This document shows, piece by piece, positions 1-45,371 of a stretch of DNA of 45,371 bases. Location of the stretch: contig CALWDJ010000017.1 in NCBI GenBank assembly GCA_944376655.1, positions 1 to 45,371 of the forward strand, read 5' to 3'. How positions within the stretch are numbered: position 1 is the first letter of the stretch; every line of letters starts with the position of its first letter. The position numbers were made by a program, and so were the translations under genes. The stretch is from an uncultured Clostridia bacterium (lineage in GTDB: Bacteria > Bacillota > Clostridia > Oscillospirales > Acutalibacteraceae). The notes under the pieces were generated by a model that was not told where the DNA came from, searched no databases, and saw nothing but the letters and a program-made list of their open reading frames with translations.

Positions 1-1
1 G

Positions 2-490
2 GTGCTGGCGCTGGCGGCGGCGGTCTGGCTTAATATGAAATATACCCCGACCTCGGGCAAGTATTTGGGTGAGGCGTCTTACGTGAGCGGCAGCAGCACC
101 GATGACAAAACAGTGCAGACCTCGGCGGGAGCGGACGAAAAGGAAGACTATTTCACAACGGTCAAAAAGGAGCGCGAGGAGACCCGCGAGGAAGCCAAAG
201 AGGCGATAGAGGAAACACTCGACAGCAAGAATCTGAGCGACGAGGATAAAAAATCCGCCCTTGCCAAAATCGAGGAAATGGCGGGCAGAATGGAAAGCGA
301 GACGAATATAGAAACGCTGCTCAAGGCAAAGGGCTTTGAAAAGGCGGTCGCGGTTATAGGCGACACGGGAATAAGCGTGGTCGTAAAGTCTGACGGGCTC
401 ACCTCGGCGCAGACGCTCCAGATACAGGATATCATAACATCAGAGACAAATATACAGCTTTCGGACATAAAAATCGTGCCGGTCAAATAA
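2..490 (+). CDS. spoIIIAH: Stage III sporulation protein AH (SpoIIIAH), 5'-truncated
   Basis: This is the C-terminal part of SpoIIIAH, the forespore-channel component on the mother-cell side that partners SpoIIQ in B. subtilis. The visible 162 residues begin inside the N-terminal membrane segment (Ala/Leu-rich, then WLNMKYTPT). A charged helical stretch rich in Glu and Lys follows (about residues 45-100), and then the ring-building domain (about 100-160) with the pattern GFEKAVAVIGDTG and ending SDIKIVPVK. The true start lies left of the window; the GTG at position 2 is only the first in-frame codon. In Clostridia the spoIIIA operon is commonly followed by asp23, as here. The family call is firm; the gene is incomplete only because of the window edge. 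Confidence 0.9.
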   Translation: MLALAAAVWLNMKYTPTSGKYLGEASYVSGSSTDDKTVQTSAGADEKEDYFTTVKKEREETREEAKEAIEETLDSKNLSDEDKKSALAKIEEMAGRMESETNIETLLKAKGFEKAVAVIGDTGISVVVKSDGLTSAQTLQIQDIITSETNIQLSDIKIVPVK

Positions 491-495
491 AACTG

Positions 496-523
496 TTGTG
501 TTATTAAAAAAATGTGGTATAAT
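496..523 (+). promoter_or_regulatory. SigA-type promoter for asp23
   Basis: TTGTGT (496-501), a 16-base spacer and a perfect TATAAT (518-523) lie just after the spoIIIAH stop. This gives asp23 its own vegetative promoter, separate from the sporulation operon upstream. Confidence 0.6.
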
Positions 524-559
524 AAAATAACAAGTATGTTTAACAGCGGAGGTATATCA

Positions 560-907
560 ATGGCTAACAATAAAACAGAACTGTCCGTAAATACCGAGGT
601 AATAGAAAAAATGGCGGAAATCGCCGCGAAGGAAGTTGACGGCGTAGCCGGTTTGTCAAAAAAGACCATCGATTTAAAGGGAATAGTAAAATCCAAAAAC
701 GCTTTCAAGGGCGTCAAGGTTGAAAATATCAACGGCGCTGTCGAGATAAGCGTATTTATCTGCGTGAAGCAGAACGCCCGCGTTAAGGAAGTCGCCGAAA
801 AGGTGCAGAGCAATATCAAGGAAAAGATACAGTCTATGACCGGCAACGCGGTCACACAGGTTAATGTCAACGTGGCGGACATCGAGTTTGACGGGGAAGA
901 ACAGTAA
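560..907 (+). CDS. asp23: Asp23/Gls24 family envelope stress protein
   Basis: A 115-residue Asp23/YloU-type protein. The family is cytoplasmic or membrane-associated, abundant, and linked to cell-envelope homeostasis. Characteristic stretches are VIEKMAEIAAKEVDGVAGL near residues 12-30 and EKIQSMTGNAVTQVNVNVADIEF at the C-terminus. I chose ATG 560 because AGCGGAGG lies 8-9 bases upstream; an in-frame ATG at 512 would overlap the promoter. It sits between spoIIIAH and a strong terminator, so it is probably a single-gene unit. The gene neighbours usual in Clostridia (nusB, xseA) are not here, because the next genes belong to unrelated functions. Confidence 0.88.
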   Translation: MANNKTELSVNTEVIEKMAEIAAKEVDGVAGLSKKTIDLKGIVKSKNAFKGVKVENINGAVEISVFICVKQNARVKEVAEKVQSNIKEKIQSMTGNAVTQVNVNVADIEFDGEEQ

Positions 908-915
908 TATATTTT

Positions 916-945
916 AAAGCCGGATTTTGTCCGGCTTTATTTTTG
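916..945 (+). terminator. Rho-independent terminator after asp23
   Basis: A 9-bp perfect stem AAAGCCGGA / TCCGGCTTT (916-924, 930-938) with a 5-base loop, followed by ATTTTTG. Confidence 0.88.
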
Positions 946-950
946 TAAAA

Positions 951-1000
951 ATTCGTAATTCGTAATGCGTAATGCGTAATTGAATTTGCGAGGCAGAAAA
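951..1000 (+). repeat. Dispersed repeat, copy 1 (heptamer array plus partial body)
   Basis: Tandem heptamers of the type TAATTCG/TAATGCG lead into TAATTGAATTTGCGAGGCA. The same leader and body start recur at 1201 and at 14532. This copy loses similarity shortly after the GCGAGGCA block, where the start region of the next gene begins. Confidence 0.7.
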
Positions 1001-1013
1001 TCAAGGTGACAAA

Positions 1014-1199
1014 ATGAGAAATAAGAATAATAAGCATTTGGGAATAGAGGTTGAACCGGAGCTGCACAGAAAACTTCATTATATAGCAAAATATGAGGGG
1101 CGTTCGGCAAACGGTCAGATTTTATACCTTATCAGACAGTGCATACGGGATTTCGAGGATAAAAACGGAGAGATAAAAGAAGATAAAGACGGAAATTGA
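1014..1199 (+). CDS. Small Arc-like ribbon-helix-helix protein
   Basis: A 61-residue protein with the Arc/MetJ ribbon-helix-helix pattern: a short beta strand (LGIEVEPELHRKL), helix 1, a turn (EGRSANGQ) and helix 2 (ILYLIRQCIRDFED), then a charged tail. The family binds DNA as dimers, often as a repressor or as the antitoxin of a toxin-antitoxin pair. No toxin gene is adjacent. The ribosome site is AAGGTGA at about 1003-1009. The gene is boxed between two copies of the same dispersed repeat, which suggests it moved or was captured as a unit. No clear promoter is visible. The target is unknown. Confidence 0.7.
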   Translation: MRNKNNKHLGIEVEPELHRKLHYIAKYEGRSANGQILYLIRQCIRDFEDKNGEIKEDKDGN

Positions 1200-1200
1200 A

Positions 1201-1291
1201 AAATTCGTAATGCGTAATGCGTAATGCGTAATTGAATTCGCGGGGAAAGTAAGTAAATTCTTTGAAAGACTGCGTTCGCGGCTCAAAAGAA
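1201..1291 (+). repeat. Dispersed repeat, copy 2 (fuller body)
   Basis: A heptamer array of TAATGCG leads into TAATTGAATTCGCGGGG, followed by a body ending GCGTTCGCGGCTCAAAA. This aligns with the 65-69 bp units at 14556-14770, whose bodies also run from CGCGAGGCACGG to GGTTCGCGTGCAAAA. It directly follows the stop codon of the small ribbon-helix-helix gene. Confidence 0.7.
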
Positions 1292-1987
1292 TTAAAATGA
1301 CTTTTCAAGAAAACGCTCGACGGTTTTGTTGAATTCCACGCTCGCGGTCTGCGCTATATCGTGTCCGCCCTCAATGAACACAAGACGGGCGCCGGGTATT
1401 GAATCGGCTATAAGGCGGGTATGACCGGCGGTTATCAGGTCGCGCGTGCCGGCTACAACAAGCGTGGGGCATTTAATGCTTTTAAGCTGTTCGGGCCTTA
1501 TATCGGGCTGTTTTACCATAAGGTGAAGCAGCTCGCGGCGCTTTTGCGCCTTTTTTATGAAATGCGGGAGCAGGCAGCATTTTAAATAATCCGCCCTTGC
1601 CTTAATCAGAAAAGATTTTTTAAGTCCGGCGGGGGAGAGGTTAGCGCTGTTAAGTATGAGGCTTTCCACATACTGCGGATATTTCAGCGCGAAGACAGCG
1701 GCGATGTTGCCGCCGTCCGAAAAGCCTAAAATATGCGCTTTTTCAATACCGAGGGAGCAAAGCAGGCTTTTAAGGTCATCGGCAAAGGTGTCAAAGGTAA
1801 ACGGCTCTGTTCCGCGCGGCGACCTGCCGTGACCCCTCGTGTCAGGCGTTATGACGCGGTATTTTGAGGCGAAGAAATCAATCTGATTCTTGAAAAAACC
1901 GCCGTCCTCACCGTTGCCGTGCAGTAGCACAAGCGGAGTGCCGTAGCCCTTTTCCGAAAAATAAAGCTTTACGGACATTCCGCTCAC
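1292..1987 (-). CDS. Alpha/beta-fold hydrolase
   Basis: A 231-residue alpha/beta hydrolase. Visible landmarks are the oxyanion-hole motif VLLHGNGEDG (about residues 20-29), the nucleophile elbow GFSDGG (about 87-92), the acid in VAGTRDLI (about 177-184) and the catalytic His in EGGHDIA (about 207-213). The strand order and length fit small esterase or haloperoxidase-type hydrolases. The substrate cannot be read from the sequence. Its ATG overlaps the end of the DtxR-like regulator gene by four bases, so the two are co-transcribed and probably translationally coupled. There is no signal peptide, so it acts in the cytoplasm. Confidence 0.85.
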   Translation of the reverse strand: MSGMSVKLYFSEKGYGTPLVLLHGNGEDGGFFKNQIDFFASKYRVITPDTRGHGRSPRGTEPFTFDTFADDLKSLLCSLGIEKAHILGFSDGGNIAAVFALKYPQYVESLILNSANLSPAGLKKSFLIKARADYLKCCLLPHFIKKAQKRRELLHLMVKQPDIRPEQLKSIKCPTLVVAGTRDLITAGHTRLIADSIPGARLVFIEGGHDIAQTASVEFNKTVERFLEKSF

Positions 1988-2352
1988 TCCTTTTTATTTA
2001 TATGACGCTTTATCGCCTCAAAGGTTTCGTCGCTTATTATATGCTCGATTTTGCAGGCGTCCTCCTCGGCGGTATCCGGGGAAACGCCGAGCTTTCTGAA
2101 CATATCAGACAGCACGCGGTGCCGCTCGTAAACCTGCTCGGCTTTTTTCCTGCCCTTTGCGGTAAGGGTAATGTGACCGGCGGGGTCTGTTTCAATATAT
2201 CCGCCGTCCTTTAAAAGCCCCACCGCGCGGCTGACGCTCGGCTTTGAGAAGCCCATTTCGGCGCTTATGTCAACAGAGCGGACAAAAGGATTTTTACGGC
2301 TTAAAACAAGTATTGTCTCAAGATACATTTCGCCCGATTCCAAAAGCTGCAT
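1984..2352 (-). CDS. DtxR/MntR family metal-dependent repressor
   Basis: A 122-residue regulator with an N-terminal winged helix (about residues 5-70) and the DtxR metal-binding/dimerisation domain, but no SH3-like third domain. Candidate primary-site ligands line up with DtxR rather than with B. subtilis MntR: Met9 in GEMYLE (DtxR Met10), then Cys100, Glu103 and His104 in EEDACKIEHIIS (DtxR Cys102, Glu105, His106). His78 matches an ancillary-site ligand. This suggests ferrous iron as the natural effector, although related proteins can respond to manganese. The gene leads a two-gene unit with the hydrolase. The ribosome site GGAGGG precedes its ATG. Confidence 0.83.
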   Translation of the reverse strand: MQLLESGEMYLETILVLSRKNPFVRSVDISAEMGFSKPSVSRAVGLLKDGGYIETDPAGHITLTAKGRKKAEQVYERHRVLSDMFRKLGVSPDTAEEDACKIEHIISDETFEAIKRHINKKE

Positions 2353-2378
2353 TTCTTATCCCTCCCGGCTTTTTTAAC

Positions 2379-2407
2379 ATTGTAGCACAAAAATATTCTT
2401 TTAACAA
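2379..2407 (-). promoter_or_regulatory. SigA-type promoter for the DtxR-like regulator
   Basis: On the minus strand: TTGTTA (2402-2407), a 17-base spacer and TACAAT (2379-2384), about 30 bases before the start codon. Confidence 0.7.
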
Positions 2408-2487
2408 GCGACTAAGACGGCTTATACAAAATGTTTACGAAAAATTTACCGTTTTTAATGGTCAGATATAAAAGCAGTCCCGCTTTT

Positions 2488-2518
2488 GTCATAAATCTGT
2501 CCGCCGCGGCATATGCTT
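2488..2518 (+). promoter_or_regulatory. Possible SigE-type promoter for spoIVA
   Basis: GTCATAAAT (2488-2496), 13 bases, then CATATGCTT (2510-2518). This resembles the SigE pattern (ATA-containing -35 and CATACAnT-like -10) seen in front of B. subtilis spoIVA. The leader would be about 30 bases. The match is imperfect and rests on expectation as well as sequence. Confidence 0.4.
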
Positions 2519-2553
2519 TACCAAAAGACAGTTGAATGTATGGAGGAAGCATT

Positions 2554-4032
2554 ATGACAAACGCAAGCATATACAGGGATATCGCCGCGCGCACCGGCGG
2601 AGATATTTATATCGGCATAGTAGGGCCCGTAAGAACCGGAAAATCCACATTTATAAAGCAGTTTATGGATAAACTCGTACTGCCGAATATCTCAGGCGAC
2701 TACCAGAAGGAGCGCGCCAACGACGAGCTGCCGCAGTCCTCCTCCGGAAGAACAATAATGACCACCGAGCCGAAGTTCATACCCGAAAAGGGCGTTCAGA
2801 TAAATATAGACGATTCTGCCTCGATGAATGTGCGGCTTATTGACTGCGTTGGGTATATTGTGCCGAGCGCTCTCGGTTACATAGAGGGCGATCAGCCCCG
2901 TATGGTTATGACGCCGTGGTTCGATGAGCCGGTACCCTTCAATATGGCGGCGGAAATAGGCACCAGAAAGGTCATAAACGAGCATTCAACAATAGGACTT
3001 GTGATAACGACCGACGGCAGTATAAGCGATATTCCGAGAAGCGAGTACGAGGAAGCCGAGGAACGGGTGATAGATGAGCTTAAGGCTATAAACAAGCCGT
3101 TTGTCATACTGCTCAACTGTATGTACCCCGAGACCGAGGAGGCGGCGGCAACCGCGGCAAGACTTACCGAAAAATACGGTATTCCGGTTCAGCCGGTAAA
3201 CTGCCTTGAGCTTACCGAGGACGATATAAAGGGGATAATCTCCCGCGTGCTGTTTGAGTTCCCGATAAAGGAAATCTGCATAAACTTCCCGCGCTGGATA
3301 AACTCGCTGCCGCTTGACCACTGGCTGAGAAACGACCTTATTACCTCTATAAAGGAGTCGGCTTCGGGGCTTTGCCATATAAGGGATATCTACCGCTTTG
3401 AAACGGCGTTTTCGGACAGCGAGAATGTGGACGGAGCGGAGGTGGAGAGCATTGACCTCGGCACCGGAAGCGCCTCGGTGATGATAAAGATAGGCAGCGC
3501 GCTGTTCTACAAGGTGCTTGCCGAAACCACCGGTCTTGTCATAAACGACGAGCAGGAGCTTATGGAAAACATAAGAGAGCTTGCCGCTATGAAGAAGGAA
3601 TACACGAAGGTCAAGGGCGCGCTCGACGAGGTCGAGGCCACCGGCTACGGCATAATAATGCCCGAGATAGAGGATTTAAAGCTCGAGGAGCCGGAAATTA
3701 TGAAGCAGGGCGGACGCTACGGGGTAAGGCTCCGCGCGTCGGCGCCGTCGATACACCTTATGAAGGCGGATATAACCACCGAGGTAAGCCCGATAGTCGG
3801 CAGCGAGAAGCAGTCGGAAGACCTTGTCATGTATCTGCTGAGCGAATTTGAGGAGGATCCGGTCAAGATATGGGACTCAAATATTTTCGGAAAGTCTCTG
3901 CACGAGCTTGTAAACGAGGGACTGCACACAAAGCTGTCCCGTATGCCGGCTGACGCGAGAATGAGGATACAGGAAACCATAGAGCGGGTAATAAACGAGG
4001 GCTGCAACGGACTTGTATGTATAATACTCTGA
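2554..4032 (+). CDS. spoIVA: Stage IV sporulation protein A (SpoIVA), coat-basement ATPase
   Basis: A 492-residue SpoIVA, the mother-cell ATPase that polymerises into the basement layer of the spore coat. It matches the family over its whole length: Walker A GPVRTGKST (residues 24-32), DELPQSSSGRTIMTTEPKF in the sensor region, VRLIDCVGY (Walker B/G3-like), EIGTRKVINEHSTIGLVITTDG, and the conserved C-terminus ending GCNGLVCIIL. ATG 2554 is chosen because GGAGGAAGC lies just upstream; an earlier in-frame ATG at 2536 lacks a ribosome site. It is a single-gene unit with its own terminator. Nothing looks truncated, so the organism very likely makes endospores. Confidence 0.97.
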   Translation: MTNASIYRDIAARTGGDIYIGIVGPVRTGKSTFIKQFMDKLVLPNISGDYQKERANDELPQSSSGRTIMTTEPKFIPEKGVQINIDDSASMNVRLIDCVGYIVPSALGYIEGDQPRMVMTPWFDEPVPFNMAAEIGTRKVINEHSTIGLVITTDGSISDIPRSEYEEAEERVIDELKAINKPFVILLNCMYPETEEAAATAARLTEKYGIPVQPVNCLELTEDDIKGIISRVLFEFPIKEICINFPRWINSLPLDHWLRNDLITSIKESASGLCHIRDIYRFETAFSDSENVDGAEVESIDLGTGSASVMIKIGSALFYKVLAETTGLVINDEQELMENIRELAAMKKEYTKVKGALDEVEATGYGIIMPEIEDLKLEEPEIMKQGGRYGVRLRASAPSIHLMKADITTEVSPIVGSEKQSEDLVMYLLSEFEEDPVKIWDSNIFGKSLHELVNEGLHTKLSRMPADARMRIQETIERVINEGCNGLVCIIL

Positions 4033-4050
4033 TAAAATTTTAAAAAATTC

Positions 4051-4099
4051 AATTCCGCAGAAGGATTATTTGTGCTATAATAATTCTGCGGAATTTTTT
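4051..4099 (+). terminator. Terminator after spoIVA with long loop
   Basis: An 11-bp perfect stem AATTCCGCAGA / TCTGCGGAATT (4051-4061, 4085-4095) followed by TTTT. The 23-base loop carries TATAAT (4076-4081), which with TTCCGC 17 bases upstream could also be a weak promoter for the next gene. Confidence 0.75.
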
Positions 4100-4134
4100 G
4101 TTGATAAATTTTGAGGCGCAAAAGCGGGGATAAA

Positions 4135-4392
4135 ATGAAATCAAGAAAGCAGGAATACGGAAACCGCAATATGGTGGGCAGGAATATTGAGCTTTTAAGA
4201 AAACGGAAAAATATCTCGCAGAAGGATTTTATTTCAAAAATTCAGGTTATGGGGATTGATATTAACCCGACAAGCTATTCAAAGCTCGAGGGTCAGCTGC
4301 GGCTTGCGACCGATAAGGAAATATATGTTATCGCGAAAATTCTTGAGGTTCCGGTCGGTGAGCTTTTTGAAGAGCCTGAAAATCAGAAATAA
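4135..4392 (+). CDS. XRE/Cro-type helix-turn-helix regulator
   Basis: An 85-residue protein with one Cro/C1-type helix-turn-helix: IELLRKRKNISQKDFISKIQ (helices 1-2), then INPTSYSKLEGQLRLATDKE (recognition helix and beyond) and LEVPVGELFEEPE at the end. Such single-domain proteins are usually repressors of nearby or phage-derived genes. ATG 4135 has GCGGGGA five bases upstream; an alternative TTG at 4111 lacks one. It stands alone between two terminators, directly before the Bce-type module. Whether it controls that module cannot be told from sequence. Confidence 0.8.
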   Translation: MKSRKQEYGNRNMVGRNIELLRKRKNISQKDFISKIQVMGIDINPTSYSKLEGQLRLATDKEIYVIAKILEVPVGELFEEPENQK

Positions 4393-4431
4393 AGTAAGGT
4401 TTAAGCAATATCGAAATAAGGAAACAGCCAG

Positions 4432-4460
4432 ACGCGCCGCTTTGCCGGCGCGTTTGTTTT
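4432..4460 (+). terminator. Rho-independent terminator
   Basis: Stem ACGCGCCG / CGGCGCGT (4432-4439, 4446-4453), six-base loop, then TTGTTTT. It ends the XRE gene transcript. Confidence 0.8.
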
Positions 4461-4463
4461 ATA

Positions 4464-4492
4464 TTGTGTTTTTCGCGCGGATAGAGTATAAT
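4464..4492 (+). promoter_or_regulatory. SigA-type promoter for the bceRS-like genes
   Basis: TTGTGT (4464-4469), a 17-base spacer and TATAAT (4487-4492). The -35 box is only a few bases past the preceding terminator. Confidence 0.7.
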
Positions 4493-4527
4493 ACAGAAAA
4501 CGAAAAACGGATACGGGGTGAAGAAAT

Positions 4528-5199
4528 ATGTACCGGATTTTAATAGCGGAGGACGATCCCTTGATTTCCTCCGCCGTGGAAAAACAGCTTAAGGAATGGG
4601 GACTTGACGCCCGCTGCGTAAAGGATTTCAAAAACGTGCTGGCCGAATTTTCGGATTACGCGCCGCAGCTTGTGCTGCTTGATATTTCTCTGCCCTTCTT
4701 CAACGGGTATTACTGGTGCGGCGAGATAAGAAAGGTGTCGGGAACGCCGATAATATTTATTTCCTCCGCCTCTGATAATATGAATATCATAATGGCGATG
4801 AATATGGGAGCCGACGATTTTATAGCCAAGCCGTTTGATATGAGCGTGCTTACCGCGAAAATACAGGCGCTGCTAAGACGTACCTACGATTACGCGCAGT
4901 CGGTTCCGGTGCTGGAGCACAGGGGCGCGCTGCTCAATACCGGCAGCGGTACGCTGACCTACGGCGGCGGGGTTATAGAGCTTACCAAGAACGAGCACCG
5001 CATACTTCTCGCCCTGATGCAGAGCAAGGGGAAAACGGTGAGCCGCGAGAAGCTGATGGAGAAGCTGTGGGAGACCGACAGCTTTGTGGACGAAAACACT
5101 TTGACGGTAAATGTGAACCGCCTGAGAAAAAAGCTGGACGCGGCGGGGCTTGACGGATTTATCACAACAAAATTCGGCGAAGGGTATCTTATAGAATAG
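4528..5199 (+). CDS. bceR: BceR-like OmpR-family response regulator
   Basis: A 223-residue response regulator. The receiver domain (about 1-118) has the acidic pair ED at residues 8-9, phospho-acceptor Asp52 in LLDISLP and the conserved Lys in AKPFD. The C-terminal winged helix (about 130-223) has ELTKNEHRILLALM and VNVNRLRKKL. The partner is the intramembrane-sensing kinase 12 bases downstream. Together with the adjacent ABC transporter this forms a Bce module, which in Firmicutes detects and resists cell-wall-active antimicrobial peptides such as bacitracin or lantibiotics. A matching operator lies in front of the transporter genes. The name denotes the family; the peptide recognised is unknown. 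Confidence 0.88.
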   Translation: MYRILIAEDDPLISSAVEKQLKEWGLDARCVKDFKNVLAEFSDYAPQLVLLDISLPFFNGYYWCGEIRKVSGTPIIFISSASDNMNIIMAMNMGADDFIAKPFDMSVLTAKIQALLRRTYDYAQSVPVLEHRGALLNTGSGTLTYGGGVIELTKNEHRILLALMQSKGKTVSREKLMEKLWETDSFVDENTLTVNVNRLRKKLDAAGLDGFITTKFGEGYLIE

Positions 5200-5211
5200 G
5201 GAGAGACGCAA

Positions 5212-6198
5212 GTGGAGCTTTTGAGAATGTATGTAAAGCAGAGAAAAAGCGGGCTGTTGATGTTCGCCTTGTTTTCCGCCGTATTTCTTGTGACCTTTTA
5301 CCTTTATGAGCTGCCTGCCGCGGCGGTGGGGTATCCGGTGGTTATATGCGCCGTGCTGTCGTTTGTGTTCTTTGCCGCCGATTTTTGCAGAACCGTGAAA
5401 AAGCACCGCCGGCTTTCCGAGATAAGCCGTATGACGGCGGAGACCATGGAGCATTTTCCGGAGGCACGCAGTCAGGACGACGAGGATTACCGCGCTGTAA
5501 TAGAGGCTCTGCGGCGGGAGCATAAGGATACCGTAACGCAGATGGCGCTGCGTTATCAGGACACGGTGGAATACTACACCGTATGGGCACACCAGATAAA
5601 AACGCCGATTGCCGCAATGCGGCTGATACTCGGCGGCGAGGACACGCCCGTTTCAAGACAGCTTTCAGAGGAGCTCAGGCGGATAGAGCAGTACGCGGAA
5701 ATGGTGCTCGCCTTTATAAGGCTTGATTCGGGCACAAGCGATTATGTTTTCAGGGAGCAGGAGCTTGACCCTCTTATAAAAGAATCGGTAAAGAAATTTT
5801 CCGGACTGTTTATAAGAAAAAAGCTGCGCCTTTGCTATGAGCCGACCGGCGCTACGGTGCTTACCGATGAAAAATGGCTTTCGTTTGTTATTGAGCAGCT
5901 GCTATCGAACGCGCTGAAATATACAAACGAGGGCTCAATTACAATAGTGCTTGAGGAAAACAGGACTCTTTGTATAAAGGATACCGGAATAGGCATCGCG
6001 CCGGAGGATCTGCCGCGCGTGTTTGAAAAAAGCTACACCGGATATAACGGACGGGCGGACAAAAAGGCGAGCGGGATAGGACTGTACCTGTGCAAGCGTA
6101 TATGCGACGGTCTCGGCCATAAAATAAGCATTTCATCATCGGAGAGCGGCACCGAGGTGCGAATCTGCCTTGCGAGGGATAACGTAAAAACCGAATAA
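5212..6198 (+). CDS. bceS: BceS-like intramembrane-sensing histidine kinase
   Basis: A 328-residue kinase with two N-terminal membrane helices (about 14-32 and 38-58) separated by only a few residues. It therefore has no extracellular sensor and must receive its signal from the transporter, as in the BceS family. The H box is WAHQIKTPIAAM with His127. The ATP-binding region shows N box LLSNALKYTNEG, G1 DTGIGI and G2 ASGIGLYLCK. GTG 5212 is preceded by GGGAGAG. It overlaps nothing and is co-transcribed with the regulator. The transporter genes follow after a 117-base gap holding the operator and their own promoter. Confidence 0.88.
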   Translation: MELLRMYVKQRKSGLLMFALFSAVFLVTFYLYELPAAAVGYPVVICAVLSFVFFAADFCRTVKKHRRLSEISRMTAETMEHFPEARSQDDEDYRAVIEALRREHKDTVTQMALRYQDTVEYYTVWAHQIKTPIAAMRLILGGEDTPVSRQLSEELRRIEQYAEMVLAFIRLDSGTSDYVFREQELDPLIKESVKKFSGLFIRKKLRLCYEPTGATVLTDEKWLSFVIEQLLSNALKYTNEGSITIVLEENRTLCIKDTGIGIAPEDLPRVFEKSYTGYNGRADKKASGIGLYLCKRICDGLGHKISISSSESGTEVRICLARDNVKTE

Positions 6199-6206
6199 TT
6201 TTCTGA

Positions 6207-6226
6207 TTCTTACAAAAATGTAAGAA
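6207..6226 (+). promoter_or_regulatory. BceR-type operator in front of the transporter genes
   Basis: A perfect inverted repeat, TTCTTACA-AAAA-TGTAAGAA. Its core TTACA-N4-TGTAA fits the published Bce-type consensus TNACA-N4-TGTAA exactly. A further half site TGTAAG lies 21 bases downstream (6240-6245), on the same helix face. A candidate -10 TACAAT is at 6278-6283, with only a weak -35 (TGGCGT), as expected for a promoter that needs the activator. Confidence 0.8.
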
Positions 6227-6315
6227 ATGAGGCGGGAAATGTAAGCCGGAACGATGGCGTCGCATTTCCCTTTTTGTTACAATGTATACACTGAAAACAA
6301 AAAGGAGATTTTACG

Positions 6316-7080
6316 ATGAGTATTCTTGAGGTCGACGCCGTAAAGAAAATATATACTACCCGCTTCGGCGGAAATCCGGTGCAGGCGCTTTCAAATGTCA
6401 GTTTCAAGGTAGAGGAGGGCGAATACGTCGCGATTATGGGCGAATCCGGGTCAGGCAAGACCACGCTTTTGAATATTTTAGCGGCGCTTGACAGACCCAC
6501 AGCCGGAAATATCCGGCTTGACGGTCGGGAGCTTTCGGGCATAAAGGAATCGCAAATGGCGGCGTTCAGAAGAGATAACCTCGGTTTTGTGTTTCAGGAG
6601 TTCAACCTGCTTGATACCTTTTCTCTTGAGGACAATATTTATCTGCCGCTGGTGCTGGCGGGGAAATCGCCGTCGGAAATGAAAAGCCGGCTTGAGCCGA
6701 TAGCCGAACAGCTTCATATAACGAAGCTGCTTAAAAAATATCCGTATGAGGTTTCGGGCGGACAAAAGCAGCGCGCGGCGGTGGCGCGCGCCCTTATAAC
6801 CTCGCCGCGGCTTATTCTTGCCGACGAACCGACCGGCGCGCTCGACTCAAAATCAACAGACGAGCTGCTTTGTATGTTTGAGGAGATAAACCGCAAAGGA
6901 CAGACTATTCTTATGGTCACCCATTCAGTTAAGGCGGCGAGCCACGCGGGGCGTGTGCTGTTTATAAAGGACGGAGAGGTATACCATCAGATATATAGAG
7001 GCGGCTGTACGGAAAACGAGTTTTACCAGAAAATTTCCGACACGCTGACCGTACTCGCGGCGGGCGGTGAGCGGTTATGA
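6316..7080 (+). CDS. bceA: BceA-like ABC transporter ATP-binding protein
   Basis: A 254-residue nucleotide-binding subunit. Walker A is GESGSGKT (42-49), Q loop FVFQEFN, signature VSGGQKQ (146-152), Walker B LILADE (166-171) and switch His in VTHS. The insert-free length and the ALDRPT and FQEFNLLDTFSLEDN stretches are typical of the peptide-7 exporter/BceA group. GGAG precedes ATG 6316. It overlaps the permease gene by four bases (ATGA), so the two subunits are made together. The complex would free membrane targets from antimicrobial peptides and signal flux to the kinase. Confidence 0.9.
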   Translation: MSILEVDAVKKIYTTRFGGNPVQALSNVSFKVEEGEYVAIMGESGSGKTTLLNILAALDRPTAGNIRLDGRELSGIKESQMAAFRRDNLGFVFQEFNLLDTFSLEDNIYLPLVLAGKSPSEMKSRLEPIAEQLHITKLLKKYPYEVSGGQKQRAAVARALITSPRLILADEPTGALDSKSTDELLCMFEEINRKGQTILMVTHSVKAASHAGRVLFIKDGEVYHQIYRGGCTENEFYQKISDTLTVLAAGGERL

Positions 7081-9134
7081 AAAAAGGTATTTACCGTAAG
7101 CTGGCGTTAAGCGGCATAAGAAAAAACAGCAGGCTTTATCTGCCGTATATTCTCACCTGCGCCGGAACCGTGATGATGTGCTACATTATTTCCTTTCTTT
7201 CGCAGTCTTCTGAGTTCGGAAAAATCCCGGGCGGTAATACGGTACAGGGCTTTCTTTCGGTCGGCATAGGGGTAATGGCGGTTTTCTCGCTTATCTTCCT
7301 GTTTTACACCAATTCTTTTCTGATAAGAAGACGGAAAAAGGAACTAGGGCTTTACAATATTTTGGGTCTCGGAAAGCGCAACCTCGCCGCCGTGCTTGCG
7401 GCGGAAACATTTATCGTGGCGCTTGTTTCTGTTGCGGGCGGACTGCTTTCGGGCATACTTTTCTCAAAGCTCTCCGAGCTCTGCCTTGTAAGGATACTCG
7501 GCGGGTCGGCGAAATTTACCTTTACCGTCAGTTATGCGTCGGTTGTGATGACGGCAGTGCAGTTCGCCGGAATTTTTCTGGTTATTTATCTTTATACTCT
7601 TTTGCAGATAAGGCTTACAAACCCTATTGGCCTGCTCAAAAGCGAGAGCACGGGCGAGAAACCGCCTAAAGCCAACTGGTTTGCTGCCGCGGCAGGCATT
7701 CTCATTCTCGGCGCGGCGTATTATCTCGCTCTTTCTGTGGAGGATCCGGTTACCGCGATTACCGTTTTCTTTTTCGCGGTCGTTATGGTTATTGTCGCGA
7801 CATATCTGCTTTTTATATCCGGTTCGGTCACGCTCTGCCGGATTTTGCAGAAAAATAAGCGCTACTATTACAAAACGAACCATTTTGTTTCGGTTTCCTC
7901 GATGGCGTACCGTATGAAGCGCAACGGCGCGGGGCTTGCCTCTATCTGTATACTCTGTACTATGGTGCTGGTTATGATTTCCTCAACCGTATGCCTTTAC
8001 GCCGGCAAGGAGGACAGCCTGCGTCAGCGTTATCCCCGAAATATAAATCTGGACGCGGTTGTAAGCGGCACTGCACTGCTTGACGGACCGCAGACAGAGC
8101 GGGTAAAGCAGATTATAGAGGAAACAGCCTCAGAAAACGGCGCAAGCCCCGAAAATATACTTGAATACGGCTGCGCCGCGTTCGGAGGAGTGATAGAGGG
8201 AGAAAAAATAATTTACGACAGCTCGGTTTATGAGAACAGGCTCGATAAAATGGACGAGGTATGGCAGATATTTATAGTCTCTCTTGACGACTATAACCGG
8301 CTAATGGGTCAGAATGAAACGCTGTCGTCCGGAGAAACGCTGATATATACCACAAAAGAGGTTCCTTATGACAATAACACAATCCGTATAGGCGACGGGG
8401 AGACGCTGACGGTAAAAAAGCGTGTAAACGATTTTGCCGACAACGGTGTTGACTCAATGCAGATATTCCCGACGCTTTATCTGTTCGTGCCGGATTTTGA
8501 CGCCGTTGTAAATCCTATTGCCGGAGTGCGTTCAGACGATGACATCGGGCTTGTAAGCCTTCACTGGTATTACGGCTTTGACCTTGACTGCGCCGACGAT
8601 ACCCAGATAGAAATCCAGAACAGGATAACCGAAAAAACGGCGGAGCTTGAGAAAACAGATGAAGAGTTTTCGTACTTTCATATGATTACCGAGGGAGTGG
8701 CGAAAGAAAGGGCGGATTTTTACGGAGTTTACGGCGGGCTCTTTTTCCTCGGAATACTTCTCGGACTTGTCTTTATATCGGCGGCGGTGCTTATAATTTA
8801 TTACAAGCAGATTTCGGAAGGGTATGAGGATCGGTCGAGATTTGACATTATGCAGAAGGTCGGCATGACAAGGCGCGAAATACAGAAAAGCATCAATTCG
8901 CAGGTGCTGACGGTGTTTTTTATGCCGCTTATAGCCTCCGGAATACATCTTGCCTTCGCTTTCCCGATAATACGGAAAATGCTGATGATATTCGGGCTTA
9001 TAAATCTGCCTTTTCTTATTATGACGACGGTTGCCTGCTTTCTTGTATTCGCGGCGTTTTATCTTGTTGTTTACCGCGCTACGTCGCGCTCGTATTACCG
9101 GTTAGTCAGCGGAATGCGGAATGATAACCTATGA
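7077..9134 (+). CDS. bceB: BceB-like ABC transporter permease
   Basis: A 685-residue permease with the BceB layout: an N-terminal helix, three FtsX-like helices (about 60-190), further membrane helices to about 305, a large extracellular domain (about 310-550), and C-terminal membrane helices. The extracellular domain between helices VII and VIII is the hallmark of Bce permeases and carries ligand specificity and signalling. Its sequence (many Asp, Tyr and Asn residues) gives no hint of the ligand. It is preceded by the ATPase gene with a four-base overlap and followed by a small membrane protein gene with another four-base overlap. Length is normal for the family. Confidence 0.9.
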   Translation: MKKGIYRKLALSGIRKNSRLYLPYILTCAGTVMMCYIISFLSQSSEFGKIPGGNTVQGFLSVGIGVMAVFSLIFLFYTNSFLIRRRKKELGLYNILGLGKRNLAAVLAAETFIVALVSVAGGLLSGILFSKLSELCLVRILGGSAKFTFTVSYASVVMTAVQFAGIFLVIYLYTLLQIRLTNPIGLLKSESTGEKPPKANWFAAAAGILILGAAYYLALSVEDPVTAITVFFFAVVMVIVATYLLFISGSVTLCRILQKNKRYYYKTNHFVSVSSMAYRMKRNGAGLASICILCTMVLVMISSTVCLYAGKEDSLRQRYPRNINLDAVVSGTALLDGPQTERVKQIIEETASENGASPENILEYGCAAFGGVIEGEKIIYDSSVYENRLDKMDEVWQIFIVSLDDYNRLMGQNETLSSGETLIYTTKEVPYDNNTIRIGDGETLTVKKRVNDFADNGVDSMQIFPTLYLFVPDFDAVVNPIAGVRSDDDIGLVSLHWYYGFDLDCADDTQIEIQNRITEKTAELEKTDEEFSYFHMITEGVAKERADFYGVYGGLFFLGILLGLVFISAAVLIIYYKQISEGYEDRSRFDIMQKVGMTRREIQKSINSQVLTVFFMPLIASGIHLAFAFPIIRKMLMIFGLINLPFLIMTTVACFLVFAAFYLVVYRATSRSYYRLVSGMRNDNL

Positions 9135-9301
9135 GATTTCTTTTAAAGATATTAAGGTGTTTGATTTCCGCGCTCGGCATAGCGGTAATAGCAGTGCTTG
9201 CCGTTCCTGCCGGAATACTGGTGCTGCTTATTTTCTGCGTCTGGTCGGCTACCGATAAACTGACATCTGCGCTTTACGCAAATGACAGTGAAGATATTTG
9301 A
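9131..9301 (+). CDS. Small membrane protein (56 aa) coupled to BceB
   Basis: A short reading frame starting at the ATG that overlaps the bceB stop (ATGA). The product is 56 residues: a basic start (MRFLLKILR), one long hydrophobic span (about residues 11-38, including VIAVLAVPAGILVLLIFCVW) and an acidic, soluble C-terminus. The positive-inside rule puts the N-terminus in the cytoplasm. It uses the same translational coupling as bceA-bceB and ends only 20 bases before a strong terminator, so it belongs to the transporter operon. I know no named family. It could be an accessory subunit of the transporter or a link to the kinase. Confidence 0.6.
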   Translation: MRFLLKILRCLISALGIAVIAVLAVPAGILVLLIFCVWSATDKLTSALYANDSEDI

Positions 9302-9321
9302 TATAAAACAGGAAAATACAG

Positions 9322-9366
9322 AACAACGTACGCGGTATTAAAAAAACCGCGTACGTTGTTTTTTTG
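9322..9366. terminator. Strong bidirectional terminator
   Basis: A 15-bp perfect stem AACAACGTACGCGGT / ACCGCGTACGTTGTT (9322-9336, 9346-9360) with an A-rich loop, followed by seven T on the plus strand. It serves the Bce operon and lies at the 3' end of the convergent recombinase gene. Confidence 0.92.
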
Positions 9367-9373
9367 GCATTGT

Positions 9374-10357
9374 TTATTTTTTTGACTTTACCGATGAGAG
9401 CGGGTTTGAATCGACCGCTTTTTTGATCTGCTTGTCTGAAACGTGGGTGTATATCTGGGTGGTGCCTAAGTTCGCATGGCCTAAAATATCCTTTAAAACA
9501 CGTATGTCCACGTTTCCGTGCTGGTACATAAGCGTGGCGGCGGTGTGGCGCAGCTTGTGGGTGGAAAAGCCCTTGTCGCCGAGACCCGCCCTCTCAAGAT
9601 AGGTCTTTACTATGTGCTGTACTGTTTTGGGACTTATCCGCCGGTGGTTGCGGCTTATAAAAAGGGCGTTTCTTTCGGTCGCCGGTATTCCCTCGTTAGG
9701 TCTTACCGCGAGATAGTTTTTTAAAGCCGCAAGGCAGGAATCGTTCAGATAAACCATTCTTTCCTTGTTGCCCTTTCCGGTCACGGTCATGGTGCCGTCA
9801 CCCGAAATATCCGAAAGATTAAGCCCGCAAAGCTCGGAAAGGCGCAGTCCGCAGTTGAGAAAAAGGGTCAGAATGCAGTAGTCGCGCTGCATATTGGCGC
9901 CGTCCACCGCGTTTAAAAGCTCAAGCGAGTTTTCAAGCGTCAGGTGCTTGGGCAGCGACTGCTTTACTTTGGGGGACTCAAGCAGCTCCGCCGGATTGTT
10001 TTCTATCTGGTGGGTCTGAACCGACATATATCTGAAAAAAATCCTAAGCGTCGAGGTTTTGCGCGCCCTTGTGGCGGTGTTGTTGCCGAGCTCCTCCTTG
10101 CAGAAAACCATAAAGGCGTACAGGTCGGAAACGGTGACCGAGCGTACAAGCTCTTTATCCGCCGACGAAATATCTATTTTGTCAAACTCCGTACCCTTGT
10201 CCACTTTTCCTCTGATAAGCAGCATATACCTGAAAAAGGTGCGCAGGTCGATGTAATACCCCTCAACAGAGCGGGAGGACTTGCCCTTTATAGTCTCGTT
10301 GTAGGTTAAAAAATCCCTTATGAAATCGGGACATGAGCGTAAAATTTCGAGCTTCAT
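9374..10357 (-). CDS. XerC/XerD-like tyrosine recombinase
   Basis: A 327-residue integrase-family recombinase with an N-terminal core-binding domain (about 5-125) and a catalytic domain (about 135-320). All active-site residues are visible: Arg172 in GLRLSEL, Lys195 in TGKGNKER, His267 and Arg270 in HKLRHT, His294 in ILGHANLG and Tyr303 in TQIYTH. ATG 10357 is chosen because ACGGAG lies upstream; ATG 10375 has none. The even length and lack of accessory arms fit chromosomal Xer enzymes better than phage integrases. No phage genes or attachment sites are visible around it, and no dif-like site was found. It may be the resident Xer protein or a solitary recombinase. Confidence 0.85.
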   Translation of the reverse strand: MKLEILRSCPDFIRDFLTYNETIKGKSSRSVEGYYIDLRTFFRYMLLIRGKVDKGTEFDKIDISSADKELVRSVTVSDLYAFMVFCKEELGNNTATRARKTSTLRIFFRYMSVQTHQIENNPAELLESPKVKQSLPKHLTLENSLELLNAVDGANMQRDYCILTLFLNCGLRLSELCGLNLSDISGDGTMTVTGKGNKERMVYLNDSCLAALKNYLAVRPNEGIPATERNALFISRNHRRISPKTVQHIVKTYLERAGLGDKGFSTHKLRHTAATLMYQHGNVDIRVLKDILGHANLGTTQIYTHVSDKQIKKAVDSNPLSSVKSKK

Positions 10358-10392
10358 AATTGCAACTCCGTACAATATGTATTATTATTATA

Positions 10393-10421
10393 ATAATACC
10401 ACTTAAAGAATGTTTTTTCAA
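10393..10421 (-). promoter_or_regulatory. SigA-type promoter for the recombinase gene
   Basis: On the minus strand: TTGAAA (10416-10421), 17 bases, TATTAT (10393-10398). One CTTAAAGA element (10402-10408 region) lies within its spacer, so the neighbouring regulator could also control this gene. Confidence 0.65.
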
Positions 10422-10479
10422 TCTTAAAGAAATCTTAATATTTAAGAGTATTTTATCTTAAAGATTGTTTTGCTATAAT
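10402..10479 (+). promoter_or_regulatory. Regulator-binding direct repeats and promoter of the VanRS-like operon
   Basis: Direct repeats of CTTAAAGA begin at about 10401, at 10423 and at 10457, with a related CTTAATAT at 10434. Spacings are near multiples of 11 bases, the spacing typical of OmpR-family regulators. A perfect TATAAT at 10474-10479 has no good -35 box; the last repeat overlaps that position. This looks like an activator-dependent, autoregulated promoter. Confidence 0.55.
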
Positions 10480-10501
10480 AATTACCGGAGGTCGGGGGAG
10501 T

Positions 10502-11206
10502 ATGTATAATATTCTGGTGTGCGATGACGAAAGGGATATAGTTTCGGCGCTGAAAATATATCTTGAGTCCGAGGGGCATAACGTTTTTACCGCCTTTAAC
10601 GGCAGCGAGGCGGTCGAAGCCGTTAAACAAAACGATATACATCTTGTGCTTATGGATATAATGATGCCGGTATGCGACGGAATCACCGCTATGGTTAAAA
10701 TAAGGGAAATTTCAAATATTCCGGTCATACTTCTCACCGCCAAGAGCGAGGACACGGACAAGATTATAGGGCTTACCGTCGGCGCCGACGATTACGTGAC
10801 AAAGCCCTTTAATCCGGTTGAGGTAATCGCGAGGGTAAAATCACAATTAAGGCGGTATATGCAGCTGGGCGGAGGACAGAAGTCAGAACCGCAGTCAGGC
10901 TATACAATAGGCGGCATTGAGCTTAACGACAAAACAAAGCAGGTATTCTCCGACGGCGAGGAGGTTTCACTCACGCCTACCGAGTTTGAGATTTTAAAGC
11001 TGCTTATGAAAAACGAGGGGGCGGTTATGTCGCCCAAGGAAATATACCGCGAGGTATGGGGCGGCGACGGATACGGCGCCGAAAGCACTGTGGCGGTGCA
11101 TATAAGGCACCTGCGTGAGAAAATAGAGATAAATCCCGCCGAGCCGCGGTATCTTAAGGTGGTCTGGGCTCACGGGTACAAAATGGAGAACGGTGATAAA
11201 AAATGA
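10502..11206 (+). CDS. VanR-like OmpR-family response regulator
   Basis: A 234-residue response regulator: receiver domain (about 1-118) with the acidic pocket CDDE at residues 7-10, phospho-acceptor Asp52 in LMDIMMP and Lys in TKPFNP, then a winged helix (about 138-230) with SLTPTEFEILKLLM and VAVHIRHLREKIE. It most resembles the VanR/large clostridial envelope-response group. It overlaps its kinase gene by four bases (ATGA). Repeats just upstream suggest autoregulation. The target genes may include the amidase and membrane protein downstream. Confidence 0.87.
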   Translation: MYNILVCDDERDIVSALKIYLESEGHNVFTAFNGSEAVEAVKQNDIHLVLMDIMMPVCDGITAMVKIREISNIPVILLTAKSEDTDKIIGLTVGADDYVTKPFNPVEVIARVKSQLRRYMQLGGGQKSEPQSGYTIGGIELNDKTKQVFSDGEEVSLTPTEFEILKLLMKNEGAVMSPKEIYREVWGGDGYGAESTVAVHIRHLREKIEINPAEPRYLKVVWAHGYKMENGDKK

Positions 11207-13110
11207 AAAGGCTTACAGAAAGCCTCGCGGCAAAGATAACCGCGATAATCCTTTCCTTTTTCGCTGCTGCTTTTGTCGTGATTTCGGCTGCAGCGGTATG
11301 TTATATGATAGATAACGGTTATTACACAAAAAAGCCTGACGAAATAAAGGAAGATATAGCTGATGCCCGCATTATGAGTTCGGCGGCATATACTCTGCGG
11401 GATATTTATTCAAGCAGCGGTAATTTGGAAAGCTATGCTGAAGAATTGGGGATTTATTTCACAATTACCGACAGCAAAACAAAAGAGGTGACGGCAGGTA
11501 ATTATAACGGCGAGAAATATATGTTTTCGCGTATGTTTGACGAGCTGACCGTGACCGTTTACGGAGAGCCGTATTATGTAATTACGGATCAGGGAGAGGA
11601 ATATTACACAAATAAAGAAATCGGAACAATTGATATTATGATATACGTTCCGGAGGACGGCGCTTTTTCTGGCGAAACGGCGCTTTGGTTCGGGGTTGCG
11701 GATTTTCTTTACTCAGTGCGCTATACCGTGTTTTTAATCGGCGGAATATGTTTTCTTTTATGGATAATTCTGCTCTGCTTCCTGTATTCGGCGGCGGGAA
11801 ACAGAAATGACGGAACGGTCAAATTAAATCATCTCGACCGCATACCGTTTGATCTTGTTTCGGCGGCGGTTATCGCGGCGGCTGTAATAAGCGTTGTCTT
11901 AGTAGGCGGAACGACATACGGCGCATTTGTATCTATGATAATAGTGGCTTGCATAACGTTGTCTGTGGATTATTTTATAGCTCTTGCCTTTACAATGACA
12001 TTTGCGACCCGCCTTAAAACCCGAACACTTATAAAAAATACCGTTATATACAGAGTTCTGAAATTTCTGCTCAAAAAATTAAAAAGCCTTTTCGGATTTA
12101 TCGGCTACAATCTCAAGAATATTCCGCTTGTTATAAGAACCGCGGCAATATGCGGCGCGGCGATACTTTTCCAGCTTATAGTATACGGTCTGTTTGCTTA
12201 CAATACAGGCGAAATGGTTGTTTTCTGGCTGTTTTTCGCTTTTGCCATAACGGCTATTGTGATTTATGTTGCCATAACACTTCAGAAAATAAAGGAGGGC
12301 GGCGAAAGAATAGCCGGAGGCGACCTTGACTACAAAATAGACACAAAGTATATGTACGGCGATTTCAGGGATTTCTGCGGCACGCTCAACAATATAAACA
12401 AGGGCATTTCGGCGGCGGTAAGCGAAAAAATGAAGAGCGAGCGGTTTAAGACCGAGCTTATCACAAACGTATCGCACGATATAAAAACTCCGCTTACCTC
12501 GATAATCAACTATGTTGACCTGATTAAAAAGGAAGAGCCGGAAAATGAAAAGATAAAGGAATATATCGCGGTGCTTGACCGTCAGTCAGGCAGGCTTAAA
12601 AAGCTGATTGAGGATCTGGTTGAGGCGTCAAAGGCGTCTTCGGGCAGTGTGGCGGTAAATCTCGCGGAATGTGACCCGTCGGTGCTGCTTTCACAGACTG
12701 TCGGGGAGTTTGACGAACGGCTTAAAGCGGCGGGACTCACGGCGGTGATAAACACGCCCGAAAAGCCGGTCAGGATAATGGCGGACGGCAGACACCTTTG
12801 GAGAGTGTTTGACAACCTGATGAATAATATATGCAAATATTCGCAGAAGGGAACGAGAGTATATCTTGACGTCAGCGAAAGCGGCGGCAGGGTAAACGTC
12901 ACCTTCAAGAATATTTCGGCGTATGAGCTTAATATTTCGGGCGAGGAACTTACCGAAAGGTTTGTAAGGGGCGACCGCTCAAGAAGCACCGAGGGCAGCG
13001 GACTGGGACTTTCAATAGCGAGAAGCCTTACTGAAATTCAGGGCGGAACGCTTAAAATTGATATAGACGGCGACCTTTTCAAGGTTACGGTTTCTTTCGG
13101 CACCGTATAA
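11203..13110 (+). CDS. Large multi-spanning sensor histidine kinase
   Basis: A 635-residue kinase. An N-terminal membrane helix (about 12-37) is followed by an extracellular region of about 130 residues and then five more hydrophobic segments (about 173-200, 218-238, 245-268, 306-328, 333-352). A HAMP-like linker leads to the phospho-acceptor His425 in NVSHDIKTPLTSI. The ATP-binding domain has N box NLMNNICKYS and G2 box GSGLGLSIARSL; the HATPase domain ends the protein. This six-helix architecture is common in Clostridia for VanS-like envelope sensors. The signal is unknown. It is translated together with the regulator. Confidence 0.87.
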   Translation: MKRLTESLAAKITAIILSFFAAAFVVISAAAVCYMIDNGYYTKKPDEIKEDIADARIMSSAAYTLRDIYSSSGNLESYAEELGIYFTITDSKTKEVTAGNYNGEKYMFSRMFDELTVTVYGEPYYVITDQGEEYYTNKEIGTIDIMIYVPEDGAFSGETALWFGVADFLYSVRYTVFLIGGICFLLWIILLCFLYSAAGNRNDGTVKLNHLDRIPFDLVSAAVIAAAVISVVLVGGTTYGAFVSMIIVACITLSVDYFIALAFTMTFATRLKTRTLIKNTVIYRVLKFLLKKLKSLFGFIGYNLKNIPLVIRTAAICGAAILFQLIVYGLFAYNTGEMVVFWLFFAFAITAIVIYVAITLQKIKEGGERIAGGDLDYKIDTKYMYGDFRDFCGTLNNINKGISAAVSEKMKSERFKTELITNVSHDIKTPLTSIINYVDLIKKEEPENEKIKEYIAVLDRQSGRLKKLIEDLVEASKASSGSVAVNLAECDPSVLLSQTVGEFDERLKAAGLTAVINTPEKPVRIMADGRHLWRVFDNLMNNICKYSQKGTRVYLDVSESGGRVNVTFKNISAYELNISGEELTERFVRGDRSRSTEGSGLGLSIARSLTEIQGGTLKIDIDGDLFKVTVSFGTV

Positions 13111-13132
13111 GCCGTATAAGGGGAAGTTAAAA

Positions 13133-13837
13133 TTGGAACAGAGCAGTTACAGCGCCCGCCGCGCTTATTATGAGCGGCGGCGGCGCAGAAGAAGAAAAAT
13201 AGTTGCAAGAAGAATAATATGTATTGTGCTTTTCGCGGCTGTAATAACAGGTCTGTCCGTGGGCGGAGTAAAGCTGTATAACCGCTTTTTCACGGGAACG
13301 GGCGAAAGCACGGCGGTTACCGAAAAGTTAAAGGCGATAGAAATACCCGACTGGATAGACGAGCAGATAATATACGTTCACAATACGGCGCGTACGGGAA
13401 CTCCGCTTGATGATGTTAAAAATATAGTTATACACTATGTCGGAAACCCCGGAACATCGGCGCAGAACAACAGGGACTACTACAACAAGCCCTCGACCGA
13501 GGTAAGCTCACACTTTCTTGTGGGGCTTGAGGGCGAGATAATACAGTGCCTGCCGCTGTGGGAAAAATCGGCGGCGAGCAACTGGCGGAACAACGATACA
13601 ATATCGATAGAGGTCTGTCACCCCGACGAGAGCGGGAAGTTCTCGGACGTGACATATGAGTCGGTAATAAAGCTGACCGCGTGGCTTGTTAACAATTTAG
13701 GACTTGACGAAACTGACGTTATAAGGCATTATGATATTACGGAAAAACTCTGCCCGCTTTATTACGTGGAGCACGAGGACGCGTGGAATCAGCTTATAAA
13801 GGACGTTGGTGAAAAGTCAGATGAGGATTTTGGCTGA
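13133..13837 (+). CDS. Membrane-anchored N-acetylmuramoyl-L-alanine amidase (Amidase_2)
   Basis: A 234-residue protein with a very basic cytoplasmic start (residues 9-28 rich in Arg), one membrane helix (about 29-50) and an extracellular amidase_2 (T7 lysozyme-like) domain (about 90-225). Zinc ligands are His101 in IVIHYVGNPG, His199 in IRHYDIT and Cys207 in KLCP. The family cuts the amide bond between muramic acid and the stem peptide. TTG 13133 is supported by AAGGGGA eight bases upstream. It follows the kinase gene by 22 bases and overlaps the next gene, so it is likely part of the two-component operon and a cell-wall remodelling output. Confidence 0.86.
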   Translation: MEQSSYSARRAYYERRRRRRRKIVARRIICIVLFAAVITGLSVGGVKLYNRFFTGTGESTAVTEKLKAIEIPDWIDEQIIYVHNTARTGTPLDDVKNIVIHYVGNPGTSAQNNRDYYNKPSTEVSSHFLVGLEGEIIQCLPLWEKSAASNWRNNDTISIEVCHPDESGKFSDVTYESVIKLTAWLVNNLGLDETDVIRHYDITEKLCPLYYVEHEDAWNQLIKDVGEKSDEDFG

Positions 13838-14531
13838 GGAAAAAAGACTTACGGGAAAGCAGAAAAGAATAATAAGCGTATTTGTGATAATACTGCTTAT
13901 GGTATTCACCGCCGCGGTGATGTGGTTCATCGGCAGGCCGATGGTAAGCCTTGTCTCAGAGCCGGAGCAGTTCAGGGACTGGGTCGAGTCAAAGGGGCTA
14001 TGGAGCCGTTTTATATTCATAGGCATGATGATTTTTCAGGTGGTGATAGCTCTGGTCCCGGGCGAGCCGCTTGAGATAGGCGCGGGCTACGCTTTCGGTG
14101 CGATAGAGGGAACACTGCTCTGCGTGGCTGGAGTCACTCTCGGCAGTCTTCTTGTGTTCGGGCTTGTAAGAAAGTTCGGCATAAGGCTTATAGAGGTGTT
14201 TTTTGATTTCGATAAAATCAAAAAACTGAAATTTCTGCAGAACGAAAAACGGCTTGATTTAATAACCTTTATAGTCTTCTTTCTGCCGGGAACGCCTAAA
14301 GACCTGCTTACCTATTTTGTGGGGCTTACCGATATAAAGCTGTCAAAGTTTATTTTTATTGCTTCGGTGGCGAGGCTTCCGTCGGTGATTACCTCAACAG
14401 TGGGCGGCAGCGCGCTCGGAATGAAGCAGTACGAGTTCGCCGCCATAGTTTTCGCGGCTACCGTATTGTTAAGTCTTCTCGGACTTTTTATATATAACAA
14501 AATATGCGCTTACAGAGAAAAGAAAAAATAA
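13809..14531 (+). CDS. TVP38/TMEM64 (DedA-superfamily) membrane protein
   Basis: A 240-residue polytopic membrane protein of the VTT/DedA superfamily. It has an N-terminal membrane helix, an amphipathic segment, and the signature region VIALVPGEPLEIGAGYAFG (about 83-101), then FFLPGTPKDLLTYFVGL (about 158-174) with its re-entrant-loop pattern. Recent work links this superfamily to lipid scrambling and undecaprenyl-phosphate recycling; the role here is an inference. GTG 13809 is preferred because AAAGGA ends five bases before it; ATG 13821 is an alternative. It overlaps the amidase gene by 29 bases. The stop codon is directly merged into the repeat cluster that follows. Confidence 0.82.
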   Translation: MKSQMRILAEEKRLTGKQKRIISVFVIILLMVFTAAVMWFIGRPMVSLVSEPEQFRDWVESKGLWSRFIFIGMMIFQVVIALVPGEPLEIGAGYAFGAIEGTLLCVAGVTLGSLLVFGLVRKFGIRLIEVFFDFDKIKKLKFLQNEKRLDLITFIVFFLPGTPKDLLTYFVGLTDIKLSKFIFIASVARLPSVITSTVGGSALGMKQYEFAAIVFAATVLLSLLGLFIYNKICAYREKKK

Positions 14532-14770
14532 TTCGTAATTCGGAATGCGTAATTCGGAATTAAAAATTCGCGAGGCACGGGTAAAAAAATAATAAAAGCT
14601 GGGTTCGCGTGCAAAAATTCGGAATTAAAAATTCTCGGGTTACGGGAAAATAAAATAGCAACTGAGTCCGTGTTCAGAAAATCGGTTTGCAGATTAAATA
14701 ATCGCGAGCCACTGAATAAAAATATAATGAAAGCTGAGCACGCGTGCAAAAATACGCGTTCAAAAATTAA
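14532..14770 (+). repeat. Dispersed repeat cluster: heptamer array plus three degenerate 65-69 bp units
   Basis: A heptamer array (TAATTCG, GGAATGCG-like) starts at the preceding stop codon. Three degenerate units then begin at about 14556, 14621 and 14690. Each runs from AATTAAAAATTCGCG through an A-rich middle and an AAGCTG-like block to TTCGCGTGCAAAA. The body matches the copy at 1201-1291. No coding frame is visible in this stretch. Confidence 0.72.
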
Positions 14771-14786
14771 AATTTTGTAACCTATA

Positions 14787-14859
14787 TTGACAACACGCCA
14801 AGGGTGTGTTATCATACGACTGTACTATTTGAGTTAGTACGGTTAGCACGATTAGTACG
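14787..14859 (+). promoter_or_regulatory. Strong promoter with operator-like repeats for the MacB-like transporter
   Basis: TTGACA (14787-14792), 17 bases, TATCAT (14810-14815). The spacer is part of a 19-base near-perfect palindrome, from AACAC (14791) to GTGTT (14809). Just downstream is an inverted repeat GTACTA-N7-TAGTAC (14822-14840), then three tandem nonamers GTTAGTACG, GTTAGCACG, ATTAGTACG (14833-14859). The layout implies tight repression. The GTACTA/TAGTAC pattern resembles operators of YtrA-type GntR repressors; no such gene is in the window. Confidence 0.65.
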
Positions 14860-14875
14860 GAGGAGAACAGACAAT

Positions 14876-17584
14876 ATGTTAGAAACGAGAGAACTTGTCA
14901 AAATTTACAAGCCTAAAAAGGGTGTGCCGGTTACGGCGCTGGACAGAATATCGCTTAAATTTCCGGATAAGGGAATGGTTTTCCTGCTGGGAAAATCGGG
15001 AAGCGGCAAATCCACTCTTCTTAATGTGCTGGGCGGACTTGATAAGTATGACGGCGGCGAAATAATCATAAACGGCGTTTCGTCAAAGAATTTCACACAG
15101 CAGCATTTTGATTCTTACAGGAACACATATGTCGGATTTATTTTTCAGGAATACAACGTGCTTGATGAGTTTACCGTGGGAGCGAATATCGCGCTCGCGA
15201 TAGAGCTTCAGAACCGCAAGGCATCGGACGCGGAAATAAACGGTATATTGAAAGAGGTTGACCTTGAGGGCTTCGGGGCGAGAAAGCCTAACGAGCTTTC
15301 GGGCGGACAGAAGCAGCGTGTGGCGATAGCGAGGGCGCTTGTTAAAAATCCGAGGATTATAATGGCGGACGAACCTACCGGCGCGCTTGACTCAAATACC
15401 GGACGTCAGGTTTTCGATACGCTCAAAAAGCTGTCGAAGGAAAAGCTGGTTATCGTCGTATCGCACGACCGGGAGTTCGCGGAGCAGTACGCGGACAGGA
15501 TAATCGAGCTGTCGGACGGTCACGTTATAAGCGATGTGGAGCTTGACACTGCTGATAATGCCGATGATACAAAGGAAACGCTCAGCTTCAGCGGAAATGT
15601 GATAGAAATACCCGGCGGCTATCATTTGACTGAGGAAGACCGAGCCGCTATAAACGAGTATATTCAAAAGCTCGCTTCACAGCCGGCGCATATGAATATA
15701 AAGGCGGCTTCGTTGCACAAATTCAAAAATACCGATATTTCTAAAATCGCCGACCGTGACGGCTCGGGCTTTAAGCTGATAAAATCAAAGCTGCCGCTTA
15801 AAAACGCCTTCAAAATAGGCGCGGCGGGACTAAAATACAAGAAGTTCAGGCTTGTGATGACAATTCTGCTTTCCTGTATATCCTTCGGGCTTTTCGGTCT
15901 TTCGGATACCTTCGGAGCTTACAATCATATTGAGACCTGTACCAATTCACTTGTTGACAGCGGTGTGAAATACCTGTCGGTCGCCAAGTCAAAGAAGGTG
16001 GGCGAGGGCGCCGGAGAATACTGGAAAACCTACGGCTACGGCATATCGGATAAAAACCTTTCGGAAATCTCTGAGGGCGTGGGCTCTAAAATGCACGGTG
16101 TGTTCAAGCCTATGAACGGGAATCTTGCCTTTGAGTCACAGATAGATCCTGCGGCAAAGCTGACCGAAACGGAGTATAATATTTATTCCAGCGCGTTTTC
16201 GGGCTTTGCCGAAATTGACAGCGGCGTCATAAGCGATATGGGATTCAAGCTGCTCGCCGGAACTTTGCCAGACGGCGGAAAAAATGAAATCGCAGTCAGC
16301 GAATATATATATGAGGTTTTCAAAAAGGCGGGTTATACCGACGGTACGGCATCTGTTTACGAAAAAATAAACAGCTATACAGATCTTTTGGAAAAAACGT
16401 TAACGCTCGACGGTGTAAAATATACCATAACCGCGATTGTTGACACCAATTTTGATATTGACAGATACAAGTCGCTTACCGAAAAAAAGGATTATCAGTC
16501 AAACGCCGATAAAATGATAGATTTCGTGCTTTACAACGAATACGCTACCGCCTCGGCTTACAGCTACGCCGGAATAGCGATGGTAGGCGCCGGACATATC
16601 GGGAAAATGGTTGACGCCGAGCCTCCCATGACTGCTATTACAGAAGGCTTTATCAGCTTCAGCGGCACGGGCGGCGATTACGGCGTGGATTCGCAGTATA
16701 TGGCGAGGCTTGACGATATCAAGGGCGAAAGCATTATATGGCTCGACGGTGAGAAAAAAACTCTCGGCGAAAAGGAGATAATCGCGACTGCCGACGCTCT
16801 GCAGGTTTATACCGAGGACGGACAGATAACCGATTACGCGGAATTTTTCAAGAACAACAATACTCTTTCGGCGTGGGAGTACAACTTTACCGATGACAAA
16901 AACACCGACGGCTACAAGCTGGTGGGAATAATAGACAACTCTGCCGAAGACAGCGGCTCAAAGATCAGCTCAACCGTTGTCGCAAGCGACAGCCTTTTTG
17001 AAAGGTTTACGGACGGCGCGGACAATATCTACGATTTCGCGGTCGGAGCAATGCCGCAGGACAAGGACGCGCTGCGTTCGGCGGTGTCCTACTGCTACCG
17101 TGAGGACAGTCCGGTGCGCTATCAGATACAGAACTCGGTCACCTATGAGCTTGATTCGGTGAACGACGTGCTTAAAATTCTCTCAAAATACTTCTTCTGG
17201 ATAGGCGTGGGCTTCGCGGCGTTCGCGGCGCTGATGCTCGCCAACTTCATAGGCACCAGCATTTCCTACAAAAAGCAGGAAATCGGCATACTCCGCGCCA
17301 TAGGCTCGCGCAGCAACGATGTTTTCAGGATATTCTTCGCCGAGAGCTTTATTATAGCGATGATAAACTTTGTGCTGTCGGCTGCGGGCGTATTTACCGC
17401 TACCGCACTTATAAACTACCTGCTGCGCCGCAATGTGGGAATACTCATAACCGTGCTGAATTTCGGAATACGTCAGGCACTGCTGCTGCTTGCGGTAAGT
17501 ATACTGGTGGCGTTCCTTGCCAGCTTCCTGCCGGTAAGGCGGATAGCCTCAAAGCGCCCGATAGACGCGATAAGGAACAGGTAA
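14876..17584 (+). CDS. MacB-like ABC transporter, fused ATPase and FtsX-type permease
   Basis: A 902-residue fusion. The N-terminal ATPase (about 1-225) has Walker A GKSGSGKS, signature LSGGQKQ, Walker B IIMADE and switch His in VSHD. A linker of about 90 residues follows, then one membrane helix (about 323-343), an extracellular domain of about 430 residues, and three C-terminal membrane helices with the FtsX pattern [19 protein letters not shown]. This is MacB topology: the pump moves substrates at the outer membrane face by lever action rather than through a channel. GGAGGAG precedes ATG 14876. Position between envelope-stress genes and the Dlt-like cassette suggests export of, or resistance to, a cell-surface-active compound. 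Confidence 0.87.
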
Positions 17585-17601
17585 AAATTAAATAAAAACA
17601 C

Positions 17602-17627
17602 GGCGGCGGTCTTAAAAATCCGCCGCC
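17602..17627. other. GC-rich hairpin between transporter and Dlt-like genes
   Basis: Perfect 8-bp stem GGCGGCGG / CCGCCGCC with a 10-base loop. There is no T-run after it on the plus strand, so it should not stop rightward transcription. It may protect or separate transcripts. On the minus strand it is followed by a T-rich stretch, but no leftward gene ends there. Confidence 0.5.
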
Positions 17628-17645
17628 CGAAAGGCAGTGAAAGAA

Positions 17646-19154
17646 ATGAAAAACATAACCGAAATGCTCGAAAAATCAGCCCTGAAATTTCCGGATAAGC
17701 ACGCCTTCAGGGACAGCGCTTCCGAAATGACCTATCAGACCATTGCCGATACGGCGAGAAGAATAGGGAGCTTTCTCGCCGGCAGGGGTATCACCCGTTC
17801 ACCGGTGGCGATTATGACCGGACGCTCGGTAAAAACTCCGGCGGCTATGTTCGGCTGCCTTTACGGCGGCAATTTCTACACTGTGATAGACACCGAAATG
17901 CCGGCGGAGAGAATAAAAAACATATTCGATACCCTATGTCCCGCCGCGGTGATAGTCTCGGAGGAATACGCAGAAAAGCTCGAGCAGACAGGCTACGGCG
18001 GCTTTACGGCGGACTACGGGCAGGCGGCGGCGTATGAGCCTGATATGCCGCTGCTTAAGGAAACGGCGCTAAGAGCGATAGATACCGATCCGGCGTATGT
18101 GCTTTTCACCTCCGGCTCTACCGGAAGACCCAAGGGCGCCGTGGTGAGCCACAGAAGCGTGATAGCCTATATAAACTGGTTCTCAAAAACCTTCGGTATA
18201 GATGAAAATACGGTTTTCGGCAGTCAGACCCCGTTTTATTTCAGTATGTCGGTCTCCGATGTTTTCTCGGCGGTGTTCAGGGGCGCGTCGATGGACATAA
18301 TCCCGAAAGAGCTTTTCTCTTTCCCGATGAAGCTGATAGAGTTCTTGAATGCCCGCAAGGTCAATACGTTGTACTGGGTGCCGTCGGCGCTCTCGGTAAT
18401 AGCCAACTGGCGCGCGCTTGACTACGCGGAGCTTAAATACATAAAAAAGGTGCTTTTCGCCGGCGAGGTTATGCCGGTGCGGCAGCTCAACTACTGGATA
18501 AAAAAGCTGCCAAATGCGCTTTTCGCCAACCTTTTCGGACCGACCGAGACCACCGACATCTGCACTTACTATAAGGTTGACCGTGAGTTTTCTGACGGCG
18601 AGAGCCTGCCGATAGGCAGGCACTGCGATAACTGCGATGTCTTCGTGGTAAAGGAGGACGGCACCGAGGCGGCGCCGGGAGAAGAAGGGGAGCTGTACGC
18701 GAGAGGCTCGTTTTTGGCGCTCGGTTATTACAACGACCCCGAAAAGACAGCGGCGGCTTTCGTACAGAATCCGCTTAACAAAAGCTATCCGGAAACGGTT
18801 TATAAGACCGGCGACCTTGTAAAGTACAATGAAAAGGGAGAGCTTATGTATATAACCCGCGCAGATTTTCAGATAAAGCGTATGGGTTACAGGATAGAGT
18901 TAGGCGAGATAGAAGCGGCGGCTTCAACGGTAAGCGGGATAAATTCCTGCGCGGCGGTGTACGACAGGAAGTCCGATAAAATCGTGCTTTTCTGCACCGG
19001 CAGGGAAAAGGACGGCTCGGTCATAACCTCTGAGCTGTCGGGCAGGCTGCCGGATTATATGATGCCACAGAAGGTAATAATGATAAGCGCGATGCCGCTT
19101 AACGCGAACGGAAAAATCGACCGCAGAATGCTTGCGGAGAGCTGCGGCGGGTAA
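17646..19154 (+). CDS. DltA-like amino-acid adenylation enzyme
   Basis: A 502-residue ANL-superfamily adenylation enzyme. Motifs are LFTSGSTGRPKGAV (about 152-165), the FGPTETT loop, VYKTGDL, the hinge RADFQIKRMGYRIELGEIE and the catalytic Lys in NANGKIDRR. Its role would be to activate an amino acid as adenylate and load it on the carrier protein encoded 19 bases downstream. The cassette mirrors Dlt teichoic-acid D-alanylation. However, the FCGEV motif of characterised DltA proteins is FAGEV here: Ala272 replaces the Cys implicated in D-alanine selection. ATG 17646 is preferred; GTG 17637 is possible. DltA family is likely; the amino acid used is uncertain. Confidence 0.8.
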   Translation: MKNITEMLEKSALKFPDKHAFRDSASEMTYQTIADTARRIGSFLAGRGITRSPVAIMTGRSVKTPAAMFGCLYGGNFYTVIDTEMPAERIKNIFDTLCPAAVIVSEEYAEKLEQTGYGGFTADYGQAAAYEPDMPLLKETALRAIDTDPAYVLFTSGSTGRPKGAVVSHRSVIAYINWFSKTFGIDENTVFGSQTPFYFSMSVSDVFSAVFRGASMDIIPKELFSFPMKLIEFLNARKVNTLYWVPSALSVIANWRALDYAELKYIKKVLFAGEVMPVRQLNYWIKKLPNALFANLFGPTETTDICTYYKVDREFSDGESLPIGRHCDNCDVFVVKEDGTEAAPGEEGELYARGSFLALGYYNDPEKTAAAFVQNPLNKSYPETVYKTGDLVKYNEKGELMYITRADFQIKRMGYRIELGEIEAAASTVSGINSCAAVYDRKSDKIVLFCTGREKDGSVITSELSGRLPDYMMPQKVIMISAMPLNANGKIDRRMLAESCGG

Positions 19155-19173
19155 AAGGAAAGGGAGAGTTTAA

Positions 19174-19401
19174 ATGGAAAGAATAATAAAAGTACTCAAT
19201 GAGATAAACCCAACGGTAAACTGGGAGAAAGAAACCGACCTTATAGGAAACCGTATTCTCGATTCCCTCAGAATAGTCCAGCTGGTCGGGGCGCTCAATG
19301 ATGAATTTGATATAGAAATAACCCCGATGGACGTTGTGCCGGAGAACTTCCGCACCGCGGAGGATATCGCCCGGCTGGTCAGCAGACTTGAGGACGAATA
19401 G
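19174..19401 (+). CDS. DltC-like acyl/aminoacyl carrier protein
   Basis: A 75-residue carrier protein. The phosphopantetheine attachment site is Ser31 in ILDSLRIVQL, followed by the usual acidic helix EFDIEITPMDV and a C-terminal helix. GGGAGAG precedes its ATG. It is placed between the adenylation enzyme and the MBOAT protein, so it should carry the activated amino acid to the membrane. The gene order adenylation-carrier-MBOAT-SGNH differs from the Bacillus order dltA-B-C-D. Confidence 0.85.
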   Translation: MERIIKVLNEINPTVNWEKETDLIGNRILDSLRIVQLVGALNDEFDIEITPMDVVPENFRTAEDIARLVSRLEDE

Positions 19402-19412
19402 GAGGGCTTTGT

Positions 19413-20999
19413 ATGGGCTATGCCTCTTATAAATATCTTCTTATCTTCCTCGGCTCGGTGCTGCTTTTCTACACCGTTATGCCGCGGAAATTCAAATGGA
19501 CAGTGCTGCTCGCGGCAAGCTACGGCTTTTACTGGATAAGCAGCGGCAAGCTCGCCGTCTTCCTTATAGCCGCCACAGCGGCGGTGTATCTCGGCGGAAT
19601 ACTGCTTGACAAAATAGGGCAGACCGCCGCGCTCGGTAAAAAAGGACTTGAAAAAGAGGAAAAAAAGCGGCTTAAGAGCCTTATTTCCTATCAGAAAAAA
19701 GCGGTTGTCGCCCTGACGCTCTGCTTTATATTCGGAATGCTGCTTGTGATTAAGTATTCCGGATTTTTCGCGAACCTTTTTAACCGCGCAGCGGCGTTTT
19801 CGGGTGTTGATATTTCCCTGCCTGTTTTCAACTTTGTTATGCCTCTTGGAATATCCTATTACACGCTTCAGGCGGCGGGGTATCTTATAGACGTTTACCG
19901 CGGCAAATACAGGGCGTCCTACAATTTCGGCAAGGTTGCGCTTTTCCTCTCGTTTTTCCCGCAGATAGTGCAGGGCCCGATAGGCAGGTTCGACCGCCTC
20001 GCCGACCCGCTCTACGAAGGGCACCGGTTCAGCTATGAAAATGTAACCGCCGGTCTTCAGCTTATCTGCTGGGGACTGTTTAAAAAAATGGTTATTGCCG
20101 ACAGGCTCAATATATTTGTCGCCGATGTGTTCGGGAACTACACCGAACGCTCGGGCAGCCTGATACTGGCGGCGGGCGTGCTTTACACCCTGCAAATCTA
20201 CGCCGAGTTTTCCGCCTGTATGGATATAGTGACCGGCAGCGCGCAGCTTTTCTCGGTTCCGCTTGACAAAAATTTTGAGCGTCCGTTCTTCTCAAAGAGC
20301 GTCAGCGAGTTCTGGCGGCGCTGGCACATAACGCTCGGCGCGTGGCTCAAGGATTATGTTTTCTACCCTCTTTCTTTCTCACCGGCATTCATGGGGCTCG
20401 GCAGATTCACGAAAAAGCATTTCGGAGAGTATGCCGGCTCCATGGTTCCGGCAACTTTGGCACTTTTTTTTACATGGGCGCTGATAGGCTTCTGGCACGG
20501 CGCGGGGCTGAGGTTTATCGTTTACGGAATGTATTATTACGCCTTTATGGTCGCAGGGATGTGGCTTGAGCCGCTTATCGCAAGGGCGTTTTCGGTATCG
20601 CGCATAAAGCGTGACTGTCTGCCGCTTAATATAATAAGAATGTTCAGGACCGCGGCGATAGTGGTCGGCGGAATGATGCTGTTCCGCGCCGGATCGGTTA
20701 CGGAGTGGACCGAAATGATAAGGCGCGTATTTACAGATTTCGGCTCGTCTGAATTTATGCAGGCTGTGGTCGGCTGCGGTATGGATATCCACGATTTTTA
20801 TATTGTGGGAATAGGCGCCGCGGCGATGCTCGCTGTGAGTATTTTACAGGAAAAGGGAATCAATATACGCGAAAGTGTTGCAAGGCAGTACCTGCCGGTT
20901 CGCTGGGCGGCATATGCGGGACTTATTCTGGCGATAGTTGTGTTCGGCGCTTACGGCACCGGCTATGACGCGGTTGACTTTATATACGCGCAGTTTTAG
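19413..20999 (+). CDS. MBOAT-family O-acyltransferase, DltB/AlgI-like
   Basis: A 528-residue membrane protein with about ten or more hydrophobic segments. The MBOAT core shows FVMPLGISYYTLQAAGYLID, FFPQIVQGPIGRF and the two histidine motifs WRRWHITLG (His305) and IGFWHGAG (His362, the invariant active-site His). The sequence style is closer to AlgI/PatA than to Bacillus DltB, but in many Clostridia the DltB proteins look like this. It would transfer the aminoacyl or acyl group across the membrane to an extracellular acceptor together with the next gene's product. RBS GGAGG lies nine bases upstream. Confidence 0.85.
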   Translation: MGYASYKYLLIFLGSVLLFYTVMPRKFKWTVLLAASYGFYWISSGKLAVFLIAATAAVYLGGILLDKIGQTAALGKKGLEKEEKKRLKSLISYQKKAVVALTLCFIFGMLLVIKYSGFFANLFNRAAAFSGVDISLPVFNFVMPLGISYYTLQAAGYLIDVYRGKYRASYNFGKVALFLSFFPQIVQGPIGRFDRLADPLYEGHRFSYENVTAGLQLICWGLFKKMVIADRLNIFVADVFGNYTERSGSLILAAGVLYTLQIYAEFSACMDIVTGSAQLFSVPLDKNFERPFFSKSVSEFWRRWHITLGAWLKDYVFYPLSFSPAFMGLGRFTKKHFGEYAGSMVPATLALFFTWALIGFWHGAGLRFIVYGMYYYAFMVAGMWLEPLIARAFSVSRIKRDCLPLNIIRMFRTAAIVVGGMMLFRAGSVTEWTEMIRRVFTDFGSSEFMQAVVGCGMDIHDFYIVGIGAAAMLAVSILQEKGINIRESVARQYLPVRWAAYAGLILAIVVFGAYGTGYDAVDFIYAQF

Positions 21000-21026
21000 G
21001 CTTTTATGCTATAAGGAGGGATAAAT

Positions 21027-21995
21027 GTGATAAAAAGAGCTGTGGGAAGACTTGTAAAGGCGGTGAGCTTCTGCTGCGTCACCGCGATGCTTATATGCCT
21101 CTGCTCTTATATGCTGGCACCAAAGGACAACACGCCCGAGGGCGGAATAATAAATCCCAGCGCGAACGGTTTTTTCTCAGAGCCCAAAAACTCGGTTGAG
21201 ATAGCGGTAATAGGGAATTCCGACGCATACAGCGGATTTTCGCCCATGGAGCTCTGGAAGACCTTCGGCTACACCTCATATGTCAGCGCGGAGGGACATC
21301 AGTCGCTGGCGCAGAGCTACGCGCAGCTTAAGAAAATGACCGAATGTCACGATATAAAGCTGGTTATCCTTGAGACCGACGAGTTTTTTGTGAAATCAGG
21401 TCTTACTGAGGGTGCAATGAGACTGGCAAATGCCTATGCCGGCTCTGTGTTCTCGGTGTTCTGGTATCACGACCGCTGGAAGAATGTTAAGCTGCACGAA
21501 TTGCTCAAAAAGCCGAACTATACTGCTCACTGCGCCACAAAGGGACAGCTGCTGAGCAATGAGATAAACGGCTATACCGGCGGAGAATATATGGTAAAAA
21601 CCGATAAAAGGGAGAAAATACCGCTTTCTACCCTCGTTCCGCTTGAAATGATAGTCAGCCACTGCCGCGAAAACGGAATAAAACTGGTGCTTGTCGAAAT
21701 TCCGTCGCAGACTTCCTGGAATTACGAGAGACACAACGCGGTAAACGACTTTGCCGAGAAAAACGGGCTGCCATTCCTTGACCTTAATATTGACCGCGAG
21801 AGCTTTGGATTTGACTGGAAAACCGATACGAGGGATAACGGCAATCATCTCAACAGTCTCGGAGCACGCAAATGCACCCGTTATATTGGCGATTACCTTA
21901 TGAAAAACTATAAGCTCACCGATTACCGCCGAGACCCTGCATACGAGCAGTGGAACAGAGATTATGAAGAATATAAAAAGGCGGTTAAAATATAA
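21027..21995 (+). CDS. SGNH/DltD-like exported protein
   Basis: A 322-residue protein with an N-terminal membrane anchor (about 8-30) and an extracellular SGNH-type domain. The nucleophile block is VIGNSDAYSG with Ser65, and the C-terminal block is DNGNHLNSLGARK with Asp270 and His274. DltD and the alginate proteins AlgJ/AlgX have this fold and work with an MBOAT partner on the outer face. GTG 21027 has AAGGAGG seven bases upstream. It closes the four-gene cassette and is followed by a strong terminator. Whether it is a true DltD or an O-acetylation protein cannot be decided from motifs alone. Confidence 0.78.
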   Translation: MIKRAVGRLVKAVSFCCVTAMLICLCSYMLAPKDNTPEGGIINPSANGFFSEPKNSVEIAVIGNSDAYSGFSPMELWKTFGYTSYVSAEGHQSLAQSYAQLKKMTECHDIKLVILETDEFFVKSGLTEGAMRLANAYAGSVFSVFWYHDRWKNVKLHELLKKPNYTAHCATKGQLLSNEINGYTGGEYMVKTDKREKIPLSTLVPLEMIVSHCRENGIKLVLVEIPSQTSWNYERHNAVNDFAEKNGLPFLDLNIDRESFGFDWKTDTRDNGNHLNSLGARKCTRYIGDYLMKNYKLTDYRRDPAYEQWNRDYEEYKKAVKI

Positions 21996-22011
21996 AGTTG
22001 AAATATAAAGA

Positions 22012-22046
22012 AAAGTCCGGCAGATTAAAGGTCTGCCGGACTTTTT
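22012..22046 (+). terminator. Rho-independent terminator of the Dlt-like operon
   Basis: A 13-bp perfect stem AAAGTCCGGCAGA / TCTGCCGGACTTT with a 7-base loop and a T-run. The -35 box of the next promoter begins two bases after it. Confidence 0.92.
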
Positions 22047-22047
22047 G

Positions 22048-22076
22048 TTGACAATCGGGAGTATTGGGGATAAAAT
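22048..22076 (+). promoter_or_regulatory. SigA-type promoter for rpe
   Basis: TTGACA (22048-22053), a 17-base spacer and TAAAAT (22071-22076). Confidence 0.75.
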
Positions 22077-22112
22077 ATAAAATGCGTTTTAATGTGCTTG
22101 GGAGGCGTCAGA

Positions 22113-22760
22113 ATGGCAGTAAAAATTTCACCGTCGGTGCTTACGGCGGATTTCCTCGAGCTTAAGGAAAATCTGAAAAAACTTGAGGCGGCGGGGACGG
22201 ATATGCTCCACCTCGATGTTATGGACGGTATTTTCGTACCCAATATCTCTTTCGGTCTGCCGGTGATAAAATCAATAAAAAAGCATACAAGCCTGCCACT
22301 TGACGTTCACCTTATGATTGACCGTCCGCACAGGTATATAAAGCAGTTCTGCGAGGTGTCGGACTGGCTCGGTTTTCATTACGAGGCGGGCAGCGATGTG
22401 GCGGAGACCTTAAAGGAAATAAGGAACAACGGCTGCCGCAGCTGCCTTACGATAAAGCCCTGCACACAGCCTGAGGAAATTTTTCCGTTTCTGCCGCTTT
22501 GCGATATGGTGCTTGTAATGTCGGTTGAGCCGGGCTTCGGAGGTCAGAAGTTTATGCCGGAGGCTCTCGGCAAGCTGGAAGCGCTCAGGGCGGAGGCGGA
22601 ACGTCAGTCGCTCTCCCTTGAGCTTGAGGTTGACGGCGGGATCAACGCCGAGACCGCGCCGCTCGCCGTAAAGGCGGGAGCCTCGGTGCTTGTGGCGGGA
22701 AACTATATCTTTTCGGCGGAGGATATGAAGAAAAGAGCCGAGGAGATAAAAAGTCTCTGA
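22113..22760 (+). CDS. rpe: Ribulose-phosphate 3-epimerase
   Basis: A 215-residue TIM barrel that interconverts ribulose 5-phosphate and xylulose 5-phosphate in the pentose phosphate pathway. Signature stretches are KISPSVLTADF at the start, MLHLDVMDGIFVPNISFG with the metal-binding Asp and His, DVHLMIDRP, MSVEPGFGGQKF and EVDGGINAETA for the phosphate site. ATG 22113 has GGGAGGCG upstream; an earlier ATG at 22092 does not. It has its own promoter. It runs tail to tail with the MecA-like gene, only 16 bases apart and with no obvious terminator between them. Confidence 0.96.
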   Translation: MAVKISPSVLTADFLELKENLKKLEAAGTDMLHLDVMDGIFVPNISFGLPVIKSIKKHTSLPLDVHLMIDRPHRYIKQFCEVSDWLGFHYEAGSDVAETLKEIRNNGCRSCLTIKPCTQPEEIFPFLPLCDMVLVMSVEPGFGGQKFMPEALGKLEALRAEAERQSLSLELEVDGGINAETAPLAVKAGASVLVAGNYIFSAEDMKKRAEEIKSL

Positions 22761-22776
22761 AAAAGGTCAGGCGCGG

Positions 22777-23325
22777 TTAATTCGTGGCTTTGAAAAACGC
22801 CGCGCCTATTTTTCCTACGGCGTCGGGAGCGGCAAGGAGCTTTAAATGCTCGTCGGTATATTCCGCCTGCGCTTCTCCGCCGCCCGATACGGCGCAAAAT
22901 TCGTTCATAAAGAAGAAATCGGTTTTTCCCGGGCAGAACAGCACAAGCCGGTAGCCATCAGGCTTTTTATACAGCCGGCTTTTTATCCCCGTGCGTTTGC
23001 GCGAGTAAAGCCGGAGTATCCCTTTTATCATTGCTTCCGAGCTGTCAAAATCGAATATTACCGCGCTTTCGGGGCATTTTCTCGTCTTTCCGGCGGCGGT
23101 CACGGTAATAACGCAGCCGGAATTTTCCTTAGCCCGCACCTCCACTATCAGGTCGCCCGCAGAGTCACCGTAATCGGGCAGGCTTTCTTCGAGTATTAAA
23201 GCGAGGGTCATTTTCACTTCTCCGGTAACGGCGCGCAGACTCGCGTATTCACCGAAAAAGGAGCGCACCTCACTGTCGCTGAGGGTTATTCTGGCTTTTC
23301 TGCCGCCGAGCCTGTATACCGTCAT
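22777..23325 (-). CDS. Divergent MecA-like adaptor protein
   Basis: A 182-residue protein. The N-terminal part (RLGGRKARITLSDSEVRSFF) and the C-terminal part (VIFDFDSSEAMIKGILRLY, then KSRLYKKPDGYRLVLFCPG, then EYTDEHLKLLAAPDAVGKI) follow the two-part plan of MecA, the ClpC adaptor. In that family the C-terminal domain has the same DFDDxE-LYxxxGxYYLVL-EYxEEHGK outline. If correct, it would deliver substrates to ClpCP. The similarity is to pattern, not to strict residues, so the call is tentative. GGAGG lies just upstream of ATG 23325. It is a stand-alone gene. Confidence 0.5.
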   Translation of the reverse strand: MTVYRLGGRKARITLSDSEVRSFFGEYASLRAVTGEVKMTLALILEESLPDYGDSAGDLIVEVRAKENSGCVITVTAAGKTRKCPESAVIFDFDSSEAMIKGILRLYSRKRTGIKSRLYKKPDGYRLVLFCPGKTDFFFMNEFCAVSGGGEAQAEYTDEHLKLLAAPDAVGKIGAAFFKATN

Positions 23326-23412
23326 CTGGTTTCCTCCGCAAAATAAAATAGTGATTAAAAACCTCCGCTTACGGGCAGAATAAGGATATGTAAAGGACGG
23401 AGGTATAATAAA

Positions 23413-23526
23413 ATGAAAATTTCTGACAGCGCGAAAGCGGCGTTCTTTAAAGCGATGCTCTATACGGCGGCTGCAATAGTGCTGCTTGTGATAGGATATT
23501 TTTCTGCCGGATATTTTTTCGGCTGA
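23413..23526 (+). CDS. Small single-span membrane peptide (37 aa)
   Basis: A reading frame of 37 residues with an excellent ribosome site (GGACGGAGGT) eight bases before the ATG. The product has a short amphipathic start (KISDSAKAAFFKAM) and one hydrophobic span (about 16-36, LYTAAAIVLLVIGYFSAGYF). It precedes the phosphohexomutase gene by 17 bases, so the two are likely co-transcribed. I do not recognise a family. The strong ribosome site and clean hydrophobic pattern make coding likely. Confidence 0.55.
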   Translation: MKISDSAKAAFFKAMLYTAAAIVLLVIGYFSAGYFFG

Positions 23527-23543
23527 GACAGGAGTAGAAAAAA

Positions 23544-25025
23544 ATGAGTTACAGTGTTTTGAAAAGCGGAACGGACATAAGGGGAGTCGCGAGCCCTCTG
23601 GGCGGCAGAGAGGTCAACCTCACGCCCGAAGCGGTGTATGATATAACCGCGGCGTTCGCGGTATGGTACATAAATAAGTACGAAAAGGATCCGTCAGAGC
23701 TTCGGGTCTCGGTGGGACACGATTCGAGGATAACGGGCGAGGCGATAGCCGGGAAGGTCAAAGCCGCTCTTACTGACGCGGGCATAACGGTGCTTGACTG
23801 CGGACTTGCCTCAACGCCGGCGATGTTTATGACAACGGTTGATCTTAAATCTGACGCCGCCGTACAGATAACCGCCAGCCACCACCCGTTTGACCGCAAC
23901 GGCCTTAAATTCTTTACACCCGAGGGCGGACTTGACTCGCCCGACATTTCCGAAATAACCGCACTCGCTGATAACGGCGAAACTGTGGTGAATGACCGGA
24001 AAGGCGAGGTTATCCCGACCGACTATATGACTTTGTACGCTGCGAGGCTCAGAAAGCTGATATGTGATTCAGTGGGTAAAACCGAAGAGGAACAGCCGCT
24101 TAAAGGGTATAAAATTATTGTGGACGCCGGAAACGGCGCCGGCGGATTTTATGCCGGAGAGGTGCTGGCAAGGCTTGGCGCGGATATTACCGGAAGCCAG
24201 TTTTTGGAGCCTGACGGTATGTTTCCGAACCATATTCCGAACCCCGAAAACGAGGAAGCGATGAAGAGCATCTGCTCGGCGGTTAAGAAAAACGGCGCCG
24301 ACCTCGGAATTATTTTTGATACCGACGTTGACCGTGCCGGCTGCGTCGGAGCCGACGGCGAGGAAATCAACCGCAACCGCCTTATCGCTCTTGCGGCATA
24401 TATGGTGTCACAGGGGAAAAAGGGCGTTACCGTTGTCACCGACTCGGTTACGAGTGACGGGCTTAAAGAGTATATAGAGAACACGCTCGGCGGCGTGCAT
24501 TACCGCTACCGCAGGGGATACAAGAACGTGATAAACAAGGCGCAGGAGCTTTGCCGCGAGGGAACAGACTGCCCGCTTGCCATTGAGACCTCGGGCCACG
24601 CGGCATTAAGGGAAAACTATTTCCTTGACGACGGCGCGTATCTTGTCACCAAAATAGTAATAGAGCTCGCGCGAGGAAATGATATAGAAAAAATACTCGC
24701 TCCGCTTAAAATGCCGGCGGAGGAGCGCGAAATACGCTTCAATATTCTCGTTCCCGATTTCAAGGAGTACGGCGAAAGGGTAATAAAGGAGCTTGAGGCC
24801 TACGCTGCGCTGAAGCCGGAGTATAAAATCGCCGTTGATAACCGCGAGGGTATAAGGGTTTCAACCCCTCACGGATTTTTCCTTTTGAGATTAAGCGTGC
24901 ACGACCCGGTAATGCCTATGAATTTTGAAAGCAATGTAAAAGGCGGCATAAAGCGGGATATGGAGGATTTAAAGGAAATTTTCAGCCGCTTTGACGGGCT
25001 CGATACAAGCCCGCTTAATGCATAA
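23544..25025 (+). CDS. Phosphomannomutase/phosphoglucomutase
   Basis: A 493-residue alpha-D-phosphohexomutase that moves phosphate between C1 and C6 of glucose or mannose. Landmarks are the phospho-serine loop TASHHPFDRNG with Ser112, the magnesium loop DTDVDRAG (Asp259, Asp261, Asp263), the sugar-specificity loop ETSGHA and the C-terminal phosphate site GIRVSTPHGFFLLRLS. It is longer than bacterial ManB-type enzymes and resembles the clostridial PMM/PGM group. It would feed nucleotide-sugar synthesis for wall polymers. ACAGGAG precedes ATG 23544. Confidence 0.93.
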   Translation: MSYSVLKSGTDIRGVASPLGGREVNLTPEAVYDITAAFAVWYINKYEKDPSELRVSVGHDSRITGEAIAGKVKAALTDAGITVLDCGLASTPAMFMTTVDLKSDAAVQITASHHPFDRNGLKFFTPEGGLDSPDISEITALADNGETVVNDRKGEVIPTDYMTLYAARLRKLICDSVGKTEEEQPLKGYKIIVDAGNGAGGFYAGEVLARLGADITGSQFLEPDGMFPNHIPNPENEEAMKSICSAVKKNGADLGIIFDTDVDRAGCVGADGEEINRNRLIALAAYMVSQGKKGVTVVTDSVTSDGLKEYIENTLGGVHYRYRRGYKNVINKAQELCREGTDCPLAIETSGHAALRENYFLDDGAYLVTKIVIELARGNDIEKILAPLKMPAEEREIRFNILVPDFKEYGERVIKELEAYAALKPEYKIAVDNREGIRVSTPHGFFLLRLSVHDPVMPMNFESNVKGGIKRDMEDLKEIFSRFDGLDTSPLNA

Positions 25026-25040
25026 TATTTCCGCTTTTGA

Positions 25041-25076
25041 GGCGGGAGCTGAACTTTAGTCCGGCTCCCGCCGTTT
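25041..25076. terminator. Hairpin between convergent genes
   Basis: Stem GGCGGGAGC / GCTCCCGCC (25041-25049, 25064-25072) with a 14-base loop. T-runs on both sides are short, so termination would be imperfect, but the position between two gene ends supports it. Confidence 0.6.
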
Positions 25077-25081
25077 CAGTG

Positions 25082-25906
25082 TCAGTCGGTATCCCGGCAG
25101 CCGCAGCCGCAGCCGTCGCTGATATCGCAGGGACGGGGCGGGAAGAAGTCGTCGGTCGGAAACTTGATTTTCCTGAACGCCTCGCAGGGCTGGTCGGTCG
25201 AGCAGTCGCACTGCTTTTCGGGAATACAGAAATCGTATACCGGTATCAGCATCTGTACGTTTCTTATAAGCTGAACTATCGTGAACAACCCGAGAGTAAC
25301 GTAGACGGTAGGGTCTCCGCTCTTAAGGTTGGTCATCACATTGCCGCCTATACAGTCGCTTATGCTCTTGGGTATGCAGCGCATATTCTCGTAGCAGTCG
25401 TGAATTTCGCCGATTCTCGCCGAGAGCGGCACCGGGTCAACCGCCTGAACAACGCATTTCGGCATATTCGAGCTTCTGCGTGTCAGGGTGTCGCAGTCTA
25501 TGCTGTCGGCGGTTTTGCTTGAGAATATCTTTACGTTTCCGTCGCTGCCGTAGAGTATCACCTTTTTGGAGAACGAGGATATACCCTTAATAGTCTGCGG
25601 GCAGGAATGGGGAGCGGTAAAGATGTCGAACTGCAAAAGGAAGAAGAAGGTAAGGTCGCAGGAATAGAATCCCTTGTTGAAGTTTACCGGCTCAACGTCG
25701 ATGAAAACATTAAGTACCTCTGCCGTGCGCAGACGGACGCTGATTGCTCCTGAAAGCAGCGCCTGGTCTTCGGGAAGGAAGAAGCAGCGCAGGTCTTCAA
25801 GACAGTCACGGTCGCAGCAGGAATCGTAAACTCTCCCTGCGTCAACGCATACGGCTTCCTTGAACTCGGCGTTTTCGGGCGGGCAGCCGTTTTTTAATTC
25901 TGCCAT
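25082..25906 (-). CDS. Conserved cysteine-rich protein of unknown function
   Basis: A 274-residue cytoplasmic protein with 21 cysteines, several in pairs or clusters: CC and CxxxC near residues 30-36, CxxxxxC near 170, CxCxxxxxC near 230-240, and a CGCGC tail. No signal peptide or membrane span. Central stretches such as AEVLNVFIDVEPVNFNKGFYSCDLTFFF suggest beta structure. I recall similar unnamed proteins in spore-forming Clostridia, but no domain name. High cysteine without export fits either metal binding or a crosslinked spore-coat protein. The upstream region shows a CATATTATG box resembling a sporulation (SigE/SigK) -10. RBS CAGGAGG is good. Confidence 0.65.
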   Translation of the reverse strand: MAELKNGCPPENAEFKEAVCVDAGRVYDSCCDRDCLEDLRCFFLPEDQALLSGAISVRLRTAEVLNVFIDVEPVNFNKGFYSCDLTFFFLLQFDIFTAPHSCPQTIKGISSFSKKVILYGSDGNVKIFSSKTADSIDCDTLTRRSSNMPKCVVQAVDPVPLSARIGEIHDCYENMRCIPKSISDCIGGNVMTNLKSGDPTVYVTLGLFTIVQLIRNVQMLIPVYDFCIPEKQCDCSTDQPCEAFRKIKFPTDDFFPPRPCDISDGCGCGCRDTD

Positions 25907-25925
25907 AATGTAGCCTCCTGTAAAT

Positions 25926-25950
25926 TTATTGAAGATACAAACTTCAATAA
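25926..25950 (-). promoter_or_regulatory. Leader hairpin/inverted repeat of the cysteine-rich gene
   Basis: Perfect 9-bp inverted repeat TTATTGAAG / CTTCAATAA with a 7-base spacer, 20-44 bases before the ATG and just after the putative -10 box. It could be an operator or a 5' stem that stabilises the messenger. Confidence 0.5.
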
Positions 25951-26000
25951 CATAATATGCCCATGTTCGGATTAGGTGAAAAAAATCGTTTATATTAAAA

Positions 26001-26045
26001 AAATAAAGGCTGAAATTCCTTAACAGAGGAATTTCGGCCTTTTTG
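26001..26045 (-). terminator. Terminator of the AI-2E family gene
   Basis: Stem AGGCTGAAATTCCT / AGGAATTTCGGCCT (26007-26020, 26027-26040) with one G-T pair and a 6-base loop. Read leftward it is followed by a T-rich run. The plus strand also has five T after it, but no rightward gene ends here. Confidence 0.8.
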
Positions 26046-26089
26046 AATCTGAAGAACGGTTTTCACACTTTGTCCTTTTTTTGCCGGAA

Positions 26090-27385
26090 TCAGGATTTTT
26101 GGTTTTCTGAAGAGTCTTTCCGCCTGTCTGCCTTAACGGCAGGTTTTTTCTTTTCCGAGGTCTCTTTTGCGGGCGGCTCCGGTACGGCTTCGGACGTCGC
26201 TTTTGCTGTCTGCGCCTGTCCGGACGCGCCGGCCGCGTCCGGCGCCGGGTGCCTTGCGGGCGAGCGGGCGGCTATCGCTTCCTTTAACAGCACGAAAATC
26301 ACGGCGCAGGTCGGAACCGCCATAAGAGCGCCGAGTATACCGCCGATATTGCCGCCGACAAGCACGGCGCACACCACTATCACGCCGGGAAGACCCACGG
26401 ACTTGCCTACAACCTTAGGATATATAAGCGAGCCTTCTATCTGCTGAATCACCACGAAGAAAACTATAAAGAGCAGCGCCTTTATCGGGCTTGTCATGAG
26501 AATCAAAAGGAAACCGATTATCACGCCTATTGTGGCTCCGACTATCGGCACAAGAGAGGTGATACATATAAGTATTGAGATGACCGGAGCGTTCGGGAAA
26601 CGGAAAATCGTCATTCCTATATAGAAAAGCAGACCGAGTATCACTGATTCTGTAAGCTGTCCCCCTATGAACTTCGAGAAAGAGTCATATGCCTGCGCGG
26701 CGACACGGTATATTTTCTGCGCCGCTTTTTTCGGAATAAAGGCGTCAATGCACCGGACGGTAAAGCCGCCTATGCGCTCCTTCTGGGCGAGGATATAAAC
26801 CGAAATCAGTATACTGAAAATAGTGTTGTAAACGCCGGACGCCAGCGATGTGGTAAGCGTCACCGCGCTGCCGAATATGGCTTCTGAATAGCCCATCACA
26901 TAATCCTTGAGCTTTTCTCCTGCCGCCGCCCAGTCTATTTCAATATTAGGCACATAATGCTGCGAAAGATTGAATTTCTCAAGCATATCCTCAATCCATA
27001 TGCGCGCGTCATTGGCGAAAGCGGGCAGCTTTTCCGCGAGCAGCAGGAAGGTTTCGGATATATCAGGCAGAATTACCCATATCAGCACGGTCAGCACGCC
27101 GAGCGCTATGAGATAGGTGAGCAGTATGCAGAGCGGACGCTTCGCCTTTCGGACAAAAGCGTACCTGCACCGCCCCATAAATCCGAAAACCCGTCTTTCC
27201 AGCGCGGACATAAGCACGTTAAGCACAAAGGCTATGCACAGTGCCGCTATGACGGGACGGAAAAATCCGAGAATTACGCCGAGCCGTACAAAAATATACT
27301 CAATATTCTGCACCGCCGTGAAAAATACCGAGCCGATAAAAATAATCAGCAGTATCTTTTTTATATTTTTTGAGTTAAGCTCCAT
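26090..27385 (-). CDS. AI-2E (PerM/TqsA) family transporter
   Basis: A 431-residue membrane protein with the AI-2E family plan: N-terminal helices (about 10-60), a helix pair (about 85-110), a soluble domain (about 115-175), then clustered C-terminal helices with ISILICITSLVPIVGATIG and GLPGVIVVCAVLVGGNIGGILGALMAVP. Members are known as the AI-2 exporter TqsA, sodium/proton antiporters and uncharacterised permeases. The substrate is not readable. The last 60 residues are a disordered Ala/Pro/Lys-rich tail, longer than usual. It is a single-gene unit with its own promoter and terminator. Confidence 0.88.
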   Translation of the reverse strand: MELNSKNIKKILLIIFIGSVFFTAVQNIEYIFVRLGVILGFFRPVIAALCIAFVLNVLMSALERRVFGFMGRCRYAFVRKAKRPLCILLTYLIALGVLTVLIWVILPDISETFLLLAEKLPAFANDARIWIEDMLEKFNLSQHYVPNIEIDWAAAGEKLKDYVMGYSEAIFGSAVTLTTSLASGVYNTIFSILISVYILAQKERIGGFTVRCIDAFIPKKAAQKIYRVAAQAYDSFSKFIGGQLTESVILGLLFYIGMTIFRFPNAPVISILICITSLVPIVGATIGVIIGFLLILMTSPIKALLFIVFFVVIQQIEGSLIYPKVVGKSVGLPGVIVVCAVLVGGNIGGILGALMAVPTCAVIFVLLKEAIAARSPARHPAPDAAGASGQAQTAKATSEAVPEPPAKETSEKKKPAVKADRRKDSSENQKS

Positions 27386-27417
27386 ATATTTCCCCGATTT
27401 TACTGTATTTTATAATA

Positions 27418-27446
27418 ATTATATCCTTTTTTATCCGCCGTGTAAA
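27418..27446 (-). promoter_or_regulatory. SigA-type promoter of the AI-2E family gene
   Basis: On the minus strand: TTTACA (27441-27446), 17 bases, TATAAT (27418-27423). It starts right after the ECF operon terminator. Confidence 0.7.
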
Positions 27447-27450
27447 GAGG

Positions 27451-27569
27451 AAAAAAGCGGCGGCCGCAAAAAGGCCGCCACTCAGTCTGTAAATAAACCT
27501 GAAACTGGATTTTTCTGCGGCGAAAAGCCGCGGTTGGATTTTCCGGCGACAGGTGCGTCGGAAAATCAG
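27451..27569 (-). terminator. Terminator and 3' hairpins of the ECF transporter operon
   Basis: Read leftward: a stem GATTTTCCG / CGGAAAATC overlapping the stop codon (27537-27545, 27559-27567), a second GCGGC / GCCGC hairpin (27517-27531), then the terminator proper GGCGGCC / GGCCGCC (27459-27465, 27473-27479) followed by GCTTTTTT. The first two probably shape the 3' untranslated region. Confidence 0.75.
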
Positions 27570-28288
27570 GCGAAAAGCCCGTATTTTGTTTTTACCCGGC
27601 AGAGAATTTTCAGTATCGGCTTTGCGCCGATGAGCAAAAATACAAAGGTTGCCGCCGCGTGCACCAGATCCATCGGCAGTCCCGCGGCGTATGCCGCCAG
27701 CAGCGCCTGCGGCGTTATTTCACCGGCGGCTATAAGCAGCGAGCCGGGGTTTACTGTTCCGCCGTATATGATAAGCGTCGCCGCCGCACCGTAAAGCGCG
27801 GGTATCACCGAAAGGGCGCGGCGCGGCACATAGTCACGCCTGAATATCAGACCGGAAATCAGACCCGTAAGCCCCAGCGCGAACATCTGCCACGGCGTCC
27901 ACGGACCCTGACCGAAATAAAAGTTCGAGACAAAGGCGGTAACAGCTCCGGTCAGAAAGCCGGTCTGCCCCCCGAAGGCTATGCCGGAGAGTATCACGAC
28001 GGCGGTCATCGGCTTGAACTGCGGCAGCCAGAAAAACGCCAGCCTGCCGCCTATCGCCACGGCGCACATCACCGCTATTATAACAAGCTCGCGCGGCTGC
28101 GGCTTTCTGCTTTCAAACGCCGCGAAAAAGGGCAGCATAAGATAAAGTATTATAAGCAGGCTTATTATGTAATATTTACGGCTGCCCGGGAAAAATTGGC
28201 CCGCCGCTATCGTGAGCGGAATGAGCAGAACTGCCGCGGCAGTGCTTATTACCGCGCCCCGTCCGTGTTTTCCTTTTGTTTCCTGCAA
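27566..28288 (-). CDS. ECF transporter substrate-binding (S) component
   Basis: A 240-residue protein with about six membrane helices, typical of an ECF S component. The block VMCAVAIGGRLAFFWLPQFK, then GFLTGAVTAFVSNFYFGQGPWTPWQMF, is characteristic of a clostridial group that I associate with corrinoid (CbrT-type) transport. Its gene overlaps the ATPase gene by 40 bases and shares the operon with EcfT and a DUF4430 lipoprotein. Because DUF4430 resembles the cobalamin-binding beta domain of transcobalamin and corrinoid proteins surround the operon, a corrinoid substrate is the best inference. No riboswitch is visible in front of this operon. Confidence 0.78.
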   Translation of the reverse strand: MQETKGKHGRGAVISTAAAVLLIPLTIAAGQFFPGSRKYYIISLLIILYLMLPFFAAFESRKPQPRELVIIAVMCAVAIGGRLAFFWLPQFKPMTAVVILSGIAFGGQTGFLTGAVTAFVSNFYFGQGPWTPWQMFALGLTGLISGLIFRRDYVPRRALSVIPALYGAAATLIIYGGTVNPGSLLIAAGEITPQALLAAYAAGLPMDLVHAAATFVFLLIGAKPILKILCRVKTKYGLFA

Positions 28289-29913
28289 AGATATACCACC
28301 TCGTCATTAGTGACCGCATTTTTAAAGAACCTGCGGGATATTCTGTTGGCCGCTGTCGTGTAAAAGCTGTTGCCGGCGAAAAATTCCCTCGCCTCGCCGC
28401 AGGCGGCGGCGGAGCCGGCGAAAACAAGGGCGCATATGTCGGCGTATTCTGCACAGAACTCAATATCGTGCGATACGGCTATCACTGTGGCGCCGTCTGA
28501 GCAAAGACTTTTAAGTATGTCCGCGAGCTCCTTTTTATACGCCGCGTCAAGTCCTTTTGTCGGTTCGTCAAGCAGAAGAATTTTCGGCTTTGTCATTATA
28601 AGCGCCGCGAGCGCCGCCCGCTGGCGCTCTCCTCCGCTTAAATCATAGGGGTGACGCTCAAGGAATTCACCGCAGCCGGTAATCCGCGCGGTTTTTTCCA
28701 TATCCTCAGCCGTAACACCGTGCGCTTTAGCCGCGGTCTCAAGCTCTTCCCTTACCGAGTTCGCGGTAAAAAGCGACATCGGGTTCTGCGGAAGCAGAGC
28801 CACCGTCTTCGGATATAGCTCGCTTTCCTTATATTTTTCTATTTTTTTACCAAACAGCCTTACGCTGCCGCGGTAGGGGGTGTTAAGCCCCGCCATAAGC
28901 GACAGCATGGTGGATTTTCCGGCGCCGTTCGCGCCTACCACGGCGAAAAAGCTGCCTTTCGGGACCGTAAGGTTAAGGTCTCTTAAAATATCGGGAGAGC
29001 TTTTCTCATATCTGAACCAGACGTCCTTAAGCTCTGCCGCCGGTTCGCTTTCGGGAAAGGGCTCGCGCTTGATTTCGCCGCCGCAGGTTACCACGCGGCT
29101 CAGGTATTCTATACCGTCCCTTACCGAAACCGGACATCTGCCGCCCAAATCAAGCGCCGAATATATACGCATAGCGGCCGGCATTGCCTCATACATACGG
29201 CTTCCGCTGCTTTTAAGAAGCTCTCCTACTTCCTGCGGAGAACCGTCGGCGGTCAGTCTTCCGTCTTCCATAACCGCCATACGGTCGGTATAGGGCAGTA
29301 TCTCCTCAAGACGGTGCTCTGAAAGTATAACCGTCGTGGCAAGCTCGCGGTTTATCCTTACAAGGGTCGAGAGAAAATCCGCCGCCGCTATCGGGTCAAG
29401 CTGCGCGGTCGGCTCGTCCAGCACCAGCACCTCGGGCGAGGTCGCCATTACCGAGGCGAGGTTTAAAAGCTGCTTTTGTCCGCCCGAGAGCGTGGAAATG
29501 TCACGCTCAAACCATTCGGTTATGCCGAAAAAGCTCGCCATTTCCGCCACTCTGCGGCGTATCACGCTGTTTTCAAAGCCAAGGCTTTCAAGGCTGAACG
29601 CCAGCTCGTGCCATACCTTGTCGGTCACTATCTGGCTGTCCGGGTCCTGAAACACAAAGCCGATTTCCTCGGCGAGCACCCTTTCGGCGGTTTTCTCAAG
29701 CGGGGTATTCTTGTAAAGCAGACTTCCGCTTCTTTCCCCGTGAGGGGTAACTGCCGGCTTGAAGTGGCGCAGCAGGGTGGTTTTTCCGCAGCCGGACGGA
29801 CCGCACAGCACAAGAAAATCCCCTCTCTTTACCGAAAGGGAAACGCTGTCCAGCGCTTTCCGCTTTTCACCGGGATACGCAAAGCTCAAATCCTTGATTT
29901 CAAATAGGACCAT
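28249..29913 (-). CDS. ecfA: ECF transporter ATPase, fused EcfA-EcfA'
   Basis: A 554-residue double ATPase. The first domain (about 1-250) has GPSGCGKTT, LSGGQKQ and VLDEPTAQLD; the second (about 295-530) has GANGAGKST, LSGGERQ and LLDEPTKGLD. Each ends in a switch His (SEHR, VSHD). Fusion of the two ECF ATPases is normal in this class of transporter. It binds EcfT and the S component and powers vitamin uptake. ATG 29913 is chosen for GGAGG upstream; the longer start at 29934 lacks it. It overlaps both neighbours, giving a tightly coupled operon. Confidence 0.92.
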   Translation of the reverse strand: MVLFEIKDLSFAYPGEKRKALDSVSLSVKRGDFLVLCGPSGCGKTTLLRHFKPAVTPHGERSGSLLYKNTPLEKTAERVLAEEIGFVFQDPDSQIVTDKVWHELAFSLESLGFENSVIRRRVAEMASFFGITEWFERDISTLSGGQKQLLNLASVMATSPEVLVLDEPTAQLDPIAAADFLSTLVRINRELATTVILSEHRLEEILPYTDRMAVMEDGRLTADGSPQEVGELLKSSGSRMYEAMPAAMRIYSALDLGGRCPVSVRDGIEYLSRVVTCGGEIKREPFPESEPAAELKDVWFRYEKSSPDILRDLNLTVPKGSFFAVVGANGAGKSTMLSLMAGLNTPYRGSVRLFGKKIEKYKESELYPKTVALLPQNPMSLFTANSVREELETAAKAHGVTAEDMEKTARITGCGEFLERHPYDLSGGERQRAALAALIMTKPKILLLDEPTKGLDAAYKKELADILKSLCSDGATVIAVSHDIEFCAEYADICALVFAGSAAACGEAREFFAGNSFYTTAANRISRRFFKNAVTNDEVVYLCRKQKENTDGAR

Positions 29914-30767
29914 TTTATTTCCTCCGTAACACACAGCGCCGCCGGAATATTCAGAAGCGCCGCGTAAAGGGTATAGGTTATTACGGCGTAAGGGCCGGTT
30001 TTAATGCCCGAAAAAAGCGGAAAATATGCGCTCCTCACGGCGCCTGTACCGGCTGCCGCCGCGGCGGCAGCGGTAAGTACGAGCATTACGGCAAGCACCG
30101 CGCCGTCTCTTGCCGTGAACCTGAAGCGTGAAAACGCCGTTCTGCCCGGCAGACCGTAGCCGCGGCATTTCATCGAGTCCGTCGTATCCGCCGCGTCCTC
30201 AAAGCTGCGCAGCAGCAGCGCGTATATCACCGTAAGGCCTCTTTTTATCCTGCCGTAAAGACCTGCCGGAGTTCCGTACGACAGGCGCTGTGCCTCATTT
30301 ATCTGTCTCGCCTTTGCCGCGACCTGCGGCACAAAGCGCAGTATCATCGAAAAAAGCAGCGAAAGTGAGGGTGAGACCTTAGCGAACAGGAACATAATCT
30401 TTTCCGATGTCATAATCCTACTGAAGCAGGCGAACCAGATTATAACGGTCATAAGCACAGTGCCCGAAACAGCTCCGTATATAACCGATTCAAGGGTTAT
30501 CGGGTTGCCGTTTAAATAAAGCAGCACCGTCGCCCCCTCGTGATTGAAGGCGGTGTTGACCGCCGCCGCCGCGGCTACCGCCGGAACCGAAAAAAGCAGG
30601 TAGCGTACAGCTTTTCTGCCGCTTATCACAAAAAGCAGAAGCAGCGCCGAAAAAAACGACACCGCGAGCATGACCGGCGAGGAGGAGATCATCGAAAAAG
30701 CAATGCAGACCGCGAAGAAAACAAAGCTCACCCACGGGTGCAGTGTGTCAAACGCCCTGCCCATCAT
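29886..30767 (-). CDS. ecfT: ECF transporter transmembrane (T) component
   Basis: A 293-residue EcfT with N-terminal and C-terminal membrane helices and the cytoplasmic coupling helices in the middle. The coupling motif with Arg-Gly is visible in TTDSMKCRGYGLPGR (about 195-209). It joins the ATPases to the S component. The gene overlaps the lipoprotein gene by four bases and the ATPase gene by 28, so all four proteins are made from one transcript. Dedicated (group I style) use with the neighbouring S component is likely. Confidence 0.88.
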   Translation of the reverse strand: MMGRAFDTLHPWVSFVFFAVCIAFSMISSSPVMLAVSFFSALLLLFVISGRKAVRYLLFSVPAVAAAAAVNTAFNHEGATVLLYLNGNPITLESVIYGAVSGTVLMTVIIWFACFSRIMTSEKIMFLFAKVSPSLSLLFSMILRFVPQVAAKARQINEAQRLSYGTPAGLYGRIKRGLTVIYALLLRSFEDAADTTDSMKCRGYGLPGRTAFSRFRFTARDGAVLAVMLVLTAAAAAAAGTGAVRSAYFPLFSGIKTGPYAVITYTLYAALLNIPAALCVTEEIKWSYLKSRI

Positions 30768-31276
30768 TCCTCACCGTAAATATTGCCTATGTCCTGCCCC
30801 AATTCGCAGGTGTAAAGCACACGTACCTCGTCCCCGTCATTCAGCTTTACGGCGTTTGCCCCCACCGTCGGGAACTCGCCGTTTACGCTGAACATCCAGC
30901 CCGAAAGCTCGCCGCAGTCAAACGCGTAAAGATTGGCTACACCTTCTATATACTTGCTGTCATACGCCGGAGTTGAATTGAATTCCATATGTATGCCCTT
31001 TTTTCGGGTTATGTCGGCAAGCAGGTCGAAAACCGTGTCGCCCTCCTCTATCGCCGCCTCGCATTCGGGCAGTATCACGCCGTCAGGCGGGATAATATCC
31101 TTTTTGTCGGGGTCGAGCATATCCATATTGTCAAGCACCGTTTTGCATTCTATCGTCACCGTGCAGGACGCCTGTCCTTCTTCGGGTGTCATGTCAGAGG
31201 AAACCTCACCCGGCAGCTCAACGCTGCAGCCGCAGAGAACAAAAAGCACCGCGATAAGCGGCAGGAGCCTTTTCAT
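30764..31276 (-). CDS. DUF4430 lipoprotein of the ECF operon
   Basis: A 170-residue lipoprotein. The signal peptide ends in a lipobox LCGC with acceptor Cys17. After an acidic linker, the DUF4430 domain (about 75-165) shows the hallmark SGWMFSVNGEFPTVGANAVKLNDGDEV and a final LYTCELGQDIG. DUF4430 resembles the beta domain of transcobalamin and intrinsic factor, which caps cobalamin. As first gene of an ECF operon it is a likely surface binding partner handing ligand to the S component, an unusual feature because ECF transporters normally need no separate binding protein. Promoter TTGACC-17-TAAAAT lies upstream. Confidence 0.83.
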   Translation of the reverse strand: MKRLLPLIAVLFVLCGCSVELPGEVSSDMTPEEGQASCTVTIECKTVLDNMDMLDPDKKDIIPPDGVILPECEAAIEEGDTVFDLLADITRKKGIHMEFNSTPAYDSKYIEGVANLYAFDCGELSGWMFSVNGEFPTVGANAVKLNDGDEVRVLYTCELGQDIGNIYGEE

Positions 31277-31312
31277 ATTTTATATACCTCTTTCATATCG
31301 CATTACCTTAAT

Positions 31313-31341
31313 ATTTTAACCGAGTAATGCCGCAAGGTCAA
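31313..31341 (-). promoter_or_regulatory. SigA-type promoter of the ECF operon
   Basis: On the minus strand: TTGACC (31336-31341), 17 bases, TAAAAT (31313-31318). GAGG lies before ATG 31276. No riboswitch-like sequence (no B12 box) is seen in the short leader. Confidence 0.7.
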
Positions 31342-31422
31342 GCACCCTGCCGCCATTGAATTAAATTATTATAAAAAATAAAATAAATTTATAATCCCGC
31401 CGTAATTTCCGAAAAATATTTC

Positions 31423-31458
31423 AAAAAAGCGTTAATTTTTAATAGAAAAAACGCTTTT
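31423..31458. other. AT-rich inverted repeat in the divergent intergenic region
   Basis: Arms AAAAGCGTT (31425-31433) and AACGCTTTT (31450-31458) around a 16-base spacer, between the divergent ECF and DUF2284 transcription units. It could be a leftward terminator (followed by T on the minus strand) or an operator. Confidence 0.45.
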
Positions 31459-31520
31459 ATGAGTGCTAAAATTCAAATAAGGTACAAATTTTCTTTGCTG
31501 AGAAAAGGAAGGGTGCGGAT

Positions 31521-32072
31521 ATGGATAAAAAAGAAGAGTTTGTCAGCCGTATAACTGAGGAATACGGGGTAAACTGCGGCATCTGCGATGTAGATAAAAA
31601 GATTTTTCATTCCGAGCTGCGAGGGGCGTGCGAGGTGAATACTTGCGGAAATTTCGGTAAGTGCTATACCTGCCCGCCTTTTACGGGGGAGGCTGAGGAG
31701 TGCATAGAAAAAGCCTCATCATATAAAACGGTTATAGTCTATCAGAAAATTTACCCGCTTGAGGACAGCTATGATTTTTACGGCATGGTCGAGGCGGGCA
31801 AGGAATTTTACTCGGTTATACAGGAGGTCTCGGCGCTCGCGAAAGAAATGTTCAGGTCTCCCTTTGTTTTGGGCGCGGGAGGCTGCCGGCTGTGCGAAAG
31901 CTGCGCAGCGAAAACCGGCGAGCCCTGCCGGCATCCGGATAAAACCGTGGCGTCGCTTGAATCCTACTGTATTCAGGTGTCAGAGCTGGCCGCGCTCGCC
32001 GGAATGAAGTACATAAACGGGCAGAATACGGTGACGTATTTCGGCGGTATTTTTTTAGGTGAAGAGGAATAA
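31521..32072 (+). CDS. DUF2284 metal-binding protein
   Basis: A 183-residue protein of the DUF2284 family (predicted metal-binding). Cysteine motifs fit: ACEVNTCGNFGKCYTCPPFTG near residues 31-52 and CRLCESCAAKTGEPCRHP near 118-136. The family occurs in anaerobes and is often near corrinoid or methyl transfer genes; its biochemical role is not established. GGAAGGG precedes the ATG. It is the first gene of the rightward corrinoid-related group and stands alone, 128 bases before the corrinoid protein. Confidence 0.85.
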   Translation: MDKKEEFVSRITEEYGVNCGICDVDKKIFHSELRGACEVNTCGNFGKCYTCPPFTGEAEECIEKASSYKTVIVYQKIYPLEDSYDFYGMVEAGKEFYSVIQEVSALAKEMFRSPFVLGAGGCRLCESCAAKTGEPCRHPDKTVASLESYCIQVSELAALAGMKYINGQNTVTYFGGIFLGEEE

Positions 32073-32200
32073 AAGGCGGATGAAAAATACGGCGGATTAA
32101 AATAAAATACCAAAAACCAATATTTTTTGCAATATTTTTGAGCTTTTATCTGTTAAAATCAAAATCAAAATAAAGAAACTGATGAAAAGGAGTAATACAT

Positions 32201-32833
32201 ATGGCGATTTTAGACGAGATAAGCGAGTTTTTACAGAAGGGCAGAGCCCCGATAGTAAAGGAAAAGGTTCAGGCAGCTCTTGACGAGGGAATAAGCGCCA
32301 AGGACATTCTTGAAAAGGGTCTGCTTGCCGGAATGGGCGTTGTAGGCGAGAAGTTCAAGAACAACGAGGTTTTCGTTCCCGAGGTTCTTATCGCTGCCCG
32401 TGCCATGAATATGGGCGTTGCGGTTCTCAAGCCGTATCTTGCCGAGGACGGAGTCGAGTCAAAGGGCACCGCCGTTATCGGCACGGTCAAGGGCGACCTG
32501 CATGATATAGGAAAGAACCTTGTAAAGATGATGCTTGAGGGCAAGGGCATAAATGTTATCGACCTTGGCACCGACGTTGCCCCTGAGACCTTTGTTCAGG
32601 CGGCCATCGACAATAACGCCGATATTATCTGCTGCTCGGCGCTGCTCACCACCACAATGGGCGAGATGAAAAACGTTGTCGAGTGCGCCAAGGAAAAGGG
32701 CATACGCGACAAGGTAAAGATCATGGTAGGCGGAGCGCCTGTGACACAGAGCTTCTGCGACTCAATCGGCGCCGACTGCTATACCTCTGACGCGGCTTCC
32801 GCCGCCGACGCGGCGCTTGCGTTTTGCTCATAA
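32201..32833 (+). CDS. Corrinoid (cobalamin-binding) methyl carrier protein
   Basis: A 210-residue MtaC/MttC-type protein. The N-terminal four-helix cap (about 1-85, with ILEKGLLAGMGVVGEKF and FVPEVLIAARAMN) covers the methyl group. The Rossmann domain carries the cobalt ligand His101 in GDLHDIGKNL, then VIDLGTDVAPETF and MVGGAPVTQ. Such proteins shuttle a methyl group between a substrate methyltransferase and a second methyltransferase. AAAAGGAG and ATG are well placed. The likely partner is the UroD-family enzyme encoded at 33829. A substrate-specific partner gene is not adjacent. Confidence 0.93.
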   Translation: MAILDEISEFLQKGRAPIVKEKVQAALDEGISAKDILEKGLLAGMGVVGEKFKNNEVFVPEVLIAARAMNMGVAVLKPYLAEDGVESKGTAVIGTVKGDLHDIGKNLVKMMLEGKGINVIDLGTDVAPETFVQAAIDNNADIICCSALLTTTMGEMKNVVECAKEKGIRDKVKIMVGGAPVTQSFCDSIGADCYTSDAASAADAALAFCS

Positions 32834-32869
32834 AAACGAATAAAACGGCGCTTCCAGAAATTCGCCGGA

Positions 32870-32906
32870 AAAGTGCCCCGGATTTTTATTCGAGGCGCTT
32901 TTTTTA
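32870..32906 (+). terminator. Terminator after the corrinoid protein gene
   Basis: Stem AAAGTGCC / GGCGCTTT (32870-32877, 32894-32901, one G-T pair) followed by TTTT. An outer pairing CGAATAAAA / TTTTATTCG can also form, so the 3' end may be multi-branched. Confidence 0.65.
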
Positions 32907-32945
32907 TGCCGTAAAGGTAAAATTATCCTTTATGAGCAATAATTG

Positions 32946-32974
32946 TTGATTTATATGCCTTTTCAAGTTACAAT
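32946..32974 (+). promoter_or_regulatory. SigA-type promoter of the PocR-domain gene
   Basis: TTGATT (32946-32951), 17 bases, TACAAT (32969-32974), followed by an AT-rich start region and GGGAGG before the ATG. Confidence 0.6.
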
Positions 32975-33007
32975 ATAATATAATAATCAGTATCGGGAGG
33001 TGCCGTC

Positions 33008-33571
33008 ATGGCTTCGGAAAATAAAAAGGCGGAGTCGCTCTGCAAAAATATGAGCGGGCTGTGCGGCGCCTCCTGCGCGTTTCTGTCGCTTGAGCCGGAT
33101 ATTAAGCTCTCCTGCGTGGGGGAGGACTGGCTGTGCAGCAGGTACTGCGGCTGCGACTACTGCAATACCCTGCATTACGGCTGCATCGAGGCATACCGCT
33201 GGAACGGGAAATATGTGTTTTACTGCCCGAAGGGACTTGTGTTTATCGCCGCGTCGGTGGCTGACGAGCAGGGGAGCCTGTCGGGCGGAATGGTGCTGGG
33301 ACCGGTCGTGATGGGCGAGCCGGACGATACCATAGGTATGTTTGAAAACGCGGAATTCTGCAAAAGCGTGTCAGAGCTTCCGGTGTGGGACACGGCGAAG
33401 GTGCGCTACGCCGAGGAGATTTTGAGCGCGGTCGCGGCGTCGGTGTCGGTGCTGCTTTCACATAAGGCAATGGAGTACAGCGATGAAATCGCCGGCAAGG
33501 CGGTTACGCTTGAGCTGTCCACTTCTGAATTTTTTATGGATAATTACGTTGAGCATATGATGTTTATGTAG
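33008..33571 (+). CDS. Stand-alone PocR sensory-domain protein
   Basis: A 187-residue protein consisting of one PocR ligand-sensing domain: a Cys-rich start (CGASCAF, CSRYCGCDYCNTLHYGC) and the core EAYRWNGKYVFYCPKGLVFIAASV, then GGMVLGPVVMG. PocR regulates propanediol and cobalamin genes in enterics; in anaerobes the domain is often near corrinoid methyltransferases and fused to HTH or kinase modules. Here there is no output domain. It could bind a small substrate or act as a partner of the methyl transfer proteins. Confidence 0.75.
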   Translation: MASENKKAESLCKNMSGLCGASCAFLSLEPDIKLSCVGEDWLCSRYCGCDYCNTLHYGCIEAYRWNGKYVFYCPKGLVFIAASVADEQGSLSGGMVLGPVVMGEPDDTIGMFENAEFCKSVSELPVWDTAKVRYAEEILSAVAASVSVLLSHKAMEYSDEIAGKAVTLELSTSEFFMDNYVEHMMFM

Positions 33572-33598
33572 AAAAAGGTACGGAGGGGAGGCGTTATT

Positions 33599-33733
33599 AT
33601 GTTTTTTTCGGCTTGTGACGACAGCAGGAACAGCAAATGCTTTAAAATAACCTATTCGGTACAGACAAACGGTCTGCTTTTAAACGATGAATGGTGCGAG
33701 TTTTTAAAAAGCAGAAAACTTAAAAACATTTAA
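33599..33733 (+). pseudogene. Fragment of a radical-SAM anaerobic sulfatase-maturase-like gene
   Basis: A 44-codon frame with a strong ribosome site (GGAGGGGAGG). The segment KITYSVQTNGLLLNDEWCEFL matches the conserved QTNGTLLDDEW region of anaerobic sulfatase-maturating radical SAM enzymes. Neither the CxxxCxxC cluster motif nor the rest of the roughly 370-residue enzyme is present. It is therefore a decayed remnant, or a tiny new peptide that happens to keep translation signals. Confidence 0.6.
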
Positions 33734-33828
33734 ACATTTTCCTAAAAAGAAAAAAATATTGCAAGACTTTTCCGGCACGGTGATGTATAATTCCGTCATA
33801 AAGTAAAAAAAGAAACGGAGATGACGGT

Positions 33829-34836
33829 ATGAATATGAAGAAATGGGCGGCGGACTTGCTCGCTGCCGACAAAAAGCTACCAATGCCGGTGCTTTCCTTC
33901 CCGTCGGTCACGCTGCTCGGAATAGGCGTAAAGGAGCTTATTTCCGACCCGGAGCTTCAGGCGAAGGGCATGAAAGCCGTCGCCGACCGCAACAGGGCTT
34001 CTGCTTCGGTCAGCATGATGGATCTTTCGGTAGAGGCTGAGGCGTTCGGCTCGGTGATAAGGGTTTCGGACGATGAGGTGCCGACCGTAATCGGGGCGAT
34101 AGCCTCAGACGAGGAAGAGGCAAAGGCGCTTAAGGTTCCTGAAATCGGCGCCGGAAGAACAGGACTTTACATAAAGGCGATCGAAAAGGCGGCGCAGCTC
34201 ATAACCGACCGTCCGGTGCTTGCCGGTATAATCGGACCTTTCTCACTTACGGGCCGTCTTATCGATGTGAACGAAGCGATGATAAAGTGCTATGAGGAAC
34301 CTGAAATGGTGCACACCGTGCTGGAAAAAACCACTCAGTTCCTTATAGAATACGCGAAAGCCTACAAGTCGGCAGGAGCGAACGGCATAGTAATAGCCGA
34401 GCCGCTCGCGGGGCTTCTCTCGCCCGACCTTACCGAGGAGTTTTCGGAGCCTTACGTAAAGCGCATAGTCGATGCCGTGCAGGACGATGAGTTCGCGGTC
34501 GTGTACCATAACTGCGGCGACTGCACGATAAGACAGATTGACTCGATTTTAAGAACAGGCGCGCTCGCTTACCACTTCGGCAACTCGATAGATATGTCTG
34601 AAATGATGAAGCACATACCGGCCGGTGTGCTGGCGATGGGCAACGTTGACCCCGCCGCGCAATTCAGGAACGGTACGCCTGAATCTATTAAGGCGGAAAC
34701 CAAGCGCATAATGGGCGAATGCTGCAGGTACCCGAATTTTGTCATCTCGTCGGGCTGCGATATTCCGCCTATGAGCCCGTGGGAGAATATCGACGCTTTC
34801 TTTGAGGCGGCGGCTGAATTCTACGGCGATAAATAA
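33829..34836 (+). CDS. UroD-family methyltransferase (MtaA/MtbA-like)
   Basis: A 335-residue TIM-barrel protein of the uroporphyrinogen decarboxylase/cobalamin-independent methionine synthase superfamily. Zinc ligands of the methyltransferase subgroup are present: His227 and Cys229 in YHNCGDC and Cys310 in SSGCDIPP. True UroD enzymes lack this H-x-C...C set, so this is a corrinoid-linked methyltransferase like MtaA, MtbA or the bacterial O-demethylase enzymes. It lies in the same group as the corrinoid protein and PocR domain. A perfect -10 TATAAT is at 33786-33791. Methyl donor and acceptor are unknown. The cobalamin riboswitch begins 20 bases after its stop. Confidence 0.88.
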   Translation: MNMKKWAADLLAADKKLPMPVLSFPSVTLLGIGVKELISDPELQAKGMKAVADRNRASASVSMMDLSVEAEAFGSVIRVSDDEVPTVIGAIASDEEEAKALKVPEIGAGRTGLYIKAIEKAAQLITDRPVLAGIIGPFSLTGRLIDVNEAMIKCYEEPEMVHTVLEKTTQFLIEYAKAYKSAGANGIVIAEPLAGLLSPDLTEEFSEPYVKRIVDAVQDDEFAVVYHNCGDCTIRQIDSILRTGALAYHFGNSIDMSEMMKHIPAGVLAMGNVDPAAQFRNGTPESIKAETKRIMGECCRYPNFVISSGCDIPPMSPWENIDAFFEAAAEFYGDK

Positions 34837-34857
34837 AATCAAATAAGAAGATAGTAA

Positions 34858-35026
34858 AGTACGGTTCTGCGGGCGCTGCCCGTAAGATTAAAAGGGAATC
34901 CGGTCGGAATCCGGAACAACCGCCATTACTGTATCTGACGCAAGAGAGCGTATGCCATTGGATTTTTCCGAGAAGGCGGCTCTGCCCGTTAAGACGGGTT
35001 CACAAGTCAGGAGACCTGCCGTATTT
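34858..35026 (+). promoter_or_regulatory. Cobalamin riboswitch (aptamer)
   Basis: A cobalamin aptamer on the plus strand. Conserved elements appear in order: AAAAGGGAATCCGGT (34891 on), CCGGAACAACCGCCATTACTGT, GACGCAAGAGAGCG and GCCATTGG, and the complete B12 box AGTCAGGAGACCTGCC (35005-35020). The closing stem pairs TACGG (34860-34864) with CCGTA (35019-35023). It controls the genes from 35186 onward. I see nothing anomalous in the conserved core. Confidence 0.95.
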
Positions 35027-35052
35027 TTTAAGGTTCACACAGCTTTGGTGAG

Positions 35053-35167
35053 AAGAGTGCAGCCGTTTATCAGCACGGAATACAGGTCTGCGGTACAGCC
35101 GCGCTCTGTACGCTTTTTCGTGCCGGTTTATGCTGCACTCTTTCCGGAAAACGGAAAGAGTTTTTTT
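35053..35167 (+). terminator. Riboswitch expression platform: antiterminator and terminator
   Basis: Terminator: CTCTTTCCG / CGGAAAGAG (35138-35146, 35152-35160) with loop GAAAA and seven T. Competing pairing: AAGAGTGCAGC (35053-35063) with GCTGCACTCTT (35132-35142), 11 perfect pairs that take up the left terminator arm. Without ligand the long pairing lets transcription continue; with cobalamin bound the terminator should form and switch the downstream genes off. Confidence 0.88.
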
Positions 35168-35185
35168 ATTTTTGAGAGGGAAAAG

Positions 35186-35389
35186 ATGAACGGAGAAAAG
35201 AAAGAATGGGCGGTTGAGAGGCTGAAAGAAAAAAGCCGCGAGACCGGAAGACTTCCTAAAAAGGAAGATTTCGACCCGGTCACGCTTTCACGGATAAAGG
35301 CGTTTCTGGGACCGTGGCCGAGAGCGCTTGAGGCGGCGGGCTTAAAGGAGCGTAAAACCGCCGCAAGAGGCGGAAAAAAGAGGAAATAA
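35186..35389 (+). CDS. Small homing-endonuclease-associated-repeat protein
   Basis: A 67-residue basic protein with one copy of the HNH/homing-endonuclease-associated repeat: RLKEKSRETGRLPKKEDF, then LSRIKAFLGPWPRALEAAGL, with a Lys/Arg-rich tail. The repeat is a small helical DNA-binding unit. ATG 35186 has GAGAGGGA upstream; a longer frame starting at 34952 would run through the riboswitch and terminator and is rejected. It is the first gene behind the cobalamin riboswitch. A role in regulating the corrinoid genes is possible, but this is inference. Confidence 0.75.
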   Translation: MNGEKKEWAVERLKEKSRETGRLPKKEDFDPVTLSRIKAFLGPWPRALEAAGLKERKTAARGGKKRK

Positions 35390-35446
35390 CCGGTAAAACC
35401 GGATAATTTCATAATACAGCAAAGATTTATAAAAGGAGTTTTCAGA

Positions 35447-36322
35447 ATGAAAATCAGAAAAACATTTGCGGCGGCTGTAATAGCGGCGCTGCTGCTTAAC
35501 CTTTTCGGAACCGGCGTTTTCGCCGCTGACGATGCCCTTTCGGCAAACGTCTTTATGACGGTTGCGAACGGTGAGCTTCTGCTGGCGCAGGAGCCGGTAG
35601 AGGTGACCGATTACAATTCGGACGGCAAGCTGACGATTGACGACGCGCTTTACGCCGCCCACGAGCAGTATTATGAGGGCGGAGCCGAAGCCGGATACGG
35701 CACTGAATACGGTCAGTACGGACTGTCAATAACAAAGCTCTGGGGCGCCGAAAACGGCAGCGGATTTGGATATTATGTAAACAACGTTTCTGCGTATTCT
35801 CTCACGGACAAGATGGAGGACGGTGATTATCTTACCGCTTTTGTGTATACCGATACGTTAAATTATTCTGATACCTATTGTTATTTTGATAAAAACACCG
35901 TAAGCGCCAAGGCGGGTGAAGAAGTAACCCTTACCCTTTCGGCGGCAGGCTATGACGACCAGTGGAACCCGATAACGGTTCCGGCCGAAAACGCCGAAAT
36001 AACGGTAAACGGAGTTAAGACGGGCTTAAAGACCGATAAGGAAGGCAAGGTAACCTTAAAGCTCGATACGGCGGGAGCACTTGTTATAAGCGCTGTGTCA
36101 GAGGATACGGTTCTTGTGCCGCCGGTATGCAGGGCGTCGGTTTCCGCGGCAGAGACCGACGGCGCCAACAATAACACCTCCGAGGACGAAAAAGACGATA
36201 CGCCGAAATCACCTGTTACGGGCGAAAACAATACCGCCGCGTCGGTCGCGGTACTTTCAGCGGCAATGCTCGCGGTGATATGCCTTGCGGTTCTTACCCT
36301 CAGAAAGAGCTATGAAAAATAA
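35447..36322 (+). CDS. Surface protein with DUF4430/transcobalamin-beta-like domain and sortase signal
   Basis: A 291-residue exported protein. A signal peptide (1-27, ending VFAAD) is followed by an EF-hand/dockerin-like loop DYNSDGKLTIDD (55-66). Next is a DUF4430-like domain (about 92-148) with SGFGYYVNNVSAYSLTDKMEDGDYL, laid out like SGWMFSVNGEFP...LNDGDEV in the ECF-operon lipoprotein. An Ig-like region follows (about 150-235). The end has SPVTG (255-259), a hydrophobic span and RKSYEK, a sortase sorting signal of the (S/N)PxTG kind. It is under cobalamin riboswitch control, so it likely binds corrinoids at the wall. RBS AAGGAG is strong. Confidence 0.8.
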   Translation: MKIRKTFAAAVIAALLLNLFGTGVFAADDALSANVFMTVANGELLLAQEPVEVTDYNSDGKLTIDDALYAAHEQYYEGGAEAGYGTEYGQYGLSITKLWGAENGSGFGYYVNNVSAYSLTDKMEDGDYLTAFVYTDTLNYSDTYCYFDKNTVSAKAGEEVTLTLSAAGYDDQWNPITVPAENAEITVNGVKTGLKTDKEGKVTLKLDTAGALVISAVSEDTVLVPPVCRASVSAAETDGANNNTSEDEKDDTPKSPVTGENNTAASVAVLSAAMLAVICLAVLTLRKSYEK

Positions 36323-37649
36323 TATTATTTTACGTCTTTTTACAGCGGTAGCAGCGGTGATGCTACTCTGTACGGCGGTTCCTGTCTCGGCGGCTGAAAT
36401 CACCGCTGAGGCAGCGGCACAGGATATAATCGAATATAATCTCAAAAAATCCGGAGCGGGGAGTATTCAGCAGTGGCTTGACGGGAATTTAAGCGATACG
36501 GCGGGCTCGTCTGAGGGGTACGTGATGGCGCTTAAAAAATACGCGCCCTCGCTTGACTATTCGGGCTGCGCCGACGCGTTTGCCGCTTATTCGGAAAGCG
36601 ATAATTTCACATCGGCGGCGGCTTCACGCCAGAAAACCGCGCTTGCCCTTATAGCCTGCGGCAGAAAAAGCGGAGGATATCTTGATACCGCTCTTGACGA
36701 TACCGTAGGTAAACAGGGGCTGATGACCTATGTCTATGGTCTTCACCTTATAAATAACGGCATACCCGGCGGTGAGAAGAAAGCCACGCAGACCGTGAAG
36801 ATCCTGCTTGAGCGGCAGCTTTCGGACGGCGGCTGGGCGCTTGTCGGAAAAAACGGCGATGTGGATATAACCGCTATGACGCTTCAGGCGCTCGCTCCGT
36901 ATTACGGGAAAAGCGCCGCGGTAAAAAAGGCGGCGGACTCGGCGCTCGGCTTTTTAAGCCGCAACCAGCAGTCTGACGGCGGATACAAAAGCTACGGCAC
37001 GGAAACCTCTGAAAGCGCGTCGCAGACCGCGGTGGCACTATGCGCTCTCGGAATAGACGTTTTTTCCGACAGCAGGTTTATAAAAAACGGTAATACCGTA
37101 ATTGACGGGATACTTAAATTCCGGCTTGACGACGGCAGCTTCTGCCACAAAACGGGCGAGGGAACCAACAGCATGGCGACTGAACAGGCTTTCGCCGCTT
37201 TTACGGCAGTGATAAAGGGCGGGAATATAATGCTTTTCGGCGGCTCGGCTCCGGCGCTTGACGAGTCGGCGCTAACATCGGACAGCTCTGTTTCGTCCGG
37301 TACGCAGGGGGGCGGTACGGCGGAAAAGCCGTCCGGCGGCTCGTCTGAGGCTTCAGACAAGGAAAACACGGTCTCGTCCGGGTCATCTTCCGCCTCGGGA
37401 GACGGCAGTTCTGTGCAGAGCGGCTCGGTCAGCCAGTCAGACAGCTCTGAAAACGGAGCTCCGGGTGAGGGGACCGACAGCCCGTACAGTCCGGAAGACT
37501 CTTCGTCGGAAACGTCCGGCGGGTCCGGTGTATCATCTGGACCCGATGCGGAAAAAGGCTTTCCGGCCGCGGCGGCGGTAATAATAATCGTGCTGGCGGC
37601 CGGAGCGGCGGCAGCGCTTGTAATACTTAAAGTAAAGCATAAAATATAA
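36312..37649 (+). CDS. Membrane-anchored alpha/alpha-barrel protein, transcobalamin-alpha-like
   Basis: A 445-residue exported protein: signal peptide (1-27), an all-helical domain (about 28-320) and a Ser/Gly-rich linker (about 325-415), then a C-terminal membrane helix (about 420-440) with a basic tail. The helical domain has prenyltransferase/squalene-cyclase type repeats: QLSDGGWALVG, then QQSDGGYKSYG, then RLDDGSFCHKTGEG, with DITAMTLQALAPY, ASQTAVALCALG and MATEQAFAAFTAV. That is the fold of the alpha domain of intrinsic factor and transcobalamin. It overlaps the preceding beta-domain gene by 11 bases. Alone it could be any alpha/alpha-barrel protein; with its partner and riboswitch, corrinoid binding is the best reading. 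Confidence 0.75.
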   Translation: MKNNIILRLFTAVAAVMLLCTAVPVSAAEITAEAAAQDIIEYNLKKSGAGSIQQWLDGNLSDTAGSSEGYVMALKKYAPSLDYSGCADAFAAYSESDNFTSAAASRQKTALALIACGRKSGGYLDTALDDTVGKQGLMTYVYGLHLINNGIPGGEKKATQTVKILLERQLSDGGWALVGKNGDVDITAMTLQALAPYYGKSAAVKKAADSALGFLSRNQQSDGGYKSYGTETSESASQTAVALCALGIDVFSDSRFIKNGNTVIDGILKFRLDDGSFCHKTGEGTNSMATEQAFAAFTAVIKGGNIMLFGGSAPALDESALTSDSSVSSGTQGGGTAEKPSGGSSEASDKENTVSSGSSSASGDGSSVQSGSVSQSDSSENGAPGEGTDSPYSPEDSSSETSGGSGVSSGPDAEKGFPAAAAVIIIVLAAGAAAALVILKVKHKI

Positions 37650-37706
37650 ATTTCCTAAAGCTATAAAAAATCCCGCTTCCTTACGGAACCGGTCAGCCTG
37701 TCGAAT

Positions 37707-37745
37707 AACCCTGAATTTCAAGCGAGATTCAGGGTTAACAATTTT
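37707..37745 (+). terminator. Probable terminator of the riboswitch operon
   Basis: Stem AACCCTGAAT / ATTCAGGGTT (37707-37716, 37727-37736) with a 10-base loop, then AACAATTTTAATTT. The T-run is broken, so efficiency is uncertain. Confidence 0.6.
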
Positions 37746-37778
37746 AATTTGACAAAAAATGCATATATCTTGATTGAG

Positions 37779-37825
37779 GCACTGTATAGGTGAGAACTTA
37801 TCCACCTATGCAGTGCATATTTTTG
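37779..37825. other. Long imperfect inverted repeat in the 717-base gap
   Basis: Arms GCACTGTATAGGTG (37779-37792) and CACCTATGCAGTGC (37803-37816), one mismatch, 10-base loop, followed by ATATTTTTGG. It may be a second terminator or the scar of a small mobile element. The rest of 37650-38010 shows no gene, only a GGCTG/CAGCC hairpin near 37955 and TGCGTC/GACGCA (37984-38000) with a T-run. Confidence 0.5.
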
Positions 37826-38013
37826 GTTCTTCTTCAAATTATGTGTAAAGTCCAAAATACGGTATAAAAAAGCAAAGTGATAAATGGCGTGAAAGACGGA
37901 AAACGACTTGCACGCCATATTTGCATAATAGCAGAAAGAGCAAGGCATGTCAAGGGCGGCTGTCGCGGCAGCCGTTCATTTTATGCGTCACGCCGACGCA
38001 ACAGTTTTTTATA

Positions 38014-38042
38014 TTGCTTTTTAGTATGAATTATGGTAGAAT
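38014..38042 (+). promoter_or_regulatory. SigA-type promoter of the polysaccharide locus
   Basis: TTGCTT (38014-38019), 17 bases, TAGAAT (38037-38042). Start of transcription would be near 38049, leaving a leader of about 320 bases. Confidence 0.55.
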
Positions 38043-38048
38043 TATACG

Positions 38049-38366
38049 GAAAAATGCTTGTATTTATTTTCGGTATTTTTTTGATTATATGAACCGTCGG
38101 GTGAAATTTATGCGCATTGATAAGCAGGGCTCCGGTACCGCGCCTCTTACGTCAGTTTACTGTATGCACTGCAATCAGGAAAAAACGTGCGCACGCTTTC
38201 GGGGTAATAAAACGGAAAAGCGTCGCCTTGATGGGTGACGCTTAAATGTTCGCTTCTCATGACATGTTTCCGCAGGGCGGAAAATTTTTAACGGGACTTT
38301 TCAGCCGAGATACGGTTTTCTATATTTTTCAGAATTTTCAGATCAGCGCAAATAAAACAGGGACAG
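38049..38366 (+). other. Long structured leader with internal terminator
   Basis: This stretch between promoter and first glycosyltransferase gene has a 10-bp hairpin AAGCGTCGCC / GGTGACGCTT (38218-38227, 38234-38243) and a terminator-like hairpin TTTCCGC / GCGGAAA (38267-38273, 38277-38283) followed by ATTTTT. A 105-codon frame crosses it but lacks a ribosome site and recognisable domains. It may be an attenuator or contain a small RNA; no known riboswitch class was recognised. Confidence 0.45.
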
Positions 38367-39293
38367 GTGATTTATCTGAATAATATTGCAGCGGTAGTTG
38401 TTACCTATAACAGATTGAATATGTTGCAAAAATGTTTAAGCGCCATAAAAAATCAGACAGTCGGCTGTGACATTATTATCATCAACAATAATTCATCTGA
38501 CGGTACTGAAGAATGGGTTAAAGATAATATAATTTCCGAAAGCGGCATTATTTACCGCAATACACATCAAAACATCGGCGGTTCAGGCGGTTTCAATACC
38601 GGAATGCGTATAGCTGTTGAAAAGGGTTACGAGTATGTCTGGATAATGGATGACGATTGCATACCCTGCTTAGACGCCCTCGAAACGCTTATAAAAGCGG
38701 GAGAGATAATAGGCAGAGGAAATTTCGGCTACCTTTCAAGCGTAGTGCTTTGGAAGGACGGAACCGAATGTAAAATGAACCGTCAGAAAATCAAGAAAAC
38801 ATATTACAATTACTCACACTTGCTGAAGCACGGAATAATACAGGTCGAACAGTCGACGTTTGTTTCGCTTCTTTTCAGCAGTGAAGTAATAAAGAATGTC
38901 GGTCTTCCGGTAAAGGAGTTCTTTATCTGGGGAGATGACATTGAGTACACCAGAAGAATAGCCGTAAGAAACGGCATACCGTCATTTATGGTTTGCGGCA
39001 GTCAGGTTGTGCATGAGATGGCAAAAAACAACGGCAGTAATATTGTTATTGACGGGCTTGATCGCATAGGCAGATATAAATTCACCTTTAGAAATGAGTC
39101 TTATCTTTACCGCAAAGAGGGTGTCAAAGGTGCGCTTTTTTACTTTGCAAAATGCGGAGTTTACTTTTTCCGAATACTTTTCAAATCTCCCAACTATAAA
39201 CTCAAACGTCTGGGCGTGCTCATAGGAAGTATGATAAAGGGAATATTCTTCAATCCGAAAATCGAGTATATTCAAGAGGATAAAAATGGATAA
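38367..39293 (+). CDS. GlfT2-like family 2 glycosyltransferase
   Basis: A 308-residue GT-A glycosyltransferase. Motifs are VVVTYNRLNMLQKCL at the start, HQNIGGSGGFNTGM, the metal site MDDDC and WGDDIEYTRR, a pattern shared with galactofuranosyl- and rhamnosyltransferases of the GlfT2 group. No membrane span; a basic C-terminus suggests membrane association. The start is uncertain: GTG 38367 has AGGGA only three bases away, while AGGTGA suits a CTG codon at 38376. It overlaps the next gene by eight bases and leads the wall polymer operon. Confidence 0.85.
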   Translation: MIYLNNIAAVVVTYNRLNMLQKCLSAIKNQTVGCDIIIINNNSSDGTEEWVKDNIISESGIIYRNTHQNIGGSGGFNTGMRIAVEKGYEYVWIMDDDCIPCLDALETLIKAGEIIGRGNFGYLSSVVLWKDGTECKMNRQKIKKTYYNYSHLLKHGIIQVEQSTFVSLLFSSEVIKNVGLPVKEFFIWGDDIEYTRRIAVRNGIPSFMVCGSQVVHEMAKNNGSNIVIDGLDRIGRYKFTFRNESYLYRKEGVKGALFYFAKCGVYFFRILFKSPNYKLKRLGVLIGSMIKGIFFNPKIEYIQEDKNG

Positions 39294-40290
39294 AATATCA
39301 ATAATAATTCCTGTTTATAATGTTGAAAGCTATATTGACCGATGTATGGAGTCTATACTTGCTCAAGATTATGAAAATATAGAGGTTTTGCTTGTTGATG
39401 ACGGATCAAACGACAACAGCGGGTATCTATGCGACAAATACGCGCAAAAGGACAACCGCGTAAAGTCATTTCACAAACCAAACGGCGGCGTCAGCAGCGC
39501 AAGAAATTTCGGAATAGCACACGCGGAGGGTAAATATATTTCTTTTGTTGACCCGGACGACTGGCTTGAAAGGGATACCTACAAAAATATTATTGAGAAA
39601 TTTGACGAAAATACAGACGCGGTTTTTTTCAGTTACTATGAGGATTTCGATGACAGCGAAAGAATAGAGCACAATCCGGTAAAAAGCGGAAAAGTAAGCT
39701 CGAAAGAAGCGTTGTTCAATTGCCTTATAGGTATGGGGTACGGATATTTTACTTCTGTATGGAACAAGGTCTTCAGAAAATCGGCGCTGGACAGAACCGG
39801 AGTGGAGTTTGAAAAGTATTCAATAGCCGAGGACGAGTTGTGGCTTACAAAAGTTTTGAACAATTTCGGTGATGTTTATCTTCTGCCTGAAAAATATTAC
39901 CATTGGTATCAAAGGCAGGGAAGCGCGTTAAGAGCGGGGCATTTTAAAAAGTGGTATTCTGCGTTGGAAGCCAAAAAGCTGGTTGCTGATTGCCTGAAAG
40001 GTCAGGACAGGCTTTATGATCTGGCGTGTGCAAAGCTCTATGATAATACATTTGATATAGCTTGGCAGGCGTATGCCGCCGGGGATAAGGAAACATACCG
40101 GTTTATGAAAAGCAGCGTCGCAGGGTATAAAAACTATTTTATTAGAAATGAAAATTTCTCAAGATTCAAAAAGCTTCGTTTTTTTGTACTGGGAACGATT
40201 ACATTTTTGAATCTGCCGGAACGGTTTGTAGGGGCGGTCGGAAAAATAAACCGATACAGGATAAAGAAGATTATAGGTAAAAAGCCATGA
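39286..40290 (+). CDS. Family 2 glycosyltransferase
   Basis: A 334-residue GT2 enzyme. The GT-A fold is shown by ISIIIPVYNVESYIDRCM, LLVDDGSNDNSGYLCD, KPNGGVSSARNFG and the catalytic metal motif VDPDDW. A later AEDELW is the usual acceptor-side motif. Overlap with the preceding gene indicates co-translation. It likely adds one sugar of a wall polymer repeat. Donor and acceptor are not readable. Confidence 0.88.
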   Translation: MDKISIIIPVYNVESYIDRCMESILAQDYENIEVLLVDDGSNDNSGYLCDKYAQKDNRVKSFHKPNGGVSSARNFGIAHAEGKYISFVDPDDWLERDTYKNIIEKFDENTDAVFFSYYEDFDDSERIEHNPVKSGKVSSKEALFNCLIGMGYGYFTSVWNKVFRKSALDRTGVEFEKYSIAEDELWLTKVLNNFGDVYLLPEKYYHWYQRQGSALRAGHFKKWYSALEAKKLVADCLKGQDRLYDLACAKLYDNTFDIAWQAYAAGDKETYRFMKSSVAGYKNYFIRNENFSRFKKLRFFVLGTITFLNLPERFVGAVGKINRYRIKKIIGKKP

Positions 40291-40325
40291 ATTGAAAAAG
40301 CAGAATATTTTTCGAGGGTGAGAAA

Positions 40326-43016
40326 GTGGGAAGTAAATATAAATTTTCGGTAGTAATGCCGGTTTACAATGTTGAATTGTTTGTCAGAGAATCTATTGAA
40401 AGCGTTTTAAATCAGGATATAGGAATTGAAAACATACAGCTTATTTTGGTCAATGACGGTTCTAAGGATTCGAGCGGTGAAATATGCAAGGGTTATGCCG
40501 AAAAGTATCCTGAAAACTGTTTGTATGTGGAAAAGGAAAACGGCGGTGTTTCGTCCGCAAGAAATTTAGGGCTGGATTATGTTCAGGGAGAGCTTGTCAG
40601 CTTTTTGGACTCGGATGATAAACTGTCGCCGAACGCCTTTTCCGCCGTTTATGATTTTTACCGCGTCAATAAATACAATGTTGATATAATCGCGATTCCC
40701 ATGTATTTTTTTGACGGACAGACAGGGGAACATATTTTAAATTACAAATTCAAGAAAACAAGGGTAATTGATTTGGACTCTGAGTGGCAGAACCCGCAGC
40801 TCAGTCTGTCAAGTGCGTTTGTGAAAAGCGCCTGCCTTGCGGAGTTAAGATTTGATACAAGGCTTAAATACGCGGAGGACGCACAGCTTATTCTGAAAAT
40901 CCTTTCAGATAAACACCGACTCGGAGTAGTTTGCGAAGCTGCTTATTTATATCGTAAGCGTTCTGCGGGCGAGGCCTCTGCGATTCAGTCAGGCACAACC
41001 AAAAAAGCTTGGTATATAGACTATATGCTGTATTTTACACACTATATAATTTCGTATTATACCGAAAATTACGGATATGTTCCTCTGTTTGTTCAAAACA
41101 CGCTTATGTACGACCTTCAGTGGAGATTTAAGCTGCTTAAAATTCCTGACGGGGTTTTAAGCAAAAATGAGAAAGATGAATATTTCAATCTGCTGCATGG
41201 CGCGATGCAGTATATTGATGAAATTGTAATTTTGAATCAAAAAAATTTAGGCAGGGAAAACAAGATTTATTTGCTCAAGCAGAAAAGAGGCAATGATTTT
41301 AAGATATCCCGTTTGGCGGACGATATCGGTATTGTGTCGAACGATAAAATGGTAATCAAGGCGTCCTCTTTTCCCAACAAGGTAGAATTCATTTCAGTTA
41401 AAGACAATGTTTTGTTTTTGGAGGGCCGGTTTACTCCTCTTTATGATTTGGAGGGCGGTTTTAAACTTACCGCCGTTTACAATGATAAAAGCTATATAGC
41501 CGATTTAAGGATACAGCATACAGAAACTGCGGACTACGGCAGGCTTTATGAAAGGTATTCATACAGACTTGAAATTCCACTTAACAAAGATATAAAGGAA
41601 AAAGAGGTAATCCTGTTTTTCACTGAAACTCAAGGCATGAAAATACCGCTTACGGAATTGAGCGAGGGTAAGTTTCTGCCGGTTTGCAAAAAATATATAA
41701 ATTCTCACTGCAGACTGGGGGATTATATAATACAGCTGAAAAGTAACGCAGTTGAGATACAGCCATACGCCAAGGAAAAAGCCAAAGCCTTAGAGAAAAG
41801 CTTTTTAAAGGAACTTTGGGAAACAAACGGAGCAGCCGAAAAAAAGGCAGTAATTGCAAGAAAAATTGTACGCTTAATAAATAAAATAAAGCTCAGACCC
41901 ATATGGATTATTTCTGACAGAACCTTAAAAGCCGGGGATAACGGCGAAGCTTTTTTCAGATATATGGTTAAAAATCACAAGAATATAAATTCTTATTTTG
42001 TTTTAGGCGGTCAGAGCGGCGATTATAAAAAAATCAAAAAAATCGGCAAGGTTATAAAAAAGGATTCGTTTAAGCATAAGCTTTTGCTTTTGTGCAGCGA
42101 TTATATTATCTCAAGTCACGGAGAGGACGATATATTTAATCCCTTTATCGGATACAGCGACCCTTACAGGGATGTGCTGAGCGGCAGAAAATTCATATTT
42201 CTTCAGCATGGCATAACACAAAACGATATGTCAGGCTGGCTTTGCAAATATAACAAAAATTTCTACGGTTTTGTGACTGCTGCCAATCCCGAATACGCTT
42301 CAATTGCCGATGAAAAATCCGGATATTTTTATGACAGGGAAAATGTATGGCTTGTTGGATTTCCGAGGTTTGACAGGTTAACCGACTCGGAAAAGAAGCA
42401 GATAACAATTATGCCCACCTGGCGAAAATATTTAATGACCGAATACGAAAGGGAAACCGGACGCTGGACGTTATCGCTTAATTTTAAAAAGAGCAAATAT
42501 TTCAACTTCTATAACAGTCTTATAAATCACCCGAAGCTTCTTGCGGCAGCGGATAAATACGGATATAAAATTGCATTTTTTCCGCATCCTACTATGCAGA
42601 GCCATATGGATATTTTCACAAAAAATAATAAGGTTGAATTTTTATCTCCGTATTCGGAATACAGAGAAATTTATTCATCAAGCAGCCTTGTGTTATCCGA
42701 TTATTCCTCTGCGGTGTTTGATTTCGGCTATTTAAAGAAGCCTGTCATATATACTCAGTTTGATAAGGAACAGTTCTTTTCCGGTGAACATGTGTGTAGA
42801 AAGGGATACTTTGATTATGAGCGCGACGGCTTTGGTGAAGTTGAATATGATTTGGAAAGCACGGTTGACCGTATTATAGAATATATGGAAAACGGCTGCA
42901 AAATGAAGGAAGTCTATAAGAAGCGCGTAGATGAATTTTTCGCCTTCAATGATAAAAACAACTGTGAGAGATTATATCAAAGAATAACCGAACTGGAGAA
43001 AATCAGACAATGCTGA
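40326..43016 (+). CDS. Bifunctional GT2 glycosyltransferase / TagF-like CDP-glycerol (polyol-phosphate) transferase
   Basis: An 896-residue fusion. Residues 1 to about 300 are a GT2 domain (VVMPVYNVELFVRESI, LVNDGSKDSSGE, NGGVSSARNLG, FLDSDDK). A middle region (about 350-460) looks like the beta-rich TagF-linked module. Residues about 520-890 are a CDP-glycerol glycerophosphotransferase domain with FLQHGITQNDMSG, FPRFDR, FFPHPTMQSH and VLSDYSSAVFDFGYLKKPVIY. The protein would glycosylate and add polyol-phosphate to a teichoic-acid-like chain. GTG 40326 follows GAGGGTGAG. It overlaps the exporter permease gene by seven bases. Confidence 0.9.
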   Translation: MGSKYKFSVVMPVYNVELFVRESIESVLNQDIGIENIQLILVNDGSKDSSGEICKGYAEKYPENCLYVEKENGGVSSARNLGLDYVQGELVSFLDSDDKLSPNAFSAVYDFYRVNKYNVDIIAIPMYFFDGQTGEHILNYKFKKTRVIDLDSEWQNPQLSLSSAFVKSACLAELRFDTRLKYAEDAQLILKILSDKHRLGVVCEAAYLYRKRSAGEASAIQSGTTKKAWYIDYMLYFTHYIISYYTENYGYVPLFVQNTLMYDLQWRFKLLKIPDGVLSKNEKDEYFNLLHGAMQYIDEIVILNQKNLGRENKIYLLKQKRGNDFKISRLADDIGIVSNDKMVIKASSFPNKVEFISVKDNVLFLEGRFTPLYDLEGGFKLTAVYNDKSYIADLRIQHTETADYGRLYERYSYRLEIPLNKDIKEKEVILFFTETQGMKIPLTELSEGKFLPVCKKYINSHCRLGDYIIQLKSNAVEIQPYAKEKAKALEKSFLKELWETNGAAEKKAVIARKIVRLINKIKLRPIWIISDRTLKAGDNGEAFFRYMVKNHKNINSYFVLGGQSGDYKKIKKIGKVIKKDSFKHKLLLLCSDYIISSHGEDDIFNPFIGYSDPYRDVLSGRKFIFLQHGITQNDMSGWLCKYNKNFYGFVTAANPEYASIADEKSGYFYDRENVWLVGFPRFDRLTDSEKKQITIMPTWRKYLMTEYERETGRWTLSLNFKKSKYFNFYNSLINHPKLLAAADKYGYKIAFFPHPTMQSHMDIFTKNNKVEFLSPYSEYREIYSSSSLVLSDYSSAVFDFGYLKKPVIYTQFDKEQFFSGEHVCRKGYFDYERDGFGEVEYDLESTVDRIIEYMENGCKMKEVYKKRVDEFFAFNDKNNCERLYQRITELEKIRQC

Positions 43017-43777
43017 CTAAATTTAAAAAATACCAGTTTCTTTTTGAGGAATTGGTCAAAAGGGATTTTAAACAGAAATATAAAAGAACCATTCTCGGCA
43101 TGGGGTGGAGTCTCCTTTCACCACTTCTGCAGCTCTTTATAATGAGCATTATTTTCAAACAGTTTTTCGGAAGGGGAATGGAACACTACACCATATACCT
43201 TTTTTGCGGAAATCTTGTGTTTTCATATTATAAGGAATCAACAAACGGCGGCATGAACGCTCTGATGTCGAATTCCAGGATATTCACAAAGGTTAATGTT
43301 CCGAAATATATGTTTCTGTTTTCCAAAAATGTTTCCTCTTTAATAAATTTCGGATTAACGCTTATTATTTTCTTTATTTTTGTGATAGCTGACGGTGTTC
43401 CGATAGGAATTCATTTTGCGGCTCTAATATACCCTATTTTATGCCTGATCGTATTCAATATCGGCATAGGACTCATCCTTTCGGCGCTGTTTGTGTTTTT
43501 TAGGGATATAGCCTACCTTTACGATATTTTCACAATGCTTCTTATGTATATGTCGGCGGTATTCTATACGGTCGAATCCATGGCTCCGTGGTTTCAAAAA
43601 GCTATTTTGCTTAATCCGGTTTATATTTATATCAAATATTTCCGTGTCATCACGCTCGAAGGGCATCTGCCTTCTCTCAACCATCATATTTTATGCCTAG
43701 TGTACGCCCTTATTGCTCTGGCAATCGGCTGCTGGTTCTATAAAAAATACAATCATAAATTTTTGTATTATGTATAA
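43010..43777 (+). CDS. TagG/Wzm-like polysaccharide ABC transporter permease
   Basis: A 255-residue ABC-2 permease with six membrane helices. Conserved features are RDFKQKYKRTILGMGWSLLSPLLQL at the start and the ABC-2 pattern FFRDIAYLYDIFTMLLMYMSAVFYTVE near the middle. Together with the next gene's ATPase it exports undecaprenyl-linked wall polymers. It overlaps the preceding transferase gene by seven bases and precedes its ATPase by 14. Confidence 0.9.
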   Translation: MLTKFKKYQFLFEELVKRDFKQKYKRTILGMGWSLLSPLLQLFIMSIIFKQFFGRGMEHYTIYLFCGNLVFSYYKESTNGGMNALMSNSRIFTKVNVPKYMFLFSKNVSSLINFGLTLIIFFIFVIADGVPIGIHFAALIYPILCLIVFNIGIGLILSALFVFFRDIAYLYDIFTMLLMYMSAVFYTVESMAPWFQKAILLNPVYIYIKYFRVITLEGHLPSLNHHILCLVYALIALAIGCWFYKKYNHKFLYYV

Positions 43778-43791
43778 CGGAGGAATGATTT

Positions 43792-44751
43792 ATGGCGATT
43801 ATAAGTGCAAATAATGTATCCATCCGTTATATAACCGGAGATTTTAAGGATATCGGACTTAAGGAATATGTCGTAAGAAAGCTGAAAAGAAACTATCATG
43901 TTGTTGAATTCTGGGCGGACAAAGATATTTCTTTTTCACTTGAAAAAGGCGATATGTTAGGTATTATCGGAACGAACGGAGCGGGAAAGTCCACGCTTTT
44001 AAAAGCGGTTTCAGGCATAATGATTCCTACTAAAGGAAGTATGACCATTAACGGAAATATCTCAGCGCTCTTAGAGCTGGCAAGCGGTTTTGACGGCGAA
44101 CTTACTGTCAAGGAAAACACCTATCTGCGCGGTGCTATGCTTGGATATACAAAGTCATTCATGAATGAAAAGTACGAGGAAATCATTAAGTTCGCAGAGC
44201 TTGAAGGTTTCGAGGAGAGACCTTTCAAGCAGCTCTCCAGCGGTATGAAAAGCCGTCTTGCTTTTTCTATCGCCTGTCTTGTAAACCCGGATATTCTGAT
44301 TCTTGATGAAGTGCTTTCGGTGGGTGACGGTTCATTCAGAAAGAAAAGCGGAAATAAAATGAAGCAGATTCTTTCAAACGGAGTCACCGGTATTCTTGTT
44401 TCGCATTCAATTGCTCAGGTTCGTGAGATGTGCAATAAAATACTTTGGCTCGATCACGGGAAACAGATTGTTTTTACCGACGAGGTTGCCCTTCACTGTG
44501 ACGCTTATGAGGAGTTTTTAATAACAAAAAAACTTCCCGCGGGCAGAGAGGATATTGAATGTCTTGCAAAAGCATATTCCAAGCGAAAGCAAAACGAAGC
44601 TGAACGCAATAAGCAGAATGAGATTAAAAAAATTCAGGAAATTTTCGAAAGAGGAACAGATGAGGCGGTACTAAGCTCTGCAATAAATTGTATAAGGAAA
44701 CATCATCCTGAAATATTAAACGAAGAGGAAATCGACAAGATAATATTTTAA
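43792..44751 (+). CDS. TagH/Wzt-like polysaccharide ABC transporter ATPase
   Basis: A 319-residue ATPase. The TagH-type N-terminal stretch (KEYVVRKLKRNYHVVEFWADKDISF) precedes Walker A GTNGAGKST, the signature LSSGMKSR, Walker B ILILDE and switch His in VSHS. The C-terminal tail (about 245-319) is charged and helical. It lacks the large carbohydrate-binding domain of Wzt, which suits a TagH-like role in exporting a lipid-linked polymer. It closes the operon. No clear terminator follows directly. Confidence 0.9.
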   Translation: MAIISANNVSIRYITGDFKDIGLKEYVVRKLKRNYHVVEFWADKDISFSLEKGDMLGIIGTNGAGKSTLLKAVSGIMIPTKGSMTINGNISALLELASGFDGELTVKENTYLRGAMLGYTKSFMNEKYEEIIKFAELEGFEERPFKQLSSGMKSRLAFSIACLVNPDILILDEVLSVGDGSFRKKSGNKMKQILSNGVTGILVSHSIAQVREMCNKILWLDHGKQIVFTDEVALHCDAYEEFLITKKLPAGREDIECLAKAYSKRKQNEAERNKQNEIKKIQEIFERGTDEAVLSSAINCIRKHHPEILNEEEIDKIIF

Positions 44752-44829
44752 AATTTTATAATGATCAATTTTAACAGATACAGCAATAATTTTACACAAA
44801 AAATCTGTGTTGAGAATGATCTGAAAATA

Positions 44830-45142
44830 TAACGGCTTGGCTGTCGGAGCGTAATTATTACGAAAGAACGTATGCTGACCGCCGACAGGAGAAAACCGAT
44901 AGGCTCAAAAAGCTTAAAAAATGTGTGTGACGCCAACCCGGAGTTTATCAGGAAATGTACCGTAATTTACACATTGGGAAAACGCCGCCGAATCGGTTTA
45001 CAACGCCGTTGTGCTTGAAACAGTGGCGGATATGGCCTTTAAATCCCTTATGCTCAACAGGGAGAGCAGCATAAAGCAGTATGTGCTTGACAAGCACTAT
45101 GAGCGCAAGCACGGCGCAAACGCCTATTACGGCCAGCGCTGA
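44830..45142 (+). pseudogene. araD: Decayed L-ribulose-5-phosphate 4-epimerase (araD) remnant
   Basis: From 44966 to the TGA at 45142 one frame encodes 58 residues: FTHWENAAESVYNAVVLETV, then LDKHYERKHGANAYYGQ at the end. This is the C-terminus of AraD-type class II aldolase-fold epimerases. A stop codon lies immediately upstream and the rest of the enzyme is absent. A short frame before it (from about 44830, with SERNYYERTYADRR and ending TGA at 44928) is of unknown origin. The remnant shows an insertion/deletion boundary next to the polysaccharide locus. Confidence 0.7.
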
Positions 45143-45240
45143 TTTTCGGGTTATTTCCGAAATCGGCCAGCCGTGAGCTTACCCGCGGCTTTACCGCCGC
45201 AGAAATCCAAAATCAGTATAAAATCAGTATAAAAAAATTG

Positions 45241-45269
45241 AGCCGGTCAGTTTAACTGATCGGCTTTTT
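45241..45269 (+). terminator. Rho-independent terminator
   Basis: Stem AGCCGGTCAGTT / AACTGATCGGCT (45241-45252, 45254-45265, one G-T pair) with the top bases unpaired, then TTTTG. It may belong to the former araD gene or end the polysaccharide operon. Confidence 0.8.
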
Positions 45270-45308
45270 GCATTTTCAAAAACAATATAAGTATATAATG
45301 TCTACTGA

Positions 45309-45363
45309 ATAATTGCATTAGCAAATGCAATTATATAAAATCGAGTTAAAATCTCGATTTTAT
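45309..45363. repeat. Two adjacent perfect AT-rich hairpins
   Basis: Hairpin 1: ATAATTGCATT / AATGCAATTAT (45309-45319, 45324-45334) with a 4-base loop. Hairpin 2 directly abuts: ATAAAATCGAG / CTCGATTTTAT (45335-45345, 45353-45363) with a 7-base loop. No gene or T-run explains them. They may mark the end of a mobile element or a structured site that continues beyond the window. Confidence 0.6.
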
Positions 45364-45371
45364 GGGTCAAA

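Follow-up and report, generated by a model that had tools for sequence, protein, structure and literature searches.

The closest described systems are the animal B12 carriers, the accessory corrinoid binders of Bacteroides and the bacterial transporter ECF-CbrT. In the animal carriers transcobalamin, haptocorrin and intrinsic factor, an alpha/alpha toroid is followed by a DUF4430-type beta domain, and the portion of PMC4350170 that deals with TCN proteins places the DUF4430 domain at their C-terminus. BtuG and BtuH from Bacteroides are accessory corrinoid binders encoded in B12 uptake loci, with BtuG being a surface-associated beta-propeller that works together with the outer-membrane protein BtuB (as outlined in parts of PMC8941943 and PMC6977713). 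For Firmicutes, surface cobamide capture is described as less known in the relevant part of PMC8941943. Finally, the gene cluster of the vitamin B12 transporter ECF-CbrT from Lactobacillus delbrueckii (structure 6FNP; PMC5997447) includes a gene named cbrS, which could be an accessory. No bacterial transcobalamin-like corrinoid system is described in the titles and abstracts of the literature searched, which included no preprints and few subscription journals; DUF4430 as a term turns up in 6 papers, one of them on vertebrates.

The window, i.e., the whole stretch of 45,371 nucleotides analysed here, comes from an uncultured Clostridia bacterium and holds what looks like an apparently undescribed way of B12 capture by Gram-positive gut bacteria, with predicted corrinoid binding. 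Like BtuG and BtuH, its surface proteins would be accessory corrinoid binders of a gut bacterium encoded in a B12 uptake locus, a role that is predicted here; unlike them, as far as the portions of PMC8941943 and PMC6977713 cited above go, they have a different fold and belong to a different cell envelope.

Gene content and the cobalamin riboswitch

The features of the locus are the following:

27566 to 28288, minus strand: EcfS, CbrT-like substrate-specific component (PF07155, E 9.3e-12)
28249 to 29934, minus strand: EcfA-EcfA', fused ATPase (TIGR04520 over the cut-off in two stretches)
29886 to 30767, minus strand: EcfT, CbiQ-type transmembrane subunit (PF02361, E 3.2e-11)
30764 to 31276, minus strand: beta2, lipoprotein with a DUF4430 (transcobalamin beta-type) domain (PF14478, E 8.5e-19)
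31521 to 34836, plus strand: cluster of genes for corrinoid use, flanked by the two halves
31521 to 32072, plus strand: DUF2284 gene of this cluster
32201 to 32833, plus strand: corrinoid protein gene
33008 to 33571, plus strand: gene for a PocR-domain protein
33829 to 34836, plus strand: gene for an MtaA/URO-D-type methyltransferase
34845 to 35037, plus strand: cobalamin riboswitch aptamer (RF00174, 89 bits, E 8.2e-21)
35053 to 35142, plus strand: helix resembling an antiterminator, in the expression platform
35137 to 35161, plus strand: intrinsic terminator hairpin, overlapping the antiterminator (10 pairs and a T tail)
35186 to 35389, plus strand: HNH_repeat mini-protein of 67 aa, first gene 3' of the riboswitch (PF18780, E 2e-9)
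35447 to 36322, plus strand: beta1, secreted; a domain of transcobalamin-beta/DUF4430-like type is followed by an Ig-like one and by a sortase-like/TM anchor
36312 to 37649, plus strand: alpha, secreted protein with an alpha/alpha-toroid domain, a Ser-rich linker and a C-terminal TM anchor

The riboswitch, whose score lies well above the gathering score of 31.5, is the only cobalamin riboswitch found in a search of the whole genome. In its expression platform, positions 35053-35063 pair with 35132-35142 to form a long helix (RNA fold of -59.7 kcal/mol, z -3.58), which competes with the terminator since both use bases 35137-35142. Antiterminator and terminator would be mutually exclusive in this folding model, and are predicted to act as an attenuator downstream of the riboswitch. 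Among relatives, a terminator-like hairpin is found within 260 nt of 57 of the 67 riboswitches detected by profile, versus 29 of 335 random windows from the same loci. The mini-gene that follows is present in 27 of 80 related loci (picked by similarity to the window alpha), and in all 27 it is the first tracked gene 3' of a riboswitch. With beta1 and alpha coming next, the operon headed by a cobalamin riboswitch that an earlier note on this DNA had proposed is confirmed. As regards corrin synthesis, the sole marker checked was CbiD, one marker of the de novo pathway, which is absent.

The DUF4430 lipoprotein and the transporter

The earlier note placed the system at 34858-37649, which is correct but too narrow: beta2 and the ECF transporter (27566-31276, minus strand) were left out, and in relatives these genes join beta1 and alpha in one operon. 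No riboswitch was detected ahead of this half, in the window or in the genome search. Beta2 holds the only DUF4430 domain recognized at the Pfam level, with a PF14478 score of 68.2 bits for a cut-off of 23.8. It also matches positions 430-562 of the profile of the fused proteins found in relatives (E 6.7e-45), by which it is the predicted equivalent of the C-terminal domain that alpha carries in those proteins. Searched alone against PDB sequences, it has no meaningful match.

The best PDB sequence match of EcfS is 6fnp_A (E 2.5e-9, the next match having an E of 0.051), a 182-residue membrane chain of the ECF-CbrT structure 6FNP, which was taken as CbrT from its length. The Pfam and NCBIfam matches of EcfS are all to S-component families that are generic or of the riboflavin and folate types, those of NCBIfam being below the cut-off. 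As the protein is nearest to CbrT among solved structures and its gene adjoins ecfT and ecfAA', it is assigned to the CbrT type, and would be a CbrT-like S component with B12 as its predicted substrate. Unlike ECF-CbrT as depicted in the parts of PMC5997447 that describe it, the window system has a set of surface proteins and a dedicated EcfT and EcfAA' encoded in the same operon as EcfS.

The anchored proteins beta1 and alpha

Pfam and NCBIfam gave neither a DUF4430 call for beta1, where PF14478 is absent from the Pfam matches up to an E of 1, nor an above-cut-off match for alpha, where Prenyltrans reaches an E of 2.3e-4; family profiles and structural models were therefore used. Beta1 consists of a signal peptide, a beta-like domain, an Ig-like domain, the motif SPVTG, and a TM helix. 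In its AlphaFold2 model (pLDDT 87.9), the first domain has 5no0, a transcobalamin beta domain, as its third-ranked match (E 6e-4, TMt 0.60); most of the remaining matches listed are Ig-like. In addition, a bridging homologue matches both the beta1 family and PF14478 (E 1.4e-8), and a profile-profile comparison of the beta1 and lipoprotein sets yields a weak match (probability 53%). When the beta1 alignment was compared with the one lipoprotein, the match was confined to signal peptides. The model, the bridging homologue and the weak profile match suggest that beta1 is DUF4430-like, so that this part of the earlier note holds as a likeness and not as a Pfam-level call. Beta1 may plausibly be anchored by a sortase: 37 of 72 beta homologues carry xPxTG among their 55 C-terminal residues, and 2 sortase genes are present in the genome, but the putative signal SPVTG is not the canonical LPXTG.

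Alpha begins with a signal peptide, followed by alpha/alpha-toroid repeats, the Ser-rich linker and the TM helix at the C-terminus, and its gene overlaps that of beta1 by 11 nt, just as expected for the anchored alpha/alpha-barrel protein of the earlier note. The toroid domain was assigned from the Prenyltrans match, from the family profile, which matches squalene-hopene cyclase with an E of 8.8e-18, and from the model of a fused relative that shares 44% identity with the window alpha over its best alpha segment.

Conservation in relatives

The related loci carry beta1, alpha fused to DUF4430, ecfT, ecfAA', and ecfS in a single riboswitch operon. Counting only loci with enough room, beta1 lies just upstream of alpha in 60/63, a riboswitch is found upstream in 54/63 (with a profile trained on this family), and ecfT and ecfS are found downstream in 58/61 and 57/61, respectively. 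Records with the gene set include Ruminococcus flavefaciens Y1, MC2020 and MA2007, and Pseudoruminococcus massiliensis.

A survey of 200 genomes of the family found alpha or beta matches in 57. These contain 47 cobalamin riboswitches, and 42 of them are followed on their own strand, at no more than 12 kb, by an alpha, beta or DUF4430 gene; uniform placement would give about 0.45. As a negative control, the sortase matches listed were compared by eye with the riboswitches of the 57 genomes, and none lies downstream of one at that distance and on that strand. Strong ecfS matches amount to 83 in 81 of the 200 genomes (leaving out two matches above 100 bits, G016:C11 with an internal stop and the fragment G048:C22), and 31 of them lie no more than 15 kb downstream of a riboswitch, versus 0.26 expected. 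At the level of whole genomes, co-occurrence is not enriched, with a riboswitch in 38/57 genomes with alpha or beta and in 88/143 without them; the latter count was obtained by subtraction from 126/200 riboswitch-bearing genomes, and the filters behind 38/57 and 126/200 were stricter, so that weak riboswitches drop out. No RF00174 match lies upstream of 35 of 68 alpha matches, and a new search of the short flanks of 12 such loci found sub-threshold cobalamin-clan matches in 3 and none in 9. Two genomes of the same genus have a riboswitch and lack alpha. Nonetheless, the B12 link of the system is well supported, both by the position of the riboswitch in relatives and by the best PDB match of EcfS to a B12 transporter. 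The alternative raised in the earlier note, that homologous pairs occur mostly without a corrinoid link, is at odds with that riboswitch position.

The same note had proposed a two-part trap made of beta1 and alpha. Under this reading beta1 and alpha would be the clamp pair and the lipoprotein beta2 would serve the transporter separately, in line with the overlap of the two genes in the window, their adjacency in 72/80 loci, and the match of the first beta1 domain to the transcobalamin beta domain. Such a pairing is unlikely, as the domain fused to alpha in 79/80 loci is DUF4430 of the beta2 type, not beta1, which has an Ig-like domain and an anchor of its own. In the window, DUF4430 is encoded by a separate gene (30764-31276), so that alpha and a C-terminal beta domain do not form a single chain. 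The clamp partner of alpha is likely to be the lipoprotein beta2, with beta1 as an additional beta-like part, and the system extends beyond a trap to an ECF importer.

Resemblance to animal B12 carriers

When the model of the fused relative was compared with 350,542 PDB chains by Foldseek, ranks 1-15 were all transcobalamin, haptocorrin or intrinsic factor. These matches span both domains (484-532 alignment columns, identity 11-15%, TMq 0.24-0.36, TMt 0.30-0.43). The toroid by itself aligns with terpene cyclases as well, from rank 16 on. Superposing both domains on closed carriers gives an rmsd of 23.6-25.7 A, indicating that they are oriented differently in the apo AlphaFold2 model. Both results weigh against the preferred reading given below. 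Searched against the PDB, the sequence profiles of alpha, of beta and of the fused protein retrieve terpene cyclases or nothing significant, and no B12 carrier; the resemblance thus appears in the models, by fold alone. The carrier architecture of intrinsic factor and transcobalamin recognized in the earlier note is well supported by this modelled fold. Differences from the animal proteins include the bacterial origin, the membrane or wall anchoring, the pair of TM helices that separates the domains in relatives or the separate genes in the window, the extra protein beta1, and the genetic linkage with a riboswitch and an ECF importer.

The surface proteins could instead bind another ligand co-regulated with corrinoids, such as a glycan or protein carrying a corrinoid, leaving the corrinoid itself to the ECF transporter alone. 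Toroid and Ig-like folds are common in many unrelated proteins, and the architecture of alpha varies much in length among relatives; the two-domain match to B12 carriers at Foldseek ranks 1-15, together with the riboswitch linkage, makes this option rather improbable. That alpha is an exported terpene-cyclase-like enzyme placed incidentally behind a riboswitch, as the best PDB sequence matches of its family (squalene-hopene cyclase-type enzymes) would allow, is extremely improbable, because the last Asp of DXDD, the catalytic motif of cyclases, is replaced by V, A or I in 60/60 relatives, while the signal peptide and anchor put alpha outside the cell and its operon is shared with B12 transporter genes.

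Proposed mechanism and significance

The preferred reading, held with considerable confidence, is that this Gram-positive bacterium scavenges corrinoids with a system repressed through its riboswitch, for which binding, an alpha/beta2 clamp and hand-over to the importer are predicted. The analysis computed a riboswitch with its attenuator, a conserved gene set, a two-domain resemblance to transcobalamin, and a CbrT-like S component; direct corrinoid binding, the alpha/beta2 clamp and the order of hand-over are what we infer. When corrinoid is scarce in the cytoplasm, the riboswitch would let transcription proceed into beta1 and alpha. The alpha toroid and beta2, as counterparts of the animal alpha and beta domains, would then grip the corrinoid from either side at the membrane's outer surface, with wall- or membrane-anchored beta1 acting as a further beta-type capture domain. 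From there, the corrinoid would pass to the CbrT-like S component, be imported by EcfT and EcfAA', and feed the adjoining corrinoid methyltransferase cluster.

In a broader view, whose chances are about even, surface corrinoid carriers built on the transcobalamin plan (a toroid and DUF4430 in one chain or in two, plus additional beta domains) would be widespread and undescribed in Clostridia, delivering cobamides to ECF importers and sharing a two-domain ancestor with the animal B12 carriers. The locus offers a concrete, testable gene set for surface cobamide capture by Gram-positive gut bacteria, a poorly known process. It would give DUF4430 a function and show that the plan of the animal B12 carriers also exists in bacteria. 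If true, intrinsic factor has bacterial counterparts in the same gut, which would bear on the competition between microbes and host for B12.

The riboswitch and the genes behind it

The cobalamin riboswitch that the earlier note placed ahead of an operon is real, and it is the sole RF00174 match of the whole genome (2.0 Mb, 96% complete). The operon encodes a secreted beta-like protein (beta1) and a secreted alpha/alpha-toroid protein (alpha) as separate, overlapping genes, just as had been described. A second group of genes, headed by a DUF4430 lipoprotein (beta2), runs on the reverse strand.

Features of the system in the window
34845-35037, +, cobalamin riboswitch RF00174 (89 bits, E 8.2e-21)
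35053-35063 pairing with 35132-35142, +, predicted antiterminator helix (fold z -3.58)
35137-35161, +, predicted terminator hairpin, excluded by the antiterminator helix
35186-35389, +, HNH_repeat mini-protein (PF18780), first gene after the riboswitch
35447-36322, +, beta1, after the HNH_repeat gene
36312-37649, +, alpha, overlapping beta1 by 11 nt
30764-31276, -, beta2, a true DUF4430 protein by family search
after beta2, -, ecfT, fused ecfAA' and ecfS, by family searches

Of 530 confirmed stretches, the best 80 serve as the named loci of relatives, a set that leans to proteins resembling the window alpha; a sequence profile built from the same family served to detect their riboswitches (E up to 0.01, some of them weak). 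Behind 57 of the 67 riboswitches found in this way there is a terminator-like hairpin within 260 nt, compared with 29 of 335 windows drawn at random from these loci, which are mostly coding sequence and hence a rough control. The HNH_repeat gene is present in 27 of the 80 loci and in all 27 is the first tracked gene behind a cobalamin riboswitch. Three loci (L101, L104, and L105) carry two riboswitches, one before beta1-alpha and another before an HNH_repeat gene that lies ahead of ecfT, as though the two halves of the system were under separate control.

Fold of the alpha and beta proteins

The toroid repeats of alpha are weak by Pfam and strong at the family level, where the profile matches squalene-hopene cyclase (E 8.8e-18), bearing out its description as a prenyltransferase-type alpha/alpha barrel. 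In 60 relatives, the cyclase DXDD site reads D (59/60), D (60/60) and, at its last position, V, A or I (60/60). The chain modelled was the fused alpha-DUF4430 protein of locus L125, with 60 homologues (pLDDT 92.4, pTM 0.65), whose best alpha segment is 44% identical to the window alpha. In a Foldseek search of 350,542 PDB chains, ranks 1-15 are all transcobalamin, haptocorrin or intrinsic factor (484-532 aligned columns, E 4.4e-8 to 4.1e-6) and terpene cyclases begin at rank 16. This order applies to the two-domain fused chain; the toroid by itself may be as close to terpene cyclases as to transcobalamin. The isolated transcobalamin beta domain follows at rank 24 (TMt 0.75). Over both domains, the carriers superpose with an rmsd of 23.6-25.7 A and a TMt of 0.30-0.43; the model thus predicts the same domains in the same order as in transcobalamin-type carriers, but in a different relative orientation.

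Six fused chains, read by eye, consist of toroid, linker, transmembrane helix, short basic loop, transmembrane helix, and DUF4430. With this order, toroid and DUF4430 should face the same side of the membrane, which would be the outer one provided that the signal peptide functions. The domain order varies in the family, as DUF4430 is N-terminal to the toroid in the larger architectures of L057 and L079 (chains of 1597 and 729 aa).

The view of beta1 as DUF4430-like stands by its modelled structure and by a bridging homologue, and not by Pfam, which does not call DUF4430 on it. In its AlphaFold2 model (pLDDT 87.9, pTM 0.74), a transcobalamin-beta-like domain is followed by an Ig-like domain and a transmembrane helix. 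The first domain matches the isolated human transcobalamin beta domain 5no0 at rank 3 (E 6.1e-4) with a TMt of 0.60, the highest among the 50 matches listed, the others being mostly Ig-like or Rib-type domains. Direct comparison of the beta1 family with DUF4430, profile against profile, is weak (probability 53%); the two are bridged by a Pseudoruminococcus massiliensis homologue, which belongs to the beta1 family and also exceeds the PF14478 cut-off (E 1.4e-8).

The ECF transporter and its surroundings

The best match of EcfS among 177,635 PDB sequences is 6fnp_A (E 2.5e-9; runner-up E 0.051), which is taken to be CbrT from its length of 182 residues. The 6FNP entry is ECF-CbrT, for which transport of cobalamin and cobinamide is demonstrated in PMC5997447.

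Between the two halves of the system lie genes for a corrinoid protein, an MtaA/URO-D-type methyltransferase and a PocR domain. As to a need for corrinoid, these genes of the corrinoid methyltransferase type are present, while the genome has no match to CbiD, a single marker of anaerobic corrin synthesis. The PocR sensory-domain protein (33008-33571, 187 aa), within the methyltransferase cluster and with a 257-nt gap behind it, has no DNA-binding family called in its ORF and is possibly a truncated regulator. Further away, 17637-21995 presumably is a dlt (D-alanylation) operon, with an AMP-ligase, an MBOAT protein and a DltD-like ORF, and 38367-44751, downstream of alpha, holds what we take to be glycosyltransferases and, behind them, the two genes of an ABC-2 type polysaccharide exporter.

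Conservation and riboswitch linkage

Among 200 family genomes, alpha occurs in 55, beta1 in 11, and either or both in 57. Many of 40 stretches from such positive genomes hold the pieces in one operon, made up of riboswitch, often an HNH_repeat gene, either beta1 or a DUF4430 protein, either alpha or an alpha-DUF4430 fusion, DUF4430 lipoprotein, ecfT, ecfAA', and ecfS. In the best 80 of 530 stretches, the fusion is found in 79 loci (the exception, L164, runs off its contig) and beta1 directly upstream in 72, or 60 of the 63 whose upstream flank exceeds 3 kb; 54 of these 63 have an upstream riboswitch. Where more than 4.5 kb lies downstream, ecfT is present in 58/61 loci and ecfS in 57/61. As relatives have fusion and operon, the window is best read as a rearranged version whose carrier comes in two pieces, a one-TM alpha and a DUF4430 lipoprotein, encoded on opposite strands at a distance of 5 kb. 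Across the class, the fused-protein profile finds matches with E no higher than 1e-10, to one of its domains or to the two together, in 143 of 391 genomes, where toroid-alone matches could include other toroid proteins.

The association with cobalamin riboswitches holds by position, and not by presence per genome. The 57 genomes have 47 riboswitches, of which 42 stand no more than 12 kb ahead of a gene for alpha, beta1 or DUF4430 in the same orientation, against about 0.45 expected by chance (uniform placement, mean genome 2.2 Mb), counts that speak to position because the genomes were picked for alpha or beta. By the same measure, 30 are upstream of alpha itself and 18 of ecfS; the remaining five include two upstream of ecfS and another that immediately precedes an alpha gene visible by family profile alone (L086). 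Such a riboswitch precedes 33 of 68 alpha matches and is missing from 35; 12 of the latter, re-searched with short flanks against all Rfam at a lax threshold, gave nothing in nine and sub-threshold AdoCbl-type matches in three. Regardless of alpha, a riboswitch lies in the 15 kb ahead of 31 of 83 strong ecfS matches, where 0.26 would be expected. Per genome, riboswitches are not enriched (38/57 with alpha or beta vs 88/143 without, the latter by subtraction from 126/200), and two same-genus genomes (G066, G180) lack alpha and have a riboswitch.

Proposed mechanism

The earlier observation proves real and interesting, and the system exceeds the two-part corrinoid trap then proposed and differs from it somewhat, with the DUF4430 lipoprotein and the ECF genes added. 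Its regulation, its genes and its resemblance in fold come from computation. Most likely, transcription would be repressed by B12, and alpha and DUF4430 would capture a corrinoid at the surface in the fashion of transcobalamin, beta1 adding one more domain for capture or relay; the ligand would then be handed over to the CbrT-like S component for ATP-driven import. We infer that a corrinoid is bound, that alpha pairs with beta2, and in what order the ligand is handed on. DUF4430 has been tied to the C-terminus of TCN proteins in PMC4350170, and BtuG and an ECF-type transporter are covered in the review PMC6977713. In titles and abstracts, with preprints and most subscription journals outside the search, no description of the system was found. 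The system is probably a variant of the known corrinoid carriers, with a transcobalamin-like architecture in bacteria.
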